This document shows positions 1-64,000 of a stretch of 64,000 nucleotides of DNA, one piece after another. Both the position numbers and the translations under genes were made by a program. The notes under the pieces are model-generated. The model was given only the letters and a program-made list of their open reading frames with translations, did no database searches and was not told where the DNA came from. The DNA is from a virus: IMG/VR virus record IMGVR_UViG_3300030616_000016, positions 134,561 to 198,560 of that record. One strand, written 5' to 3'. Numbering within the stretch: position 1 is the first letter of the stretch; every line of letters starts with the position of its first letter.

Positions 1-1038
1 CACGCATTCCATGTGCCATGTGCCAATGCTTGGATTTAGCATTTTTAGGTACGGCCATTCGCCAGTTGTGCCTTTTAGATCAACAAGAAGTAGCTCATAA
101 TCGCCTTGTTTATCTAATGATTTAGCGCCCATAGATTTGACAATTCTTTCAATACCTACCTTATAAATAAATTCTCTGCGAATCTCTGCATTCTTAAGCT
201 TACTGAATTTAGCTGGATCAATATCATGTTCATTTTGCTCTGCTAACCACCGTGGTACATTTACGTTGTTAAGATGCCAAAGCCCCCAGTTATCTGCGAA
301 TCTTACGGACATCCCGCCATCTTTATGCAACTTATTGCCCTTTGAGTTTATTTCAATTGGATTACGACTTACTAATATGGTATCCCCCCATACATTACAA
401 GAAAATATTTTTCTATTGTAATTCACGACTCGATCATATTCTTTCTGATCGTATTCTAATCCGAGGTGTTTAAATAGCTCATAACATCCAATCCCTTCAA
501 TGTTACTATAACTTATAGATGGTATTAGAGGTTCATCGCCACGGACAATCTCTTGATAAAGATGAAATAGATCACCAGTAAAACAGGTATCCTCTTCATA
601 ATAAAGCTCAGCAAGAATCTGGAATTTGATGTTACTATGAATATCTCTGTTAATACCATCGCTAAGTTTTGAAGACAGCATGTATTTAAGTTTGTTCATC
701 AATGGTTCTTTCTCTTCAGCAGCCTTTTGTACTTCATACATATTCTCAGTTATATGGCGGTATTTAATAACTAAAGCTTTTTCTCTTGGCAGCTTTGCTT
801 CTTTGTTGCTGTTATTTTGAATATCAGGCATTTTATTCACAATCGCCATTGGACTATCACATATAATGAGTTCAACGTCTTCAATGCTCGTATTTATTAC
901 TTCAAGCGCAACAGCCACGGCTTGTTTAATTTCATCATCAGGATATTGTTTCGTGAGCAAGCTTATGGATTTATTTGCCTGTTGTGATGCAAGTTCTAGC
1001 ATTTGTTCTTCTGTAAGCTCAGACATTGAGAATTTCAT
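1..1038 (-). CDS. DUF6745-like protein, C-terminus beyond window edge
   Basis: This leftward reading frame opens with ATG at 1038, has AAAGGA upstream, and stays open for 346 codons to the window edge, so its C-terminus is missing. The last ~110 residues read like the DUF6745 family: a 'DGGMSVRFADNWGLWHLNNV' stretch, then 'VPRW', then 'NAEIRREFIYKVGIERIV' and a segment ending in 'LKMLNPS'. That family occurs in many bacteria and some large phages and has no assigned activity, so no function is claimed. The N-terminal ~200 residues are acidic and helical-looking and were not recognised. A 20-bp tandem repeat array separates it from the next gene upstream. Confidence 0.6.
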   Translation of the reverse strand, partial: MKFSMSELTEEQMLELASQQANKSISLLTKQYPDDEIKQAVAVALEVINTSIEDVELIICDSPMAIVNKMPDIQNNSNKEAKLPREKALVIKYRHITENMYEVQKAAEEKEPLMNKLKYMLSSKLSDGINRDIHSNIKFQILAELYYEEDTCFTGDLFHLYQEIVRGDEPLIPSISYSNIEGIGCYELFKHLGLEYDQKEYDRVVNYNRKIFSCNVWGDTILVSRNPIEINSKGNKLHKDGGMSVRFADNWGLWHLNNVNVPRWLAEQNEHDIDPAKFSKLKNAEIRREFIYKVGIERIVKSMGAKSLDKQGDYELLLVDLKGTTGEWPYLKMLNPSIGTWHMECV

Positions 1039-1133
1039 GTATTGTTTCCTTTATAAGCGTATTTGTTTTCCTATGTAGGCGGTTGGCCCCAAAGCCACAA
1101 ACCGCCGCACTTATTCTTTCATATTCCCAGAGA

Positions 1134-1343
1134 GTGAATTACCTTGTAGGAATAACCTTTGTGAGCCATAGAAACCTAGATTAGCCTGTAGGAAGCTGGA
1201 TTGGCTTGTAAAAAGTATGTAATTACTAGATGAGCTTGTGGAAAGCTAGATTAATCTATAGAAAGTCAGATTAACTTATAAAAAGTCAGATTAACTTATA
1301 AAAAGTCAGATTAACTTATAAAAAGTCAGATTAACTTATAAAA
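1134..1343. repeat. 20-bp tandem repeat array
   Basis: About ten 20-bp units lie head to tail. The last four (1264-1343) are identical, AGTCAGATTAACTTATAAAA. The units before them diverge progressively (1244-1263, 1224-1243, 1194-1213, 1174-1193, 1154-1173, 1134-1153), and a 10-nt insertion sits near 1214-1223. The older units contain CTTGTAG, the reverse complement of the CTACAAG core in the array at 2911-3044. The array overlaps the stop codon of the zinc-ribbon gene that ends at 1326. There are no unique spacers, so it is not a CRISPR. It may be a protein-binding array or an expansion by slippage. Confidence 0.85.
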
Positions 1344-1745
1344 AGTATGGTCACTGGCTCTCTCGTGTTCAGGAATTGCTGTTTCACAACCACAATTATT
1401 ACAAGTATTTGTCACATCATTGTATCCACAGAACTTACACTTGGCATATGTCATATCTTTAAGCCCAGGACATATATATCTATCCTTTATCCACTCGGCA
1501 ATAGCCAAGATAGTAGTTCCATCGTGTAGTGAGCTTACAGCAGTTAATGGCTCGTGTAGAACCTTTTGATGTAGCAGGCCCTGGATCTTGTCATCTATGA
1601 TGATTTTATTTGATCTGTCCTGCGGTTTTTTGTATGTTAAGATTGCGGGGCCGTATACAAACCATTCAAATGATATTTCGTGCTCCCAGTCTATCATTAT
1701 TCTTCTTCCACTCTTTATGCATTCATTAATCTCATCAAGAGTCAT
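1326..1745 (-). CDS. zinc-ribbon protein, paralogue 1 of 4
   Basis: A 139-aa protein with a C-terminal zinc ribbon: CKFC, a short spacer, then CNNC (C-x2-C...C-x2-C). Its N-terminal ~95 residues are variable, but length and ribbon position match the three genes upstream. The ATG at 1745 overlaps the previous stop in an ATGA junction, and GGGAG lies 6-7 bases upstream, so it is translationally coupled. It is the last gene of the leftward four-paralogue operon. Its final codons lie inside the 20-bp repeat array, so the C-terminal tail after the ribbon may have been changed by repeat expansion. The substrate is unknown; a role in nucleic-acid or protein binding is only a guess from the ribbon. 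Confidence 0.75.
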   Translation of the reverse strand: MTLDEINECIKSGRRIMIDWEHEISFEWFVYGPAILTYKKPQDRSNKIIIDDKIQGLLHQKVLHEPLTAVSSLHDGTTILAIAEWIKDRYICPGLKDMTYAKCKFCGYNDVTNTCNNCGCETAIPEHERASDHTFYKLI

Positions 1746-2062
1746 TGCTCACTCCCGCAGTTATTACATGTGTTATTGTTTAAGTCGGTGTAGCCGCAGT
1801 ATTTACATTCAAATAACTCCACAACACTACTGTATGCATAATATATGTTCCAAACGTTTGGTGTGTAGCATTGTATGACCAGCTCATCTAGTTTTGTCTT
1901 GCTGGGTGAAGTATGTATTATTGTGAATGGAGTATTGAGCGGCGGCTGGTCTGCTTTACCTATACTATAGTGTTGTCCAGGCATTGGCGTTAGAGGAGTA
2001 TGCCTTCTAACAATGCATTTTGTTTTGTTAATCCTGGCATTCTCAAGTTGTACATGAGTCAT
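1742..2062 (-). CDS. zinc-ribbon protein, paralogue 2 of 4
   Basis: A 106-aa protein ending in a zinc ribbon (CKYC...CNNC at roughly residues 86-103). It shares with its upstream relatives a basic N-terminus, a 'DQPP' motif near residue 38 and a 'YAYSSVVEL' segment just before the ribbon; paralogue 4 has the near-identical 'NAYSSVIEL'. This supports tandem duplication. Start ATG 2062 follows an AGGAG that overlaps the stop region of the preceding frameshifted gene. The molecular function is unknown. It forms an operon with its neighbours, with a 4-nt overlap downstream. Confidence 0.75.
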   Translation of the reverse strand: MTHVQLENARINKTKCIVRRHTPLTPMPGQHYSIGKADQPPLNTPFTIIHTSPSKTKLDELVIQCYTPNVWNIYYAYSSVVELFECKYCGYTDLNNNTCNNCGSEQ

Positions 2063-2067
2063 TGTTT

Positions 2068-2414
2068 CTATTCTCCTGTATATGAAGGAATCGCGGCGTT
2101 ATACCATTCACAACCACAATAACTACATGCCCCATCATCATTTATGTCACTTCCACAATACTGACAGATGGCCGGCACTACACACGAAACATATACATAA
2201 TAGCCATCTCTCGTTCTAAGTACTTTTTCCCACATGTATTTGAGTTGTCTATAAGTTTTATTTGGAATCTTTTCCCTACTGGTGGTTGATGGTTTTCTCT
2301 CAAAGAGTAGTGTCCGCCTTCTTTGTGTTCAGTCTTTTTCTTGGTGTGTTGGGTGGTAATAAACCACGCATCTTTGTTCTTTCGCCAGATCTTACGTAAC
2401 TGCTTCCATTTCAT
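2068..2414 (-). pseudogene. frameshifted zinc-ribbon paralogue 3 of 4
   Basis: The start at 2414 reads MKWKQLRKIW, closely matching paralogue 4, and has GGAG upstream. This frame continues through a 'HQPP' motif and then stops at 2178 without a ribbon. The -1 frame continues in register to a stop at 2068-2070 and encodes the missing segment, including CQYC...CSYC. A one-base loss near 2270-2280, for example in the run read as GGGAAAAG on the coding strand, would explain this. It may be a real mutation, an assembly or homopolymer error, or less likely programmed -1 frameshifting, since no good slippery heptamer is visible in the zero frame. It overlaps the previous gene by 23 nt. Confidence 0.7.
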
Positions 2415-2739
2415 TGTTTATCTCCATATCTACTTTGCATCCGCAATTGGTACATGTATCACTTCTAATATCCGCGCCACAATACGTACAATAAGCCAAT
2501 TCTATTACAGACGAGTAAGCATTCTTCATGTCGTTGGTTATTACTAGTATATCTGGATTGGATAATGAGGGGAATAGACTGGTTATTCGGAATGGCTCAA
2601 ATGGTTCTGGTTGGTCGTCAGGATGGACTTCATAGGCTCCTGCGATTGGATGCTTTTCTCGTTCCTTTGTTTTTCTTGTGATTATGAATCGAGTGCTGTT
2701 GTTTTTGCTCCAAATATCACGTAAGTAGTTAAGATCCAT
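2392..2739 (-). CDS. zinc-ribbon protein, paralogue 4 of 4 (first in operon)
   Basis: A 115-aa protein starting at ATG 2739, preceded by GGAGATAA at good spacing. The frame is open further upstream, but the preceding codons do not match the paralogues. It begins MDLNYLRDIW, like paralogue 3, has a 'DDQPEPFEPF' motif, a 'YSSVIEL' segment and a C-terminal ribbon (CTYC...CTNC). It is the first gene of the leftward operon of four related genes. An inverted repeat at 2792-2818 lies in its leader. The biochemical role is unknown; tandem copies suggest diversification, as in accessory or host-interaction genes. Confidence 0.75.
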   Translation of the reverse strand: MDLNYLRDIWSKNNSTRFIITRKTKEREKHPIAGAYEVHPDDQPEPFEPFRITSLFPSLSNPDILVITNDMKNAYSSVIELAYCTYCGADIRSDTCTNCGCKVDMEINNEMEAVT

Positions 2740-2791
2740 CAATTTATCTCCATTTATGCGCGTTTTTGCTAAGAAAGTGAAAGAAATAGGA

Positions 2792-2818
2792 GATTTGGTG
2801 CCCCCCAAACACCAAATC
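2792..2818 (-). promoter_or_regulatory. leader hairpin (attenuator-like) before the zinc-ribbon operon
   Basis: A perfect 9-bp inverted repeat (GATTTGGTG / CACCAAATC) encloses a 9-nt loop. In the leftward direction it is followed by a pyrimidine-rich tract (TATTTCTTTCACTTTC). It lies 50-80 nt upstream of the first zinc-ribbon gene, so it could end readthrough from genes at 3.2-4.2 kb or attenuate the operon. Confidence 0.5.
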
Positions 2819-2910
2819 ACCCTAAATCAAACCACATTGGAGGAGTGTCTTCACGCCGCTCATTAATTCAATTGGCACACTCTTTGCAATTAGAGTATAC
2901 TAGATAGTAA

Positions 2911-3044
2911 TCTACAAGATAAGCAATCTACAAGATAACCTATCTACAAGGTAACATAGTAGTCTTCTAGTAACACACCTATATTTATATATAGGTGTGT
3001 AATCTACAAGTAACTAGTCTATCTACAAGGTTGCAACCTTGTAG
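2911..3044. repeat. CTACAAG repeat array with two palindromes
   Basis: TCTACAAG occurs at 2911, 2927 and 2943 with exact 16-bp spacing, and again at 3003 and 3022. Between them is a perfect 12-bp inverted repeat, ACACACCTATAT / ATATAGGTGTGT (2973-2984 and 2989-3000), with a TTAT loop. The last copy is half of a perfect 22-bp palindrome at 3023-3044 centred on TTGCAA. No gene is visible from 2820 to 3169. The arrangement resembles iterons or operators for a DNA-binding protein rather than a simple terminator. Confidence 0.8.
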
Positions 3045-3147
3045 GTAACGTCACCTCAAATTCTTTCTCTCCTGGGAGCCCATCACGCTACGCGTAAATT
3101 TGGAGCCCATCACTCGGCGCGTAAATGTACGCGCCAAGGTAGAAAGA

Positions 3148-3168
3148 CCCCGGCGCGAAGCGCCGGGG
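3148..3168 (-). terminator. rho-independent terminator
   Basis: A 9-bp GC-rich stem (CCCCGGCGC / GCGCCGGGG) with a three-base loop is followed, in the leftward direction, by TCTTTCT. It lies just past the stop of the small membrane protein at 3170 and should end the leftward transcript from about 4.4 kb. Confidence 0.8.
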
Positions 3169-3169
3169 C

Positions 3170-3346
3170 TTAATTCTTCTTCTTGATGAGATAGTAGCCT
3201 AGAGCGATAAGAATGACTGGTCCTATTGGGCTTAGACACAATAATGCGCCTATTCCACCTAGGACTAGCCATTTATAGCTATCGTCGGTTGGCTGGGACT
3301 GCTCGTCTGTAACCTCATCATCTCCAACGAGCTTCTCCCAGCGCAC
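3170..3346 (-). CDS. small hydrophobic membrane protein, GTG start
   Basis: A 58-aa protein starting with GTG at 3346, directly after the upstream stop codon and preceded by AGGAGGGATAA. The first ~24 residues are hydrophilic and acidic. Residues ~25-54 (from KWLVLGGIGALLCL to LIALGYYLI) form a hydrophobic hairpin or one long membrane span, ending KKKN. The gene is short but well supported by start, ribosome-binding site and the terminator right after the stop. Its function is unknown; a membrane or lysis-accessory role would be a guess. Confidence 0.65.
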   Translation of the reverse strand: MRWEKLVGDDEVTDEQSQPTDDSYKWLVLGGIGALLCLSPIGPVILIALGYYLIKKKN

Positions 3347-3940
3347 TTATCCCTCCTGTGGGATGAAGTTTGCCACCATAGAATTCAGGAGGCTCTTCTT
3401 CCTCTCGATTTCACCCTTCTCTGTCTTATAGGCTTCTTCGAGTTCCTTCTCCTCTTCAGCAATCTCTTTAATTGCTTGAGAGTGGAGGGTTTGTGCGGTA
3501 TTTGCGAAGTCGGCGGGGCCATCAAAACGGTTGACCAGGGATTTGAACCGGTCATAGCTGATACTGTATCTCTGCTCAAATGTCTCTTTGCTGGATTTGA
3601 CAGCTTTCTCCAGCGCGCTAACTTCGTCCTGAACTTCACTCAGGGGTATGTCACAAAGAGCGAGCTTCTTGCGCTTCTCTTTGTTGCTTTTGATTGTGTT
3701 GCTGATTTCCTCAGCGTCTCGATGCGCGGCGCCGACATTCTTAACATTTACCAATGAGAGTACAGCGCTCTGCTTTGCTGTCTCTTTGGTTGCGGCCTGG
3801 CCGTTCTCGATTCCTGCTTTTGCGCCTGAGTACATGGAAGAGGGTATTGTTGCGGCTACGCTAGCCGTCTCACCCAGAAAGCTTCCAAGTCTCGCCGAAA
3901 TTCCACTGATTGTACTGGTCCGTTTCTTTAACAGATTCAT
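3347..3940 (-). CDS. coiled-coil protein of unknown function
   Basis: A 197-aa protein. Residues ~15-45 are mildly hydrophobic and glycine/alanine-rich (FLGETASVAATIPSSMYSG). The rest is strongly helical and charged, with coiled-coil character at ~75-125 and ~155-185 (for example EEEKELEEAYKTEKGEIERKK). The start at 3940 lies inside the end of the upstream membrane-protein gene (71-nt overlap). It is followed without a gap by the GTG-started membrane protein. No family was recognised. The company of two membrane proteins suggests a membrane-associated complex, as inference. Confidence 0.6.
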   Translation of the reverse strand: MNLLKKRTSTISGISARLGSFLGETASVAATIPSSMYSGAKAGIENGQAATKETAKQSAVLSLVNVKNVGAAHRDAEEISNTIKSNKEKRKKLALCDIPLSEVQDEVSALEKAVKSSKETFEQRYSISYDRFKSLVNRFDGPADFANTAQTLHSQAIKEIAEEEKELEEAYKTEKGEIERKKSLLNSMVANFIPQEG

Positions 3941-4211
3941 TTTTGTTCCTCCGAAAATGTGGTTTTGATATAATTAAACTTACACAAGGTCCTGCTATTA
4001 AACCAGCTATACCGCCTGTGACTCCGCCGCACAGACCACCGACCATAGCAAGACCGATACTTAATCCCCAGTCGACAACACATCGACTTATGGCTCTACA
4101 TTTGGCTTTAAAGCCTCGCGCCTGACCTATGGCTACCACACGGTAACCCAATATAATTAAGCCAATTGCGCCAATTATTGCCAGCATTAATTGTATCATT
4201 TCATTCGCCAT
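3870..4211 (-). CDS. putative two-span membrane protein
   Basis: A 113-aa protein with two hydrophobic segments. Residues ~5-25 (IQLMLAIIGAIGLIILGYRVV) are one; residues ~48-82 are another, rich in glycine (VGGLCGGVTGGIAGLIAGPCVSLII). They are followed by a basic then polar tail. AAAGGA lies immediately before the first ATG, so the fifth-residue ATG (4199) is an alternative start. The C-terminal ~23 codons overlap the next gene in another frame. Function is unknown; glycine-zipper-like spans occur in phage holins and ejection proteins, but this is not enough for assignment. Confidence 0.5.
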   Translation of the reverse strand: MANEMIQLMLAIIGAIGLIILGYRVVAIGQARGFKAKCRAISRCVVDWGLSIGLAMVGGLCGGVTGGIAGLIAGPCVSLIISKPHFRRNKNESVKETDQYNQWNFGETWKLSG

Positions 4212-4288
4212 TCCTTTCGCAGAAGAGTAAAAGAGACTTGTGGACAGGATTTGAGGACGAGGTTGGGACCGGTCTTATAGAGACCGAT

Positions 4289-4405
4289 TTATTGCCAGGT
4301 CCTTGCCTGCAACTTCCCCTGTGGCATTTCGTAGAGGGAAGTACTGTCAGCATTAAGTCCGACATGCTGTACGTTGCCACGACGCATTGAGCCACCACAA
4401 GTCAT
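4289..4405 (-). CDS. possible small basic protein, start uncertain
   Basis: A 38-codon frame from ATG 4405 to TAA 4289 reads like a protein (starts MTCGGSMRRGN, ends KLQARTWQ), but its own start lacks a ribosome-binding site. A strong AAAGGAG stands 34 nt upstream before ATG 4439, which opens a 6-codon frame ending in TAG at 4419. Reading +1 at CGT-TAG would join the two frames without interruption. Choices are a leader peptide, a frameshifted fusion, a one-base deletion, or chance. Confidence 0.3.
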   Translation of the reverse strand: MTCGGSMRRGNVQHVGLNADSTSLYEMPQGKLQARTWQ

Positions 4406-4605
4406 TAATAATGAACGACTAACGGTTATCGGGCGTCATTTCTTTCTCCTTTCATCAAAGATGTTATTGCTTTCTAAAGTAAAAATCAATCCACAATACC
4501 AATATAACTAGACCCTATGATGCCCTCGTATGCTTGCGAGAAGGGGTCTATTTGGCAAAGTTATTTAAAAAGAGTGTTGGTACAATTTATGACTTATTTT
4601 TGTTA

Positions 4606-4675
4606 TTGACAGAAAAGAGGACTAATAGTATAATACTATATCATAGTTTCACATATGAACTTCATATACTATTAG
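4606..4675 (+). promoter_or_regulatory. consensus sigma70 promoter with overlapping inverted repeat
   Basis: TTGACA (4606-4611) and TATAAT (4629-4634) are separated by exactly 17 bp. The -10 overlaps the left arm of a 10-bp inverted repeat: CTAATAGTAT at 4622-4631 and ATACTATTAG at 4666-4675. The promoter drives the HNH/HTH pair. The inverted repeat is well placed to be an operator (possibly for the HTH protein two genes downstream) or a leader hairpin. A perfect host-type promoter suggests immediate transcription by host polymerase. Confidence 0.8.
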
Positions 4676-4700
4676 CCCTTTTTACATAAGGAGTGGTATG

Positions 4701-5090
4701 ATGGCATGGCAATGTACTGTTTATTCGCGTAGGGGCGACGAGAATCCCTTGCCTGAAAACTGGCATGAAATTAAACTTAATGTTGTTTTCAGAGATAGAT
4801 TCACTTGTCAAATGTGTGGCAAGAAGTTCAAGTTTGAAGAACTTGATGCGCATCATTTGAAACCCCGTTCTGAAGGAGGTACTAATAACATCAAGAATCT
4901 AATAACATTGTGTGAAGATTGTCATGATGTTGTTGAGGTCAATGGAATTCGCTACCGGGATATTATCAGGAATAAGCATAGACTGCAGCGAGACAGGCAA
5001 GAAAAACTTTATGAACTTAAGCATGGGAGCAAGAAATGCAAGAGAATCAAGAAGAAACCAATAGCGAACAAAGAGAACTGGCAGACATAG
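4701..5090 (+). CDS. HNH endonuclease
   Basis: A 129-aa HNH nuclease that should make a metal-dependent nick or break in DNA. C36-x2-C39 and C71-x2-C74 form the structural zinc site, H51-H52 the first His of the beta-beta-alpha-metal fold, N67 the Asn and H75 the last His. The C-terminal third is highly basic (KKCKRIKKK) and probably binds DNA. ATG 4701 has better spacing from AAGGAG than the adjacent ATG 4698. It sits alone with a helix-turn-helix gene in a rightward island among leftward genes and has its own promoter, as expected for a free-standing homing-type endonuclease, though no interrupted neighbour is evident. Confidence 0.9.
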   Translation: MAWQCTVYSRRGDENPLPENWHEIKLNVVFRDRFTCQMCGKKFKFEELDAHHLKPRSEGGTNNIKNLITLCEDCHDVVEVNGIRYRDIIRNKHRLQRDRQEKLYELKHGSKKCKRIKKKPIANKENWQT

Positions 5091-5293
5091 GTATACGGCG
5101 GATACAACCCTCCGTCGTAGAGCCGCTGCATATTTTACTCAACAAAGGTGTTACTAAATGGGTTATATCCAAGCGCGTTGGTGTTACGTGGCGTACCGTA
5201 AGATACTGGGAGCAAGGGTTTTCTGAACCTAAAGAGTTCAATATGAAAGCCTTGTGGGATCTTGTAGATGAGGTTAATGAAGCAGGTGGCTGA
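5036..5293 (+). CDS. helix-turn-helix DNA-binding protein
   Basis: An 85-aa protein with a helix-turn-helix at ~34-60 (LLNKGVTKWVISKRVGV followed by TWRTVRYWEQG), typical of small phage regulators or of DNA-binding domains attached to homing endonucleases. The ATG lies within the HNH gene (55-nt overlap, other frame) with GGGAG upstream, so it is probably co-translated with HNH. It could repress its own promoter through the inverted repeat at 4622-4675 or act as a specificity partner of the nuclease. Both are inferences. Confidence 0.65.
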   Translation: MQENQEETNSEQRELADIGIRRIQPSVVEPLHILLNKGVTKWVISKRVGVTWRTVRYWEQGFSEPKEFNMKALWDLVDEVNEAGG

Positions 5294-5929
5294 CACATAC
5301 CATCCAGCACTCTCAATTATGTCCTTGAGTGTATCAGAGTCGTAGAATACCCTATTTGCGTTTGCTCCGTTTGAAGCGGTTCCTGGTTCTGCTGTGCCTC
5401 TTCTTCATACCCTTTCCACTTGTAAAATGAGAGGGAAGAGGTTAGCCGCCATCCGCCTCCTACACCAATCCCCTGACATACCCTCTCAAGTTAATAAAGG
5501 GGAGAGGGCTTTCTTGCTCCACGTCAGCCTCCAATGTTAGAGTTGGCCCAGCTGTACGTACCCTCTCTGAGAGCTTGCTACCATATTGGTGACTGTTGTG
5601 GTCGTCACCTTACCGCCCCCGATTCTATTACGATCCAACGCCCAAGGGTAGCAATTGGAAAGGTGAGAGACTTTCTTCCCACCACGCAATTAGCGTATCT
5701 CTCTGGGTGTAGTCTCTGATGAGATAAATCTACGACTGTAGGTGGGGCTAATAGTCCTACCTTGAGACGTTTAACGAATCATTCCAGACGTTGTGAAATT
5801 CCCATCAGGTGAGAGGCTTTGTTCGCCACGTACAGCCACCGGCGTTTATTCCGGATGTACACCTCAGTTAGTACTGAGTACGCTGTCCGTATCCTCTCGT
5901 AGGCTCTGAGTTACCTACTCAGCCGTTTT
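5294..5929 (+). ncRNA. candidate large structured non-coding RNA (~600 nt)
   Basis: No convincing gene is present. Clear local inverted repeats include CCCTCTC/GAGAGGG (5481-5508), GGTGAC/GTCACC (5588-5609), the GTAC-CCGG / CCGG-GTAC nested stem around 5829-5859 and CTCAGT/ACTGAG (5863-5878). A GAGAG...CTTT..TTC..CCACG element recurs near 5503, 5665 and 5809. A terminator closes the region at 5902-5929, and transcription from 4606 would run into it. Large ornate phage RNAs such as GOLLD and ROOL have this size and setting, but membership cannot be claimed. No tRNA cloverleaf was found. Confidence 0.45.
5902..5929 (+). terminator. terminator of the HNH/HTH/ncRNA unit
   Basis: GGCT-(CT)-GAGT pairs with ACTC-AGCC around a TACCT loop and is followed by GTTTT on the + strand. 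It overlaps the last codons of the leftward coiled-coil gene, so the hairpin also follows that gene's stop. The T-run is on the rightward side only. Confidence 0.6.
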
Positions 5930-6136
5930 CGAATCCAAATCGCAAGCAGCGATCTCTTCATCGGGCTGAGTTTCGCTAAGCTGTTTCTTGAGTTCAGCGA
6001 TGGTTTTGTGGCTGGTGTCCAGATTGCTCTGGAGCTCGGAGATGGTCTGGTTTCGCTCTGTCAACGCCTTCTCCTGGTCCTTGTTTGTTTTGACCAGACG
6101 CTGACACTTCTGATGCAACATTTCACGCTTTGTCAT
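5915..6136 (-). CDS. small coiled-coil protein
   Basis: A 73-aa protein with start ATG 6136 and AGGAGA six bases upstream. Residues ~5-55 form an almost continuous heptad-rich coiled coil (for example ALTERNQTISELQSNLDTSH then KTIAELKKQL), followed by an acidic tail. No enzyme motif is present. It may be an oligomerisation or partner-binding protein. Its final codons coincide with the converging terminator of the rightward unit. Confidence 0.65.
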   Translation of the reverse strand: MTKREMLHQKCQRLVKTNKDQEKALTERNQTISELQSNLDTSHKTIAELKKQLSETQPDEEIAACDLDSKTAE

Positions 6137-6233
6137 GCTTGTCTCCTGTTAAAATAAAGTTGGTGTGTGAACCCGTATACGAACGTAAGTACACACGGGA
6201 ATATTACATATAACCTACTTATTATAAGTAATG

Positions 6234-6557
6234 TCACGATACTGATTCAAGCTTCTTCTGAAGCTCATCAATTGTTGCGTAGATGCCCTTGGCATCATCA
6301 TCAAAGCGACTCATCAGTCGCCTGAAGATTCTGTAGTTGATGTTGAAGTCGTCCTTGAACACCCTCACCATCTTGTTTATTGCGAAACTGAATTGGAGCC
6401 GCATTGCCTTGTCACCAGACTTCTCAGCTTCCTCCATGCGGTTTAGGGCGTTGTCTATCTGACTCATGGCCAGAGCCGCTACTTCCAGGTGGGGTACTAT
6501 TGACAGACGAGCAGCGGCGTGCTCCTTCTTTCCTTTAGCTACATCGAACAGATTCAT
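6234..6557 (-). CDS. helical protein of unknown function
   Basis: A 107-aa protein starting MNLFDVAKG at ATG 6557, with AAGGAG upstream. An in-frame upstream ATG at 6614 lacks a ribosome-binding site. The sequence is alpha-helical and mixed-charge (ALNRMEEAEKSGDKAMRLQF, then IYATIDELQKKLE). No domain was recognised. It lies between the coiled-coil gene and a hairpin terminator that follows the 7245-6790 gene. Confidence 0.6.
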   Translation of the reverse strand: MNLFDVAKGKKEHAAARLSIVPHLEVAALAMSQIDNALNRMEEAEKSGDKAMRLQFSFAINKMVRVFKDDFNINYRIFRRLMSRFDDDAKGIYATIDELQKKLESVS

Positions 6558-6642
6558 GTTACTCTCCTTGTCAAATATTGCTGGTGTTCTCTCCAATTCC
6601 CGAGGGTATTGCATTTTATCTTTGTCGATTATTGCTATAAAA

Positions 6643-6683
6643 TACGTAGATGGTAACGATCACAAGTCATTACCACCTACGTA
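6643..6683 (-). terminator. long-stem terminator for leftward transcripts
   Basis: TACGTAGATGGTAA (6643-6656) and TTACCACCTACGTA (6670-6683) form a 14-bp stem with one mismatch, which becomes a G-U pair in the leftward RNA. It is followed on that strand by TTTTATAG. It lies past the end of the gene that stops at 6790. Confidence 0.6.
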
Positions 6684-6697
6684 CCAGGAGAGAGTAT

Positions 6698-6784
6698 ATG
6701 GGCACCCACTATGTGGATGGCTATATATTATCTCCAAATAAAGGCGTAGGGCGCCCCATTAGGAGCAACCCTACACCGAGGTAA
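6698..6784 (+). CDS. possible 28-aa peptide
   Basis: ATG 6698 is preceded by CCAGGAGAGAGTAT, a strong ribosome-binding site. The frame runs 28 codons to TAA (MGTHYVDGYILSPNKGVGRP, then IRSNPTPR). It is on the opposite strand to its neighbours and lacks an obvious promoter, so it may be chance. It converges with the leftward gene that ends at 6790. Confidence 0.35.
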   Translation: MGTHYVDGYILSPNKGVGRPIRSNPTPR

Positions 6785-6789
6785 GTGCT

Positions 6790-7245
6790 TTAGATTTCGT
6801 TAGATACGAAGTCACTGGCACCTGAAGGAACTTCACTGGTCTGACGACGGGAGCGCCGTGAGCTCACCTGAGTAGGTGTGCGGGGAGCGCGTCCCTTGTT
6901 TTCAGGGTCACCAGCAGAAGCGACGACATTGGGAGCTTCCCCGTTTGCTACCTCTTCCAGGTTATCCACCGCGAAGACCTCAACGCGTTTGATGTCGTAC
7001 TGACGTTTACCGTCAACACCGACTTCATAATCGCTGTACGGAGCGACGTTATTCTTAACGAAGCCCCACAGCTCGTTGAGTTTCTTCTTGCGGGTGGCGT
7101 TACCACTGATGATTGCCAGACCCTTGATTTCATCGACTTTGTTCACATCGACGTAGATTGCGTGCCTTTCTCCTACAAGCTTAACAGGCACGGCGTCTTC
7201 CAGAACTTCATTAAATCCCTGCGTCATATCGATAATCGGGCGCAT
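6790..7245 (-). CDS. hypothetical protein with basic, disordered C-terminal tail
   Basis: A 151-aa protein whose start is taken at ATG 7245 (MRPIIDMTQG), because AAAGGA sits 8 bases upstream; an in-frame ATG at 7266 is upstream of that site. Residues ~1-100 look globular, with alternating beta strands (VPVKLVGERHAIYVDVNKVDEIKGLAIIS). The last ~45 residues are polar, basic and proline/serine-rich (PRTPTQVSSRRSRRQ), probably disordered. A nucleic-acid role is possible, but no family was recognised. It is followed by the hairpin at 6643-6683. Confidence 0.6.
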   Translation of the reverse strand: MRPIIDMTQGFNEVLEDAVPVKLVGERHAIYVDVNKVDEIKGLAIISGNATRKKKLNELWGFVKNNVAPYSDYEVGVDGKRQYDIKRVEVFAVDNLEEVANGEAPNVVASAGDPENKGRAPRTPTQVSSRRSRRQTSEVPSGASDFVSNEI

Positions 7246-7428
7246 TTTAGCGTCCTTTCTGCCCAATGAAGGGCGTTAAGTTAAGTTTGGGCACAGAATG
7301 GACTGTACCCGTTAAGTGTCTGTCTGTTATACTCTTAGCACGTGTCGCTTACGTTTGGTTTTGCGCACACGGTACTGTAGGGTATAGCGTAGTAATGAAA
7401 CCACGCAACAAACAAAACCCAAAACACA

Positions 7429-7614
7429 CTATCCCTGTACTATCCGTAGCACAGCTTGGTCGTGTTCAGGGTCGTCTTTTCTGATTCCAAGGGCTGTCTT
7501 TACGTCTTCGAGCTTATCGCCCTTGTACTTGTCATCATTACGACGGTTGGCGTTTGCTATGTTACACTCAATCGCCTCTTTGTACCTCTGGTCCCGCGAC
7601 TTTCTTGTTCTCAT
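7429..7614 (-). CDS. small basic/polar hypothetical protein
   Basis: A 61-aa hydrophilic protein (MRTRKSRDQRYKEAIECN... ending RIVQG). It starts at ATG 7614 with AAGGAG 6-8 bases upstream, within a TTAAGGAGAAATGTT context shared by neighbouring leftward genes. No motif was identified. The ~180 bp between it and the next gene downstream holds no gene that could be supported. Confidence 0.6.
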   Translation of the reverse strand: MRTRKSRDQRYKEAIECNIANANRRNDDKYKGDKLEDVKTALGIRKDDPEHDQAVLRIVQG

Positions 7615-7635
7615 AACATTTCTCCTTAAAATGGT

Positions 7636-7902
7636 TCATGCCATATGAGGCTGATTATCCTCAATAAATTTCACCACCTTATCAAAGTCCAATGGTATTT
7701 CAGGTCTTCTGAGAGGAATATAATATATTTCCTTTCTCTGGTTATCAGAAATAACACCATGGGCAATTTCCATGTGACATTCTTTGCACTGGTCTACAAT
7801 TAAGTCATTGCAAAACCTGCACACGAACCCGAATATGCGGTCTTTGCAGTGCCTGCACCTGATGTTTAGTGTTGGTAGCCTGTCTGGTAATGTTGACCTC
7901 AT
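7636..7902 (-). CDS. zinc-finger protein with three CxxC pairs
   Basis: An 88-aa protein starting at ATG 7902 (MRSTLPDRLP); GAAGGAG precedes this ATG, while the longer in-frame ATG at 7992 lacks one. CRHC, CRFC and CKEC lie at about residues 16-19, 27-30 and 38-41 with a following His, enough for at least one and probably two zinc sites in a rubredoxin-like or ribbon fold. The C-terminal half (IPLRRPEIPLDFDKVVKFIE) is a separate helix-strand region. It belongs to a run of zinc-binding small genes in this cluster. No activity is assigned. Confidence 0.65.
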   Translation of the reverse strand: MRSTLPDRLPTLNIRCRHCKDRIFGFVCRFCNDLIVDQCKECHMEIAHGVISDNQRKEIYYIPLRRPEIPLDFDKVVKFIEDNQPHMA

Positions 7903-7973
7903 AACATTCTCCTTCAAATGGGTTAAGTACAAAGACCTTCCCTGATCTATAAGGGATTGAGACAGGTAAGGTT

Positions 7974-7995
7974 GGAGCGAGCCCGCGCTCACTCC
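7974..7995 (-). promoter_or_regulatory. GC-rich hairpin at a gene end
   Basis: GGAGTGAGC and GCTCGCTCC (leftward strand) pair over 9 bp with one G-T and a 4-nt loop, at the stop codon of the gene ending at 7989. No T-run follows, so it is more likely a processing or stability element than a terminator. Confidence 0.4.
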
Positions 7996-8171
7996 AAACC
8001 ATCAATACAATCATAGTGAACCCTGTAGTCCACTATGCACTGCTCAGACTCTGTGAGCGAGCTCATTCCAAAGAAATCCGCCCGCTCAAACAAATCCCCA
8101 TACTCCTCACGGATGACGCCTTTGTCATCATCTGAGAGTGGCTTACTACAAACCGCGCATATGTTATCCAT
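7989..8171 (-). CDS. small zinc-binding hypothetical protein
   Basis: A 60-aa protein starting MDNICAVCSKPL: a CxxC near the N-terminus and later Cys and His residues (C45, H52, C55 in CIVDYRVHYDC) could make one zinc site. ATG 8171 is preceded by AAAGGAGATAACTA and overlaps the previous stop by one base (TAATG), so it is translationally coupled. Unknown function. Confidence 0.6.
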   Translation of the reverse strand: MDNICAVCSKPLSDDDKGVIREEYGDLFERADFFGMSSLTESEQCIVDYRVHYDCIDGLE

Positions 8172-8440
8172 TAGTTATCTCCTTTACAAAGGTTATCTTT
8201 GAAGAATTTGTTGAGGACTTCACACGCTTTGTCGAACTTATGTGTGGCTTTATCCAGTTCAGCCTGTGCGTAGTCGAGAGCCAGGCTGTACTCGTGCCAC
8301 ACCCAGTAACCCTCAACGTAATCCCGCGCCACTTCCTCATCAACACCACACATTGCCACTACTACCTTGGTGGCGGTTTCTGTATCTTCAACCAGCGCCC
8401 GGATTATTTCATCAATCTTCGGTTGGTCATGTTCATTCAT
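8171..8440 (-). CDS. acidic helical hypothetical protein
   Basis: An 89-aa protein, mostly helical and acidic (IDEIIRALVEDTETATKVVV at ~8-30, LDKATHKFDKACEVLNKFF at ~62-82), with an aromatic patch GYWVWHEY in the middle. Start ATG 8440 has TTTTAAGGAGTAATCTA upstream. It is first of a tightly coupled leftward group. A possible -10 (TATAAT near 8560-8565 on the leftward strand) lies upstream in the gene-free stretch 8441-8734. No family was recognised. Confidence 0.6.
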   Translation of the reverse strand: MNEHDQPKIDEIIRALVEDTETATKVVVAMCGVDEEVARDYVEGYWVWHEYSLALDYAQAELDKATHKFDKACEVLNKFFKDNLCKGDN

Positions 8441-8596
8441 TAGATTACTCCTTAAAATATGGTTGTTGTGAACTGGCGCGCCATTTCTTTATTCACGCCA
8501 TAGGGACTGTCAGTACAATCCCGTAAAAATTACCGTCATATACTGTTAGCGTTAAGATTCATTATAAAAAGATATTAGAACGGAGTATACAACAAT

Positions 8597-8673
8597 GCTA
8601 CGCGTAGTTTGCGTAGCGACCTTTGTCGGTGCGTAGTTTGCACCGCGAGCCGGCAGATGTAGTTACTGCCGGC
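8597..8673. repeat. three tandem hairpins with a conserved loop
   Basis: Three consecutive hairpins have different stems but the same loop core. GCTACGC/GCGTAGC (8597-8617) and CGGTGC/GCACCG (8627-8645) both have loop GTAGTTT. GCCGGCAG/CTGCCGGC (8649-8673) has loop ATGTAGTTA. On the leftward strand the loops read AAACTAC (TAACTACAT in the third). Stems that change while keeping pairing, and loops that stay the same, suggest selection for an RNA structure bound by a protein. They occupy the 3' side of the zinc-ribbon gene ending at 8735 and the leader side of the gene at 8440. Confidence 0.6.
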
Positions 8674-8734
8674 GCGGAGTCGGCTTGCTCATTGGTTTAC
8701 TCTGCTTGGCATTGGAACCGGAGCTTGGGGTAGG

Positions 8735-8893
8735 TTACGGAGTACCTACCTTGAAATGGGTGGTCATCCCCCGGCACCTTGGGCACCGGGAGACTTCCTT
8801 TATGTATATCTTACCGCAATTACTACACAGGGATCCTATCTTCCCCGCGTTCTCCTTCATATAATCATTAAGCTCATCTCTGAAGGACTTCAT
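8735..8893 (-). CDS. 52-aa zinc-ribbon protein
   Basis: This short gene starts at ATG 8893, in an AATGA overlap with the preceding stop and directly after GAAGGAGGTGCTGA. It encodes 52 aa: a helical N-terminus (MKSFRDELNDYMKENAGKIG), a zinc ribbon (CSNC...CPRC at ~23-41) and a short basic tail. A hairpin (GGTAGGT/ACCTACC) overlaps its stop codon. It resembles stand-alone ribbon proteins of unknown role, and its tight coupling to the upstream gene suggests they act together. Confidence 0.7.
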   Translation of the reverse strand: MKSFRDELNDYMKENAGKIGSLCSNCGKIYIKEVSRCPRCRGMTTHFKVGTP

Positions 8894-9456
8894 TCAGCAC
8901 CTCCTTCGAAAAGCTGGTGGATCTTCTCGCTTTTTACTCTCTTGCCTGTGGTACAAGAGAATACAAAGGGCGCGCCATTTATTTCTACCTTAACATAGTG
9001 ATGCTTGTTAAAGTATTTGGCCACCCTCTTGGTCACTACCTTGTGCTTGCAGTATGGCAACGATACTCTGTTGCCTTCCTTATCCAGAAGTTTCATGGTA
9101 TTACCCGCCATCTTATAAAGCAGGTAATACTCTCCATTTACCAGCTGGATAACAGGTATCTGTTTATCACCAAGTCTCTCCCGGAACTTGGTGATGCCTT
9201 CCCTCTTCTTCCCTCTTGCAAACAACTCTCTAATGCATCTGCTCGGGTCGTCACCCATGTCTGTTAACTGCTTGCTGACACGCATCTTATCGTCAGCAGT
9301 AGGTGCGGCTTGTATGGATTTGATAAATCCACTGCACACCCCGTGGGGCATACTCATTGCTGAGTATACCCCGTATTCGTTGCTGTGACGGACAAATGCC
9401 TTCTGTCTTGACAGGCGACGTATTTCAATGCGAACATTATCTATTGTAAGAATCAT
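8890..9456 (-). CDS. hypothetical protein of 188 aa
   Basis: Start ATG 9456 (MILTIDNVRI) is chosen because AAGGAGAG lies just upstream; the in-frame ATG at 9474 precedes that site. The protein is mixed alpha/beta. It has a Cys-containing central part (SMPHGVCSG... RCIRELFARG), a strand-rich middle (IPVIQLVNGEYYLLYKMAG) and a C-terminal segment resembling a strand-turn-strand with VVTKRVAKYF. No domain was identified. It lies between the polymerase-like gene upstream and the ribbon gene downstream, probably in one operon. Confidence 0.6.
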   Translation of the reverse strand: MILTIDNVRIEIRRLSRQKAFVRHSNEYGVYSAMSMPHGVCSGFIKSIQAAPTADDKMRVSKQLTDMGDDPSRCIRELFARGKKREGITKFRERLGDKQIPVIQLVNGEYYLLYKMAGNTMKLLDKEGNRVSLPYCKHKVVTKRVAKYFNKHHYVKVEINGAPFVFSCTTGKRVKSEKIHQLFEGGAE

Positions 9457-9480
9457 TTCTTTCTCTCCTTGCATAAATGG

Positions 9481-11772
9481 TTAGAGGACGACCTTCTGGC
9501 CGACCATATTGAGAACTGCTTCTTCTTTGCTGACATACCAGCCAGCCTGCTTGCCGTCCTTGTGCAGCTCCACACTGTACCAGTCGGACTTACGATAAAT
9601 CCGTTCTGGCTTAGCATGCACTTCCAGTTCTACTCCTTGCAGGTCACTTACTTGACCCTTGAATCCCCTCACGTCAATAAATCCATCAGGCACATAGGAC
9701 TCATCAACATCAACAGCAAAGCGTGACTGGATATCACCAATATACCTACCAAGAATGGTGATAAAGAACGTATTGCGCGTTCTAACTCCTTCATCGTTCC
9801 ACCATTTCACTTTACCCTTGTCAGGCTTCTCTGACCAGGCGATGCGCATCATAGACCCGATGACATCGAGAGGGTTGTCCAGCGCTTCAACATAATCCAA
9901 GATCTCATCAGTAAGTGCTCTGAACTCATTTCTGATTTCTTTATCCTTGTCATCCGAAGTTAGCTCAGGGTCTTTCTTGATCTCGATTACATTTCTGATG
10001 GTATTGGACCTGGATTCCCATATAAACGCCCAGAGATCTTCTCCTTCTGGAGTGATATCAAACGCGTTTACATCGAACGGTGGCTTGGCCTCCATGTTTG
10101 TATCAGTGTATTTGGCCAGCTCAAGCTCATCCTGAATCTTGTCGAAGCCATTCAGGAACTTTGTCAGCTTGCATTTCTCAGCCATTTCGTAGGCCAGAAG
10201 CTTTTTAGGGAAAACTTCCGGCTTGCCATACTTATCAATCAATTTGTAGCCATATGCGACCAGATCTTTCTCGTCTTTCGATACTGGTCTGTTATCAATG
10301 ACCTTGTGTTTGATATAACCAAGATCCTTGATCAACTTTGGATCGTCAAACCCATTGGTCAAAGACAGGCACTGTTGCACAAGATCAACACCGCCAATTG
10401 TGAGACCAGAATGAATGTCGATAAGCTGATGTGCAAGCTCGCGCAAGGCTTCATTCTTTGGTTTCGACAAGTCGATCTCCAGCTTCATTGGATCTTCATC
10501 GTCCAATGTTCTTTCTGGAGTCTGAGAGATATCCTGAGTCCATGAGAATGGCTTATGTTTATTTCCGTTCTCGTCTATCACAGTTAGGCCCATGACTTCA
10601 GAACTAGAGCCTATTGGTACTCTGAATGCCGCAGCTCCACATTCGACATACTCAGGATCGATGCCCCATATTTTCTTGAGCATCTCTGCGTTACGCGCTT
10701 TCATCTCCTCTGTGATTACGTGGAGTGTAAGTGTGTCTCCATCACAGTCCGATGAAGTCCATCGCTCTATATTATCTATGGTCTTCTTGCTTGCAAGACC
10801 AAGGGTATACTTGTGCGTTCCAACAACCAACGCCATAAAGTCTTTCTTGCATCCTGTGAACTTTATGTTGCGCTCGTCCACCACAATGGTATTTGGCGGC
10901 AGGGTCTCATCACATATCATCATACCCTTGATGCCTTTGCCTTCATGGGCCATAGCAACACCAATCGCCATGATTTCATCATCGGAAGACTCAAGCTTGA
11001 GCTCATTTTCTTCTAGAGTCTCAGCGTCTTCTCTCCAGGCAATTGGATATGATCCGAATGCTGTTGCATACTGATTCTTCTTGTACGGCGCATCCATAAG
11101 CCTGTTCATCTCCTTATTGAACTCATAGAAGGCCACTGCGTCGTCGACTGATATCTCGAATGGGAAATGAGCCAGATTCTTGGCTACCCATTCTGGCGTG
11201 AGCCGCATATTGTCTATCTTATGCGCCCACTCGCATGTTGAAAGAACGTATGCTTTATTGAACTCGTTCTTTGTCTCTGCGGAAAGGTCGCTGCCGTAAA
11301 TAGCCGTTGGATACTGCATCGGCAGCATAGACTGCTTCTGCTTATTTAAGGTTGTCCTTGCCGCTTCCTTTTTTACCTTCTTCCATACGTCTTTGCTTCC
11401 ATGAATCAACCCATCTACGGTTCTAGCAATGATGACGTTGATCGTCTTGCTATCCCAGTACGCTAACCTCCTGAGACTTTCATTAAGCATCCAAAGTATC
11501 CTTCTAAGATGCTTAACTCTTATGCGACCATCAACCATCGCCTGAGATGACTCAAACCACTTAGGTTGAGTCTTAAGGCCGAGATTATTATCGGGAACAA
11601 GGTCCCATTTGACCATATTCCAGACGATATCGTTAATGACTTTTTCTCTGAGGCCTTTTTCTCTGCCTCTACCCACTGTCTTAGTCGACAATGACACAGG
11701 GAAATCTGCAGGCATGTCTGTCCTGCCAAGATCTCCTGCATAGACTGTTTTGCTGCTTAACTTACACTTCAT
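9481..11772 (-). CDS. putative single-chain double-psi beta-barrel RNA polymerase
   Basis: A 763-aa protein. Around residues 340-365 it has S-D-C-D-G-D-T-L-T-L-H-V, then EEMKARNAEML. This matches in pattern the RNA polymerase beta-prime catalytic loop NADFDGDxMAVHV and the E/A-rich helix after it; D342, D344 and D346 would bind magnesium. About 60 residues earlier, HEGKGIKGMM (K279, K282) followed by a DETLPPNTIV segment resembles the beta-subunit barrel with its two active-site lysines (RHGNKGV...). Beta-like then beta-prime-like barrels in one chain is the order in YonO/QDE-1-type enzymes. ATG 11772 has TTAAGGAGAA upstream. It lies in the non-structural leftward operon, so it would be made after infection, perhaps for later transcription. 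An RNA-dependent polymerase or inactive relative cannot be excluded. Confidence 0.6.
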   Translation of the reverse strand: MKCKLSSKTVYAGDLGRTDMPADFPVSLSTKTVGRGREKGLREKVINDIVWNMVKWDLVPDNNLGLKTQPKWFESSQAMVDGRIRVKHLRRILWMLNESLRRLAYWDSKTINVIIARTVDGLIHGSKDVWKKVKKEAARTTLNKQKQSMLPMQYPTAIYGSDLSAETKNEFNKAYVLSTCEWAHKIDNMRLTPEWVAKNLAHFPFEISVDDAVAFYEFNKEMNRLMDAPYKKNQYATAFGSYPIAWREDAETLEENELKLESSDDEIMAIGVAMAHEGKGIKGMMICDETLPPNTIVVDERNIKFTGCKKDFMALVVGTHKYTLGLASKKTIDNIERWTSSDCDGDTLTLHVITEEMKARNAEMLKKIWGIDPEYVECGAAAFRVPIGSSSEVMGLTVIDENGNKHKPFSWTQDISQTPERTLDDEDPMKLEIDLSKPKNEALRELAHQLIDIHSGLTIGGVDLVQQCLSLTNGFDDPKLIKDLGYIKHKVIDNRPVSKDEKDLVAYGYKLIDKYGKPEVFPKKLLAYEMAEKCKLTKFLNGFDKIQDELELAKYTDTNMEAKPPFDVNAFDITPEGEDLWAFIWESRSNTIRNVIEIKKDPELTSDDKDKEIRNEFRALTDEILDYVEALDNPLDVIGSMMRIAWSEKPDKGKVKWWNDEGVRTRNTFFITILGRYIGDIQSRFAVDVDESYVPDGFIDVRGFKGQVSDLQGVELEVHAKPERIYRKSDWYSVELHKDGKQAGWYVSKEEAVLNMVGQKVVL

Positions 11773-11808
11773 ACTAATTCTCCTTAAAAGGGTGGTCTTG
11801 TTATAAGA

Positions 11809-11846
11809 GACAGGCTATATAGCGACCACTAACCATATAGCCTGTC
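11809..11846 (-). promoter_or_regulatory. 12-bp inverted repeat upstream of the polymerase-like gene
   Basis: GACAGGCTATAT (11809-11820) and ATATAGCCTGTC (11835-11846) form a perfect 12-bp inverted repeat around 14 nt. It lies between the stop of the upstream coiled-coil gene and the start of the polymerase-like gene. It could be an operator or an RNA hairpin that sets expression of the latter. Confidence 0.55.
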
Positions 11847-11859
11847 ATTGAATTAAGAT

Positions 11860-12162
11860 CTAGCGTCCGAGGCGCTTCCTCAGACTATTGATCTCGTTCT
11901 TGGCCTTACCGATGTCCTTGCCGAGATCCTTAATGATCTCAACGTACTGGTCGATGAACTCCTTGGTCTCTTCGCTATAAACCTCGAAGTTTCTGACAAA
12001 CTCCTGATGGTGTTTGCGCTCCCTCTGCATCTGGCGCAAGTCCTTCTCCTTTTTCTGGAGCTCTTCCTCCAACTTGAGCACGGTCTTAGCCATGCTCTGA
12101 TTTTTGTTATCCATGCTGCTTATGATCGCTTCTTTGAACTGAGCCATGTCTCCCAATTTCAT
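11860..12162 (-). CDS. coiled-coil protein
   Basis: A 100-aa protein from ATG 12162 (MKLGDMAQFKE), with AAGGAG 8 bases upstream; an in-frame ATG at 12192 lacks this. Residues ~25-100 are nearly all helical with long charged heptads (LEEELQKKEKDLRQMQRERK and IIKDLGKDIGKAKNEINSLR), ending in a basic KRLGR. It is directly upstream of the polymerase-like gene in the same direction, separated by the 11809-11846 inverted repeat. A partner or assembly role is possible, but nothing identifies it. Confidence 0.6.
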   Translation of the reverse strand: MKLGDMAQFKEAIISSMDNKNQSMAKTVLKLEEELQKKEKDLRQMQRERKHHQEFVRNFEVYSEETKEFIDQYVEIIKDLGKDIGKAKNEINSLRKRLGR

Positions 12163-12237
12163 ATCTAACTCTCCTTCTGCCCTATTGGGCAATAGCGTAT
12201 ATAGAAGGCCCTATATAGGCCCTTGCCTATATAAGGG

Positions 12238-12264
12238 GTAGTACATATACGCCCTATGTACTAC
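12238..12264. promoter_or_regulatory. 10-bp inverted repeat in a TATATAGG-rich spacer
   Basis: GTAGTACATA (12238-12247) and TATGTACTAC (12255-12264) pair around TACGCCC. The surrounding spacer 12180-12290 repeats CTATATA/TATATAGG words (GGCCCTATATAGGCCC, GCCTATATAAGG). It lies between the 51-aa gene and the coiled-coil gene. A terminator is unlikely because no T-run follows. Confidence 0.45.
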
Positions 12265-12286
12265 CTGTTTACACTGCATATAAGGT

Positions 12287-12442
12287 CTACCTATTAGACC
12301 TTGTTGTATAAGTACCCACATTACCCTTAATAAGGGCTTCTACACCATACCCAATAGTGTCGGACTTACGCGCATAGTGTTTATTGAGCACGCGCATATT
12401 GTGCTCATCAACAATCCTCTTAATCTGTTCTGCTCTACTCAT
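12287..12442 (-). CDS. 51-aa basic hypothetical protein
   Basis: ATG 12442 is preceded by TTAAGGAGAGTATT and opens a 51-codon frame (MSRAEQIKRIVDEHNMRVLN ... TTRSNR) ending in TAG at 12287. The N-terminal half is helical and the C-terminal half glycine/serine-containing and basic. A GGTCTA/TAGACC hairpin surrounds its stop. The strong start context and position inside the operon support it despite its size. Function unknown. Confidence 0.6.
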   Translation of the reverse strand: MSRAEQIKRIVDEHNMRVLNKHYARKSDTIGYGVEALIKGNVGTYTTRSNR

Positions 12443-12452
12443 AATACTCTCC

Positions 12453-12572
12453 TTAATTACTATGGATTAACGGATATACGTACTCCAGTAGTACGTATAG
12501 GAATATGCACGCACATATTCCAAACAGTAGTCCCTTACATACTTCCTTGAGCCACTCCTTTGGCTTGTTCAC
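12453..12572 (-). CDS. 39-aa single-span membrane protein, GTG start
   Basis: GTG at 12572 follows AAGGAGGTGTATA and is preferred over upstream starts that lack a ribosome-binding site. The protein is MNKPKEWLKEVC..., with a basic N-terminus and one hydrophobic span of ~20 residues (GLLFGICACIFLYVLLEYVY), then PLIHSN. The likely topology is N-in. It follows a two-span membrane gene by 11 nt. Together they could be membrane lesion or lysis factors, but the sequences alone do not show this. Confidence 0.55.
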   Translation of the reverse strand: MNKPKEWLKEVCKGLLFGICACIFLYVLLEYVYPLIHSN

Positions 12573-12583
12573 TATACACCTCC

Positions 12584-12781
12584 TTAGATAAATGTTCCTG
12601 CTGTGTTGCACACCCACTGCAGGGCAACAATTGCCCCAAACAGCATAGCACCAACCCATGCTATCCTTTCTACGTATGCATGAATATCATCTATCACACT
12701 GCTGCCCCACTCACAATTCATTACGAACGTGCACAATACACCTATGCACAGACACACCACAAACGCTATTATATACTCCAT
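12584..12781 (-). CDS. 65-aa two-span membrane protein
   Basis: ATG 12781 (MEYIIAFVV) follows TATGGAGGTGTGAT; a longer in-frame ATG at 12802 precedes the ribosome-binding site. Two hydrophobic segments lie at ~2-22 (EYIIAFVVCLCIGVLCTFV) and ~40-62 (IAWVGAMLFGAIVALQWVC), joined by a short acidic loop. The size and two-span layout resemble class II holins, but many small phage membrane proteins look alike and no lysozyme gene is adjacent. Confidence 0.55.
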   Translation of the reverse strand: MEYIIAFVVCLCIGVLCTFVMNCEWGSSVIDDIHAYVERIAWVGAMLFGAIVALQWVCNTAGTFI

Positions 12782-12956
12782 ATCACACCTCCATATAAGC
12801 ACTATTAATATATACTAATGAGCAACACACCCATTAGTACTGATGATACAGTGCTATATATCACCATTCACTATATAGACCGCCTTATATAAGGAAGCCT
12901 ATATAGTAAAGGTATACTATTTATATATGCGCCATATACCAGGGCGCTCATACATA

Positions 12957-13286
12957 TCACATATACACTGTTGTTTCTGGTTTATTGTGCTTGGTAAATT
13001 CATTCATCCCACCAAGCACCCTCCTTATCTGTCTGTTTGTACCATTGCTAATCACCAGGTATACATATGACTCATGGTAGAAATCACCGTCGTAATCGTC
13101 AATAATTCTTACCTTGTACTCAACTACACGCCCGTTGCACCATATACATCTCTGATACACATGTTCCAAGGAAGGTATATCTCTTACTACATCACCAACC
13201 ACCAACCCCGTGGAGCTGTCAAAAAACTTACCTTCTACTGCTACATTGTTGCTATCTTTCACTGCATTAAGATTTGTGATCAACAT
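12957..13286 (-). CDS. hypothetical beta-rich protein
   Basis: A 109-aa protein with start ATG 13286 and AAAGGAGATCATT upstream. It is strand-rich and mixed-charge: VVGDVVRDIPSLEHVYQRCI, an isolated CxxC (CIWC), then VVEYKVRIIDDYDGDFYHES and SYVYLVISNG. It may be a small SH3- or OB-like barrel, as a guess from the strand pattern. It is the first leftward gene beside the divergent control region. The 155 bp between it and the next gene downstream (12802-12956) is AT-rich with repeated TATATAG words and no gene. Confidence 0.6.
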   Translation of the reverse strand: MLITNLNAVKDSNNVAVEGKFFDSSTGLVVGDVVRDIPSLEHVYQRCIWCNGRVVEYKVRIIDDYDGDFYHESYVYLVISNGTNRQIRRVLGGMNEFTKHNKPETTVYM

Positions 13287-13399
13287 AATGATCTCCTTTG
13301 CCCATCGGGCTAAAAGTTTTTATTTTCTTTCTCTATAAGCACCCCGGTACCGTGCATCGACCAATGCACATCATAAGTACCGAGAAATATCAACCATCA

Positions 13400-13482
13400 T
13401 CCACCCTTGTGTCTTACAAATCTTCCACCCTTAAGACCTTATATTTTCTTCCACTCTTGTGTTTCATGAATTATCCACCCTT
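13400..13482. repeat. four iteron-like TCCACYCTT repeats
   Basis: TCCACCCTT at 13400, 13424 and 13474 and TCCACTCTT at 13450 are spaced 24, 26 and 24 bp. Copies 1 and 3 are followed by TTGTGT-like words (GTGTCTTAC, GTGTTTCAT), so the array looks like a duplicated ~50-bp unit with two sites each. Spacing of about 2.4 helical turns and position in a divergent spacer suggest operators or replication iterons. Confidence 0.7.
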
Positions 13483-13769
13483 GAAAATTATATATATAAT
13501 ATGCACATAGTGCTGCTGCAGCGTGTCAACAAGAGCTTGACGGCAAGCCCGCCCCTCTTAAAAATAACACTCCAAGACGCCGCCGCCCCATTACATAAAA
13601 ATGCAACCTAGTAGCTGAGCTACTGTTCATCATAGATAAACTTCAAGAAAGACCCCCCGGTACCGCATATATACACTCCCGCATAACAACCTATTCATGC
13701 CCCCAAAAATATATATAATATACACTTCACACTCCCTGAGTGTTATTCTTGAATATTTTATTATTACAA

Positions 13770-13797
13770 TTGAATTCATAACCAATTATGCTATAAT
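13770..13797 (+). promoter_or_regulatory. sigma70-like promoter before the methyltransferase
   Basis: TTGAAT (13770-13775) and TATAAT (13792-13797) are 16 bp apart. They lie ~35 bp before the TTG start at 13832, in an AT-rich context. It is the only clear promoter seen at the head of the rightward structural block. Confidence 0.65.
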
Positions 13798-13831
13798 TAC
13801 TACTGATTGATTTAACAGGAGGAATACAATA

Positions 13832-14389
13832 TTGGCTTGTTTATATATAGAAGCAGGAGCAAACAGAGGTAGGTCAGCAAAGCGGTTTTATAAGCAACAC
13901 AAAGACATTAACTTCGAGTATCACCTTTTTGAGGCTAATCCTAATATCATTGCAGACCTTAACAGTTCAGTGGTATGTATTCAAGGCGAGCGCACTATTT
14001 ATAACAAAGCCGTATGGACTGAAAATGATATTGAAATGGAAATCAAGATAGATAAGACGACCAAGGGGTCAACTATCTGTGAGAAGAGTGTTAGAGTGAA
14101 TGAGACGGCGGTTACGTCCACAATAGACTTTGATGAATGGTTCAGGGCCTGTTGTAAAGAAGATGATTATATTGTCCTTGTTATTGATATAGAAGGCGCG
14201 GAATATGAAGTTCTTCCAAAGATGATTGATAACGGGTGCTTTGACATGGTAGACGAGCTTACAATCGAATTTCATGGTCATAAAATGAAGAATAAAAAAT
14301 TCACATCCGATATGAATAAATTGTTTAGGGATTATTTTAATACAATGAAGTTCAATAAGTGCGAATTGTATTTTATAGACAAAATTTGA
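13832..14389 (+). CDS. FkbM-family SAM-dependent methyltransferase, TTG start
   Basis: A 185-aa protein. Residues 4-14 (LYIEAGANRGR) match the glycine-rich SAM-binding motif (vDvGANiG), FEANP at ~33-37 is the acidic ribose-binding motif, and VIDIEGAEYEVLPKM at ~117-131 is the FkbM signature. These enzymes O-methylate sugars or related small acceptors; the substrate here is unknown. The TTG start is chosen because AGGAGGAATACAATA stands directly upstream and residue 4 begins the fold. It is the first gene after the promoter at 13770. It could modify a host glycan or a phage glycan, and is shorter than many family members but has all core motifs. Confidence 0.8.
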   Translation: MACLYIEAGANRGRSAKRFYKQHKDINFEYHLFEANPNIIADLNSSVVCIQGERTIYNKAVWTENDIEMEIKIDKTTKGSTICEKSVRVNETAVTSTIDFDEWFRACCKEDDYIVLVIDIEGAEYEVLPKMIDNGCFDMVDELTIEFHGHKMKNKKFTSDMNKLFRDYFNTMKFNKCELYFIDKI

Positions 14390-14401
14390 AGGAGCCTTAC
14401 C

Positions 14402-14764
14402 ATGACCCGCCCTACTAATGATGATAAGTTTGTTACCCAAAAAGAATGCGGCTCGTATAATCGGGCCATTAACAGAAATCTTGTTGTTATTATTCTTTTT
14501 GTTGTTGGCGCGATAATTACTTTGTACAAGGCCAATGCCAGTACAAATGCCATTCTTAAAGATGGCTTTAATGAGAAGATGTCCGCTATAACTGATCACA
14601 TTAATGACACTGAATTAACAAATGTTACTGAGATAACCACCCTAAAGGGTGAAATAAGCCGCCTTATTGTTGTCATTGATAACACCAACAGCAATCTTAA
14701 GAGATTGGAACAGGAAATTAAGAAGCTAAAAGAAGAATTACAGAGGTCGAGATCAGGCAAATGA
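14402..14764 (+). CDS. membrane-anchored coiled-coil protein
   Basis: A 120-aa protein with AAGGAG before ATG 14402. An N-terminal polar stretch is followed by one membrane span at ~26-46 (LVVIILFVVGAIITLYKA). A long helix then ends in a clear coiled coil (SNLKRLEQEIKKLKEELQRS at ~96-115). The layout N-in, single span, external coiled coil resembles i-spanins and other phage membrane anchors, but no o-spanin follows. The stop overlaps the next start (ATGA). Confidence 0.6.
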   Translation: MTRPTNDDKFVTQKECGSYNRAINRNLVVIILFVVGAIITLYKANASTNAILKDGFNEKMSAITDHINDTELTNVTEITTLKGEISRLIVVIDNTNSNLKRLEQEIKKLKEELQRSRSGK

Positions 14765-14958
14765 AAGATAAAACAGCAGACATATTCAGGCTTTTATGGT
14801 CAAACAACGATGATATAGCCAGGCTTCTTAGAGCCCACCGCCCCGATCTTCTTAACAGAGCACGTAAGAAGCCCACAAGCAGAGACTGTGAAGACTACAT
14901 CACTTTATGCAAGGAAATAGCAGAGGCTGATATTCCTGGATTGGATGAAATATTATGA
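14761..14958 (+). CDS. small helical hypothetical protein
   Basis: A 65-aa protein, helical and charged, with a basic middle (RARKKPTSRDCEDYITLC) and acidic end. ATGA overlaps on both sides couple it to its neighbours. No family was recognised. It lies three genes before the first putative internal virion protein; a packaging-related role is possible but unsupported. Confidence 0.6.
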   Translation: MKDKTADIFRLLWSNNDDIARLLRAHRPDLLNRARKKPTSRDCEDYITLCKEIAEADIPGLDEIL

Positions 14959-15794
14959 AGAAATTTAATATGCAGGGCGCGCTTTATAAATCAGACAAAA
15001 ATCCTGAAGAGATTAAAAAGGAGATATGTAAGAACAAACCGGCAGAAGAAGAATCCAAGCCTATAGAAATGATCGAAGTAGACAACAGCAGCGAGCTTCC
15101 CAAGGAACTCGCGCCGCTTCAATCACTCGTAGATAAAATAAGCCCTGATCGAACAGTAACTTTACCAGCTGAAACCTGGAAAACACTTGCTAAGTGGGCT
15201 GTGAAAGCACGGAAAGGAGCCTCCAGAGAAGCGCCCATGCTTTGCACAAGCGAGCAATGCCCATACGCTAAACAATGCCCTCTCATTAAATCCGGCGTTA
15301 ATATTGAACCATTTACAGAATGTCCTCTTGAAAGCTACCTCATGGAAGAATGGGATGAGGATATGGCCGCCAGTATTGCAGATAAACCTGGCGATAAACT
15401 TTACGCTCCAGATCTGCGCACTATTTCTCATTCAACACTTCTTGAAATCCTTATGAGAAGAACAACCATGGAACTAGCTAATGATCCAGAGGTTGTAAAA
15501 GAAGTGGTTATTGGTATAGACGAAGAAGGTAAGCCAGTCAAAGCAGAGAAGCTTAATGATAAAATAACCGCCGTCCAAAATATGATCAAAACAGAAGAGA
15601 AACTTCACGACTCTCTTCTCGCCACAAGAAAAGCAAGAGCTGCTGCAGGTGATAAACTTTCAGGCGATTCTGAAGATTATATAGAGGGCGCCGCTTCTTT
15701 TGCTGAAACAGAGGTAGCTGATGAACAACCAGACAAGAAACGTGATGAACATTCTGAAGCGGATGGGGATACTGAAGGATCCGCCGGGTCTTAA
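14955..15794 (+). CDS. hypothetical protein with Cys cluster
   Basis: A 279-aa protein. The N-terminal ~60 residues are charged and probably disordered. Residues ~95-125 contain four cysteines (C-x5-C-x5-C-x13-C, in CTSEQCPYAKQC then CPL and ECPLE) that could bind zinc or an iron-sulphur cluster. Residues ~150-230 are helical, and the C-terminus is acidic and disordered. The last 74 nt overlap the next gene in another frame. A terminase small subunit would be expected somewhere upstream of the large terminase, and this is one candidate by position, without direct sequence evidence. Confidence 0.6.
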   Translation: MKKFNMQGALYKSDKNPEEIKKEICKNKPAEEESKPIEMIEVDNSSELPKELAPLQSLVDKISPDRTVTLPAETWKTLAKWAVKARKGASREAPMLCTSEQCPYAKQCPLIKSGVNIEPFTECPLESYLMEEWDEDMAASIADKPGDKLYAPDLRTISHSTLLEILMRRTTMELANDPEVVKEVVIGIDEEGKPVKAEKLNDKITAVQNMIKTEEKLHDSLLATRKARAAAGDKLSGDSEDYIEGAASFAETEVADEQPDKKRDEHSEADGDTEGSAGS

Positions 15795-18700
15795 ACCAAG
15801 CAAGCTTGAGAATTACGGTATAGGCCTTGTTTCAGAGGGAATTCACAGCACAATAAATCCGCACGATCTTAAAACCCCTTTCTCCACATTCCATGTTGGT
15901 TCAGGGTACAAAGGGATAGAGTTTGATAATGTTATCAAAGCTGTCCGTATGGGTACTTATCTTGACCTTGAAACCAGAGGCCTGGATCCAAGAAAGGATC
16001 CTCCTTGGCTGGGCGCCATAGTAAGCCCAGGCGTTTCAGAGCTCAGCGAAGAGGCATATCTTGAAACCATAGGTACTCCCCTATTCAGACAAAAGCTTGA
16101 TGCCGAAGGGCGTGTAGATTATGATTATCTCTCTGAAAAGCTATTCAACATAAAACCATCCCGTCCAATATTACAACCAGGCTTATCTGAAGAGGATGCC
16201 ATTAAGCAGGTTATAGACAGCATGGGTCAAAGAATCAAGCCCATGGTGTATGAAGGGCGTCCTGTAGACCTCCTGAAAAGTGAAACGTTGCGGCAATTTT
16301 TGAAAACTGCCCCTGAGGCAATTAGGAACGGGACGCCTGCGCAACAAATAGCCGCGTATTTTGATCCACAACTAAATCCTTCCAATAGAGCCCTAAATGA
16401 GTTTATGCATGGTGGGGAAGGTATTTTTACTCAGGCTTCAAAAGATGTGCTTGCTATGACTGGCCAGAAAATGAGCGCTGGTGACATTGACAGAATAAGA
16501 AAGAACCTTATGAATGAGCTTCACACCGGCAAGGGATTGAATTGGGATGACTGGTTGAAGCAGTCTTTTGATGCAGCGGATCAATCAGGCAAGACAATAA
16601 TCGTTCACAACCTTCAGTTTGAATCTAGAATGGCAGCCGGCCGAACCAGCCAAACTTTCTATAACGAACTGAAAGAACGATACTTGCATTCATACAGCCA
16701 GGCCAAATCAAAATCAGACGATATATTCACGCAAAGAATATACACTACTTCCACCGCTCTTCACAATGCCAAGTTCGAAGCGATGAGAAATTGGTCTAAT
16801 GATGCCTGGGGTAATGTTTTTGATGAGTGGGCAAGGCATGCTGATCTAAAGACAAATAAGGTGAAGGTTCTTGACAGTATGGATCTTGGTCGTTCCGTGT
16901 TTGGTATGGCGCAGGAACAGCTTGGAAGAAAAGGTTTATATAAGTGGCGTAATACACAGAGCATGGCTGGTTTAAGCTTGTCTCACTATGCAGACGCTCT
17001 TACCAGATACCACGAATCAATAGGCGATCCTCTTCCTGATTTCCTTCGGAAGGAGCTTCACAGATCACGCGCTGATGCTCTTCTTACAGAATCATATGTA
17101 GAAGACATGCTTCAGATAGGCAGGCTGCTTAGAGAAGGTAGAGGTGGCGAGCTTAATCTTGAAAGAAATAATAGATATAGAATGATATTGGAGAGATTGG
17201 GTGAGATTAATGCCGACCCTATGACTCGACTTAATGCTGCTAGAAAGCAAGCTCTCCAGGAATTTGGTACTATTATTGGTGGTGATGAGGTAGAGATTAG
17301 AGATTGGGATCCAGATAGACCTAGAGGTCCATATCATGAAGTTACTACCATGGAGTGGGTTCCTGACGACACCAGGGAAGGTGGCTCTTTCAAACGTATG
17401 AATAGGAAGGTAAGTGATTATAAGAGAAGAAAAACAAATAGGATGGAAGAGGTCGTAGATTACCACATCAAAGGTTTTAACAAGAATCTTCGTAAAGATC
17501 TTACAGATAAGCAGATACAAAGATTTAGAGAATCTCTACTTAGTGCCGGTAGGCAGATGAAGCAGGCTTACCACACTAGGAAGCCTGGAGCTGTACAGAA
17601 GGTAGCAGAACAGCTTGAGCAGGTAGATGCCTTTAATATGGATAAGGCATTCTCTCCGGATCAAGCGAAGAGGTTTATTGGAGATATAGAGCGCAAGACA
17701 TTTGCTAAGGCTACATCTCATCAGTTGGGTATGACTGGTAAGATAGGGTGGCTTACTGCAGGTATGATGGGTGGCGCTGTGCTTATGAAGTCCATGATGG
17801 GCTCTGAGGCAGAGCACTATATGAACCAGATGTATTCGAAGTACACGAAGTATGAGCAAGATCAGGGTGTATTTGAACAGGTAGATGTTCTTGCTTCGAT
17901 GGGCGCAGGAGCTTTTGGTGGAGCTGTATTAGCTTCTTCTTTTGGTCCAGGAATGGAAATGACCCTGTCCAAAAGTGCTCATGAGATGATGAAGCTTAAG
18001 AATGTTGGAAGGAATTTGCCTTATATGGCAGCTGCCGGCTTAGCCTTAACATCAACACTTTATTCTCTCAAGAGTAATGTTTCTGATGTAGTTGATGCCG
18101 AGCCTACAGAAGGACATCCCTTCCAGATGGGTAGTGCGTTTCTTGGGGCGGCTGCTATGACAGGAATGGCCTATGGTCAAAGATATGGCTTTGCTCAAGA
18201 CGCATTTGCAAAAAGACTGGAAGGCGAACCAAGAGCGATAGACAAACTTGCTAATCTGACTGGCCTTAGACATGGATCCGATATGCTTAGCGGTGTATCT
18301 GATCTTGTACTTCACGGCGGACGCACAGCAAGCCCAAAGATGGACTGGGCCAGGTCCAGTATTATAGACCCCGTCACAACCAAAATCAAATCCGTTACTT
18401 CCAGCAAAGGCTTCCAATCAGTAATGGATACAATGGGTAGATATAAGATACCGGGAGTTATTGCAGCTGGTGTTGGTATGATGTTTGGAGCCGACTATCT
18501 TTTTGGTCAGGAAGACAACGTTATTCCAGCTCAGCATATTGACAATATGGAAATAGAGGGTATGGGCGAATATGGATATTCAGGTCCTATGCGCAAGGCC
18601 AATACTCCATTTGGATCCAGAAACAATCCAGCAAAAATTATCAAAGATGCCTGGGGTCAATTCAATGTCAGCGCGGCCAGGGCCAAACCACAAAATTACT

Positions 18701-19413
18701 ACGCTCCTCATATTATTGAAGAGCTATACAACGTAAGCAAGCATAAAGATCTTATTAAGATGGATATAGCTGCTCACATGAGCGTCAAACAAGCAGAGGT
18801 TGGTGCAGACTTTGTTGATGGTTCTTATAAGAAGTGGATGGATAATACCAGCAAGACAAATCCATTAGCTCTTGAAATGACATATTTACATGACGTCGGT
18901 CTTTCTGTTCCTCAGAAAAAGGTCGACTATGGTATTAATAGCTATATGCCTGTTGGAGATATGGGTCATAGATTTGGTCCTTTTACTGCAGAAGTACCTG
19001 AGTTCGAGATGCAACTTCCTCGCGGGAAGAAAATGATTGACCCAGATCTTTTTGAAACAAAAGGGCCTAATGGTAATATCACAAGGGTTACTGAAGCGCA
19101 TCTTGCCAATGCTTCGAATGCAAATAAAAATGCGCAAGTTACTGCAAAATATAAAGATGCAGGCAGAAGAGCTGTCAATATGGAGAACGCAAGACCTGGA
19201 GATCATCTTGGCGCACAAAACATGATGCACACAGTTCCAAGAAGAAATCCGCCAATAAATTCTAAAAGAGGTCTTGAAAGACAAGTACTTAGCGTTATAA
19301 TGGATAAGGACCATGCCATCAAATCCAATATACAGGGTTATGGCGTAAGACACTCTCGCAGAAGACCCAGAATGAGAGCGAATAGGTCTAATGGACATTT
19401 GACTGGAGTATGA
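15721..19413 (+). CDS. giant putative internal virion protein with DEDDh exonuclease domain
   Basis: A 1230-aa protein. Residues ~75-465 carry the motifs of a DnaQ-like 3'-5' exonuclease: YLDLET (D82, E84), IIVHNLQFE (H296, N297, F300, with E301 in place of the usual Asp) and HRSRADALLT (H447, D452; H-x4-D). A long insertion separates motifs I and II. The rest has several glycine/alanine-rich hydrophobic segments (~685-705, ~735-760, ~775-800, ~825-845, ~915-930) and a basic C-terminus. Membrane-type segments plus a nuclease domain in a gene next to other glycine-rich proteins fit an internal protein ejected with DNA. This is inference. ATG 15721 follows AGAGGT and overlaps the preceding gene by 74 nt. 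Confidence 0.6.
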   Translation: MNNQTRNVMNILKRMGILKDPPGLKPSKLENYGIGLVSEGIHSTINPHDLKTPFSTFHVGSGYKGIEFDNVIKAVRMGTYLDLETRGLDPRKDPPWLGAIVSPGVSELSEEAYLETIGTPLFRQKLDAEGRVDYDYLSEKLFNIKPSRPILQPGLSEEDAIKQVIDSMGQRIKPMVYEGRPVDLLKSETLRQFLKTAPEAIRNGTPAQQIAAYFDPQLNPSNRALNEFMHGGEGIFTQASKDVLAMTGQKMSAGDIDRIRKNLMNELHTGKGLNWDDWLKQSFDAADQSGKTIIVHNLQFESRMAAGRTSQTFYNELKERYLHSYSQAKSKSDDIFTQRIYTTSTALHNAKFEAMRNWSNDAWGNVFDEWARHADLKTNKVKVLDSMDLGRSVFGMAQEQLGRKGLYKWRNTQSMAGLSLSHYADALTRYHESIGDPLPDFLRKELHRSRADALLTESYVEDMLQIGRLLREGRGGELNLERNNRYRMILERLGEINADPMTRLNAARKQALQEFGTIIGGDEVEIRDWDPDRPRGPYHEVTTMEWVPDDTREGGSFKRMNRKVSDYKRRKTNRMEEVVDYHIKGFNKNLRKDLTDKQIQRFRESLLSAGRQMKQAYHTRKPGAVQKVAEQLEQVDAFNMDKAFSPDQAKRFIGDIERKTFAKATSHQLGMTGKIGWLTAGMMGGAVLMKSMMGSEAEHYMNQMYSKYTKYEQDQGVFEQVDVLASMGAGAFGGAVLASSFGPGMEMTLSKSAHEMMKLKNVGRNLPYMAAAGLALTSTLYSLKSNVSDVVDAEPTEGHPFQMGSAFLGAAAMTGMAYGQRYGFAQDAFAKRLEGEPRAIDKLANLTGLRHGSDMLSGVSDLVLHGGRTASPKMDWARSSIIDPVTTKIKSVTSSKGFQSVMDTMGRYKIPGVIAAGVGMMFGADYLFGQEDNVIPAQHIDNMEIEGMGEYGYSGPMRKANTPFGSRNNPAKIIKDAWGQFNVSAARAKPQNYYAPHIIEELYNVSKHKDLIKMDIAAHMSVKQAEVGADFVDGSYKKWMDNTSKTNPLALEMTYLHDVGLSVPQKKVDYGINSYMPVGDMGHRFGPFTAEVPEFEMQLPRGKKMIDPDLFETKGPNGNITRVTEAHLANASNANKNAQVTAKYKDAGRRAVNMENARPGDHLGAQNMMHTVPRRNPPINSKRGLERQVLSVIMDKDHAIKSNIQGYGVRHSRRRPRMRANRSNGHLTGV

Positions 19414-19414
19414 T

Positions 19415-20191
19415 ATGCCCGGTTTTGATTGGCAACAAGGCACATTTATGACTGAAGGTAGCAATCCTGTCACCGGGTTTATGCTCGATTATGTCACACA
19501 GGACGTTGTTAGAGACATCGGTGTAATTGGTGCAAGAGTTCCATTCGGCATAGGCTACAAAGGAGCTTATACTGGCCTAAGTGGGTTCTGGACAGGTAAG
19601 GGTGCTGAAGCAGCGGGCAGATTTCTTGGTCAAAACGTAGACAGGTTTGGAGCTGAGTCTGCTGCTAGATATCTTGGACAACGTGGCGTTCTTGCTCAAT
19701 TCTTCGAAAAGTCTATAGCAGGGATGGGTGGCGAAGCTTTCTGGGAGGTTGCTCCTAAGCTTGGCGAGAAAGGAGCTACGGGAGTTGCAGAATATGCGTC
19801 AGCCAGAGCAGCAGCCAAGATTGGTCGTGGTGTACTAAATCCATGGAACCTTCTTACTGGTAGGACTCAAAAACTAGCCGCAGAGGTTGGATGGGGTAGA
19901 GTAGGTCTTCTAGCTGGTTCTACAGCTATGCGCGGACTCATGCATATGACAATGAGTCGTGGCGCTGTTGGTTTCAATATAGGATTCAGTGCTCACCAAG
20001 GATTCATGAATTCCATGATAGAGAAGGGTCGTCAAGAAATAACTAGTATGACAAGAGTAGACATGGCCCCGGCATTCTATGATACAAGTCAAGCAGCTAC
20101 AATGAGACAAGCTGCTGTTCAGGAAATACAAAATACACAATTAAACCTTAGAAGTGCATTTGGCCAAGAAGCCGCCGCATTTCATAGATAG
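19415..20191 (+). CDS. glycine/alanine-rich putative virion or ejection protein
   Basis: A 258-aa protein that begins one base after the previous stop, with TGGAG upstream. It is rich in glycine, alanine and small hydrophobic residues (VVRDIGVIGARVPFGIGYKG; RVGLLAGSTAMRGLMHMTMS), with amphipathic helices rather than clear spans. The C-terminus is glutamine-rich. Sequence style and position match the upstream giant protein and the next two genes, so they may form one ejected or membrane-active complex. No domain was recognised. Confidence 0.55.
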   Translation: MPGFDWQQGTFMTEGSNPVTGFMLDYVTQDVVRDIGVIGARVPFGIGYKGAYTGLSGFWTGKGAEAAGRFLGQNVDRFGAESAARYLGQRGVLAQFFEKSIAGMGGEAFWEVAPKLGEKGATGVAEYASARAAAKIGRGVLNPWNLLTGRTQKLAAEVGWGRVGLLAGSTAMRGLMHMTMSRGAVGFNIGFSAHQGFMNSMIEKGRQEITSMTRVDMAPAFYDTSQAATMRQAAVQEIQNTQLNLRSAFGQEAAAFHR

Positions 20192-20203
20192 GAGGATTGT
20201 ATC

Positions 20204-20773
20204 ATGCCAAGAGTTGGTAGTTTTATGAGCGGGTTAAGCGCCGCAACAGAAATGGGGCTTGGTAAAGCATTTAGCTCCAACTTGAGAACTGTTAGGAGTG
20301 GAATGCAGAGTGTTACCAATGGTGCTACGATGCGTGACTTAATGACATTTAGAAAAGGTATAGGCACTGCCGCGAAAGTTGGTGCTGGTTTCATGGGTGT
20401 TAGCGCTGCAGCTAATTTGTTTGACCAACAAAGCACTATGGTCAGTGGAGTTGCCTTACCTGCTGCAACTGCATATGCTTTATATAGAGGTAGTGGATTT
20501 AAATCACTCAGAGGAATTGGACCCAAAGGAGCTGGAAGATTCAGTAGTGCTGGCGCTAGAGGCGGTATGGCTATGGGAGAAATGCTGGCAGAATTTGGCG
20601 CTAAGGGTGGTTCGTCTGGCTCTAGAGGCGGTATGGCTATGGGAGAAATGCTGGCAGAAGCAGTTACACAGCTGCCGCCAGCAATCAAAAAACCACTCAG
20701 CACTGCAGCTACTAAGATTATGGAAGGTAATAGAATGAAAATTATAAGAGCTAGAAGAAGATTTGGAGTTTGA
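20204..20773 (+). CDS. glycine/alanine-rich protein with internal repeat
   Basis: A 189-aa protein with AGGAGG before ATG 20204. It is glycine/alanine/methionine-rich, with a hydrophobic middle (KVGAGFMGVSAAANLF; VALPAATAYALY). A 12-residue segment, RGGMAMGEMLAE, occurs twice (about residues 119-130 and 141-152), encoded by two identical 38-nt copies. The C-terminus is strongly basic (MKIIRARRRFGV). It is likely a small virion or ejection-type protein by similarity of composition to its neighbours. Identity of the nucleotide repeats suggests a recent duplication. Confidence 0.55.
   Translation: MPRVGSFMSGLSAATEMGLGKAFSSNLRTVRSGMQSVTNGATMRDLMTFRKGIGTAAKVGAGFMGVSAAANLFDQQSTMVSGVALPAATAYALYRGSGFKSLRGIGPKGAGRFSSAGARGGMAMGEMLAEFGAKGGSSGSRGGMAMGEMLAEAVTQLPPAIKKPLSTAATKIMEGNRMKIIRARRRFGV
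20556..20659 (+). repeat. 38-nt perfect direct repeat, period 66
   Basis: The sequence beginning CTAGAGGCGGTATGG at 20556-20593 recurs without change at 20622-20659, inside one coding sequence and in frame. The 28 nt between copies encode a Gly/Ser linker. Confidence 0.95.
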
Positions 20774-20779
20774 TTTAAC

Positions 20780-21160
20780 ATGGCAAAATTAGCCAATGCT
20801 TTACATAACACAGTATATCCATTCGCCGTAGGCGCTGCTGGTCTTGCTGTCGGAGGCCTAGCCGGTGCTTATACTGGAATAACCACAGAAGATGCAGACA
20901 TGCGCACTCGTGGCATGCTTGGAGCTGGTACAGCAGCTGCTATGGGCACTGGTGCTACTGGCGGCGCATTGATTGGCGCTGGTATAGGCTTGGCAAAGTA
21001 TGGAGGGCGTGGAATAAAAGCCGGGTCTATTGCTGGTGGTCTCATTGGCGCGGCTCTTTCACATGGAATAACGAAGTCCGCCACTCAATATCATAGACCT
21101 CCCAAAAGACCAATTCCTTCCGACAATATGACTGGCCGTATTAACGGACTTAACCGATGA
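20780..21160 (+). CDS. glycine-zipper membrane protein
   Basis: A 126-aa protein with at least three glycine-rich hydrophobic segments: ~14-33 (PFAVGAAGLAVGGLAGAYTG), ~46-74 (LGAGTAAAMGTGATGGALIG) and ~80-98 (GGLIGAALSHGI). The C-terminus is proline/basic. Repeated GxxxG/GxxxA spacing is typical of membrane-inserting or pore-forming phage ejection proteins. It lies between the repeat protein and the large terminase. The 55 bp after it are AT-rich and hold no gene. Confidence 0.55.
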   Translation: MAKLANALHNTVYPFAVGAAGLAVGGLAGAYTGITTEDADMRTRGMLGAGTAAAMGTGATGGALIGAGIGLAKYGGRGIKAGSIAGGLIGAALSHGITKSATQYHRPPKRPIPSDNMTGRINGLNR

Positions 21161-21215
21161 CAATTAAAATTAAAATAATAATACTAACATTAATACTCCT
21201 TGGAGCGTGATTTAA

Positions 21216-24200
21216 GTGCAGATTGAAAGACCCGACCCCTATTCTTCGGATATGTGTAAAGAATGCAAAGCGATGTACAGAAAGCTGTATGATGAAGGTA
21301 AGATAAAGAACCCATTTCCTCCTTTGTGTCGTGGAGATAGAAGACTACAAGAAGGATATATATGTGATGGCATGTCTCCTCAAGAGAAAGCCTTAGCTGT
21401 TTTATCTAATCCTTCTACATGGGCTAAATATGAACTCAACATAGCACCCAGGTGGTATCAGGAGACCATGCTCGCATGCTCTGCCAGACAGACAGTACTG
21501 CGATGCGGTAGACGTATAGGAAAGAGTTTTATGTTGGTATTAAGAGCTCTTCACAACATGTCTAGAAATAAACACTATCGCGTTCTTATTGTTGCTCCAT
21601 ACCAGAACCAAATCAATATTCTTTTTGGTTTTATAGACAAGTTTATTTCTGATTCTAAAACCATAAAGAACAAAGTTAAAAGAAGGGTTAAATCTCCTCA
21701 ACTTCTTGAATTAACCAATGGCTCATTGATACAAGGCTTTCCATCAGGTATTAACTCTGGCGGTAAGAGTGATAAGGTTCGTGGTCAAGATGCCGATGAG
21801 ATTCTTATTGACGAGATTGACTATCTGCCAGACGGAGATATCGACGCTATTGTTGCTATTCTGGCTTCAAATAAAAACACCAAGATATCAGTTTCATCTA
21901 CTCCTAGTGGTAGAAAAACCAAGTATTATAAATTCTGCACTCACAAGCAAGACGGATGGAAAGAATGGCACTTCTCTTCCATGGTTTCTCCAGAGTGGAC
22001 AGAGCAGACCGAGAACATGCTACGAGGTATGTATTCAACTCTGGCATGGGAACACGAAATATGTTTGAGCGGCGATACTTTAGTAAGAACTACGCTTGCA
22101 GATAAAAAAATAAAAGACATTACCTGCGAAGATTTTGTATATGATAGTAACTTTAATATAGTCGAAGTTGCTAAGGGCGCCACTTATACTGGTAGGAAAC
22201 AAGTTGTGAAATACACTTTACCCAATGACAGACATATAGTTTCTACACCAGACCATAGCTTTCCTAATAGGAGTTTTACCAAAACACCCATTGAAAGCCT
22301 TGATGAATTACCAGTGTATAGAGATAAAAGATATAATTCGTCTGACAGAGATGTGGTTTTAGCTAGACTTGTTGGGTACAACTTGGGCGATGGATCTTGT
22401 TGTTCGACTAGATATCAGTCAAGTTTCTACTCATCATCTTATTCTGATATGGACAAAATAGTTAAAGACTTACATACTATTTATCCTGGCTATAAAGGGA
22501 ACGTTTTGGAAGATGTTATTAATAACTCAAACAAAAAAGCCTCACTAGTTCATGTCGACGGCAAAAGATGCTCTGTTAATGTTAGTAAAAAAATTACATT
22601 GGATTTAATAAGTCATGGCGTCGTAAGAGGTAAAAAGGTAGAACAAGAATTTAATATACCAGATTTTATTGCAAGTTCCAATGATTTAGAGGTTAAGAGA
22701 GAATTTATTGCTGCTTTGTTTGGAGCGGAAGGATCTATGCCAGCTAAGGCATGCGACGACGGATATATGCCGCACACTTTATCTTTATCTATGTCTAAGC
22801 GGCGTGGGGTGTCTGCAGATGTGTTTTTTGATGGGTTGGTGAGTATATTAAAAGAATTTGGCGTAAGATCTACATGGACTTCGCATCCAGCACAATTCAA
22901 ATCTGCTAATAATGGTATATGTCATAACACTGTCTATGCGCTTTATGTTCATAATAGCTTTGATAATATTTATGCTTTTTTGAATAAGGTAGGCTATAGA
23001 TATTGCGATGCAAAAGAACAAGCTGCGTTTAATATTAAATGCTATCTTGAGTGCTATGATTATGCCTTAAAAGCCAAGAGGAATCGATTTGAGTATGCTC
23101 GAATATTAAAAGATAAGAAGTTGAGTCATAAAGAAATAAGCAAGAGAACGCGCTTAAGTCTTGCGCAAATCAGCAAAGCTATTGCGGGTCGCATTCCAAA
23201 GAGATTTTATAATGAATTTCCCAAATTGGATGACTGGCTGAAGTATAATGTCGTTGGCTCCGGTGTATTCATGCCAATAGTAAAACGCAGAAAATTACCT
23301 AAGCCTATTGATGTATACAATATAACAGTTGGATCACACGACCATTCATACATATTGGGGAACGATACAAGGACTTTTAATTGCGCAGAATTTGGCCAGT
23401 TTGAAGAAGGTGCCTTTCCAACCAAAAAGCTTGTTGAAAGCATGCAGTCTTATACATATGCTCAATGTTCCAGGAAGCCAAATTGCATTTATTCAATGGG
23501 CGTTGACTGGAATGAGCATCCAATTGGCGTTCATATGGTTGTTGTTGAATATGATCCTGAATATGGCCAGTTTAAAGTTGTAGACAAAAAGATATCTAAC
23601 GACAAGGAATTTACTCAAACTAAAGCAGTAGAAGACATCATTACAACATATAGAACGTGGATGCCAGATTGGCTATGGGCTGATGCCGGCGCCGGTGGAT
23701 ATCAAATTGAAACTTTGAAGAGAGTTGCAAACGCTAAACCTGATCTTAGATTAAGAAAGAAGATACGTGGTGTGGTTATGCATGAGAAAGAGATAATCAA
23801 AGATCCTATAACAAAGCGTGATGTAAAGAAACAGGCGAAGGCATTGATGGTTGATTTATGTGTGCGACGAGTAGAGATTGGTCAGTGTATATTTCCAAGA
23901 ATTGAAGATGATGAAAACATGTTAGTAGACCAAATCAGAAACTTCAAGGTAGAGAGGTTTACTCCTAATGGTATTCCTGTCTACTCTCAGGGCAAAGACC
24001 ATACTGCAGTTGCATGGATGGTCGCTATGTATGCCATACTTCTTAATCGCACGGATATTAAGAATGTCAAACATTGCAAGAATGTTGGTTCTGTTCCAAT
24101 ATACAATTCCATTACAGGAGCATCGACCACAACAAGATCCAGATCAATATCAAATGAGATTATAGGCTCAAGAGAAATTAAGACCAAACAGGATGTTCAG

Positions 24201-24317
24201 ATAGAGAGTTTTCGTAAAGTATCGCAACCACAAAGAAGAAAGCACGTAGCTCATATTGAATTAAGACGCGGCGTTGTTTCATCAAAGCGTGCTATCGCAA
24301 ACAGATCAAGGATATAA
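21216..24317 (+). CDS. large terminase subunit, interrupted by an intein
   Basis: A 1033-codon gene; without the 440-aa intein the product is 593 aa, normal for a large terminase that pumps DNA into the prohead and cuts it. Walker A is CGRRIGKS (97-104), Walker B ILIDE (196-200, E200 catalytic), and motif III/coupling SSTPSG (~227-232). The C-terminal nuclease shows three acidic positions: SMGVDWN, WLWADAGAGG and GKDHTAVAW. An N-terminal Cys cluster (CKEC ... C ... C, residues 14-50) may bind zinc. GTG at 21216 is used; GGAG lies 10 bases upstream. The intein sits after EHEI and before CAEFGQFEEG, a conserved junction between ATPase and nuclease. Confidence 0.92.
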   Translation: MQIERPDPYSSDMCKECKAMYRKLYDEGKIKNPFPPLCRGDRRLQEGYICDGMSPQEKALAVLSNPSTWAKYELNIAPRWYQETMLACSARQTVLRCGRRIGKSFMLVLRALHNMSRNKHYRVLIVAPYQNQINILFGFIDKFISDSKTIKNKVKRRVKSPQLLELTNGSLIQGFPSGINSGGKSDKVRGQDADEILIDEIDYLPDGDIDAIVAILASNKNTKISVSSTPSGRKTKYYKFCTHKQDGWKEWHFSSMVSPEWTEQTENMLRGMYSTLAWEHEICLSGDTLVRTTLADKKIKDITCEDFVYDSNFNIVEVAKGATYTGRKQVVKYTLPNDRHIVSTPDHSFPNRSFTKTPIESLDELPVYRDKRYNSSDRDVVLARLVGYNLGDGSCCSTRYQSSFYSSSYSDMDKIVKDLHTIYPGYKGNVLEDVINNSNKKASLVHVDGKRCSVNVSKKITLDLISHGVVRGKKVEQEFNIPDFIASSNDLEVKREFIAALFGAEGSMPAKACDDGYMPHTLSLSMSKRRGVSADVFFDGLVSILKEFGVRSTWTSHPAQFKSANNGICHNTVYALYVHNSFDNIYAFLNKVGYRYCDAKEQAAFNIKCYLECYDYALKAKRNRFEYARILKDKKLSHKEISKRTRLSLAQISKAIAGRIPKRFYNEFPKLDDWLKYNVVGSGVFMPIVKRRKLPKPIDVYNITVGSHDHSYILGNDTRTFNCAEFGQFEEGAFPTKKLVESMQSYTYAQCSRKPNCIYSMGVDWNEHPIGVHMVVVEYDPEYGQFKVVDKKISNDKEFTQTKAVEDIITTYRTWMPDWLWADAGAGGYQIETLKRVANAKPDLRLRKKIRGVVMHEKEIIKDPITKRDVKKQAKALMVDLCVRRVEIGQCIFPRIEDDENMLVDQIRNFKVERFTPNGIPVYSQGKDHTAVAWMVAMYAILLNRTDIKNVKHCKNVGSVPIYNSITGASTTTRSRSISNEIIGSREIKTKQDVQIESFRKVSQPQRRKHVAHIELRRGVVSSKRAIANRSRI
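22062..23381 (+). other. intein with LAGLIDADG endonuclease in large terminase
   Basis: A 440-aa in-frame insertion beginning CLSGDTLVRT (block A, Cys1) with STPDHSF (block B). Two LAGLIDADG-type blocks follow, LVGYNLGDGS and IAALFGAEGS, each with an acidic residue. Block F is DVYNITVGSHDHSYI, and the C-terminal end is TFN followed by Cys (+1). The penultimate residue is Phe rather than the usual His, which could slow Asn cyclisation. A helix-turn-helix-like stretch (LSHKEISKRTRLSLAQISKA) lies near its C-terminal part, perhaps for DNA recognition. It should self-splice and cut intein-free terminase genes. Confidence 0.9.
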
Positions 24318-24318
24318 T

Positions 24319-26763
24319 ATGGCAGATATTAATAGGAAACCAAAATTACAATATAAGAAAGAGCGTTCTGTTTCACCTTTTGCTGGTTATGGTGCTGATC
24401 CAGATGGCAAGGCCGAGACACCAGGTCAAAGCCAATATAAAGATGCAAGATTTGCAAAGCCGGCTGCTGGTGCAATACCTGAGGATCAAGATCCTAGACG
24501 CGCTGCCGATGAAGTGTTTCTGAATCTTGCAGGTGTCAAAGCAAAGACAGACTTTCTTATCGATGCAATAGATAATAACAATAGAGTTTTATCTATTCCT
24601 GTGTATGAAGACTCTGATGAAGTGCGTGAAGCAGTTGCAAGGAAAGATCCTCAAAACTCCCCGACTGGAGATAAAATATTTTGGGATCTATTTAAGCGTG
24701 CCATAAGAGACGCTGCTCATCAGTTTGATGGCATAACTCTTGATGTTATTGACAATCTTACAGGTGAGCCTTTTGCAGATAATAGAATCATAAATGGCAA
24801 TATGCGACTATGGAATGACTCTACCATATCTCAAGTAGATATTGATTTCAATACTTCTAACGGAACAAGCACATCAGCCATAAGAGATAGAATCCGCAAA
24901 GAAGTTAAAGACAATGGACCAAGCATCCTTGAAAGATTACTTGTTCAGGGAGGAACATTGGCTTTTGCTTTCTTTCTTCATAAGATAATGCATACAGAAG
25001 ATGCTCCAGATAAGGCCGCTGTAGCTGCTCCTAAAATGCCTTCTGGAACTGAGCTAGGCCCTATGATAGCACAAATAGTTCTTGGTTTTGCAATGCAAAT
25101 GCTTCTTAATAATCTTGCTGAACAAGATGCTAGAAGGATAATGCGCGATTCATATGTCCTTCCAGCAGAGGCTGGAGTTGGTATAGATTCTATTGTTTCC
25201 CAGGCCGCTCAGCTGGTTAACCAAGCCAAGCAAAGCCCCAATCCATATCAATCCCTAGCAAATCATCCAGCCATGCATGCAAGCGCCCCTTTTATTGAAT
25301 TAGCATTGGACAGAATGGGCGAGGGCGACTATGAAATCATAAGAGACTATTCTATACAGTGGCTTGCCACACATAATGAAGAAGGTTATGATGAGTGGCT
25401 AGCATACATTGACTTATATGATATATCATCAGATATCGACAAGTCATTAGATATAGCCCCGCAATATTCTCCAGTATTTAGAGAGCATGCCAGAAAGGCT
25501 GGTAAAAGAAATATATCTGTACCTGCTATCAAGAAAGCCAAGTCTCATTATGCCAGCCGCAATGTCACAAGCCCTCCATCTTTACAAGTTGGTACATCCG
25601 CGCGCTATTCCTTTGCTGATATGACCAATGGTGATAACTATGATGATTATGCACAAGAGATGGTAGGATTTATACAGGAAGATTTTCTAGACTCGCTTAG
25701 CTTCCAAGCATGTACATATAACAGAGCTACTAATAGACTTGCTGCTTTTATTACAGCTAATCCTTTTGTAGCAGATTTAGTTTGCTGTTTTGTTAGATTT
25801 ATGGGTAGTGTGGATCCAGCAATACTACGCTCAATCCGCTCTCTCGTATCATTATTTGCCAATGGCATTAGCTTTGATCTTGGCGGCTTCCTTGCCAAGC
25901 TCCATAAAAGAGCTTGGGGTGACATGCAGCAGTCTGCGGCTTATGAGCTGCTTGGCCTTATAGATGAAATGTTTTACACAATCATCAATAGAATACTTGA
26001 TTGGGCAGACAACATAGACGAAAGAATGCTTGTATGTCTACCTATAGACGCAATGTTAAACATGACGATGAAGGGCATCGAAGATCTTCGCAATCAGTTT
26101 AAAGACCTGCTTATGACTTTGCTTGATAAGATTAAAACCAAAGGCTATACTTTTGACAAGAAGATATCCATTCTTACAGAACGTAAATGGGCAAGAAAGC
26201 TGTTAAAGATAATCGACGCAGTTATTTATGCCTTGCAGTCTGGTAAGATGTGTCATGCTGAAGAAAGGGTCTACAGCGTTGCGGTTAATAACTTTGTGAA
26301 TGAGATCCTACAGGAAGATTCAACGCCTTCTAATTTGCATCAGTATATTCGAACTGGTCTTGGTTTGGATGATCTACCTGCAGGAGACGACTCTTTATCT
26401 ATTAATAGAGACGAAAAGCAAAGCCCTTCCAATCCTGAAGAGAACACTGGTTCGCCCTCATTTGAATCTGCCCAAGCTACTAGAGCAGCATCTAGACTAG
26501 ACTCACTTAATGTATATGGCGAGCCTTTGGATGTTGACTCAAGTATAGTAGGAAGAAATTCTTTTAATACTTTTGATGACGATCAGCCATTAATTACAGA
26601 GAATGGTATTGACTTACCTTCTTTTATGGATATAATTAGAGACAAGAGTACCTGGGACTCAAGTCTTTCTGCTGAACAGAAACAAAGCTGTATTGATAAA
26701 ATGACCGATGCAGAAATACAGAAATTTAAGCAAATCATGAATAAATTTAGGAGCAGCAGATGA
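24319..26763 (+). CDS. hypothetical large structural protein between terminase and portal
   Basis: An 814-aa protein from ATG 24319, which follows AAGGAT and the terminase stop by one base (an earlier in-frame start lies inside the terminase gene). It has a polar N-terminus, hydrophobic segments near ~210-225 (LVQGGTLAFAFFLHKI), ~255-272 and ~490-510, a long helical middle, and an acidic serine-rich C-terminal third. No family was recognised. Position between terminase and portal suggests a head, vertex or packaging role. The stop overlaps the portal start by ATGA. Confidence 0.6.
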   Translation: MADINRKPKLQYKKERSVSPFAGYGADPDGKAETPGQSQYKDARFAKPAAGAIPEDQDPRRAADEVFLNLAGVKAKTDFLIDAIDNNNRVLSIPVYEDSDEVREAVARKDPQNSPTGDKIFWDLFKRAIRDAAHQFDGITLDVIDNLTGEPFADNRIINGNMRLWNDSTISQVDIDFNTSNGTSTSAIRDRIRKEVKDNGPSILERLLVQGGTLAFAFFLHKIMHTEDAPDKAAVAAPKMPSGTELGPMIAQIVLGFAMQMLLNNLAEQDARRIMRDSYVLPAEAGVGIDSIVSQAAQLVNQAKQSPNPYQSLANHPAMHASAPFIELALDRMGEGDYEIIRDYSIQWLATHNEEGYDEWLAYIDLYDISSDIDKSLDIAPQYSPVFREHARKAGKRNISVPAIKKAKSHYASRNVTSPPSLQVGTSARYSFADMTNGDNYDDYAQEMVGFIQEDFLDSLSFQACTYNRATNRLAAFITANPFVADLVCCFVRFMGSVDPAILRSIRSLVSLFANGISFDLGGFLAKLHKRAWGDMQQSAAYELLGLIDEMFYTIINRILDWADNIDERMLVCLPIDAMLNMTMKGIEDLRNQFKDLLMTLLDKIKTKGYTFDKKISILTERKWARKLLKIIDAVIYALQSGKMCHAEERVYSVAVNNFVNEILQEDSTPSNLHQYIRTGLGLDDLPAGDDSLSINRDEKQSPSNPEENTGSPSFESAQATRAASRLDSLNVYGEPLDVDSSIVGRNSFNTFDDDQPLITENGIDLPSFMDIIRDKSTWDSSLSAEQKQSCIDKMTDAEIQKFKQIMNKFRSSR

Positions 26764-29756
26764 GTGCGTTCGGTAATATGCGTAAATACATATCAAACAT
26801 CATAAGCCCAGAAGTTCCTCCTTCCCAGCCTAAGCCAGAGAAAAAAGTTCCTCCAAGGATGCAACTGGTACATCTCAAGGTCAACAACAGAATCAGAAAC
26901 AGCATGAAGGAGATTGGTAGCAGAAGTGTTAGTGATGGTTGGGCGGATGATCCGATATATGATTTCGAAGAAATTAGAAGGGCAGAAGATAAGGAATCTT
27001 TCCTAGCTATATCTTTTAGAAAACATATTGAAATGGTTGTCAAACGAGGCTGGACAATAAGAGGAAAGAACCAGGATTTTATTCAACACGTAAGAGAAAG
27101 GCTTTGGGAGATCTTTATTCTTACCGGCGTATCCACAAAAGGTATCATCAGAGATGTAGTCAAAGATATAGTAAGGTTCTCTAACGCATATATCATATTC
27201 AAAAGATCAGACAACTTTCCAATTAAAGGTCGTCCATACAAATGGCGTGGCCAAAGACTGAAACCAATAGTAGGCATGTTCAGAGCTGATCCAGCTAATA
27301 TGAAGCCAGTTTTTAGAACTAGAAGTGGAAGAAAACAGCTTGTTGCATGGAAGCATTGCAGAGATGAAAGTAACTTTGGTGCAAAGTCACAAATATTTAA
27401 AAAAGATGATGTTATGCATATCAAGTGGACTGATAAAGGTCTTCTTATAGGCACGCCATTCGCCATTCCAGTTCTCGATGATATTAGAGCACTCAGAAGA
27501 GTAGAAGAATTCATAGAAATGCTTTGTTCGAAACACGCGTTTCCACTTATACATTATAAAGTAGGTACAGATAATGCACCAGCTGAGGTATATGAAGACG
27601 GCAGTGGTAGAACTGAAATTGATGATGTTAAGGATGATGTTGAGGCAATGCCAACAGAAGGTTGCTGGGTAACATCCGAGAGACATTCTATAGCCGCTAT
27701 TGATGATACAGAAGGTGTAGATCTTGAGAAGTATTTAAAGCACTTCGAAGATAGAGTTATTTCTGGATGTGGTATGTCTGGCATTTCATTAGGTCGTGGT
27801 GGATCGGCGAACAGATCTTGCTATTCTGAAGACACACAAACACTTACAGATTCTGGATGGAAATATTATTGGCAGGTTACTAGTTATGACAAGATAGCTA
27901 CATTCAACCCAAATACTGGAAAGATAGAATATCATTATCCAGTAGGCGGATTAAAATTATACGATTACGAAGGTGATATGTATAATTTTAAAGGTAAGCA
28001 TGTAGATGCTTGTGTCACACCTGATCATGATATGTGGGTTGGGTATCCTAAGTTAGACGGAACAAAATCTTGGGAGAAGGTACATGCGGACAGCATAAAA
28101 ACAGACCAGTTTTACTTTCAGGCGACTGCAGATTGGTCTGGAGTAGAACCAGAAGATTTTAGATTGCCACACGTTTCGTATACAAGCAGACACGACTGTT
28201 TCGAGAACAAGGGACCATTTGACAGAATCAATGCAGCAGACTGGTTTGAATTTCTTGGATATTGGGTATCCGAAGGTACTTTGGCCAAGGTACCTAACAA
28301 ATACGCGCTATCTATATCGCAGAACTGTGTTGTCAATGAGAACAAAACACAAAAGATCAGAAAGTGTCTAGAAAGACTTCCGTTCAAGTTTAATGAATAT
28401 ACGGATCCAAAAGATAATACTACAAGATTTTGGATAAATTGTAAATCTCTTTTCTTATATTTGCAAGATGAATGTGGCACATATTCCTATAGCAAAAAAT
28501 TCCCTGAATATGTACTGTCCGCAGATGCTACACATATTAAAATAGCATTTGAAGCTGCCATGCTAGGAGATGGTACTTCCGACAAAAGACAAGGAAGAAC
28601 TTCTCGTGCTTATTATTCTACCTCAGACGTCTTGATCGACCAAATACAAGAGATGGCCCTGAAGCTTGGTATAAGAGCCCATATTCTGCCTGGCAGTGGA
28701 TGTAAAAGAGTTGTTATGTCTGAATATAAGCAAAACAAGATCACTAAAGACAACATAGATATAGTAAAATATTCAGGTAAGGTTTATTGCTTCCACGTAC
28801 CAAACCATCTTTTTGTAACCAGAAGAAATGGTAAAATTGGTATACACGGTAATACCGCAACAGTTATTGACAAAATTCTTATAGACAGAGCCTGGGACAT
28901 TCAGGATGTTATTAGCGACGCGCTTGATACGTATCTATTACTACACTTCCATTTAGATAGCGGTAAGCCTTTTGGTCCTGATGATATGGCCCACTTTAAA
29001 TTCTATGCTCCTGACACAGAAGAAGAAAGAGCTAATGAAAATCATTATCTCAACCAGTATCAAAGCGGTGCAATAACTGAAGAAGAGCTAAGAGAAGATA
29101 TCAACAGACCTCCTCTAACAGAGAAGCAGCGTAGCCAGCTATACTCAGAGAATACAGCTGTCTATACGCAGGAGCGCTATGCTCAGCTTGCTAAGAAGTA
29201 TGGATATATGCATACATTTCCAGGCGTCAAGACTGCTCAGGCTGGAGCAGCTGGTGGTACAACCGCCAAAAAGGCCGCTAATAAGACAAGAAACAAAACA
29301 CAGCCGACAAATCAATCAGGAACAAAAGCAACAAAAACAAGAGTTGCAGTTAACAATATTAAAGCAGAAATAAGAAATCTCAAACATACCTTTGTAAATC
29401 TTTCTGAAGAAAAATTTGATATTAATTTGCCTATGGCAAAATCCTTTATTTTGAATAGCTTTGATAGGTTTATAAGTATCTTTAATCAAACCATTTACAA
29501 CGATATGTCTATGCTCGCAGATGAGCTTAAAGACATAGGATTAAGAGCAAGAATTTCTGACTGTTCAAATAAAGTTGAAGAAAAGTTCTTGAAATCGTTA
29601 TATGATTCGATTATAATTAGACTTAGCGACGGCGAGGTAGATCCCGTTGCCTTGTTCGATGGCCTGAGCAATGACTTAATCAGTTTATTAGATAAACTGC
29701 CTAGTATATATGACGAGTTTAAAACAGTTAGTGAAGAGGGAGACCAAAATGAGTGA
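26760..29756 (+). CDS. portal protein, interrupted by an intein
   Basis: A 998-codon gene; removing 345 intein residues leaves 653 aa, a usual portal length. It forms the dodecameric DNA channel at one capsid vertex. Portal-like features are the N-terminal WADDPIYDFEEIRR region, VVKDIVRFSNAYIIFKR, the wing/stem segment LIGTPFAIPVLDDIRALRR and the SGISLGRGGSANRS|TATVIDK junction, where the intein interrupts a conserved portal motif. The C-terminal ~200 residues (Ala/Thr-rich, then helical) may be crown or scaffold-contact regions. It follows the 814-aa protein with a 4-nt overlap and precedes the prohead protease. Confidence 0.85.
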   Translation: MSAFGNMRKYISNIISPEVPPSQPKPEKKVPPRMQLVHLKVNNRIRNSMKEIGSRSVSDGWADDPIYDFEEIRRAEDKESFLAISFRKHIEMVVKRGWTIRGKNQDFIQHVRERLWEIFILTGVSTKGIIRDVVKDIVRFSNAYIIFKRSDNFPIKGRPYKWRGQRLKPIVGMFRADPANMKPVFRTRSGRKQLVAWKHCRDESNFGAKSQIFKKDDVMHIKWTDKGLLIGTPFAIPVLDDIRALRRVEEFIEMLCSKHAFPLIHYKVGTDNAPAEVYEDGSGRTEIDDVKDDVEAMPTEGCWVTSERHSIAAIDDTEGVDLEKYLKHFEDRVISGCGMSGISLGRGGSANRSCYSEDTQTLTDSGWKYYWQVTSYDKIATFNPNTGKIEYHYPVGGLKLYDYEGDMYNFKGKHVDACVTPDHDMWVGYPKLDGTKSWEKVHADSIKTDQFYFQATADWSGVEPEDFRLPHVSYTSRHDCFENKGPFDRINAADWFEFLGYWVSEGTLAKVPNKYALSISQNCVVNENKTQKIRKCLERLPFKFNEYTDPKDNTTRFWINCKSLFLYLQDECGTYSYSKKFPEYVLSADATHIKIAFEAAMLGDGTSDKRQGRTSRAYYSTSDVLIDQIQEMALKLGIRAHILPGSGCKRVVMSEYKQNKITKDNIDIVKYSGKVYCFHVPNHLFVTRRNGKIGIHGNTATVIDKILIDRAWDIQDVISDALDTYLLLHFHLDSGKPFGPDDMAHFKFYAPDTEEERANENHYLNQYQSGAITEEELREDINRPPLTEKQRSQLYSENTAVYTQERYAQLAKKYGYMHTFPGVKTAQAGAAGGTTAKKAANKTRNKTQPTNQSGTKATKTRVAVNNIKAEIRNLKHTFVNLSEEKFDINLPMAKSFILNSFDRFISIFNQTIYNDMSMLADELKDIGLRARISDCSNKVEEKFLKSLYDSIIIRLSDGEVDPVALFDGLSNDLISLLDKLPSIYDEFKTVSEEGDQNE
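27819..28853 (+). other. intein with LAGLIDADG endonuclease in portal
   Basis: A 345-aa in-frame insertion. Cys1 is in CYSEDTQTLT, block B is CVTPDHDMWV, the endonuclease blocks are FLGYWVSEGTL and AAMLGDGTS, block F is VYCFHVPNHLFVTRRN, and the end is IHGN followed by Thr (+1). The penultimate residue is Gly instead of His, an ending seen in many phage portal and terminase inteins. It lies within the NRS|TA portal motif, so splicing is needed for a functional portal. Confidence 0.9.
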
Positions 29757-31659
29757 TGGCAATGAAGGCTTCAGGCTTGTCGATCATGTTTCAATCAAAC
29801 CGGAAATTATCGATAAGAATAAGTTCGATAAGTTTATGGACAGCCGATCTCATGTTTTAAAGGATCAGGGTGTCAGTAAATCAAAGGCTATAATTAATCT
29901 CAAATCAAAAATCGATGCATCTAGAACTGGTTCTCTTGTAAATGGTAGAGTTTACAAAGCCAGAATGATGGATAAGTCTGTTGACAAATGGGTCACTCCT
30001 TATAAAAAGCCTGTGCTTCCTCATCATGACCAATATAGAGACGCTATTGGAAGAGTAGATGCAGCTAGCTTTGATTCCTTTATCGAAGAAGATCAATGGG
30101 ATTTTGATCATATTCTTATTGACCTTGCTAATGGCGAAACTCAGGGTAAAGGCTCCGGAAGACTTCTTCTTGACGCTCGTATTATAGACACAGATGCTAT
30201 CGACAAAGTTTTGGATGGAAGGTATTCTACTGTATCTATTGGGTTTATGACAGACTACATGAAATGTTCTATTTGTGGAGCTGACTGGAAAGGTGCTACG
30301 TTCCTCAGTCCTTGCGACCACAGAATTGGACAGTTCTATAAAATAGATGAGAATTCAATATTCTGGGATGGAAAGAAAACAAAAAGAAAATTCCCCGCAT
30401 ACTTACATTGCGGCGATATGGATCCAAGAGAAGTATCATTCGTAAATACTCCCGCCCAATCATATTCCAGTGTTATTGGCACTGAAATGTCTATGGACGA
30501 GAATTCACAAGTAGATGAACATGAGTTTGCTGAAATTATGAATATGTTGTGTGTTGGGAAGCCAAGAGCCGACGCCATTAACTCGCTGGTGTTGACCGAT
30601 GGATATACTTCCCAGGAACTGTTGATTGATGATCTTTCTGATAAATCGCCTACTGGTAAAATGACCGTCAGTGTGCCAGCCATTGATGCTCAGGATATCG
30701 ATAAGGATGATAAACCAGAAGATCAAACAGACGACAGTATTGGAGATTCTGATAATAAAGATTATTATACTGACGAGGAATTTGCGTGTCTAAATATCCT
30801 TAGAAGCATGCAGGATTGTGGCACCATTGAACCTACAGTAGAAGAGTCTTTGGCTATCGACAGTTTCTCCGATGCGAAGCTGAGTACGAAGCAGAGAGAG
30901 TCATTAAAGTCCAGCACTTTTTGTGGACCAGACAGGTCTTTCCCTGTGCCTGATTGCGCTCACGTTACTGCGGCTCTACGTCTTCTTGGAAGATATAAGG
31001 GCTCTGGTGATAAGAGCAAAATTAAGGCGTGTGTGATGCGTAAAGCAAAGCAGATGGACTGCAAAGTTTCGACGAAGAACGGTGACGATAGCCAAATTGT
31101 TAATCCTAACTCAGGAGATAGTGATATGGCCGACAAAGACACAAGTGTAAAAGATCAGACTCCAGATAAGAAAGATGGAGGCGATCAGACAAGGTCAAGC
31201 AGCGATCAAGTCACTATTCAGACTCTAACTGATAAGATCCAGGATCTCAGCGGTAGTGTTACCGTGAAAGATGCTAAGATCGAAGAGCTCGAAGGTAAAC
31301 TGCAGGATGCTAATAAAGCTTCTGAAGATACCCAGAAAGAGCTTACGGATGCTCTAGTCCTTCAGTATATTTCCATGAGACGCGTTCTCAAAGGAGATAT
31401 TCCTGAAGACGAAGAAGCATACAAAAAGTTCGAAGACGAACTCAAGGTTAGATCTGTAGATTCGCTGCGCGATTCCATTAAGGATATGACCAAGGATTTC
31501 AACAACAAAGTTGAAGAAATCCAAAAGAGCAATGTTGCTGACAGTGCTGGTTCTGTTCAAGATCCTACGAACGACGGAGATAACCCCGGAGATCAGGATC
31601 CTGACAAGAAAGACGATGCAGACAATAAAGCTCCCAAGTCTGTCAAAGACAGACTGTAA
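29749..31659 (+). CDS. prohead protease fused to scaffold-like region
   Basis: A 636-aa protein starting at ATG 29749, with GGGAG upstream, overlapping the portal stop. Residues ~1-240 form a prohead-protease fold: KPVLPHHDQYRDAIGRV (H92/H93), YSTVSIGF (S163 as candidate nucleophile) and REVSFVNTPAQ (~227-237). A C-x2-C...C-x-H zinc knuckle (CSIC 173-176, C189, H191) is inserted. Residues ~377-437 (KSSTFCGPDRSFPVPDCAHV, then a Lys-rich helix) match the DUF6582-type element often attached to such proteases. The rest is acidic and coiled-coil, as in internal scaffolds. It should cleave the scaffold and itself during head maturation. Confidence 0.78.
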   Translation: MSDGNEGFRLVDHVSIKPEIIDKNKFDKFMDSRSHVLKDQGVSKSKAIINLKSKIDASRTGSLVNGRVYKARMMDKSVDKWVTPYKKPVLPHHDQYRDAIGRVDAASFDSFIEEDQWDFDHILIDLANGETQGKGSGRLLLDARIIDTDAIDKVLDGRYSTVSIGFMTDYMKCSICGADWKGATFLSPCDHRIGQFYKIDENSIFWDGKKTKRKFPAYLHCGDMDPREVSFVNTPAQSYSSVIGTEMSMDENSQVDEHEFAEIMNMLCVGKPRADAINSLVLTDGYTSQELLIDDLSDKSPTGKMTVSVPAIDAQDIDKDDKPEDQTDDSIGDSDNKDYYTDEEFACLNILRSMQDCGTIEPTVEESLAIDSFSDAKLSTKQRESLKSSTFCGPDRSFPVPDCAHVTAALRLLGRYKGSGDKSKIKACVMRKAKQMDCKVSTKNGDDSQIVNPNSGDSDMADKDTSVKDQTPDKKDGGDQTRSSSDQVTIQTLTDKIQDLSGSVTVKDAKIEELEGKLQDANKASEDTQKELTDALVLQYISMRRVLKGDIPEDEEAYKKFEDELKVRSVDSLRDSIKDMTKDFNNKVEEIQKSNVADSAGSVQDPTNDGDNPGDQDPDKKDDADNKAPKSVKDRL

Positions 31660-31700
31660 TTGTGAGTAATTTAACAAACATCAAAGCAGGAGGCGCTTAA

Positions 31701-32525
31701 ATGGCTACTCTAAGAAACGCATATGGGTACACAGTACGCAGAAAGCAGATGCAGGAAATCTCCAAAGGAGAACGCCCTGCTCTAAGCTTGAAGCCTGCTC
31801 CGTACCTACCTATCCAGGAAACGATAGGCATCGAAGGTGATCCTATTGTTATCAAGGCTGGAGAGCTAATCGCCCTTGACGCATGGAATAACATTGTTCC
31901 TGCTAATTGTGGCGCGACAGCTACTGTTTCTTATAGCGAAACTGACTACACCTATGGTACACCTCAGTACGATGCAAGTGGTACAGAAGGTGCAGGTGAT
32001 GCAGTTGCTACAGGACCAGATCCAGCTAATTTTACCCTTGCAGCTAACTACTGCATCGGTTATGCTGCTTTTGATATGATTCAGAATATGGAACTGAATG
32101 CTCAGTCCGGAAATCTGAACTATCAGCCGCAGACAAATCAGAAGGGCATTGTAACGGATTATCTCGTTGAGTTTCCGATTACACATGCAAATCAGCTTGA
32201 CGCTACTCAGGGTGACCTTGTTGTTCCTGATAACGCAAGTCCTGGCCGTTGGATGCCGCTTAAGGCTGCTGATTGGACGGCTACAGTTGTTAGAGCAGAT
32301 TGTTACAAACTGCTTAACAATGTTGTTGGTAAGATTATGCGCATCGATGAAATCGCTGCGATTGATAATCTTGATAAGGTTGAAACTGTGCCTGGCCTTA
32401 ACCTAACCGGTTCCGAAACAAGTGGTATCCCGCTACATCTTAGCGATGCCATTGCGGACGGCGGTGATGTTAGAGGCGGTGGTGCTACGGCTAAATATAA
32501 GGCTATGATTCTTATCAGAGTCTAA
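31701..32525 (+). CDS. putative capsid decoration or stabilisation protein
   Basis: A 274-aa beta-rich protein directly before the major capsid gene, with GGAGG before ATG 31701. Motifs such as GDPIVIKAGELIALDAWNNIVPAN look like the trimeric lambda-D/decoration fold, in which a short strand-rich protein caps capsid threefold sites. It has an alanine/glycine-rich loop (YDASGTEGAGDAVATG). The call rests mainly on gene order and strand pattern. Confidence 0.5.
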   Translation: MATLRNAYGYTVRRKQMQEISKGERPALSLKPAPYLPIQETIGIEGDPIVIKAGELIALDAWNNIVPANCGATATVSYSETDYTYGTPQYDASGTEGAGDAVATGPDPANFTLAANYCIGYAAFDMIQNMELNAQSGNLNYQPQTNQKGIVTDYLVEFPITHANQLDATQGDLVVPDNASPGRWMPLKAADWTATVVRADCYKLLNNVVGKIMRIDEIAAIDNLDKVETVPGLNLTGSETSGIPLHLSDAIADGGDVRGGGATAKYKAMILIRV

Positions 32526-32560
32526 GTCTTTTGAACTGAGCAAATTTGGAGGTAACAAAA

Positions 32561-33901
32561 ATGCCTGATACTAATATTGAATTACTTCAGGATCTTATAA
32601 GCGATCCTAAAGAGTTCGTGCTCAAAGCCGTTAAGGAAGCAGGTAATGTTGATCAGCCTGACGGACCTAGTCCTGCCGCTAAGCTTGAAGATAGAGCGAA
32701 CAAGTGGAAATCGGTTTGGGACAATAACGGTTATCTGCCTGAAGAACCTACAACCCGTATCACATATGCTGATATGGTTGAGAAGGACAAGCAGGTAAGA
32801 AACGAACTGTTGAAAGATACTGCTACATCCGCAGATCAGATGCCATTTCTCATTCAGAGAGTGGTAGACAAAACTGTCAAAGAACCCATGGAATGGAATC
32901 AGGTTCTGACCGGTCTTCTTCAGAAGGCTTCCTTCCAGAATGGTCAGCAAGTAGTTATGCCGGCTGTTGGTGCTCTTGGCGGCTTAAATCTTGATATGGC
33001 TGAAGGTGATGAATATCCGGAAGCTACTCTTGATTTCGCTGGTAGCGTTGTGGCAAAAATCGGCAAGGTCGGTATTGCATGTCGTCTGACTGAAGAAATC
33101 ATTCGTTATTCTCAGTTTGACATTATGAACCTGCACATCCGTGCTTGCGGTCGTGCTCTTGCACGTCACAAAGAAACAAAGGTTGCTAATCACATTCGTA
33201 GTCTCGGTGTGACATCCTTTGATAACTCGGACAATGCCTATCAGAACACAAGTGGTCGTGATACGGCAGGCGCAGCCAATGGTGCTTTCACCCTTGACGA
33301 CCTGCTAACAATGTACGGTCAGCTTGTAAACGCCGGCTTTGTTCCCAATACCCTTATCATGAATCCTCTCGCATGGCTGATCTTTGCTAAAGATCCTGTT
33401 ATGCGTCATATGTTCATGACAGGTAATGGTGGACAGTTCTTCCAGAACTTCCAGGGTGGCGTTGGTTATGTATCTGAGTTCGAGAACAAGTCTTTTGGTG
33501 CCGGCAATGTTGGCCATAGCGCAGGTCTTGGCAAAAACGTTGCTACAACATACACCAATGTTCCGACTCTGGTTGGTGTTCCTTTTAACATCGTTGTTAG
33601 CCCTGCAATTCCGTACAACACAAGCGATAATACGACAGATATTATTATGTGTGATCGGAATAACCTGGGTCTCATGATTGTTGACGAAACAGTTCAGTCC
33701 GACCGTTGGAATGATCCGTCATTTGATATCATGAAGATCAAGTTCCGCGAAAGATACGCTATCGCGATTCTTAACCAGGGACAGGCAGTCCGCGTTGCTA
33801 AGAATGTTAAGGTCACGAAACATTATGACCTTGAAAACATGCTTACATGGCAGGCTGGATCTGGCGAGCTGGCAGACCCTGGAACAACAGCTCTGTACTA
33901 A
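32561..33901 (+). CDS. major capsid protein (HK97 fold)
   Basis: A 446-aa protein starting at ATG 32561 (MPDTNIELLQ), with TTGGAGG upstream; the in-frame ATG at 32546 overlaps that site. The N-terminal ~95 residues are charged and helical like a delta domain, and may be cleaved by the prohead protease. The rest shows the capsid pattern: LLQKASFQNGQQVVMPAVGA (E-loop region), a spine helix (RACGRALARHKETKVANHIR), the P-domain and A-domain with TLIMNPLAWLIF, and the late IIMCDRNNLGLMIVDE strand pair. A strong terminator follows the stop. Confidence 0.85.
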   Translation: MPDTNIELLQDLISDPKEFVLKAVKEAGNVDQPDGPSPAAKLEDRANKWKSVWDNNGYLPEEPTTRITYADMVEKDKQVRNELLKDTATSADQMPFLIQRVVDKTVKEPMEWNQVLTGLLQKASFQNGQQVVMPAVGALGGLNLDMAEGDEYPEATLDFAGSVVAKIGKVGIACRLTEEIIRYSQFDIMNLHIRACGRALARHKETKVANHIRSLGVTSFDNSDNAYQNTSGRDTAGAANGAFTLDDLLTMYGQLVNAGFVPNTLIMNPLAWLIFAKDPVMRHMFMTGNGGQFFQNFQGGVGYVSEFENKSFGAGNVGHSAGLGKNVATTYTNVPTLVGVPFNIVVSPAIPYNTSDNTTDIIMCDRNNLGLMIVDETVQSDRWNDPSFDIMKIKFRERYAIAILNQGQAVRVAKNVKVTKHYDLENMLTWQAGSGELADPGTTALY

Positions 33902-33922
33902 TCATTTGATTGGTGCCTCAAT

Positions 33923-33958
33923 AGCCCGCCCGCCAAACGGCGGGTGGGCTTTCTTTTT
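33923..33958 (+). terminator. strong rho-independent terminator after the capsid gene
   Basis: AGCCCGCCCGCC pairs with GGCGGGTGGGCT over 12 positions with one G-T, loop AAAC, followed by TTCTTTTT. It should isolate high-level capsid expression from the neck genes. Confidence 0.92.
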
Positions 33959-33982
33959 GTCAACAGATTGGAGCTATCTAAT

Positions 33983-34408
33983 ATGAACAGCAATGAAAAT
34001 GAAATTCCGATTAGCGACATTGATCCAACGCCATATTTTCAACAAACTATGAATGTTTCAGATGTTCTCGCTTTACCTTTGGTTCATTTTATAGATGCAG
34101 TGAATGATGGGAATTGGACAGACTTTGCATTGTCGAGATTAAAAGAAGAAGAGATTTCTAATCAGAATAGAGAAAGATACATTAATATTATTAATGAAAG
34201 AATAAAAACCACTCAGTCAGATGAGGGTCCTACTGAGGCTTATGATGAAGCTTCTGATGAGCTTTTACTTAAGGATGGCAAGGCCTTTATAAAGAAAGAC
34301 GGTGAATTGGTTCCGTATACTACTCCTGGTCTTCAAAAGAGAATGGAGAGCCTGGAAGAGGAACTGAACTGTGAAGAAAGAAAACGCAGAGCTATGGAGC
34401 TTCTATAA
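33983..34408 (+). CDS. hypothetical head/neck protein
   Basis: A 141-aa acidic helical protein from ATG 33983, with TTGGAG 8-9 bases upstream; the longer frame start at 33944 lies inside the terminator. It has a DPTPYFQQTMNVSDVLALPL start, an acidic middle and a charged C-terminal helix (MESLEEELNCEERKRRAMEL). It immediately precedes the Ig-like neck protein. No family was recognised. Confidence 0.55.
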   Translation: MNSNENEIPISDIDPTPYFQQTMNVSDVLALPLVHFIDAVNDGNWTDFALSRLKEEEISNQNRERYINIINERIKTTQSDEGPTEAYDEASDELLLKDGKAFIKKDGELVPYTTPGLQKRMESLEEELNCEERKRRAMELL

Positions 34409-35917
34409 ATGGATATAATAAGATCTGTACCCAGCAATGGTTCTAATGATGTTTCTCCTAACATAACTCTTTATGTATCATTAAGTAAGAACCTTGATTC
34501 TTCTACGGTTAACGCTGGTACGGTTCTGCTCACTAATCTTGATACCAATGAAGTTCTTAGGTCAGAAATAACACTTAATAAAAATACTATCAGCATTCTT
34601 CCGTCCATTGTCATGGACGAATTTACATCATATCGTTTGGATCTTATAGGAGCGGATGCAGATTCTCCAGGTGGTTGTATAGTAGCTGCAGATTCTACAT
34701 ACTTGGATGAAACTCTTTCTATATCCTTCCAGACATCTGAATATGTAGCTTCAGCTCAGACTATTGTTCCAGAGACAACAACGTTTTCTGGCGGATCCAC
34801 ATCTGGATCTGGTTCAGAATCAAGTGGCTCTGGTTGTTCTTACGCACCAACTGCAACAACTCCTAACAACGACGCAGATGGTGATGGAGTCACAGATGGT
34901 TATCAGGTAGTAGAAGATGCCTCAAATGACATGACATACGCATATGAGAATGATCTTTATGTTGTGGATGCTACTCCTTGTGATGGTGCTTCTGATATTC
35001 TTCCTGAAGATGTTAATGCTGAATCATCTATTGTAATACAGTTTAGTAGACCAATAGATGAAGAGACTGTTGCGTCTGCTTTAACTATTAAACAACATCC
35101 CATAGGCGGATTAAGGTTTGCAGGCACATCAGAAGAAGATATAGCGGAAAGAGCTGCTTCCACTTCCAATGACCTATTTTGCATTACTAATAGGCGGGAT
35201 TATATCAATCCATCATATGACATATCTGTTTCAAATGAGTATCTGACAATTGATTTGACAGACGATCCTGTTAGACTCAATTCTGAAGTCAATGTCACAA
35301 TATCACGTAAGCTTCAGTCTACAGCCGGCGACTCTGGTAATCAGGTATTCTTAAAAGAAACTTCGCACATTGACTTTACGACTGTGTTATTCCCTCTGTA
35401 TGTTGATGTTGAAGAAATTAGACTAGAGCTTGCCGAACTAAGCGTTACTGCAACAGATGAAATTATTAATAGGCTTGTTCTTGTTAATAGTATTGCTGCA
35501 TGGAATACAGCATGCCAGGGATTCGAATTCTGCAATCCACCTGGTGCTGCTATCGGCTATGCAAAAGCCAAAACGGCTCTTGACATATTTGATATGTCGC
35601 AGACTCGTGGTATTATGAACCCAGGTATATCTAAGTCATTAGGTGATTTTAGTATATCCTACAAAGGCAATGCTAGATATAGGACTCCTAAAGAAGATGA
35701 ACTTGCACAAGATGTTAAAGATGCAGCTAGCTGGCTTAAAAGGACTTACTGCACTAAACGAGCTAGCAGCACTGCCGTTAAAGGCAGAACAGCTGCTACA
35801 ACACAAGGTGATTTTAGACGTAGAACATGGCGCAAGACTGGATGGACGCCCAATAGGGCAAATACTAAATCTGAGAGGCAATATAGATTGCCAGGCTCAG
35901 GAGACTACTGGTCATAA
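34409..35917 (+). CDS. Ig-like protein with head-tail adaptor-like C-terminus
   Basis: A 502-aa protein. Residues 1-110 (VPSNGSNDVSPNITLYVSLS) and ~185-330 (DGASDILPEDVNAESSIVIQ) read as two SbsA-type Big_5 Ig-like domains. They are separated by a Ser/Gly linker and a DADGDGVTDGYQ calcium-loop-like motif. Residues ~335-400 (VEEIRLELAELSVTATDEII, then AWNTACQGFEF) are helical and look like a connector/adaptor. The tail is basic. Ig domains on phage heads or necks can bind surfaces; the adaptor call comes from helix pattern and gene order. Confidence 0.55.
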   Translation: MDIIRSVPSNGSNDVSPNITLYVSLSKNLDSSTVNAGTVLLTNLDTNEVLRSEITLNKNTISILPSIVMDEFTSYRLDLIGADADSPGGCIVAADSTYLDETLSISFQTSEYVASAQTIVPETTTFSGGSTSGSGSESSGSGCSYAPTATTPNNDADGDGVTDGYQVVEDASNDMTYAYENDLYVVDATPCDGASDILPEDVNAESSIVIQFSRPIDEETVASALTIKQHPIGGLRFAGTSEEDIAERAASTSNDLFCITNRRDYINPSYDISVSNEYLTIDLTDDPVRLNSEVNVTISRKLQSTAGDSGNQVFLKETSHIDFTTVLFPLYVDVEEIRLELAELSVTATDEIINRLVLVNSIAAWNTACQGFEFCNPPGAAIGYAKAKTALDIFDMSQTRGIMNPGISKSLGDFSISYKGNARYRTPKEDELAQDVKDAASWLKRTYCTKRASSTAVKGRTAATTQGDFRRRTWRKTGWTPNRANTKSERQYRLPGSGDYWS

Positions 35918-35928
35918 GGAATATTAAT

Positions 35929-36285
35929 ATGAATGATGAAGTTAAGAAAATTGCAGAGCAAAAGCAGCCGGATATGGATATTTATTCTACACCTGATCTC
36001 AATCAGGCAGTTGTCTTAATGGAGAAAGGCCACGCGCTTTTTGACATAGACAAAAAGTCCATAAGACCAAGGAAGACAGCAAGAAAGGTCCAGAAGTATA
36101 AAATCGTATTCTTGTTTGAGAATACTGATAAGCTCAGAAAAGATATCTGCGCATATGTTTCTGGTAACTGTATGATAGACGCTCAGTCTTTGCTTGGAAG
36201 GTTAAGATCCACAAGAGCTATGGTCGAGTCGGCATCGTCCAGTATGATGTCCTTATCGGAGATGGATAATGCAGAAACCAATTGA
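35929..36285 (+). CDS. small hypothetical neck-region protein
   Basis: A 118-aa protein with a basic middle (KKSIRPRKTARKVQKYKIVF) and helical C-terminus. It follows the Ig-like protein by 11 bp and overlaps the next gene by 17 nt. Position between the connector-like protein and tail genes suggests head completion or tail joining, but the sequence itself gives no family. Confidence 0.5.
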   Translation: MNDEVKKIAEQKQPDMDIYSTPDLNQAVVLMEKGHALFDIDKKSIRPRKTARKVQKYKIVFLFENTDKLRKDICAYVSGNCMIDAQSLLGRLRSTRAMVESASSSMMSLSEMDNAETN

Positions 36286-37321
36286 TGGATTTGTGCCGAC
36301 TAGAGTTGGTCGGAAGAACTCTATCGACAATATTCATTTTATAGATACTCCTTTCTATCGCCCTTACTGGAGCCATATAGAAAAGACTGGGCCTGCACCA
36401 AGAGCCAGAGCTCAAAGACAGGCTACAGTTGATGATTTTCTTGATTTTATTTATATTGGACTCAAGACTTATCAGGGTTATTGGGAAAGCCATGGTACAA
36501 ATCCATACATGGTCTACTTTCCTTTTGCTTTATCTCTTGACAAAGGCGATAAAGTGTTTAATATTAAACAGAGATGCAATTATTCAAACAGTGACAATAT
36601 TGTTGCGTATACAATTAAGTCTCTGGTTAGAAGCGCAGGACAAAATGTTGTCTTACTTGATGGCAATGAAGCGCCCCATAAAGATGACACTTTGATTCTA
36701 GATGAATCCTCGAATAAGATAGCCGACTTTCATGTTGGCTATCCTAATTCTGAGATCGGTCATCAGTATTTTACTGAAGACCAGCTAAGTGAGAATGCGG
36801 CGAATCCTTGGGTCGACACTATCACTTATAGAATCCTTAAAACAGAACCAGCTGGCGCTAGGGATCTGTTTCAAGGAAGACGCGAGTATAAACCAAGGGT
36901 GATGGAAACTCAATATGAATCATTGCAGGGCAGAAATGTTGAGTATCGTGTCCAGTCATTCGATAGCAATATTCAATTCGATTGCTGGGCCGAGACTAAT
37001 GAACGTGCCGAAAACCTCGCGAGTTGGTTCAGGTACTTCATGAATCTGTATATTCCTATCTTCCAGGAGAATGGCGTTATTCAATGCATATTCCTTGGAA
37101 AGATGGAGGATATACATGTTACAAGATGGCGCGACGACATTATAGCAAGATCTCTTGTATATGGTGTCAGAACCCAAGAAGTAACAGCTTATGACGTTGG
37201 AGTGTTTCATTCACTAAGAGCTGGCTTTGATCTTGGTATTGATGGAAACCTCGAAACTATAAGCATTCTGAAAGACGATCTGCCTTCGCCATCTAATGAA
37301 TTAAGTGGAGTAATAATATGA
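36269..37321 (+). CDS. putative tail terminator or neck protein
   Basis: A 350-aa protein from ATG 36269 (GGAGATGGATA upstream), mostly mixed alpha/beta. YESLQGRNVEYRVQSFDSNI followed by FDCWAETNERAENLASWFRY resembles the core of tail-completion proteins, which act on the last tube ring. It is the last gene before the sheath. Position and this segment support a tail terminator or joining protein; confidence is moderate. Confidence 0.5.
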   Translation: MQKPIDGFVPTRVGRKNSIDNIHFIDTPFYRPYWSHIEKTGPAPRARAQRQATVDDFLDFIYIGLKTYQGYWESHGTNPYMVYFPFALSLDKGDKVFNIKQRCNYSNSDNIVAYTIKSLVRSAGQNVVLLDGNEAPHKDDTLILDESSNKIADFHVGYPNSEIGHQYFTEDQLSENAANPWVDTITYRILKTEPAGARDLFQGRREYKPRVMETQYESLQGRNVEYRVQSFDSNIQFDCWAETNERAENLASWFRYFMNLYIPIFQENGVIQCIFLGKMEDIHVTRWRDDIIARSLVYGVRTQEVTAYDVGVFHSLRAGFDLGIDGNLETISILKDDLPSPSNELSGVII

Positions 37322-37385
37322 ATATAACCGTGTTCTTAGTGACGCGTGAGTAAAACAACCCTCAAACATACTGGAGGCTAATAAT

Positions 37386-38735
37386 ATGGCTTTAGAAAAT
37401 CTTCCAAGGGTTGACGTCACAGTTAATGATGGTGGACTAAGACTTTCAAGACCTATTGCAGGTCCGAAAGTTACTTTACTTGGTGTAACAACATCAACCA
37501 ATCTTGATCTTTTTGAACCTTACCTGGTTCCTGATATCGAGACTGGGTTTACTGCTGCGGCAGAATCTACTGGTCGTCCTTCAGAGCTTAGTAAAGCTCT
37601 TGAGGAAGCCTATGCTGGTGGAGCGCGCGCTGTAGAGCTTGTTAAGATTGCTGATACTTCTAACGAAGCATGCACTCTTGATCAACGTTATGCAGCTCTT
37701 GATAGCGCGTATGATGTTCTTGCTAATACGGAAGTTGACGTAGTTGTTCCGGTTAGTGCTTACATTGACAATCCAGCTGCAAGCGGTGATTTTGCTTATC
37801 AGCTAGCAGATTTCTGCTACAATACTACTGCTGTTAATCGTTCTGCAATTGGCGTTATCGATCATAGAAACGCTGCTCAAATTGCTAGCGATGAAGATGG
37901 TTCTGGTATTGATGTTGACCAAGGTACACCTACACTGACCCAGATTGAAACCTGGGTTTCTGCGCTCGAAAACTTTACGTATTGTTCGAGCTTTGATGGC
38001 GTTACCGACAGCAACAGTGATAACTTGCCTGACGCTTACAAGTACTGGGCTACGACAGATCATCTGCCAGCCCTTTCTGGTGCCGGCACAGTTATCACAG
38101 ATAACAGAAACAACCCGATTGACATCGGTGCTTATATTAGTGTGACAGCTATGAACGCACGCTATTATAACTCTTCTGCTCAATATCTATATCCATCAAC
38201 GTCTTATTACAATGGAAATGGTGCTGCGTACTATGCAGGAAAGATTACATCTCTTGTACCACACAGTGCTACAACCAATAAGACGCTTGAGAATATTCTT
38301 GAGCAGAGAACTATGTCCTTAAGTCAGGTGAATAGAATTGTGGGAGCGAGATTCGTTACCACAGCTCTGAAACCTAAGGGCATTGTGGTAGCTAGAGGCA
38401 TTACTGGCGCTTATAATATCTCTTCATATGCCAGATCAGACTTTGTTAATCTGACCACTGTACGTATAACTCATGAATCTATACGTGTAACCAGAGAGAC
38501 AGCTGATCCGTTCCTTGGCGAACCAAACACAGCTACAAACAGAGCATCGCTTGAACAGGCTCTTGATGTTGCTTATGGTAAGCTACAGGAAAATGGCGCA
38601 CTGCAGAGATATCAGTTCAGTCTGACAGCGACACCAAGCCAGCAGGTACTTGGTGAGGCCAGCCTTAGCTTAACTCTTGTTCCTGCATTTGAACTGGTCA
38701 AGGTTACGACTGTAATCAGCCTTGCACCCGCATAA
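37386..38735 (+). CDS. contractile tail sheath protein
   Basis: A 449-aa sheath protein that forms the contractile outer tail. The N-terminal beta part (MALENLPRVDVTVNDGGLRL) is followed by a Rossmann-like alternating core and, at the C-terminus, an LTTVRITHESIRVTRETADP helix-strand unit, then SLSLTLVPAFELVKVTTVIS typical of sheath C-terminal domains that link neighbouring subunits. GGAGG stands upstream. It is followed directly by tube-like genes, the normal order. This is the main evidence for a myovirus morphology. Confidence 0.85.
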   Translation: MALENLPRVDVTVNDGGLRLSRPIAGPKVTLLGVTTSTNLDLFEPYLVPDIETGFTAAAESTGRPSELSKALEEAYAGGARAVELVKIADTSNEACTLDQRYAALDSAYDVLANTEVDVVVPVSAYIDNPAASGDFAYQLADFCYNTTAVNRSAIGVIDHRNAAQIASDEDGSGIDVDQGTPTLTQIETWVSALENFTYCSSFDGVTDSNSDNLPDAYKYWATTDHLPALSGAGTVITDNRNNPIDIGAYISVTAMNARYYNSSAQYLYPSTSYYNGNGAAYYAGKITSLVPHSATTNKTLENILEQRTMSLSQVNRIVGARFVTTALKPKGIVVARGITGAYNISSYARSDFVNLTTVRITHESIRVTRETADPFLGEPNTATNRASLEQALDVAYGKLQENGALQRYQFSLTATPSQQVLGEASLSLTLVPAFELVKVTTVISLAPA

Positions 38736-38754
38736 TTCATAGGAGGTAATCAAT

Positions 38755-39447
38755 ATGCCACTTACAGAAGGCAACCTTCCTCGTGAAAACAGCATCTACA
38801 CCAGAAGCTATAACAGTTTTGGTGGAGTTGATATGCTGGTAACGTTTGCGGGAAAGGTAATCGGCGAATTACAGGGTATTTCATACTCTGTAACCAGAGA
38901 AAAGGCTCCTCTTTATACTATGGGTAGTGCGGATCCTAGAAGTTTTAGTCGTGGCAAGCGTGGTATTGCTGGCTCACTGATCTTCTTAGTATTTGACCGC
39001 GATGCTCTACAGTGGGGTCTTCGTGAGTCTGGTAAGTTCTTGGCCAATAGATGGGAAGTACAGCAGGCTCAGAGCCTTGCTACTGGTGAAGGATATTCCT
39101 TCTCCAATACAGGCACAGTTGCTGCTGGTCTGAATACCACAAATGATCTGGAATCTGGTCTGTACGACAAGGTTCCGTCAAGAGCATGGTATGCTGACCA
39201 GGTACCGCCATTTGACATTGTCATCTTGGCGGCCAACGAATATGGTCATCTGGCAAGAATGGAAATCCGTGGTGTTGAAGTTCTTAACTCCGGTTCCGGA
39301 ATGTCAATTGACGATATTACAACTGATCAGAGTTGTACTTTCGTGGCCAGGTCTATCGTTCCTTGGTTTGGTCAGAAGTATGTTAACCCAGCCACAGGAC
39401 AGGTGTCTGAATCTCAGGGTGCAAACCCGAGTTCATTCTCCAATTAA
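38755..39447 (+). CDS. tail tube protein, paralogue 1
   Basis: A 230-aa protein with AGGAGG before ATG 38755, directly after the sheath. Features include VDMLVTFAGKVIGELQGISY, RGKRGIAGSLIFLVFDRDAL, then VPPFDIVILAANEYGHLARM and CTFVARSIVPW. The same blocks recur in the next two genes, so the three form a family. This shortest copy beside the sheath is most likely the major tube subunit. A terminator follows. Confidence 0.7.
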   Translation: MPLTEGNLPRENSIYTRSYNSFGGVDMLVTFAGKVIGELQGISYSVTREKAPLYTMGSADPRSFSRGKRGIAGSLIFLVFDRDALQWGLRESGKFLANRWEVQQAQSLATGEGYSFSNTGTVAAGLNTTNDLESGLYDKVPSRAWYADQVPPFDIVILAANEYGHLARMEIRGVEVLNSGSGMSIDDITTDQSCTFVARSIVPWFGQKYVNPATGQVSESQGANPSSFSN

Positions 39448-39458
39448 GATGTATCCTT

Positions 39459-39493
39459 CCATCCGTGGCATATAGCCACGGATGGATCCTTTT
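39459..39493 (+). terminator. rho-independent terminator after the tube gene
   Basis: CCATCCGTGGC pairs perfectly with GCCACGGATGG around ATATA (39459-39485), followed by ATCCTTTT. It should lower expression of downstream genes relative to sheath and tube. Confidence 0.88.
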
Positions 39494-39509
39494 ATCATGA
39501 GTATTGAAT

Positions 39510-40487
39510 ATGGCAAACATAGCTGACTGGATAGCATATAGCGGAAGACCTGGAATAACAGCAGATAGCCAAAGAGCTATAAATCAAGCTCTTGCAACAG
39601 GCAACAATACCCAGTTAAATACCGTCCAAAAGACATTCCTAAGTCCATCTGAATTCTGGGCTGGTTCCGACCACTATAAAATCAACACAGAATATAGGCC
39701 TGATTGGGCATTGCGCGCAGCAGAAATAAACAATGTTCAAAGGTCAGATACAGTGTCATTTAGTGGGTCAGATATTACCGGTGTCATATGGTTTCCTATA
39801 TTTGGTCAAGGCGCCGGCTTTGAAATACAAACATTACAGACAGTAACCGTAAATACTTTTAGAGATCTTATTCCTGGCAGAACGCTTGGGAGAGCTTCTG
39901 CTTCTGGCTACGCCAGAGGAACACGTACATGTGCAGGTTCTTTGGTTATGATTATGGCTGAACAAGAACCCTTTGTGCAGTTTGCCCCAGTTATTGAAGC
40001 CAATAGAAATAGTACTGATGCAGGCGACAACCCGATACTGATAGATAGAATTCCTCCATTCTATCTTATCCTGAATGCTACCTCTGAAGTTCCTCAGGCT
40101 TACAACAATAACGGAACTCAAAAAGTTCAGTCAGACGGATCCTATACTGCTCATAGCGGTATCACAGTGCTCAAGAATGTTCACTTTGTGAGTACCGGCA
40201 CAACTTACAGCGTCAACGATTTATACACAGAAACAATGTATCAGTTTGTATGTGAAGATGTGATGCCTTTTGCTACTAAAGACGTTGTTGGTGTTTTGAG
40301 AAAGCTTAAGACTAGATTAAACAGCCAGCGCGACAATAATCCAAAAGCATCTCAGAAGGCTAGAGAGGCAATGATTAAACTGCAGGGCAAAGACAAGATT
40401 GATCCTTATTATGAAATAGAAACCTTTTTGACGAGAAATACTGGTGGCCGTGGAGAATTTACTTCTGACGCCGCTAGAGGGTTATAA
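39510..40487 (+). CDS. tail tube-like protein, paralogue 2
   Basis: A 325-aa protein. ATG 39510 is preferred, though its ribosome-binding site is weak and TTG 39504 is also possible. RGTRTCAGSLVMIMAEQEPF and IPPFYLILNATSEV, then TMYQFVCEDVMPF, match the tube gene. The extra ~95 residues are at the C-terminus (helical, charged) and in an N-terminal extension. It is perhaps an initiator, tip or distal tube protein. Confidence 0.6.
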   Translation: MANIADWIAYSGRPGITADSQRAINQALATGNNTQLNTVQKTFLSPSEFWAGSDHYKINTEYRPDWALRAAEINNVQRSDTVSFSGSDITGVIWFPIFGQGAGFEIQTLQTVTVNTFRDLIPGRTLGRASASGYARGTRTCAGSLVMIMAEQEPFVQFAPVIEANRNSTDAGDNPILIDRIPPFYLILNATSEVPQAYNNNGTQKVQSDGSYTAHSGITVLKNVHFVSTGTTYSVNDLYTETMYQFVCEDVMPFATKDVVGVLRKLKTRLNSQRDNNPKASQKAREAMIKLQGKDKIDPYYEIETFLTRNTGGRGEFTSDAARGL

Positions 40488-40489
40488 AT

Positions 40490-41356
40490 ATGTCTCAATA
40501 TTTTTGTGGTCCTAATTGTAAAGTTATTATGAGCGTTCCTGGTCGCAATGCCAGTTCAATTGAGCTCGACAACGCTTATTCCATAGACTACAATAATCAA
40601 TCAGACAAGCATCCTTTATACGGGTTTAGAGACACAGAATTCTCCGGCATAGCTCTCGGTCGAACCATAGTTACTGGCATGCTAGTTCTCAATAGAGAAT
40701 TTAAGAACGAGCTCAGCATTGCTATTAAAGGCGATCTTGGTGCTAATGAAAGACCAGAATCAAGACCTTATGGTAATTATGTTTGGTTAACTGGGCTTTC
40801 CACCGAGCTGCAAAAGGCAAAAGATTTATTGCTCGATCTAAGTTCTACTAATGAGGAAATTAAAAATGAGATAGTGAGTCTTTCTTATGCAGCTAAAGAG
40901 TTTGGTGTCAATATCAATTTTGCAGATTTCAAATCTATCCTCGCAAGACAACAGCTGGACGAGTTGATAAAAGATATTGAATCTCGCGATTTAGATGATA
41001 CAATTAATAATAATACCAATCAGACCGTTAGAGTTATTTCAGAGAAATTAAGGAAAGGATCCTATGGCTTTACTGAAGCCCTTAAGAATAAATACTGGAG
41101 AAAAGAATCCGACGTAAATAATACTCAAAGGCTAACAAGACCTTCTTCTGAAGATGTTTTTGAATATCTTAGAAAGCATGGTTATGATGCTAATCTTGAA
41201 ATACACTTTGGAGAAGATCAAGAACAATCAAATTATGCTGATCATAAAGAAGTTATTAAAGGCGTTTACTTTACTGGAGACAGAGGCCAGGCCAACATAG
41301 ACTCCAGAGAGATAAACAAAGTATATTATTCATTTATTGCTAGAAGCATTGTATAG
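40490..41356 (+). CDS. tail tube-like protein, paralogue 3
   Basis: A 288-aa protein. Its beginning (VIMSVPGRNASSIELDNAYS, then ALGRTIVTGMLVLNREF) and end (DHKEVIKGVYFTGDRGQANI, then VYYSFIARSIV) match the tube paralogues. Between them is an inserted helical domain of ~130 residues (KAKDLLLDLSSTNEEIKNEI). The insertion suggests a special ring, such as a tube-baseplate or tube-tape joint. Function is inferred from homology within the window. Confidence 0.55.
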   Translation: MSQYFCGPNCKVIMSVPGRNASSIELDNAYSIDYNNQSDKHPLYGFRDTEFSGIALGRTIVTGMLVLNREFKNELSIAIKGDLGANERPESRPYGNYVWLTGLSTELQKAKDLLLDLSSTNEEIKNEIVSLSYAAKEFGVNINFADFKSILARQQLDELIKDIESRDLDDTINNNTNQTVRVISEKLRKGSYGFTEALKNKYWRKESDVNNTQRLTRPSSEDVFEYLRKHGYDANLEIHFGEDQEQSNYADHKEVIKGVYFTGDRGQANIDSREINKVYYSFIARSIV

Positions 41357-41368
41357 GAGGTGATTAAC

Positions 41369-41488
41369 ATGCCAGGTGGTGATGGAAGAGGCCCAAGACA
41401 AGGCTCATACCAGAGATCTAAAACAGGCAGCAAGGGCAAACGACAGCTTGCTGGACAGAGATGCCCTATGAAGAGCAAGAAGAAGTAA
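41369..41488 (+). CDS. 39-aa highly basic peptide
   Basis: ATG 41369 has TAGGAGGTGATTAAC upstream, an excellent site. The 39-aa product (MPGGDGRGPRQGSYQRSKTG ... CPMKSKKK) has about a quarter Arg/Lys and no hydrophobic core. Similar short PGGDGxGP-type peptides occur near phage tail genes, but the role is unknown. A 55-bp gap follows. Confidence 0.65.
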   Translation: MPGGDGRGPRQGSYQRSKTGSKGKRQLAGQRCPMKSKKK

Positions 41489-41542
41489 CACAAATATTAA
41501 TATCCAAATTAAGATGAACAATTATTATTAAGGAGCATCAAG

Positions 41543-42106
41543 ATGGCAGAAAAGCAAGTAGATAAAATTCCAGGTGAAATGCCTCCAGTCGAAATGCCTG
41601 TTCCGGAAGGAACACAGCAGCTTGCAGAAGATGAAGGCACAGGTCTTCCCAAAGGATTTGGCACCCCAGGTGCATCTGGCGCCCCAGGGGTACATCGGCC
41701 AGAACCATCTCTAAACCCAGAAGAAAAACCAGTAGACACACCTGATGTCAGTCGCGGAGATATTCCAGCCGAGATTCTTGGTCTTGAGCAATTTCTTCCA
41801 GCCGGGCTTACTGTAGAAATGGTTTGGCAATATAAACAGCAGTATGGAAATGTTTATATTGTTGAGGTCTGTGATCAGATCTATCTATATCGTGCAATGG
41901 CCAAGCCTGAATACAAGAGCATCATGCAGATGGAAGGCGCTACAAGAGAAATGCAGGAAGAAAAGATTGCTGAGAAATGCGTTCTCTTCCCTGCGCTTGG
42001 TATTGAAGGCCTTAGAGTTGGACTGGCTGGTTTGGCATCGACTCTCACAGAGTATATTATGAGAGCCAGTGGATTTGGAGCGATGTCCACACCAACAAAA
42101 TTATAG
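41543..42106 (+). CDS. putative tail assembly chaperone, paralogue 1
   Basis: A 187-aa protein. The N-terminal ~70 residues are proline/glycine/acidic and probably disordered (GFGTPGASGAPGVHRPEPS). The C-terminal part (IYLYRAMAKPEYKSIMQMEG, then EKCVLFP) resembles the core of the next protein: R-x-[LM]-x3-EYK, then a helix, then C-[VI]-L-[FY]-P. Tail assembly chaperones sit between tube and tape-measure genes and coat the tape measure. Position and shared core support this. Confidence 0.5.
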   Translation: MAEKQVDKIPGEMPPVEMPVPEGTQQLAEDEGTGLPKGFGTPGASGAPGVHRPEPSLNPEEKPVDTPDVSRGDIPAEILGLEQFLPAGLTVEMVWQYKQQYGNVYIVEVCDQIYLYRAMAKPEYKSIMQMEGATREMQEEKIAEKCVLFPALGIEGLRVGLAGLASTLTEYIMRASGFGAMSTPTKL

Positions 42107-42115
42107 AGGATATAA

Positions 42116-42880
42116 ATGGGAGAATTATGCGAGGCCTATCTAGGTCCAGAATATCTTCCAGGTCCTCTTATATCGGGTGAATATTTAAAAGGTGAGGTGG
42201 CAGAAGATCCAATTTTGTCACCTCATCTTGCACCTTATATCGCCGCTCTATTAAAGAAGTACGACGATATATTTCATGTTAAGTATAATGATCAGGATTT
42301 TATAATCCGGCCATTGACTTCAAATGAATATAAGATACTGTGTAAGCTTAGGTTATACTTCGATCCTCAATTAGGGTTCGAAAAGACAAGGCCTAGGTTT
42401 AGTGTTGTAAGCCTAGAAGATATATTTATAGACTGTATTCTTTATCCTGAGAATGTACTTGATATGGATTTAGATGCATATGTTGTTGATATGCTTATAG
42501 AGACTGCAATACAATATTCGGGATGGGATTCACAGGAGGATATATTTGTAACAAAAGCTCAAATGCAAGCTCATGTAACATCAGATCTATTAGAGGGCAT
42601 GTTTACATTTATTAGACGAGCACACCCAGGTCTTGGTGATCGCGATCTTGAAAACAAGAATATTATTGATATAATGAAGTTAATAGCAAGTGCTGAATTG
42701 ATATTGGATAAGCCATTCGAGATAGTCACCAAAGATGATAAATCAGATGCTTCTAAAATATCAACCGAAGTTATGATCAAAGAAGACTTGGCAGGTCTTA
42801 ATAAGCTTAATATGCAAGGCTTAAATAAGCCGGAGCTAGAATATGCCCGTAACGCCCAGAGAAGAACAGGAAAGAAGTAG
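42116..42880 (+). CDS. putative tail assembly chaperone, paralogue 2
   Basis: A 254-aa protein with AGAGGATATAA upstream. DFIIRPLTSNEYKILCKLRL and IFIDCILYPENVLD match the core of the preceding gene. The rest is helical (TSDLLEGMFTFIRRAHPGLG; IMKLIASAELIL). The end overlaps the giant gene by 38 nt. Two separate genes here replace the frameshifted pair common in other phages. No slippery frameshift site was noticed between them. Confidence 0.5.
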   Translation: MGELCEAYLGPEYLPGPLISGEYLKGEVAEDPILSPHLAPYIAALLKKYDDIFHVKYNDQDFIIRPLTSNEYKILCKLRLYFDPQLGFEKTRPRFSVVSLEDIFIDCILYPENVLDMDLDAYVVDMLIETAIQYSGWDSQEDIFVTKAQMQAHVTSDLLEGMFTFIRRAHPGLGDRDLENKNIIDIMKLIASAELILDKPFEIVTKDDKSDASKISTEVMIKEDLAGLNKLNMQGLNKPELEYARNAQRRTGKK

Positions 42881-45800
42881 TGGATGGCTTGGTTATGGCG
42901 CGGGATCATTAGCTGTTCTAGCTGGCGCATATATGCTTGGGAAGAATCCAAAGACGCTATACGCAATGGGCGAAACTTTGGACACCGCAGTATCAGCTAT
43001 ATCAGATGTAACCACCTTTGGTAAGCAACACATAGTAGAAAATCTTAGTAGAATCACTGGCAAGTTCGGTTCTTCCATAGAGACAGCTGCCAGAAGCCCT
43101 TCATCTACAAAAGCACTTAATCCAGAAATATTCAATTCCCTGCAAGGCGCTCTAAGCGCCTGGGAATCTGGCGCCGCAACTACACAGACACTTAGAGACG
43201 CTCTTGCTGCCAAGTTCTCTAACGTAACGACGGTTAGACCGGGTGTACGTAATCTTCAAGTAAAAGAGATAACACAAGCATTCAGTGATATCACTCCTGA
43301 CGACCCTTTCACTTTATTTGGAAGATCTATAGATAAGAAGGGCGCTGGTCTTCTTAAACAGGCTCAAGAGATAGGAATTGTAGACAAAGACTGGGTTGCT
43401 GACAAAGGCATGTTTATTGATGGTCAGAGATTGGTTGACGCCAATATATTCAGGCCTGAGAAGTGGGGAGAATCTCTTGTAAAAACATTACGTGGTGCTA
43501 CTGGCGGATTCCTTACCGACTCATTACTGCCAAGTACCCATCTTCTTCGAGAGATTCCAGATATAGCTGAGATCTCAACAAAAGGGTTGGGCAAGCATAT
43601 AAAAGAGGGAACACTAGATAAAGCCTTTAAGATTGGCGATCAACTTGTTGGTATAACAAAAGATAATTTTGTTGTTGACTTGCCTAAGCTTCGTGTTGGC
43701 CCAGTAGGAAATGCTATTTCTAAGGCACACGCTATAAGAAAGGGGCTTGTAAGACATAGAACAGTTGATGAGATGAAGGAGCTTCTCGCTTCCAGGGGGC
43801 AAGATCTTAATCCGCGTCAAGAAAAGCTATATAGAGCATTAGAAAATAGATTCCTTAGCGAGTATGTTGGCATTGGTCCTCAATACGCAAGTGAAACGGC
43901 GCTTCCAAAGATGCTGCATGGCTGGCTGGCAAAGTTCTACCAGACGGACCTTAAGCCAATATCGATGATTCCAGGCAAGTCATTCGATGAGGTATGGGAA
44001 AATCTAAGCATTGGTCAAAGAGTCAAGGTTATGGCCAAAGGAGATGTTGATAGCGTCGCCTGGGCCAGAACTTCGATTGCTGGCGATCAAGACATTCGAT
44101 CTTTTGAACAGATACAAGAGATAAAAAGAGCTATCCATGGAGAAAGCTGGGAAGCTGCGCTGGATCCGAGTGGTGAAATATCTAAAACAACATCGGTGTT
44201 TGGAAGAAGATCAGTAACCAATGCAGAGCAGTTTATGGCAGAAATGCTTGATGAAGAATTCAAGCACACTATGTCACACAACTACTATGCCTATGATACT
44301 GCTGAACTTGCTGGTAACTGGGCACATACTGTCTTCACGACTCCATTTAGAATAGCATCCAACATGTTTGGATTTGGACTCAAGCATGACTCGTTAGGAA
44401 AGACTGCGCTCAGAGCCACGGTTGGCATTCCTATGGCCGGATATCTCGCATGGCAGGGAGCAAACTATTTAGATTTTCTTACTGAGCAGACAACGACATT
44501 TAGTCCAATCAAAGGTGTTGCCAGAACATATGCAGAAGCTCAGATAGCCAAACAAAGCATGGCTAATCTTATAGGCATATCATATGCATCTAAAACAGCA
44601 GAAAGTATGATTGGAATAGATATCGATTCTCCTATTTCCGTTGCGCTTAGAAGCATAGGACTGCCTATACTTGGAGCTAAGATTGGACAAAAGATAAATC
44701 CTGGAATGGGACGACCTGGTATGTATGTCGGTATTGGGCTAGCCGCGCTTACTTTATCAGACGACCTATCTAGAGATGCAGATGAATTAAGAGATATATA
44801 TGAAGGAAGAAAAGAAGTTCCTGTTAGAAAGTCTCGCTGGTGGATGCTTGGATGTTTTGACCCTCACCAAAGCGTAATGCTTGAAGATGGAAGCCTTGTC
44901 CATGCAGAAGATGTAGACAGTGGAATGGTAGTCATTAACGATATAGGAGAATATACAGAGGTGACTAATGTCTCTGTAAGAATTACCGATAAAGACGAGG
45001 AGCTAATTTCTATTCTGCCTCATGGATTTCCTTATCCAACAAAAATAACAGGCAATCATGAAGTTCTTGTCCACAGACGTCCTTGTATCAAGCCATATAC
45101 ATATAAAACTGGATGTCATCCAAGACGAATCACGAATAGTTCGTGTAGATCTTGTCCGAATGCCTCGCCGGATCTTAATCTGTCATATGTCAGAGCCGAT
45201 GAGCTGAGGCCGGACGACTTTCTTATTCTGCCTAGGCTAAAATGCAACACCTCTATTGGGCTTATCGACCTGTCTGATTACCATGATCTATTTGTCATCG
45301 ATAAAGAAAAAATAGCAGCAGGTCAAAGATTGCATGGTGGTGTTCGGCGTGCTCCAAAAAGCAAATATACTAATAGAATTATACATCCCGATAAAGATCT
45401 CGGTATGCTTTTAGGTTGGGTTTTAGCAGAAGGAAGTAAGCATAGCGACAACTCTATTGAATGTGTGTATAATATTAGTGAAAGCGATTTTGCCTTGCAA
45501 ATGGGTAAAATAGCGCATGCCAAGTTTGGAGCTAGTTATAGCCTATCTGAAAGAGATGGTAGTACTGGGAGAATTGTTATAGGTAGTAAATTTTTACTCG
45601 GTTTTTGTACCAGTGTTGGCATACTGCCAAATAAAACTCCGAACATACGCAGAATGCTAGATTATGGTGAGTGTTTTGTTAAAGGGTTTGTCATAGGTGC
45701 TGTATATGGAGATGGAAGCTATACCGACGGCCATTGGAGATTCAAGGCGAAAAGACTACAGACATGTATTTTCTTGAGAGATATGATCCATGCAGTCGGA

Positions 45801-48281
45801 GGAGCTGCTTCTATATGTCGAAACTCGTCTATGCTTGAAGGCAAGAGGTTTGATGCGTATTCAGTCACAATAATAGAATTAGATTTTGCTCTTATTAAGC
45901 ATTATTATAAAGGAATACCAAAAACCAAGCAGTTAAAATCTGCAATTGGCTGTAAAGACTATGTTTTATATACAATCAGAAGCATAGTCGCCTCCGATCC
46001 TCCTGAAATTGTTTATGACTTCCATGTTAGAGACAGGAATAGCATCTGTTTGCCTGGGCATGTTGTTCACAACTCAGATCCCTTTGAAGGTGGAGACACT
46101 GATTATTACAGGCCTCACCTTATAGCCACAATGCTTTCTGATACCTCTGCCATGGAAGCAAAGTATGGTTCCAAGTCCGCATATTGGTCTCATGGCACAA
46201 TGTTCCCTACGCCTCATAATGTATTTGGCTTGAGTATACTGGCTGACCCATACTATGTAGAAAGAAAGCATTACTATGATAGGCCGTATCCAATAACAGG
46301 AAGATCTAATCTTGCAGAATTTCCTATCTGGGGCAACATACTTGATGCTACTCTTGGAGAGGTTATTAAGCCTACCAAGGTAATGCATGAAAATGAACTG
46401 GCGCATTATATAACTCAAACCCCTGAGTTCTCTGGAGACAAAGGACTGCAGAGTGTAGCTCAGCAGCTGTCTCTAGCACAAATTAGGCCTGGTAAGGTGC
46501 TGCCAAGAGTAGAAGGAACGCAGGATGACATTGGTCATGCAATATATGACATGACTGAATTTGCTGGATTAAAGGGATTTCTATTTACGTCTCTCAAGAA
46601 GCAAGTCACTGGAAGCCCTGACTTCTCTGACCAAGGCGCAAGATGGGCTAGTGCAGATGATATTTATAATAAATCTGATGCATACTATGATCTACAGCTT
46701 GGTGGTATGCTAGGTGCAACCGAGTTCTTCAGAAGATTTTTACCACATAGACAAAACCAAATAGACTATGTTAATCCTCTAAGCAATGAAGCTCCGGCAT
46801 GGCTCCCTGGTAAAAGGTCTGTTTTTGGCGATACAGACTTTATAGATTTCCATAGCTCAGATCCATACACTCGTATCAAGGAGGGGTCTAAGCGTCTTCC
46901 AGGTGCTCAGTATGAAGCTATACACGAACTACATTCTGGTAAAAAAGGCGAATATGATGCTTTTGATAGAATGAAGATATTGGCTGATGTCAGCCCATAT
47001 TCTAATGCCTTCAAGTACTATAAGAACATAGTGGATAAGATGGCTCAGGACGGCCAGCTAGACGGCTATTGGATGGATGAATACCTTGAAATAGACAGGA
47101 GAATTAAAGGAGAAGGACTGCCCGACTTTGAAGCAGAGACAGCAAGTAAAGAGCTTGGTATTTCTGGTGCAGCTGCTGGGACTGCTGGCCTACTAAATAA
47201 TCACCTTAGAATACCATGGGTAGGTACTAAGTTAATGAGCATGGATCAAGATCCGCTGGTAGACTATCAAGAGAAGATTTCATTCAATAATGACTTCAAT
47301 GATTGGACTAAACCAATAGACACTATGTTGATGCCATACATGCGCGCACAAAGTGCAAGAGGAGCTATCTCTGGAGCTTTTGGTGGTGCAACACTAGGTG
47401 TTCTTAGCTCAGCTGCTGGAGGTTCATACGCCGGTACTGTAGGAGCTATCGGAGCAGGCGTTGGAACAGTGATGGGATTGGCCGGCGTTAATGCTCCTGA
47501 AAATGAAATCAGAAGAAGGTCTATGGAAGAATACTTCGATAGCTTAGAATATCTGAAGTACAATAAACTAGCTGACAAGGCTGGCGAACAAGGCAATATT
47601 GCTCTTGCAAATAGATTAAGAAGAATGTCTAAGAGAACCATGGTAGGACTCGACTATTCTCAAGACACAACCTCTTTCTATAAAGCAGCTTACAGCGCTC
47701 TCCCAAAACCGGACAGGCAGTATCTGCAGGCTTTTATCCAGGTTGATCCGGGTAAAAGACCTGAAGTCCTTGACAAAGTTCCAGATTATATGCAGCCTAT
47801 TCTTATGCGTCTATGGAAAGATCCAAAGTCCGAAGCTGATGCCGGCAAGCTATCAAGAGTAGACCAAAACAATAGAGCCCATCAGGCTGCTTTATCGTAT
47901 GTAAACAGTCACGGCGGCGTCCCAGATGATGATTCTATGGTATGGCATCCAGATATTAGCATTGAAGATGTCAAACTAAAGACCATTAAAAATCTTGGTG
48001 CTGACATACATAACTTTGGGTTTTGGGGAACTGATGAGCGAGATCTTGAAAGAACGCGGCCTTATATCAAACCCCTTCCATTCTCATATAATACAAACAC
48101 TTACCAATCTAATAGGTTGAATTTTACTAATAATATGTTACAATATGGTTTTAGCAATGTGTATGTTGATTTGATAAGAAATCCTAGCAGGCAGCCAGAA
48201 AATGTATATTCAATTAATATTCAGAGAAATAGACTTGGTGACATTGCAGGGTTTGACAGCAGGTCTGAGGGAAGGTTCTAA
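42843..48281 (+). CDS. giant tail/cargo protein (tape-measure candidate) with intein
   Basis: An 1812-codon gene; removing 407 intein residues leaves 1405 aa. It has an N-terminal hydrophobic span (SGWLGYGAGSLAVLAGAYML), a middle span (VGIPMAGYLAWQGANYLDFL) and a C-terminal glycine zipper (GAISGAFGGATLGVLSSAAG, then YAGTVGAIGAGVGTVMGLAG). The position right after the chaperones is where tape-measure genes lie. However, its N-terminus (RSSGWLGYG) and C-terminus (SEGRF) resemble those of the next gene (RSGSVAPWL..., QRGRF), so the two may be co-packaged cargo proteins ejected together. GGAG precedes ATG 42843. Confidence 0.55.
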   Translation: MPVTPREEQERSSGWLGYGAGSLAVLAGAYMLGKNPKTLYAMGETLDTAVSAISDVTTFGKQHIVENLSRITGKFGSSIETAARSPSSTKALNPEIFNSLQGALSAWESGAATTQTLRDALAAKFSNVTTVRPGVRNLQVKEITQAFSDITPDDPFTLFGRSIDKKGAGLLKQAQEIGIVDKDWVADKGMFIDGQRLVDANIFRPEKWGESLVKTLRGATGGFLTDSLLPSTHLLREIPDIAEISTKGLGKHIKEGTLDKAFKIGDQLVGITKDNFVVDLPKLRVGPVGNAISKAHAIRKGLVRHRTVDEMKELLASRGQDLNPRQEKLYRALENRFLSEYVGIGPQYASETALPKMLHGWLAKFYQTDLKPISMIPGKSFDEVWENLSIGQRVKVMAKGDVDSVAWARTSIAGDQDIRSFEQIQEIKRAIHGESWEAALDPSGEISKTTSVFGRRSVTNAEQFMAEMLDEEFKHTMSHNYYAYDTAELAGNWAHTVFTTPFRIASNMFGFGLKHDSLGKTALRATVGIPMAGYLAWQGANYLDFLTEQTTTFSPIKGVARTYAEAQIAKQSMANLIGISYASKTAESMIGIDIDSPISVALRSIGLPILGAKIGQKINPGMGRPGMYVGIGLAALTLSDDLSRDADELRDIYEGRKEVPVRKSRWWMLGCFDPHQSVMLEDGSLVHAEDVDSGMVVINDIGEYTEVTNVSVRITDKDEELISILPHGFPYPTKITGNHEVLVHRRPCIKPYTYKTGCHPRRITNSSCRSCPNASPDLNLSYVRADELRPDDFLILPRLKCNTSIGLIDLSDYHDLFVIDKEKIAAGQRLHGGVRRAPKSKYTNRIIHPDKDLGMLLGWVLAEGSKHSDNSIECVYNISESDFALQMGKIAHAKFGASYSLSERDGSTGRIVIGSKFLLGFCTSVGILPNKTPNIRRMLDYGECFVKGFVIGAVYGDGSYTDGHWRFKAKRLQTCIFLRDMIHAVGGAASICRNSSMLEGKRFDAYSVTIIELDFALIKHYYKGIPKTKQLKSAIGCKDYVLYTIRSIVASDPPEIVYDFHVRDRNSICLPGHVVHNSDPFEGGDTDYYRPHLIATMLSDTSAMEAKYGSKSAYWSHGTMFPTPHNVFGLSILADPYYVERKHYYDRPYPITGRSNLAEFPIWGNILDATLGEVIKPTKVMHENELAHYITQTPEFSGDKGLQSVAQQLSLAQIRPGKVLPRVEGTQDDIGHAIYDMTEFAGLKGFLFTSLKKQVTGSPDFSDQGARWASADDIYNKSDAYYDLQLGGMLGATEFFRRFLPHRQNQIDYVNPLSNEAPAWLPGKRSVFGDTDFIDFHSSDPYTRIKEGSKRLPGAQYEAIHELHSGKKGEYDAFDRMKILADVSPYSNAFKYYKNIVDKMAQDGQLDGYWMDEYLEIDRRIKGEGLPDFEAETASKELGISGAAAGTAGLLNNHLRIPWVGTKLMSMDQDPLVDYQEKISFNNDFNDWTKPIDTMLMPYMRAQSARGAISGAFGGATLGVLSSAAGGSYAGTVGAIGAGVGTVMGLAGVNAPENEIRRRSMEEYFDSLEYLKYNKLADKAGEQGNIALANRLRRMSKRTMVGLDYSQDTTSFYKAAYSALPKPDRQYLQAFIQVDPGKRPEVLDKVPDYMQPILMRLWKDPKSEADAGKLSRVDQNNRAHQAALSYVNSHGGVPDDDSMVWHPDISIEDVKLKTIKNLGADIHNFGFWGTDERDLERTRPYIKPLPFSYNTNTYQSNRLNFTNNMLQYGFSNVYVDLIRNPSRQPENVYSINIQRNRLGDIAGFDSRSEGRF
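44853..46073 (+). other. intein with LAGLIDADG endonuclease in the giant tail/cargo gene
   Basis: A 407-aa in-frame insertion between WWMLG and SDPFEGGD. Block A is CFDPHQSVML (Cys1), block B ITGNHEVLV, endonuclease blocks LLGWVLAEGS and VIGAVYGDGS, block F EIVYDFHVRDRNSICL, and the end is GHVVHN followed by Ser (+1). It has the canonical penultimate His and Asn of an active class 1 intein. A Cys-rich segment (RRPCIKPYTYKTGCHPRR, then CRSC) after block B may bind zinc. Confidence 0.92.
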
Positions 48282-51200
48282 TGCCTGACAAGCCAGAACA
48301 AAGAAGTGGATCAGTAGCGCCTTGGTTGGTTGGCGGAGGGCTATTAGCTTTTGGTGGGTATCAGGGATATAAGCACTTCGGCCAGAAGCACTTAGGAAAT
48401 ATGGCAAATAATCTAGGCGATGAGATTAAAGCTGTTGTGCCATCAGTAGAACAAACCGAACAAATAATCAAACCAAGTTCTTCCACAGAATTCTGGCATA
48501 AGTTTGACAGAGCAGGAACTCCTGCAGCTGGCATTGGAGCCACAAATTCATTTATGCATGATATAGTTGATGTCGAAGATGCACACTATAAAGGATTCGA
48601 TGAGATTTTAACTCCTAAGAGAGCTGCTGCTTATAACAAAATTGTGACAGCTCAGCTTACCGACTTTCAGTCTGTTATGAATAATACACACGGAACCAAT
48701 CTTCTTAATATAGAAGCAATCAACGAGTCTATAAATAGTGCAAATACTGGTTTTATTGATGGCATCAGCGAAAGAGCAAAGAGAAATACAGAAACAGCTG
48801 GCTTAATAGGAAGGTCTGATGTAGAAGATATATTTTTTGCTCATTATGGAAGAAAGGGTAAAAGAGCTCAAGAGTTCATTGCAAGAGAGCAGGCTGCTGT
48901 ATCACAACTGGAAGATATAGCAAGCCGGCTTACAGCATCAACTGGGCATCAAGTTAAAATACAGGCCATTAACCGCAGCGGTGTAGCTCCAGAAATAGGG
49001 CTCAGAGTAGGTGGCGAGTTTATTTCTATGGGCGCCGCCACTGGAACAAGGCTTCAGTTTGGTTCAAATGTATATCAGGGGCCTCAAGCCATTCTTGGCA
49101 GAACAGCTGAAGGCAGGCTAAAGACCATGACCTTTCATGAAGCTTCTGTAAATGTTCTTGAACAAAAAATGGGCGAGCTAAAAGGCATCAAGTCTTCAAG
49201 TCAGCTTAGATCCAAGATATCCGGTATATTATCCGAGCCTAGAGAGGCCGCAATCTTTTCTAGTCCTGAAGATAAGATGAGAGCTATAGCTGGTGTTCCT
49301 GGACAACCTATGAGCGCTGCCGATGTCGCTAGAAGTGGTAACATTGTAACTATGCCGAGTATAGTTAAAGAATCAGGCGCACAAGCTTCAAGAGATGCTG
49401 CTGAAACTCTTAGAAGAATAACTGAATGGGCAGGCAAAGAGGATTGGGACGAGACTACTCGCGCAAGAATGTTTCATATAAAACCTGGACAAAGGATTAC
49501 TCCAGAGCGCGTGCTAAGGCATTTCGTTACAGCTGTTAAAGGAGATAAGGTAGACAGACTGACTTTCTCTGCTTTTACTTCTTTGAAAGCTCTTACGGTT
49601 GGAGGGATGCTCACTCCGTTTCAAAACATAGCCAAGGAAGGCGGCGAGGAACTACGCACAGGATTGCTTAGAAAATCTCAATCCGCCAAATATAAATATA
49701 ATAAGTATTATGGCTATGGAAGGGAAATGAGACGGCAGAATCTTGCTGGGCTTCTTGCAGGTGAGGGTTCTGAGCGTTTGGCTGGAAGCGTAAGTGGCAA
49801 GGTTCATGCTATAGATAAAGTTCAGAAATTAATTGATGGTGAATGGGTAGACGTTCCAGACAAACTAGTTGGCGCGTTAGGTGGTAAATTTTCAGGTGGT
49901 TCTGGTGTTATGGCTATTAGTGAGGAATTCGGCGATTTATCTCACGAGTCATCTGGAGATTATATGCTCAAAAAGATAAGCGGCTCTCCTAACAAGAAAA
50001 TCAAAGATACAATTAATGAACTTGCAAGAAAGGGCAAGCTAGATGTAAGGAATCTAAAAGCAGCGGGTATTACAGTTCGCAAAAAAGATGCTCAGGGGCT
50101 ATTGCGAACTGAAACAGGAAGCCTGGAATTTAGCCAGGCTGCTTTAAAGCAAGCAAGCGAGACAGAAAACTCTCTGGTTATACCCGGTAAAAGACTTAGA
50201 AAAATAAGTGAATCTGGCTATGCTTTTAGGCTTGGGCCTACTAGTGTTTCAGCTACAAGAGGTACTCGATTTATAGGCAAAGGCTCAGAGGGAGTTCTTG
50301 GTGCTTTGTGGTCAACGAATATTAAACCGGAAGTAAGATCTCAAATGGCTTATGCCACAATACAGAGCCTAATGGAAGAATCAGATATCAAATATTCTCG
50401 CAATTTAGACGAGTTTGCAGCTACTATATCTGGTGAACTAGATAGAGCCGATCCTAATGCCAGATATTTTAAAGGCGTAGAAGGCAATCAAAAAAGATGG
50501 CAGCAGCTTACAGATCTAATGACTGAAAGAATGCAGAAAGAAGGAGTAGATAAACGTAGCCTGGATAAGTTTAGAGCATCTATGGAAGGATATGGTCCTG
50601 GTAAGACCATAGAATTTGCTGCTGAGGGTCAACACTACAGAGCTAGAGCTACGACACTAACTGGTACTGCGTTTCCTAGAATGTATCCTCTTGAAGAGGA
50701 GACAGCATTGCATGGTACAGTAGGCAGATATAAATCTGAGTATACAAAGAAGCTGGATGATTTTAATAAAGCATTGGCTGGACATGAGGACCTTCCTGGT
50801 GTTCAAAGATTCATGGAAGCTCAAACAAAGAAACATAGTATTCTTGAAGATGTTTTACGCCACGAATCTGTGCCAGATACACTGATAAGAAACTTCAATG
50901 AAGCTGAAACTCAACAGCTAGAGGCCATAAGAGAAATACAAAGAATGGAAGGCGGTCCAATAAAAGGCATAGAGAAGAAGTTTATTGCACTCAAAACAAG
51001 CGAAGAACAGTTTATGTCCAAGCTTACACAGAGAGCGCAAAGTACTCCACGCAGATATAGACCACAAGACTTTATGATGATGGCTATAAAAGCTCATGCT
51101 GACCCTGAAAACAGAGACACAGGTGTGCTTGAGTATCTGCTTCGCATGCAGGAAGGTAGCCAGGCTCGCCGCAGCTTTCAAAACGTGGCTATGGCAGCTG

Positions 51201-53785
51201 AGCCTTTATTTGGAACAAGTACCAAACAGATTATTGAAGAAGTAGACAAGGGTATTCTATTTGGCAACAAGGCCTTTAGTTTATCAAATCCTGATGACGT
51301 CGAACAGCTTAAAGTTATTACCAATGTCATGGGTCAGATTAAAGATGCGGCAGATTCTGCAGACGACGAAGTTGTCAATGCCATGTCCATACAAGACATT
51401 CTTAGAAGATCTAAAGGCCAATTTGAAGCTGCTGGATTAGGAGATGTTAATCCAGAAGAGCTTCTAAGTAAAAATCTTGCTATTACAGGAATGCCAGAAG
51501 GCACGTTCATGGATCTGGAAATTGAACAGGCTCTTAAAACAGGTACTGATAAGTTTCTTGTTTCTTCAAAGAATCAAAGAGAAATGATACTTCCATCTCT
51601 TGGAGCAACAGGAAGGCTGTTTGGCAAAGGTCCTAATGCTGAAATGATATCTTTGAATGAAATGCGCAGGTCTATACTTGGTGCACACCATGGGCTGTCT
51701 CTTATGTTAGAAGACGGAGAAAACATAGACGCTCTCAGATCCTCATATGCTACATTTCTTAAATCGCTTGCAGAGGAAAGCCATAAAACCGGTTTGTTTG
51801 GTAGAGCAGGCGAATTGCAGTGGACTAAAAGCGCGTATCCAAACATCAGACAGTTTGATTTCTCAGATATGAGAAGAATGGATTATCTTCGTCAGGCTAA
51901 GGATTGGGCTGGATACCAGGCAGAAGCTGCTACTGTTCATATAAGCAGAGAAATGGCTGAAGAGTTTGGTGCGCTCGACAAGCTTACCAAAAAGGGCGCC
52001 GATGATCTTTATGCTCATATGCAGTCTTATCCCGGCCTTACTCCTGGAATGCAGAGGACGGTTAAGCTTAGACTAGATGAAAACCTCAGAGGCAGGCAAA
52101 TGAAGGTTGGATATGGAATTGCAATAGCCGGAGCCAGAGACTTTGATGCTGACCGTGTTGCTTTGATGTATCTAGGTGATGAGCATGAAGTTGTTAGAAA
52201 TCTTTTGAACAACGATCCTAATTTATCCAAAAGCGATGCCAAGGCTATGGCTCGTAAATTTGTTTCTAGCATGAAGCAAGATTTTAGAGCAGATGCAGAG
52301 TCTATAGCATATCTACAACATTCTGAGATGAAGCTTGCACAGCGCGTTGCAGACGCAAACTTTTTATCAGCAACAAACAAGTTACATAAAGATGCTAATG
52401 TTAATGCTGTTAGAGATATCGTCAATTATATGGGAAGGATTGATGATGTAGAAATTAAGTCTGGTGCTTACGACGATGAGATTCAGCGAATTCTATCTAA
52501 GCACGATATATCTGGTACAGCCGCAGATACGATGATCGACGTATTTAAAAAGAAGCTTGTAGCATCTAAAGAACTTGGTGTAACTACAAACAAGCTTATG
52601 ATGATGCGTAATACTCTTGCCGATAATATGATTAGAGACAAAGGAAGCAGGCAAGCTACTGATTTCGCGATACAATACTTTCATCAAATAACACAGTCTC
52701 TTATTAGCGCTAGAAAGCATGGAGAAAAAGGTGATGCTTCTAGAGAATTAATCGAACTTCTGCAAGGTAGATCTGTTGATGGTGATTTCAAGAACCTTAC
52801 AAGAGCACACAAGGATAAAATAGGCGAGCTGTTAGGAGAATCTCTTGTTGAAGGCGGTCTTGCTGGAGAGGTAAAAGACAGATGGTTGTGGAGAAGTGTT
52901 GATGAAGGCGTGTATGATTCTAACCAAGTTAAGTGGATAATAGATGAGCAAGCACAAAAGCTAAACGTAAAATCATTCAATGAATTAAAAGAAACCTTTG
53001 TTAACTTGGCAGAAGAAAATCTTAGAAGAAGAAATGAATGGGACGAGTCTAATTTCTTGTTTGAAACAACCATGAAGAAGTCTGGGCTTGGTAGATTTGC
53101 AGAGAGAGGTCAATGGTCTGTTAGACAGTTTATTGAACAGGCTCCTAAGCATATGAAGAAGCTTGGTGCCTTTGTTAAGAAGCAAGCAGATCTTCCTGAG
53201 TTTGCTCGTCTTGTTTCTCATATAACTGGAATCAATGCTATTGCAGCTTATGCTGACGACGCATCAAGGGCTACTATAAGAGAGGCTGAGAAGACAGCTT
53301 CAGATGCTTTAAATTATGCAAAGGCTGGCGATGCAGCTGCTGACATAGCAACTTCCAAAGGTAAATCATGGCTTACCAGACTGTTTGATAAGTCAGACGA
53401 ATACTTGGCTGGATCACCAAAAGCTAAGTACGCACTTGCTGGAGCTGCTATAACAGGTGCTGCTGCCTTCACATTTAGAATGTTTAGCGACCCGACCATG
53501 CCAGCTCCAGAAAGACCTGGTCCAGCCGCTCCGCCTGCTATGCCAATGGATCCAAGACAGCGCGGCATAACTCAATATCAAGGCGCTCCGCCGGCTCCTG
53601 TTTCTCCTTCATATGGCCTTGCAGATAGATTCATATCCTCAGGCTTAAGCGCTGCTCCAGAAATAGCTGTTGCAGAAATGACTAATTCACTGGACGGGCG
53701 TGGTTCTTTTGATATAATGGATCAGAGCCTAAGCGATCCACAATTCCAGGAAGAGTACGAATCGGCTCAGAGAGGTAGGTTTTAA
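48281..53785 (+). CDS. giant virion protein, candidate virion RNA polymerase
   Basis: An 1834-aa protein. Near residue 1287 it has VGYGIAIAGARDFDADRVAL (D1287, D1289, D1291), which fits the metal-binding loop of double-psi beta-barrel RNA polymerases in pattern (strand, D-F-D-x-D, strand). It is preceded by a YPGLTPGMQRTVKLRLDENL segment of the kind found before that loop. Virion polymerases of crAss-like phages are also giant, lie in the structural block and carry DFDxD at about two-thirds of the chain. There is an N-terminal span (APWLVGGGLLAFGGYQGY), a C-terminal span (YALAGAAITGAAAFTFRM) and a proline-rich tail ending QRGRF. The start overlaps the preceding stop (TAATG). It could instead be a tape measure or another ejection protein. 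Confidence 0.5.
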   Translation: MPDKPEQRSGSVAPWLVGGGLLAFGGYQGYKHFGQKHLGNMANNLGDEIKAVVPSVEQTEQIIKPSSSTEFWHKFDRAGTPAAGIGATNSFMHDIVDVEDAHYKGFDEILTPKRAAAYNKIVTAQLTDFQSVMNNTHGTNLLNIEAINESINSANTGFIDGISERAKRNTETAGLIGRSDVEDIFFAHYGRKGKRAQEFIAREQAAVSQLEDIASRLTASTGHQVKIQAINRSGVAPEIGLRVGGEFISMGAATGTRLQFGSNVYQGPQAILGRTAEGRLKTMTFHEASVNVLEQKMGELKGIKSSSQLRSKISGILSEPREAAIFSSPEDKMRAIAGVPGQPMSAADVARSGNIVTMPSIVKESGAQASRDAAETLRRITEWAGKEDWDETTRARMFHIKPGQRITPERVLRHFVTAVKGDKVDRLTFSAFTSLKALTVGGMLTPFQNIAKEGGEELRTGLLRKSQSAKYKYNKYYGYGREMRRQNLAGLLAGEGSERLAGSVSGKVHAIDKVQKLIDGEWVDVPDKLVGALGGKFSGGSGVMAISEEFGDLSHESSGDYMLKKISGSPNKKIKDTINELARKGKLDVRNLKAAGITVRKKDAQGLLRTETGSLEFSQAALKQASETENSLVIPGKRLRKISESGYAFRLGPTSVSATRGTRFIGKGSEGVLGALWSTNIKPEVRSQMAYATIQSLMEESDIKYSRNLDEFAATISGELDRADPNARYFKGVEGNQKRWQQLTDLMTERMQKEGVDKRSLDKFRASMEGYGPGKTIEFAAEGQHYRARATTLTGTAFPRMYPLEEETALHGTVGRYKSEYTKKLDDFNKALAGHEDLPGVQRFMEAQTKKHSILEDVLRHESVPDTLIRNFNEAETQQLEAIREIQRMEGGPIKGIEKKFIALKTSEEQFMSKLTQRAQSTPRRYRPQDFMMMAIKAHADPENRDTGVLEYLLRMQEGSQARRSFQNVAMAAEPLFGTSTKQIIEEVDKGILFGNKAFSLSNPDDVEQLKVITNVMGQIKDAADSADDEVVNAMSIQDILRRSKGQFEAAGLGDVNPEELLSKNLAITGMPEGTFMDLEIEQALKTGTDKFLVSSKNQREMILPSLGATGRLFGKGPNAEMISLNEMRRSILGAHHGLSLMLEDGENIDALRSSYATFLKSLAEESHKTGLFGRAGELQWTKSAYPNIRQFDFSDMRRMDYLRQAKDWAGYQAEAATVHISREMAEEFGALDKLTKKGADDLYAHMQSYPGLTPGMQRTVKLRLDENLRGRQMKVGYGIAIAGARDFDADRVALMYLGDEHEVVRNLLNNDPNLSKSDAKAMARKFVSSMKQDFRADAESIAYLQHSEMKLAQRVADANFLSATNKLHKDANVNAVRDIVNYMGRIDDVEIKSGAYDDEIQRILSKHDISGTAADTMIDVFKKKLVASKELGVTTNKLMMMRNTLADNMIRDKGSRQATDFAIQYFHQITQSLISARKHGEKGDASRELIELLQGRSVDGDFKNLTRAHKDKIGELLGESLVEGGLAGEVKDRWLWRSVDEGVYDSNQVKWIIDEQAQKLNVKSFNELKETFVNLAEENLRRRNEWDESNFLFETTMKKSGLGRFAERGQWSVRQFIEQAPKHMKKLGAFVKKQADLPEFARLVSHITGINAIAAYADDASRATIREAEKTASDALNYAKAGDAAADIATSKGKSWLTRLFDKSDEYLAGSPKAKYALAGAAITGAAAFTFRMFSDPTMPAPERPGPAAPPAMPMDPRQRGITQYQGAPPAPVSPSYGLADRFISSGLSAAPEIAVAEMTNSLDGRGSFDIMDQSLSDPQFQEEYESAQRGRF

Positions 53786-56700
53786 TGAATAAAAATATTA
53801 AAATAGGTCCAGTACAATTAAGTGTTGACGCTGATAGCTTTTCTATATCAGATAGAAAGGTTAATACAATGGTGCCTGGTCTTCGAAGTAATATACCAAA
53901 GGTCATCAATACAGGAAAGAGCAGGCTCGAATATTCCTTCAGTGCTATATTCGCAAACGAAGAAGAGATCAACACAAAGCTAAGACCTATTATTGCCTAT
54001 TTCAAAGCAGTTCCTTTTATTACTGTAAAATCAGATGTATTGAATAAGCTTCTTGCAACTCGTCTTGTATCAAAAGCTGTTGCGAATCAAAGCAGCTCCT
54101 ATGATAAGCTAGGTTCTAATTTTATACAGAATAAACTTATCAGCGATCTTCGTAATGCAATATACGAACATCTTTTAGATCCTATTGTTAAGAGCTACAT
54201 GAATTTGACTGTTATAGATAAAACTATAATAGATCAGTTTATAAAAGAAAAACTTGGTGTGTCATTGGATGATATAAATCGACCAGCTCTAAGAACTCTT
54301 GTGTCAAGATATGTAGAGCTAAATTACTATGTGTCTAAGGCCACAATCCCTATCAAGGGTGGATCTAACGAACAGCAGATACGTGAATTAAGAAAGCATA
54401 TAAGAGAAAAACTCGCTGGCCAGCTAAAAGAAAGAGATGTTATAGACAGAGCAAAAACTGCTGGTATAGTACAGGTTGCTGATGCCTCTGATGTATATGA
54501 TGGTGACACTTTTGTTGTTAGTGGAACAACATATCGTTTATTTGGCGTAGATGCATTTGAAACAGTAAGACCAGGAACTCAGCTTGGTCCAGGTCAAGAA
54601 AAGAAACCTGAGAAATCATACGCAGCTTCCGCTAAATCCTTTCTTGTAGACAGACTTGTTGGTCAGAACTTTACTCTATCTGAAGTTGGAACTAGAACAT
54701 ATAATCGTGTTTTAGGAATATGCGAATCCGTATCTCCAAGCCATGGAGAGAATGCTAATGTTGGTTTAGAGATGGTTAGCCAAGGCATAGCGCTTCCATC
54801 TGGCGTTGCAAGTATGGGTAGATATGCAACTATAGAAAGCTTGCCATATCTCAAAGCTGCTAAAACTGCTGCAGAATCTGGGTTGGGGATATGGAGTCAA
54901 TCTGAAATTCAAGTGCCAGAGCTTTGGAGAAAGTATGCACAAAATATTAACAACTTTGCTAATCCGTCAAGTCCGACTGTTTTAGATTCAGACATACAAG
55001 AATTGACAATAAAGCCTGCATCTGTTCTTAAACAGCTTATCGATTCTTTAATTGAAGAGCTTGAGGGTCGTACTCCTAATATAGGTATTAACTTTGTTGC
55101 ATCTGCTCAGCCAATCTTAGATGCATATGAGCAGAGCATTGTATCTGAAGACAAGAAAAAAGAGGACGTAGATAGAGTTTCTGAGTTTATTGGATTCCCA
55201 GAAGATCTTATCCCGTCATGCTTTGCTGGTATTTCATATTCAGCAGTGCACGATTTACCACAGGCCATACAGGCACAGTTTCATTTCTCAGTGTTCAATC
55301 ATGCTCCTTATGGTCCTACTTTTGGCTTCAAGTCTGACGTAGTTCAGCAAAACGGAGTTTCAGCGGTAGTATCAGATCCAGACATAACATATTCACGTTT
55401 AGTGCAAGGCTATGTTAGCAAGGAATTTTTGGAGGAGCCAGCATCCAAACAATACCTAACAGCATACACGCCAGCTAAAGACTTTACCATACACTATAAT
55501 GATGTAGACACGATTGTTAAGAAGACATCAAAAGCTAAATTAAGAGAGTCAGATATTAAGACTAGCGAAAGAGTGCAGAAGTCAAAGGAAATGTTGAACA
55601 AGCGCGAATCTGTTGTGTTCATAGGGAAGCGAATTACTATATCTCCTGATTCTGGTGAGATAGAAATATCAATATTGGAGGATGAAGAAAAGAAACAGTC
55701 AACTGTACATAAGCTTAATAATATACAAATTGAATCTGTAAGCTGCAACATAACAAATAACATTGTCCATTTACCTATTGAAGCTGCCGCTATTCCAACT
55801 GCTCAACACATTGGAAGAGGTATAGGTTCTGTGTCGTTAGAGATTTCTTCTACAGATGAGAACTCTATGGCTGTTTTTAGAACTCTTGAGCATGCTATTC
55901 AAAATGCAATGCATATATCCAATCAGTATGGAGCTCCTACTTCTTTCAGAATAACTAATCCAACAATTAATTTGTCTGGAGCCAAAGACTTTGTTTTCGA
56001 TAATATAGTTGTTAGCAATGACAGATCAGCTCCAGGTAAGTATAATATGAGGATTAATCTGGTCGAAAGCTTTAATGCCGAGGAAGACACAGAAGAGAAA
56101 TTGATACCTAAGATTGATTTTGATTTCAAGGATGGCTCTGGTGTCGCAAAGAAAGTAGTAGAGGCATTAAAAGAACACGCTGGTAGTCCATTTTATGACA
56201 AGTTTATGTCTACTTTCTTCCCGATGACAAAGCCTAGTAGGTCTGTTTCTTCTGATATAGAAGAGTATGTAAATACATATCCTCTTATGCTTCTATTTGC
56301 TCACACCCATAAAGACACGCCAAATCCGGTTCTTTTGGATGCATACGGAGAAAATATAGGATTTATAGAAAGCTTTTCTAATATTGTAAATAGAGTTAAA
56401 TATGACAACATAACTCCCAAAGCTGTTAATATGAGAGACAATCTCATTGAAAGATTGTATCAAATTGATCGCGCATGGTTCGTAGATATAGCTAGCTCTC
56501 TTCCAATAAACATAAGCACTGCAATAAATGAAAGAAATCCTTTTAGCACAGCGTCTTCAGTACAAGATGATGTAAGAAAGTTTAGCAACCAGTCAATAGT
56601 ATTTGACAAGGATAATTATAATCCAAGCTATTTGATAAAAGGAGGTAAGTGGGTCATTGGCCCATGGGGTAAAGGACCAGGCGCTACTGCAGGATCAACA

Positions 56701-59700
56701 GATGCCATGTTAAATCGCAGAGACTACTTTTTGCAGTTCTTATCTACAAAAGATTTTACCAAAAAGTATTTGTTAAACTTATCACAAGGTTGTTTTAGTG
56801 CTGCATATTATTTCAGAAATCTTTTTGAAGATGAATTAGATAGCAACGAGCAAGCTAAGAAAGCCTTTTATAATTGCATCTCATTTCTTCTTAGCGAAGC
56901 TCTAGAATCTAGTCCTAATTTTGAAGGCTTCTTTGGTGCTTGGATTACAAGACAGGTAGGCCTTTATTCTGAAGACCTAGATAGAAGTCTTTTGCCCACA
57001 AGACAAGAGCCAACTACATTTAATGATCTTAATCTACCTACATATAGAGATGTATTTGGCAAAACAGACTCAGTAGTAATTGAAGAAAGAAAGAAGTTGA
57101 TTTCTGACTTGCGTGCTATTAGCATTTATATTCCAGAGATATCATACAATGTAGATACTATATCTAGTCCGTATCAATTTTATTCCGACATTGTTACTCA
57201 GTATCATGTTGGCAAGAGTAATATTGGCCTTCATATGATTAGCGGTTCTAATTTATATAGATCCCAAGACAAGGCTCTCGATAATGTATATGACACTGCA
57301 GTAGAAATTTACTCAAAAGAAACTGAGACGATGAAATCTAGGCTGCCTGTTTCTGATGCAGTACTTCCAAGAAATAAAGAGTTTTGGTCGCGTTTAGACC
57401 CAAATGCAATAGCTCGTTCTCCAGATGATGTCGTTGAGCCTGGGTGGATGTATGATCTTCAGTGGGAAGATGTGTCTGATACGGCATCTGTTACAATGAA
57501 CCATCTTAAAAAGGTGCATTCTAATAATGTTAACAAGATATCGCCAATAACAACTAATGACTTAGAAGACAATGACATACTTAACAACTATGAAGATCTA
57601 ACTGTAGGCGATAATTACATAGAAAAGATAAAAGAAGTATCTAGTAAAAAAAGAATGTTCAAAGGGTCGCAAATAGGCGATATTAACTTTGCTGAAGTTC
57701 CTTTACAGTCTATATCTTCTGTTGATAAGTCTAAAAAGAAGTATCCGTCAAGCGGGACAAGTACTACGACTAACTTGCCTGGTAGTTTTTCTACTGACTC
57801 TATCGATACTGATAGACATACTAACAGATTAACAAGAGATAGATATAAAGACGACAAGATATCTTCTATTAGAAAAGCTTATCCAGGATACGCGATATAT
57901 TTTCTTGAAGAGGATGCAGAGGACTGGGGTTATCTTGATGATTATTACAGGTACGACTCAGTTATATCTTGGGACGTTGTACAATCCAAAAAAGATATAG
58001 ACACTGCAGTAGTTAAATTTACTAACTTTAAGGGCGTGTTAAGCAATCAGTCTCCAAACAAAGATCGCCTAAAAGATGAAGTTGTTAGTGCAACTGAAAC
58101 TGTTGATGAAAGTATTTCTGAGCCAGTGGATCCTAACTCTGCTTATGAGGGAGACCTAAGTGGTCTAGAAGGGCTGTTAACAGCCTTTAAGCTTAGACAA
58201 GGAACTAGAATTATTATCAAGTCTGGATTTACAACTAAGATTTCTGAGATGGAGACTATATTTACCGGACAAGTGGTCGAAGTATCCCCTGGAGATATCA
58301 TCACTGTTATTTGTCAAGGATATGGATCTCAGCTTATGTCTTCCATGAATAAAGAGTTTATGTGGGATGATCATAACTTCCCAGAAATATTATCAACGGT
58401 TCTTTATGACACAACTTACTTTGGCAAATGGGAGAGATTTGTTGATAGGCTTCCTGGTCAAAGTAAAATGTATAGCGGAACCGTAGGATCAATTATTTCT
58501 CACAAGCTTATAGGCGATTATTTTCCTAGCACCGCTGATGATAATATATATAGAATAGCAAAACCTCACGATAATTTCTTTAAGTGGATGTGGGATTGGG
58601 CGTGGGGAACAAATTGGCAAATTCGAGGACCTATTTGGTCTAATATATTGACAATGACAAGATATGTGCCAAATACGATACTAACAATTCGTCCTTACGA
58701 TGGACGAGCTACGCTGATATGGAATGATTATGATGGCTACTATATTGACACTAACCACATAAGCAGTCTTAGTTCTCAAATCGGCCATGCTGCCTCGGAT
58801 TATTTGCTAAGGTCTGGTCTTAAACAAAACGACAACCAGACCAAATCAGAAATGCTTGGTGAGATTTTATCCAATGATATTTTTACATCTAATGGATCAT
58901 CTAGTCCGTATATGAGAAGCGAACAAAGGCTAAGCGATGCCAGGTCAAATTTATACAACCACGGCATATATGATTTTAATGATAAAATAGACTTGATTAA
59001 TGAGGAGCTGATATTAACCATTTTGTCTGATTGGTTCATGGATAAGTTTCTTAAAAATATAATAATTAGTAGTGAAGAGCTATTTTCAAATCATGTAGTT
59101 AAGCTAAGAATGGATTCTACCGTACCAATCTCTATTGAACCTATTCTGAAGACCATGGAAAGACCTAGTCAAAAATATAGCGAAGCTGTGCCATTTTCTC
59201 CGCTTTCTAAGCCTACTGGAAATAGAAAAGTCGAAAGCAAGTTTTATGTGTCTGATGTTAGCGGAAATATTGCAAGGGGTATTATTCCCATAGCATACTT
59301 ACTACCAGAAAACGTAAATATTGCTAAAGACAGAGACAATATAAGAATAGATCAAATTAAAAAAATAGTTAGTGCTGTAGTTAGATATGCAGAGAATCAT
59401 CCTGGCATAGGTATCAATATCAAAGACGGCAAAACTATGGATGCTATTATGCAGTCTTTAGATATGGAGAATATCATACCTGGATACTTGGCTATGTATG
59501 ATAGTCGTAATTTCTTAGCTGCATTTGAAATATATCTTCCAATTAGTCGCGAGGTTGTATCGCAGATATTATCGTATTTACTTCCTGCGATATATGGATC
59601 TGTAGACTATGTCAGCAGGAATCCCGGCACATTTTTATCTGACGTAAACAATAGCGCAGATAAACTAAAAGATCCGTATGTACCTCCTAATATGAGACCT

Positions 59701-60636
59701 ATAGTCGAAACACACTCTGCGGTTAGTGGTGTAAATATCATTAAAAACAATATTAGAGCTACAATGTCTGAGTCGGCCAATACTGTTTCTCTCACTAAAG
59801 AGGACTCTAATAGTACTATGGAGCTTTCAGTTTCTCCTGGTTTAACAACCAAGCTTGCCAAGTCAATTGTAGACATAAACTGTGAAGATGTTCAGGTGAG
59901 AACTCAGGCAATATTTGGTGCCCTACAAGAAGAAATGCAGAAAATGTATAGAGGTCTTCTTATTTTATCTGGCAATCCAAGAATTAAACCTTATCATTAT
60001 ATTAGAGTAGACGATTATTATAATAGTATGTTTGGATCTATAGAGGTAGATAAGGTTATTCATTCTTTCAATCATAAGAGCGGATTTACATCTTCTATTG
60101 TTCCTCATATGATTGTTAGAGCCAGAACAGATCGTGGTTATTATGCTGCTATGATGGCAAATGCCGAGGCTGGTTTTAAGACTATGCTTGGTTTAGGAGC
60201 AGCGTTGGCTCTAGCTATAGGTACGTTTGGCATTGGATGGATTGGAATTATAGCTGGTGTTGGCATAGGTATAGGCACTGGAATAACAACTAGTAAGTTT
60301 CTAGGTCCTGGAGCAGGTCAGCCAGGATGGTTTCTTGGTATACCATACCCCACGTTTTCTGGCCAGGGCTTATTTGATAAATCTAGGCTCAATCCTGTCA
60401 AAATAGCTCCGCTTATATACAAGGGTGCGCCGTATGTTGTTGGGCTTGAGGGATGGGACAATAAACAATGGACATATTCAGAATATAAACGAGAGCTTAT
60501 GCGACTATATGAAGCCGGATGGGACAAATTTCATTCGCAAATCTCAGACGCTAAGAACGCTTTGTGGGATGCTGCTGGTGAAGCATATCAGGCAGGCCAT
60601 CATACCGCAGAACATATTTGGTGGAATAGGAGGTAG
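53785..60636 (+). CDS. giant baseplate hub-like protein with staphylococcal-nuclease domain
   Basis: A 2283-aa protein. Residues ~228-372 are an SNase (TNase) domain: DVYDGDTFVVSGTTYRLFGV, then DAFE, TYNRVLG and, at the end, AAESGLGIW. The three catalytic residues of the family are kept (R251, E259, R308), as are metal-ligand acidic positions in YDGD. Later segments (TAFKLRQGTRIIIKSGFTTK, FTGQVVEVSPGDIITVICQG) read like baseplate hub barrels with phage tail tip folds. Residues ~2135-2175 are a glycine-rich hydrophobic pair (LALAIGTFGIGWIGIIAGVG). It should sit at the tail tip. The ATG overlaps the preceding stop. Phages rarely fuse SNase to a hub. Confidence 0.7.
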   Translation: MNKNIKIGPVQLSVDADSFSISDRKVNTMVPGLRSNIPKVINTGKSRLEYSFSAIFANEEEINTKLRPIIAYFKAVPFITVKSDVLNKLLATRLVSKAVANQSSSYDKLGSNFIQNKLISDLRNAIYEHLLDPIVKSYMNLTVIDKTIIDQFIKEKLGVSLDDINRPALRTLVSRYVELNYYVSKATIPIKGGSNEQQIRELRKHIREKLAGQLKERDVIDRAKTAGIVQVADASDVYDGDTFVVSGTTYRLFGVDAFETVRPGTQLGPGQEKKPEKSYAASAKSFLVDRLVGQNFTLSEVGTRTYNRVLGICESVSPSHGENANVGLEMVSQGIALPSGVASMGRYATIESLPYLKAAKTAAESGLGIWSQSEIQVPELWRKYAQNINNFANPSSPTVLDSDIQELTIKPASVLKQLIDSLIEELEGRTPNIGINFVASAQPILDAYEQSIVSEDKKKEDVDRVSEFIGFPEDLIPSCFAGISYSAVHDLPQAIQAQFHFSVFNHAPYGPTFGFKSDVVQQNGVSAVVSDPDITYSRLVQGYVSKEFLEEPASKQYLTAYTPAKDFTIHYNDVDTIVKKTSKAKLRESDIKTSERVQKSKEMLNKRESVVFIGKRITISPDSGEIEISILEDEEKKQSTVHKLNNIQIESVSCNITNNIVHLPIEAAAIPTAQHIGRGIGSVSLEISSTDENSMAVFRTLEHAIQNAMHISNQYGAPTSFRITNPTINLSGAKDFVFDNIVVSNDRSAPGKYNMRINLVESFNAEEDTEEKLIPKIDFDFKDGSGVAKKVVEALKEHAGSPFYDKFMSTFFPMTKPSRSVSSDIEEYVNTYPLMLLFAHTHKDTPNPVLLDAYGENIGFIESFSNIVNRVKYDNITPKAVNMRDNLIERLYQIDRAWFVDIASSLPINISTAINERNPFSTASSVQDDVRKFSNQSIVFDKDNYNPSYLIKGGKWVIGPWGKGPGATAGSTDAMLNRRDYFLQFLSTKDFTKKYLLNLSQGCFSAAYYFRNLFEDELDSNEQAKKAFYNCISFLLSEALESSPNFEGFFGAWITRQVGLYSEDLDRSLLPTRQEPTTFNDLNLPTYRDVFGKTDSVVIEERKKLISDLRAISIYIPEISYNVDTISSPYQFYSDIVTQYHVGKSNIGLHMISGSNLYRSQDKALDNVYDTAVEIYSKETETMKSRLPVSDAVLPRNKEFWSRLDPNAIARSPDDVVEPGWMYDLQWEDVSDTASVTMNHLKKVHSNNVNKISPITTNDLEDNDILNNYEDLTVGDNYIEKIKEVSSKKRMFKGSQIGDINFAEVPLQSISSVDKSKKKYPSSGTSTTTNLPGSFSTDSIDTDRHTNRLTRDRYKDDKISSIRKAYPGYAIYFLEEDAEDWGYLDDYYRYDSVISWDVVQSKKDIDTAVVKFTNFKGVLSNQSPNKDRLKDEVVSATETVDESISEPVDPNSAYEGDLSGLEGLLTAFKLRQGTRIIIKSGFTTKISEMETIFTGQVVEVSPGDIITVICQGYGSQLMSSMNKEFMWDDHNFPEILSTVLYDTTYFGKWERFVDRLPGQSKMYSGTVGSIISHKLIGDYFPSTADDNIYRIAKPHDNFFKWMWDWAWGTNWQIRGPIWSNILTMTRYVPNTILTIRPYDGRATLIWNDYDGYYIDTNHISSLSSQIGHAASDYLLRSGLKQNDNQTKSEMLGEILSNDIFTSNGSSSPYMRSEQRLSDARSNLYNHGIYDFNDKIDLINEELILTILSDWFMDKFLKNIIISSEELFSNHVVKLRMDSTVPISIEPILKTMERPSQKYSEAVPFSPLSKPTGNRKVESKFYVSDVSGNIARGIIPIAYLLPENVNIAKDRDNIRIDQIKKIVSAVVRYAENHPGIGINIKDGKTMDAIMQSLDMENIIPGYLAMYDSRNFLAAFEIYLPISREVVSQILSYLLPAIYGSVDYVSRNPGTFLSDVNNSADKLKDPYVPPNMRPIVETHSAVSGVNIIKNNIRATMSESANTVSLTKEDSNSTMELSVSPGLTTKLAKSIVDINCEDVQVRTQAIFGALQEEMQKMYRGLLILSGNPRIKPYHYIRVDDYYNSMFGSIEVDKVIHSFNHKSGFTSSIVPHMIVRARTDRGYYAAMMANAEAGFKTMLGLGAALALAIGTFGIGWIGIIAGVGIGIGTGITTSKFLGPGAGQPGWFLGIPYPTFSGQGLFDKSRLNPVKIAPLIYKGAPYVVGLEGWDNKQWTYSEYKRELMRLYEAGWDKFHSQISDAKNALWDAAGEAYQAGHHTAEHIWWNRR

Positions 60637-60638
60637 TT

Positions 60639-61637
60639 ATGCCAGAGAAAGGTAGGGTAACTGAACCCGTACAACAAGACTCAATAAAATCCCTTCCTGG
60701 GATTGAATCTATATCTGTGGAGTACTATAATATAGTACCAGATTCGCTTACTGTAATAAAGAAGAAGCCTAGGTACGATGCAAGAGGATGTATAATCCCA
60801 GAACCTCCTACCAAGGATATAAAGATCGATATATATAAAAGCGATAGCAGTCTTGTCCAGACGGTTCGTATTAACTGGCCAACAAATGGTATTGTACATC
60901 TGAGAGCAAATCCAGATGAATATCGAGTCAAAAGAATCACAAAAGGCTATCATAGACACTATGAGATAGAAGCTAAAGAAAATAGTGAGAAGGCACAAAA
61001 GATAGCGTCTATGCAGGAAGTAGAGCCTATGAGAAGCAGCGGTGTCATGTCTAAGGCCAATGTTGGCGTGGATATTTTTGGCACAATAGGCCAGCGAATA
61101 GAAAGAATAAAGCGCAAGGTTGAAGGCGCCAGAAGTAATAACATGCTTGACAACGACTACGATGAGACTCGTATGACAAAGGTTGGAGAGCCTGGTGCCA
61201 TGATTCGTATGCAGTCTCCTGATCTTTTAGGTGAAACTAAAGGCGATCCGGTTGCTATTGATAATCCCATTGATAAAGGAGTAGTCAAAGCAGAGATGGC
61301 GGTTGGCAACATGTTCAAAATGGTAGGAGACACAACGGGATTTAAAAATGTTAGCAAGATAATTAAGCATGGCATAAACCCACAGGAGATGCAGTGGTCT
61401 GATTGGATTGTCAACCCTATGACCAAGTTTCTGCCTTCTACAGCAGTTAAGCCTGTAAAGACATGGATGAGAGCGCTTCTCCCGTCGGCTCTTATGTTGG
61501 GCATGATAGCTGCGATGAAGCATGCTCTTAAAGACGTTAAGTCGCATATGCCACCACAACCCAATTATACTGGCCAGACCAAAACAAGTGGTGTATTAGG
61601 TCAAATAGAAGACTTTGAGAACGAAATAAGGAGCTAA
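60639..61637 (+). CDS. hypothetical baseplate-region protein
   Basis: A 332-aa protein with ATAGGAGGTAGTT upstream of ATG 60639. The N-terminal ~100 residues are beta-rich (ESISVEYYNIVPDSLTVIKK; NGIVHLRANPDEYRVKRITK), the middle is helical, and a hydrophobic stretch at ~278-294 (WMRALLPSALMLGMIAAM) could insert in a membrane. It lies between the hub and the gp25-like wedge gene. No family was recognised. Confidence 0.55.
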   Translation: MPEKGRVTEPVQQDSIKSLPGIESISVEYYNIVPDSLTVIKKKPRYDARGCIIPEPPTKDIKIDIYKSDSSLVQTVRINWPTNGIVHLRANPDEYRVKRITKGYHRHYEIEAKENSEKAQKIASMQEVEPMRSSGVMSKANVGVDIFGTIGQRIERIKRKVEGARSNNMLDNDYDETRMTKVGEPGAMIRMQSPDLLGETKGDPVAIDNPIDKGVVKAEMAVGNMFKMVGDTTGFKNVSKIIKHGINPQEMQWSDWIVNPMTKFLPSTAVKPVKTWMRALLPSALMLGMIAAMKHALKDVKSHMPPQPNYTGQTKTSGVLGQIEDFENEIRS

Positions 61638-61639
61638 TC

Positions 61640-62068
61640 ATGGCTGTTGTAAATCAACACGATATATATCTTGATAAAGATCACGATATTATTAAAAGCG
61701 GCACAGGCGATATTTCTGTAAGCAATAGTTTTAACGGACTCAAAAATATTGTTAAGTTCAGAGTGCAAACCTCTATAGAAGATTGGATTTCTGGCGGTGA
61801 TTTTGTAGCTGATATTGATAGATTTATTGGTCAGCCAAATAATGAGGACACCGCTCAGCGCATGCAAAGACGCGTAGAGCTTTGTTTGCTAAGGGATGGA
61901 TTGATAAATTCTTCTGATCTTAGAGTCGAGATTGTTCCTGTGTCTCCAACAGAGGTTGTTATGTTCGTTCTTATTTCAAATATCAATACCGATGATAATT
62001 CTGGTGGATATATGGAGTTACAATTCAAAATTGACTTTACATCTGGCTATATTGTGGGTATAATATAG
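61640..62068 (+). CDS. gp25-like baseplate wedge protein
   Basis: A 142-aa protein with the gp25/W-like pattern: KNIVKFRVQTSIEDWISGGD, then FIGQPN, a helix (MQRRVELCLLRDGLI), and strands SDLRVEIVPVSPTEVVMFVL. In myoviruses this small protein starts the wedge and sheath. It is followed by the J-like protein, as is normal. ATG 61640 has AAGGAG upstream. Confidence 0.65.
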   Translation: MAVVNQHDIYLDKDHDIIKSGTGDISVSNSFNGLKNIVKFRVQTSIEDWISGGDFVADIDRFIGQPNNEDTAQRMQRRVELCLLRDGLINSSDLRVEIVPVSPTEVVMFVLISNINTDDNSGGYMELQFKIDFTSGYIVGII

Positions 62069-62087
62069 AAAACCTTGGAGTATAATC

Positions 62088-63236
62088 ATGGCAAGAACAA
62101 TAGATAAAACTGGTTTAATGAACAGAATGTTGCGAAGGCTAAGCAACAGAGGATTTAATTCTCTTAGTACTGGATCGATGGTGCGTACTATGGCAGAGAT
62201 CTGGGCTGAGGAAACTTCGCAAGTTCTTGAAGATATTGACTTTATAACATCTAGATATATGTTGGCTAATGCTACTGGTGGCTTTTTGGACATTCTTGGT
62301 CAACTTGTTGGATTGCAGCGTACACCGCCAATTACTTCTTCTGTAGATGCTGAAGACGAAATTGTAAAATTCTATACAACAACAGGTGTTTTATCTGATT
62401 ACCTGCCTGCGTCTGATGTTTCTGGATTTGCAGAAATACCAGCTGGAACAAGAATATCTGATCCTGACAATGTTGTTGTATATGAAGTAGAACGCACAAT
62501 TGTTCCTATGGGAGTATCAGAAATATATGTTGGAGCTAGTGCTGTTGAGACTGGGTCTCATACCACAGTTCCAGCTAATAATCTTACAAACCATGACTTA
62601 AATATATCCAATATAAGTGTTACGAATACAAGTGCGATATCAAATGGAGCGGATTTAGAGAGCGATGAGAATTTCAGGTATAGAATTTCTAGATCTCGCA
62701 CGACTGCAGCTAAGGCTAATGAGACTGCTGTCAGACTGGCAGCGCTTCTTGTTCCTGGTATATCTGATGTTAATCTTAAACCAAATGTATATGGCCCTGG
62801 TACTTTTGAAGTATTGCTTGTTCCAGAAGGCAATGTTGTTACAGAATCACAGAGAACTACAGCTGAGATTAGTATAAGAGACGCCGCATCTTTTGGCACG
62901 ACTATATATATTACAGAGCCGACTTATTTGACTATAAATATGGTTGTTCATGTTACAACCCAAAACATGTCGACACAAAACGACAATTCCACTTCACAAG
63001 AAACTGCTCTAGGAAATGTTCTGTCATATTTAAGCTCAATACCAATTGGCGGATCTTTTAATCCAGCAGTTCTAGAAAGAAGATTGTTAGATGGAGATCC
63101 TAATCTTATCAATGCAGAAGTAATATTACTATGTATTGATGGTAAACCAGTTCCATCTTCTATATATCAGCTTGATGATAATGAATTATTTATGCCTGAC
63201 CCACAACTATCTAATCCGATACAGGTGCTTATATGA
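62088..63236 (+). CDS. baseplate J-like protein
   Basis: A 382-aa protein with a classic baseplate_J layout: helical N-terminus (GFNSLSTGSMVRTMAEIWAE), a DILGQLVGLQR segment, a beta domain (AEIPAGTRISDPDNVVVYEV), the hallmark SDENFRYRISRSRTTAAKAN helix, and a domain with PGISDVNLKPNVYGPGTFEV. The final part has the usual strand-helix repeats. It links wedge arms in contractile baseplates. It is coupled to the next gene by ATGA. Confidence 0.85.
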   Translation: MARTIDKTGLMNRMLRRLSNRGFNSLSTGSMVRTMAEIWAEETSQVLEDIDFITSRYMLANATGGFLDILGQLVGLQRTPPITSSVDAEDEIVKFYTTTGVLSDYLPASDVSGFAEIPAGTRISDPDNVVVYEVERTIVPMGVSEIYVGASAVETGSHTTVPANNLTNHDLNISNISVTNTSAISNGADLESDENFRYRISRSRTTAAKANETAVRLAALLVPGISDVNLKPNVYGPGTFEVLLVPEGNVVTESQRTTAEISIRDAASFGTTIYITEPTYLTINMVVHVTTQNMSTQNDNSTSQETALGNVLSYLSSIPIGGSFNPAVLERRLLDGDPNLINAEVILLCIDGKPVPSSIYQLDDNELFMPDPQLSNPIQVLI

Positions 63237-63409
63237 GTAACAATGACAAGATATATGCTAGCGATCTTAATTGTGTTTCATGCGGCAAACAGGCAGTTGC
63301 ATTTTGGCCTTGCATTGATCCAGATATAGTTTCTAAACCGTATTGCAGAAAATGTTTAGACGAAATTCAACATGAATTATTAATGAGAATGATAGATGAA
63401 GGAAAGTAG
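63233..63409 (+). CDS. 58-aa zinc-binding protein
   Basis: A 58-aa protein starting at ATG 63233 (ATGA overlap). Two CxxC pairs, CVSC (14-17) and CRKC (38-41), make a zinc site. The C-terminus is a charged helix (LDEIQHELLMRMIDEGK). It is wedged between the J-like and fibre genes and overlaps the latter. Function unknown; small zinc proteins recur throughout this genome. Confidence 0.7.
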   Translation: MSNNDKIYASDLNCVSCGKQAVAFWPCIDPDIVSKPYCRKCLDEIQHELLMRMIDEGK

Positions 63410-64000
63410 CTTTAAATATCTACCTACTGCTTATGACCCAGAGACCACTAGGTTGGCTAATAGACTGCCTTCTTGGCATCCAATGAGAACTAAGAGGATG
63501 TCTAGTGTAGGACATCAGCTTATGAACTCTACAATGGGCTCTGGTATGTCTGATATCAACTACAGATATCTTGAAGGCATAGACAATACCTTCTTAGGTA
63601 CATGTCGTACAGATCAAGTTGGGCCTGTATACGTTAAGACTACAAGTAAAAGACCGTCCAGAAGCTCGTCTAATACAAGAAATATGTTATTTAATGCCGG
63701 CTTCGAATGGGCTCCCAGAATATCTGATAAAGCATGGCAATGGTATACGGTTACTGAGAAGATATCAGATCAGACTACAGCAACAGACGCTATAACGAGA
63801 GACCATACAAGCTATTATTATGGCGGAACCTCTTTGAAGGTTACTCTGGAGCAAGGATACCAGGCTTATATCATACAAAGCGTTACAAGAAGTTTTAAGG
63901 CCAACGAAACCATAGGCATAAGCGTTATGTATAAGGGTGAAAATACTTTGGTTGGCGATGATGGAATACGTTTATACCTTACTGGCGAGAAGCTATATGA
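63396..64000 (+). CDS. putative tail fibre or baseplate protein, cut by window edge
   Basis: A reading frame from ATG 63396 stays open to the window end (201 codons). It begins MKESSFKYLPTAYDPETTRL. Residues ~88-200 (TRNMLFNAGFEWAP..., then GGTSLKVTLEQGYQAYIIQS and FKANETIGISVMYKGEN) look like a jelly-roll carbohydrate-binding module of the kind seen in fibre and spike proteins. The start lies in the end of the zinc gene with only a weak GAGA site. The product and length are incomplete here. Confidence 0.6.
   Translation, partial: MKESSFKYLPTAYDPETTRLANRLPSWHPMRTKRMSSVGHQLMNSTMGSGMSDINYRYLEGIDNTFLGTCRTDQVGPVYVKTTSKRPSRSSSNTRNMLFNAGFEWAPRISDKAWQWYTVTEKISDQTTATDAITRDHTSYYYGGTSLKVTLEQGYQAYIIQSVTRSFKANETIGISVMYKGENTLVGDDGIRLYLTGEKLY

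Follow-up and report, generated by a model that had tools for sequence, protein, structure and literature searches.

The 763-aa open reading frame (ORF) located at positions 9481–11772 (minus strand) of the window, the 64,000-nucleotide stretch of DNA analyzed here and corresponding to positions 134561–198560 of a 231,647-base virus record, is a real gene. Its predicted product is an orphan in every collection searched and carries an acidic loop resembling the catalytic loop of RNA polymerase beta-prime subunits. Whether this protein constitutes a very diverged beta-prime-type catalytic chain or merely displays a coincidental acidic loop is a coin-flip, and we rate the two readings as equal. 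At best, the ORF would encode a candidate second polymerase, extremely diverged. A reading in which one chain contains both barrels finds no support. The firmer result is a pair of beta-like and beta-prime-like genes carried by the same genome; this pair, and not the 763-aa ORF, is the natural candidate for phage transcription.

An orphan gene in a leftward operon

The coordinates, strand and length reported for the ORF in an earlier note on this DNA are all borne out, with an ATG start. The ORF looks like a gene because an AAGGAG ribosome-binding site (11780–11785, minus strand) precedes this ATG and because codon use is phage-like solely in its own frame (+0.17 bits per codon, against negative values in the five others). 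A 194-aa ORF belonging to no family lies immediately downstream in a common leftward operon (8890–9474, minus strand). Between the upstream gene and the 763-aa ORF, a 12-bp perfect inverted repeat (GACAGGCTATAT / ATATAGCCTGTC, 11809–11846, not assigned to a strand) occurs as a single full copy in the genome and is probably a terminator or an operator. The G+C content is about 0.34–0.38 in the leftward gene block preceding the window and 0.41–0.47 from window position ~1400 on (about 1441–21440), a region including the 763-aa ORF and the first structural genes.

The protein belongs to no family in Pfam, PHROGs, NCBIfam or PADLOC, and no relative was retrieved from the PDB, phages, plasmids, viral contigs or genome contigs; the contig scans detect close relatives only and distant ones may have escaped. 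Moorella phage MTATph1, Bacillus phage KLEB27-3 and 70 further virus records carrying the tail-tube protein of the phage yielded no match either. No profile similarity was observed with the RNA_pol_Rpb1_2, rpoC and RdRP families, and a search for the RdRP family over the phage genome was equally negative. A search for the pattern DCDGDTL..H matched one contig, which carried no ORF homologous to the 763-aa ORF. Structure prediction by AlphaFold2, with no alignment of relatives to draw upon, gave models without confidence (pLDDT of 33 for the whole chain and 37 for residues 258–372).

The phage and its recognizable polymerase pair

Judging from its terminase, portal and tail-sheath proteins, the phage is large and contractile-tailed, and is distant kin of Moorella phage MTATph1 and Bacillus phage KLEB27-3. 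Its portal protein (998 aa, 26760–29756, plus strand) contains an inserted LAGLIDADG or intein-like region at about residues 354–717. Related-phage alignments cover 37–42% of the terminase large subunit (1033 aa, 21216–24317, plus strand); since they fall in two separated pieces within residues ~54–948, they suggest a large insertion in the middle of this protein, in which Pfam recognized no intein domain. Elsewhere in the record, an intein with a LAGLIDADG domain interrupts the gene of the actin-like protein Volactin (43593–45647, plus strand) and an intein or LAGLIDADG insertion is found in a radical SAM protein (8381–10546, minus strand). The record also carries Type I-E CRISPR genes (14942–19924, minus strand) encoding a CT1975-like (Cas7-type) protein, Cse1 and a Cas3 C-terminal-like helicase, as well as a gene for an IS605 OrfB/TnpB-like (Cas12f-related) protein (92460–93677, minus strand).

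The beta-like RNA polymerase subunit (556 aa, record positions 104448–106118, minus strand), which contains GDKITNRHGNKGIVN, matches Pfam RNA_pol_Rpb2_6 (E 6e-15 over the genome), PDB beta chains (E 2.5e-10) and TIGR rpoB (1e-13). The beta-prime-like subunit (508 aa, record positions 106108–107634, minus strand) carries R-N-P-L-L-H and I-I-H-P-I-I-T-D-G-M-G-A-D-S-D-G-D; it matches PDB beta-prime chains (E 1.4e-4) and a viral beta-prime profile (E 1e-9), with an hhalign value of 89% over the barrel, and two further profile searches gave E = 0.037 and 0.0006. The two genes overlap by 11 bases and encode together 1,064 aa (record positions 104448–107634). Annotated phages match the beta-like chain partially, at most 32% of it being covered, mainly the lysine barrel, and they provided no match below E 0.3 for the beta-prime-like chain. 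No close relative of the beta-like chain turned up when viral contigs were scanned, and Pfam found no beta-prime C-terminal domain in the phage genome. Such a compact pair is well suited to exploring the lower size limit of a cellular-type two-subunit enzyme. It also bears on the proposal of the earlier note that the 763-aa protein could transcribe the later phage genes: this idea has lost its appeal because a recognizable beta/beta-prime pair is encoded in the same genome, 37 kb away.

The aspartate loop

The D342-C-D344-G-D346 loop of the 763-aa protein (10735–10749, minus strand) continues as T-L-T-L-H-V, so that H351-V352 (10717–10722, minus strand) lies at the distance from the loop at which HV is found in beta-prime subunits. 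K279, K282, D342, D344 and D346 had all been quoted correctly. The bare D-x-D-G-D motif is common: four ORFs of the phage longer than 250 aa possess it, two of them in a calcium-loop-like context. In scans of viral contigs, D-x-D-G-D-T-x-x-x-H-V was encountered in at least 119 stretches, and the refined pattern D-x-D-G-D-T-h-x-h-H-V, with hydrophobic residues at +6 and +8, in at least 104 contigs besides the window. The R-x-P of beta-prime barrels is present in all 98 listed matching contigs with enough upstream sequence, the window excluded; for this reason the refined pattern, as far as the upstream regions allow one to judge, singles out RNA polymerases among viral sequences. Among the matches listed, the 763-aa protein is the single one without R-x-P and the only one with C at the x of D-x-D-G-D; it also lacks a proline after HV, a residue shared by 101 of the 105.

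When a beta-prime profile was run on all ORFs of the phage, the 763-aa ORF came second: only the true beta-prime ranked higher, and all shuffled decoys ranked lower. Its score was nevertheless weak (9.8 bits, E 0.064) and was obtained via residues 335–361 only. Comparison of the protein with viral beta-prime by hhalign aligned only residues 335–357 or 339–365. The pattern used to collect the loops was designed from the window protein itself, and the flanks were therefore scored with T, H and V masked. A very strong first flank score was discarded as circular, its training contigs having been gathered by the window-derived pattern; after masking, p was ~0.01. The masked flanks match viral beta-prime weakly, with p = 0.007 against beta-prime only, p = 0.017 against all families and p = 0.12 when beta-prime is left out.

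The R-x-P element is present in 80 of 80 training sequences. In the 763-aa protein it was not found ~35–47 residues before the loop, the sole candidate being an R-N-I at -41: R301-N302 (10867–10872, minus strand), 41 residues before D342, occupies the place of R-x-P in known families and is followed by I, not P. The best-scoring segment of this protein for an R-x-P profile was no better than shuffles (p = 0.77), and R301-N302 is not significant by profile. The upstream beta-prime segment, including the N-terminal 'RP...GR...NRL', was also at chance level in the profile test. Of the beta-prime catalytic loop claimed in the earlier note, the beta-prime-like D-x-D-G-D...HV loop in a leftward non-structural gene is supported, whereas the R-x-P expected with it is missing.

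Proposed lysine motif and barrel arrangement

In published single-chain enzymes, the lysine-bearing barrel DPBB-B is followed by a connector and then by DPBB-A, which carries the aspartates (PMC10770324). In the sequences that we read, the distance from the K-G strand to the aspartates further along the chain is about 180 residues in P23-45 gp64, 230 in gp96 and 235–340 in YonO-like proteins. The earlier note had identified HEGKGIKGMM (K279, K282) as the beta-barrel lysine motif and placed both barrels in one chain; the first assignment fails and the second is not supported. K279-G-I-K282 (10927–10938, minus strand) is separated from D342 by ~60 residues, a spacing too short to accommodate the remainder of one barrel, a connector and the initial half of the following barrel; its 'KG' has no preceding R-strand, and both spacing and context are unfit for a DPBB-B lysine. 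No other lysine-motif candidate was found upstream of the D-loop in this protein, and none of the YonO-like second-barrel and C-terminal blocks scored above shuffles. The bridge-helix (IG..SN) and trigger-loop (hD.AK) blocks expected after the aspartates were at chance level (p = 0.55 and 0.75). Likenesses noticed by eye to eukaryotic RNA-dependent polymerases, to the YonO bridge and trigger elements, to a YonO C-terminal motif and to the 'RP...GR...NRL' segment of the beta-prime N-terminus were rejected, those that could be tested being at chance.

A single-chain, two-barrel, non-virion RNA polymerase of the YonO, QDE-1 or gp66 kind, transcribing the late genes, would agree with the length of the protein, since 763 aa falls within the range of ~617–1159 aa of the enzymes examined, and with a D-loop present in a leftward non-structural gene. 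It is nevertheless improbable, given a lysine–aspartate spacing of 60 residues against ~180–340 in gp64, gp96 and YonO-like proteins, the lack of an R....KG strand elsewhere in the chain (lysine-strand profile, p = 0.54) or of R-x-P, and an hhalign comparison with the YonO-like alignment in which nothing matched at the D-loop.

A diverged polymerase chain or a coincidental loop

Two explanations deserve equal consideration. According to the first, to which we grant somewhat less than an even chance, the 763-aa protein would belong to the two-barrel RNA polymerase superfamily, as a chain that diverged very fast and kept only the beta-prime-type catalytic loop. D342, D344 and D346 would bind Mg2+ within a barrel resembling DPBB-A, at approximately residues 283–353. 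The lysine-bearing second barrel could be contributed by a partner, for example the 556-aa beta-like subunit of the phage, or could alternatively reside within the 763-aa chain in an undetectable form. The sequence shows the loop with its strand pattern and, in the same genome, the beta/beta-prime pair; the fold, metal binding, the partner and any transcription by this protein are inferred. This explanation draws on the specificity of the loop, on the second rank of the ORF in the beta-prime profile search, on the hhalign alignment to viral beta-prime, on the masked-flank p of ~0.01 and on the precedent of P23-45 gp64, initially put forward solely because of its DxDxD motif, when hardly anything else in it was similar, and later shown to be an RNA polymerase (PMC10770324). 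A second multisubunit polymerase is also frequent in jumbo phages that possess one (PMC7824862, PMC7598289). The explanation is weakened by the fact that no other feature has survived, not even R-x-P, which is constant elsewhere.

According to the second explanation, which likewise falls a little short of even probability, the protein would be a non-polymerase orphan of another fold, its D-x-D-G-D being coincidental or binding a divalent metal for another purpose, and transcription would be left to the pair. Outside a stretch of 11 residues, all RNA polymerase tests failed; the bare motif recurs in the phage ORFs mentioned above, partly in calcium-loop-like form; the many DNA stretches examined for motifs make some chance matches of such strength expected; and the genome does encode a real polymerase pair. 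Against it, the refined pattern combining the hydrophobic strand and HV is otherwise confined to RNA polymerases among the matches listed, to the extent that their upstream sequence shows, and the D-loop flanks score slightly above random.

The phage might encode two DNA-dependent RNA polymerases, namely the pair for which no close relative was found and an exceptionally reduced beta-prime-type chain of 763 aa, having lost R-x-P and with its lysine barrel separate or hidden, but we regard this combination as unlikely.

Comparison with known systems

Two-barrel polymerases of phages, either split or single-chain, are already well known (PMC7598289, PMC7824862, PMC7481178, PMC5467207). The 763-aa protein shares with tailed-phage beta-prime subunits (Weinheimer and Aylward 2020, PMC7481178) the D-x-D-G-D-T-h-x-h-H-V loop followed by an acidic helix-like stretch; it differs from beta-prime subunits by the absence of R-x-P, of GYNAD before the loop, of P after the loop and of the upstream segments. 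YonO-like RNA polymerases (PMC5467207) fall in the same size class and are likewise products of leftward non-structural phage genes, but apart from the aspartates none of their invariant positions is above chance in this protein. The 508-aa beta-prime-like chain of the phage itself is also encoded on the minus strand and carries GADSDGD, whereas its R-N-P-L-L-H, its upstream G-K-S-G...S-G strand and its clear profile matches have no counterpart in the 763-aa ORF, which is no recognizable paralog of this chain. Another parallel concerns P23-45 gp64 and gp96 (PMC10770324), two phage proteins with a DxDGD motif and scarcely any other similarity. Both possess a K-G strand ~180–230 residues before the loop and R-R/N-P ahead of it, two elements absent from the 763-aa protein, while the DFDGDTLVV of gp96 resembles its DCDGDTLTL. 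If the loop were truly catalytic, the protein would be an RNA polymerase chain so diverged that about a dozen residues are left, and would bear on the minimum of the two-barrel core that an enzyme requires; it would then represent a new, extreme variant of the phage two-barrel polymerases.
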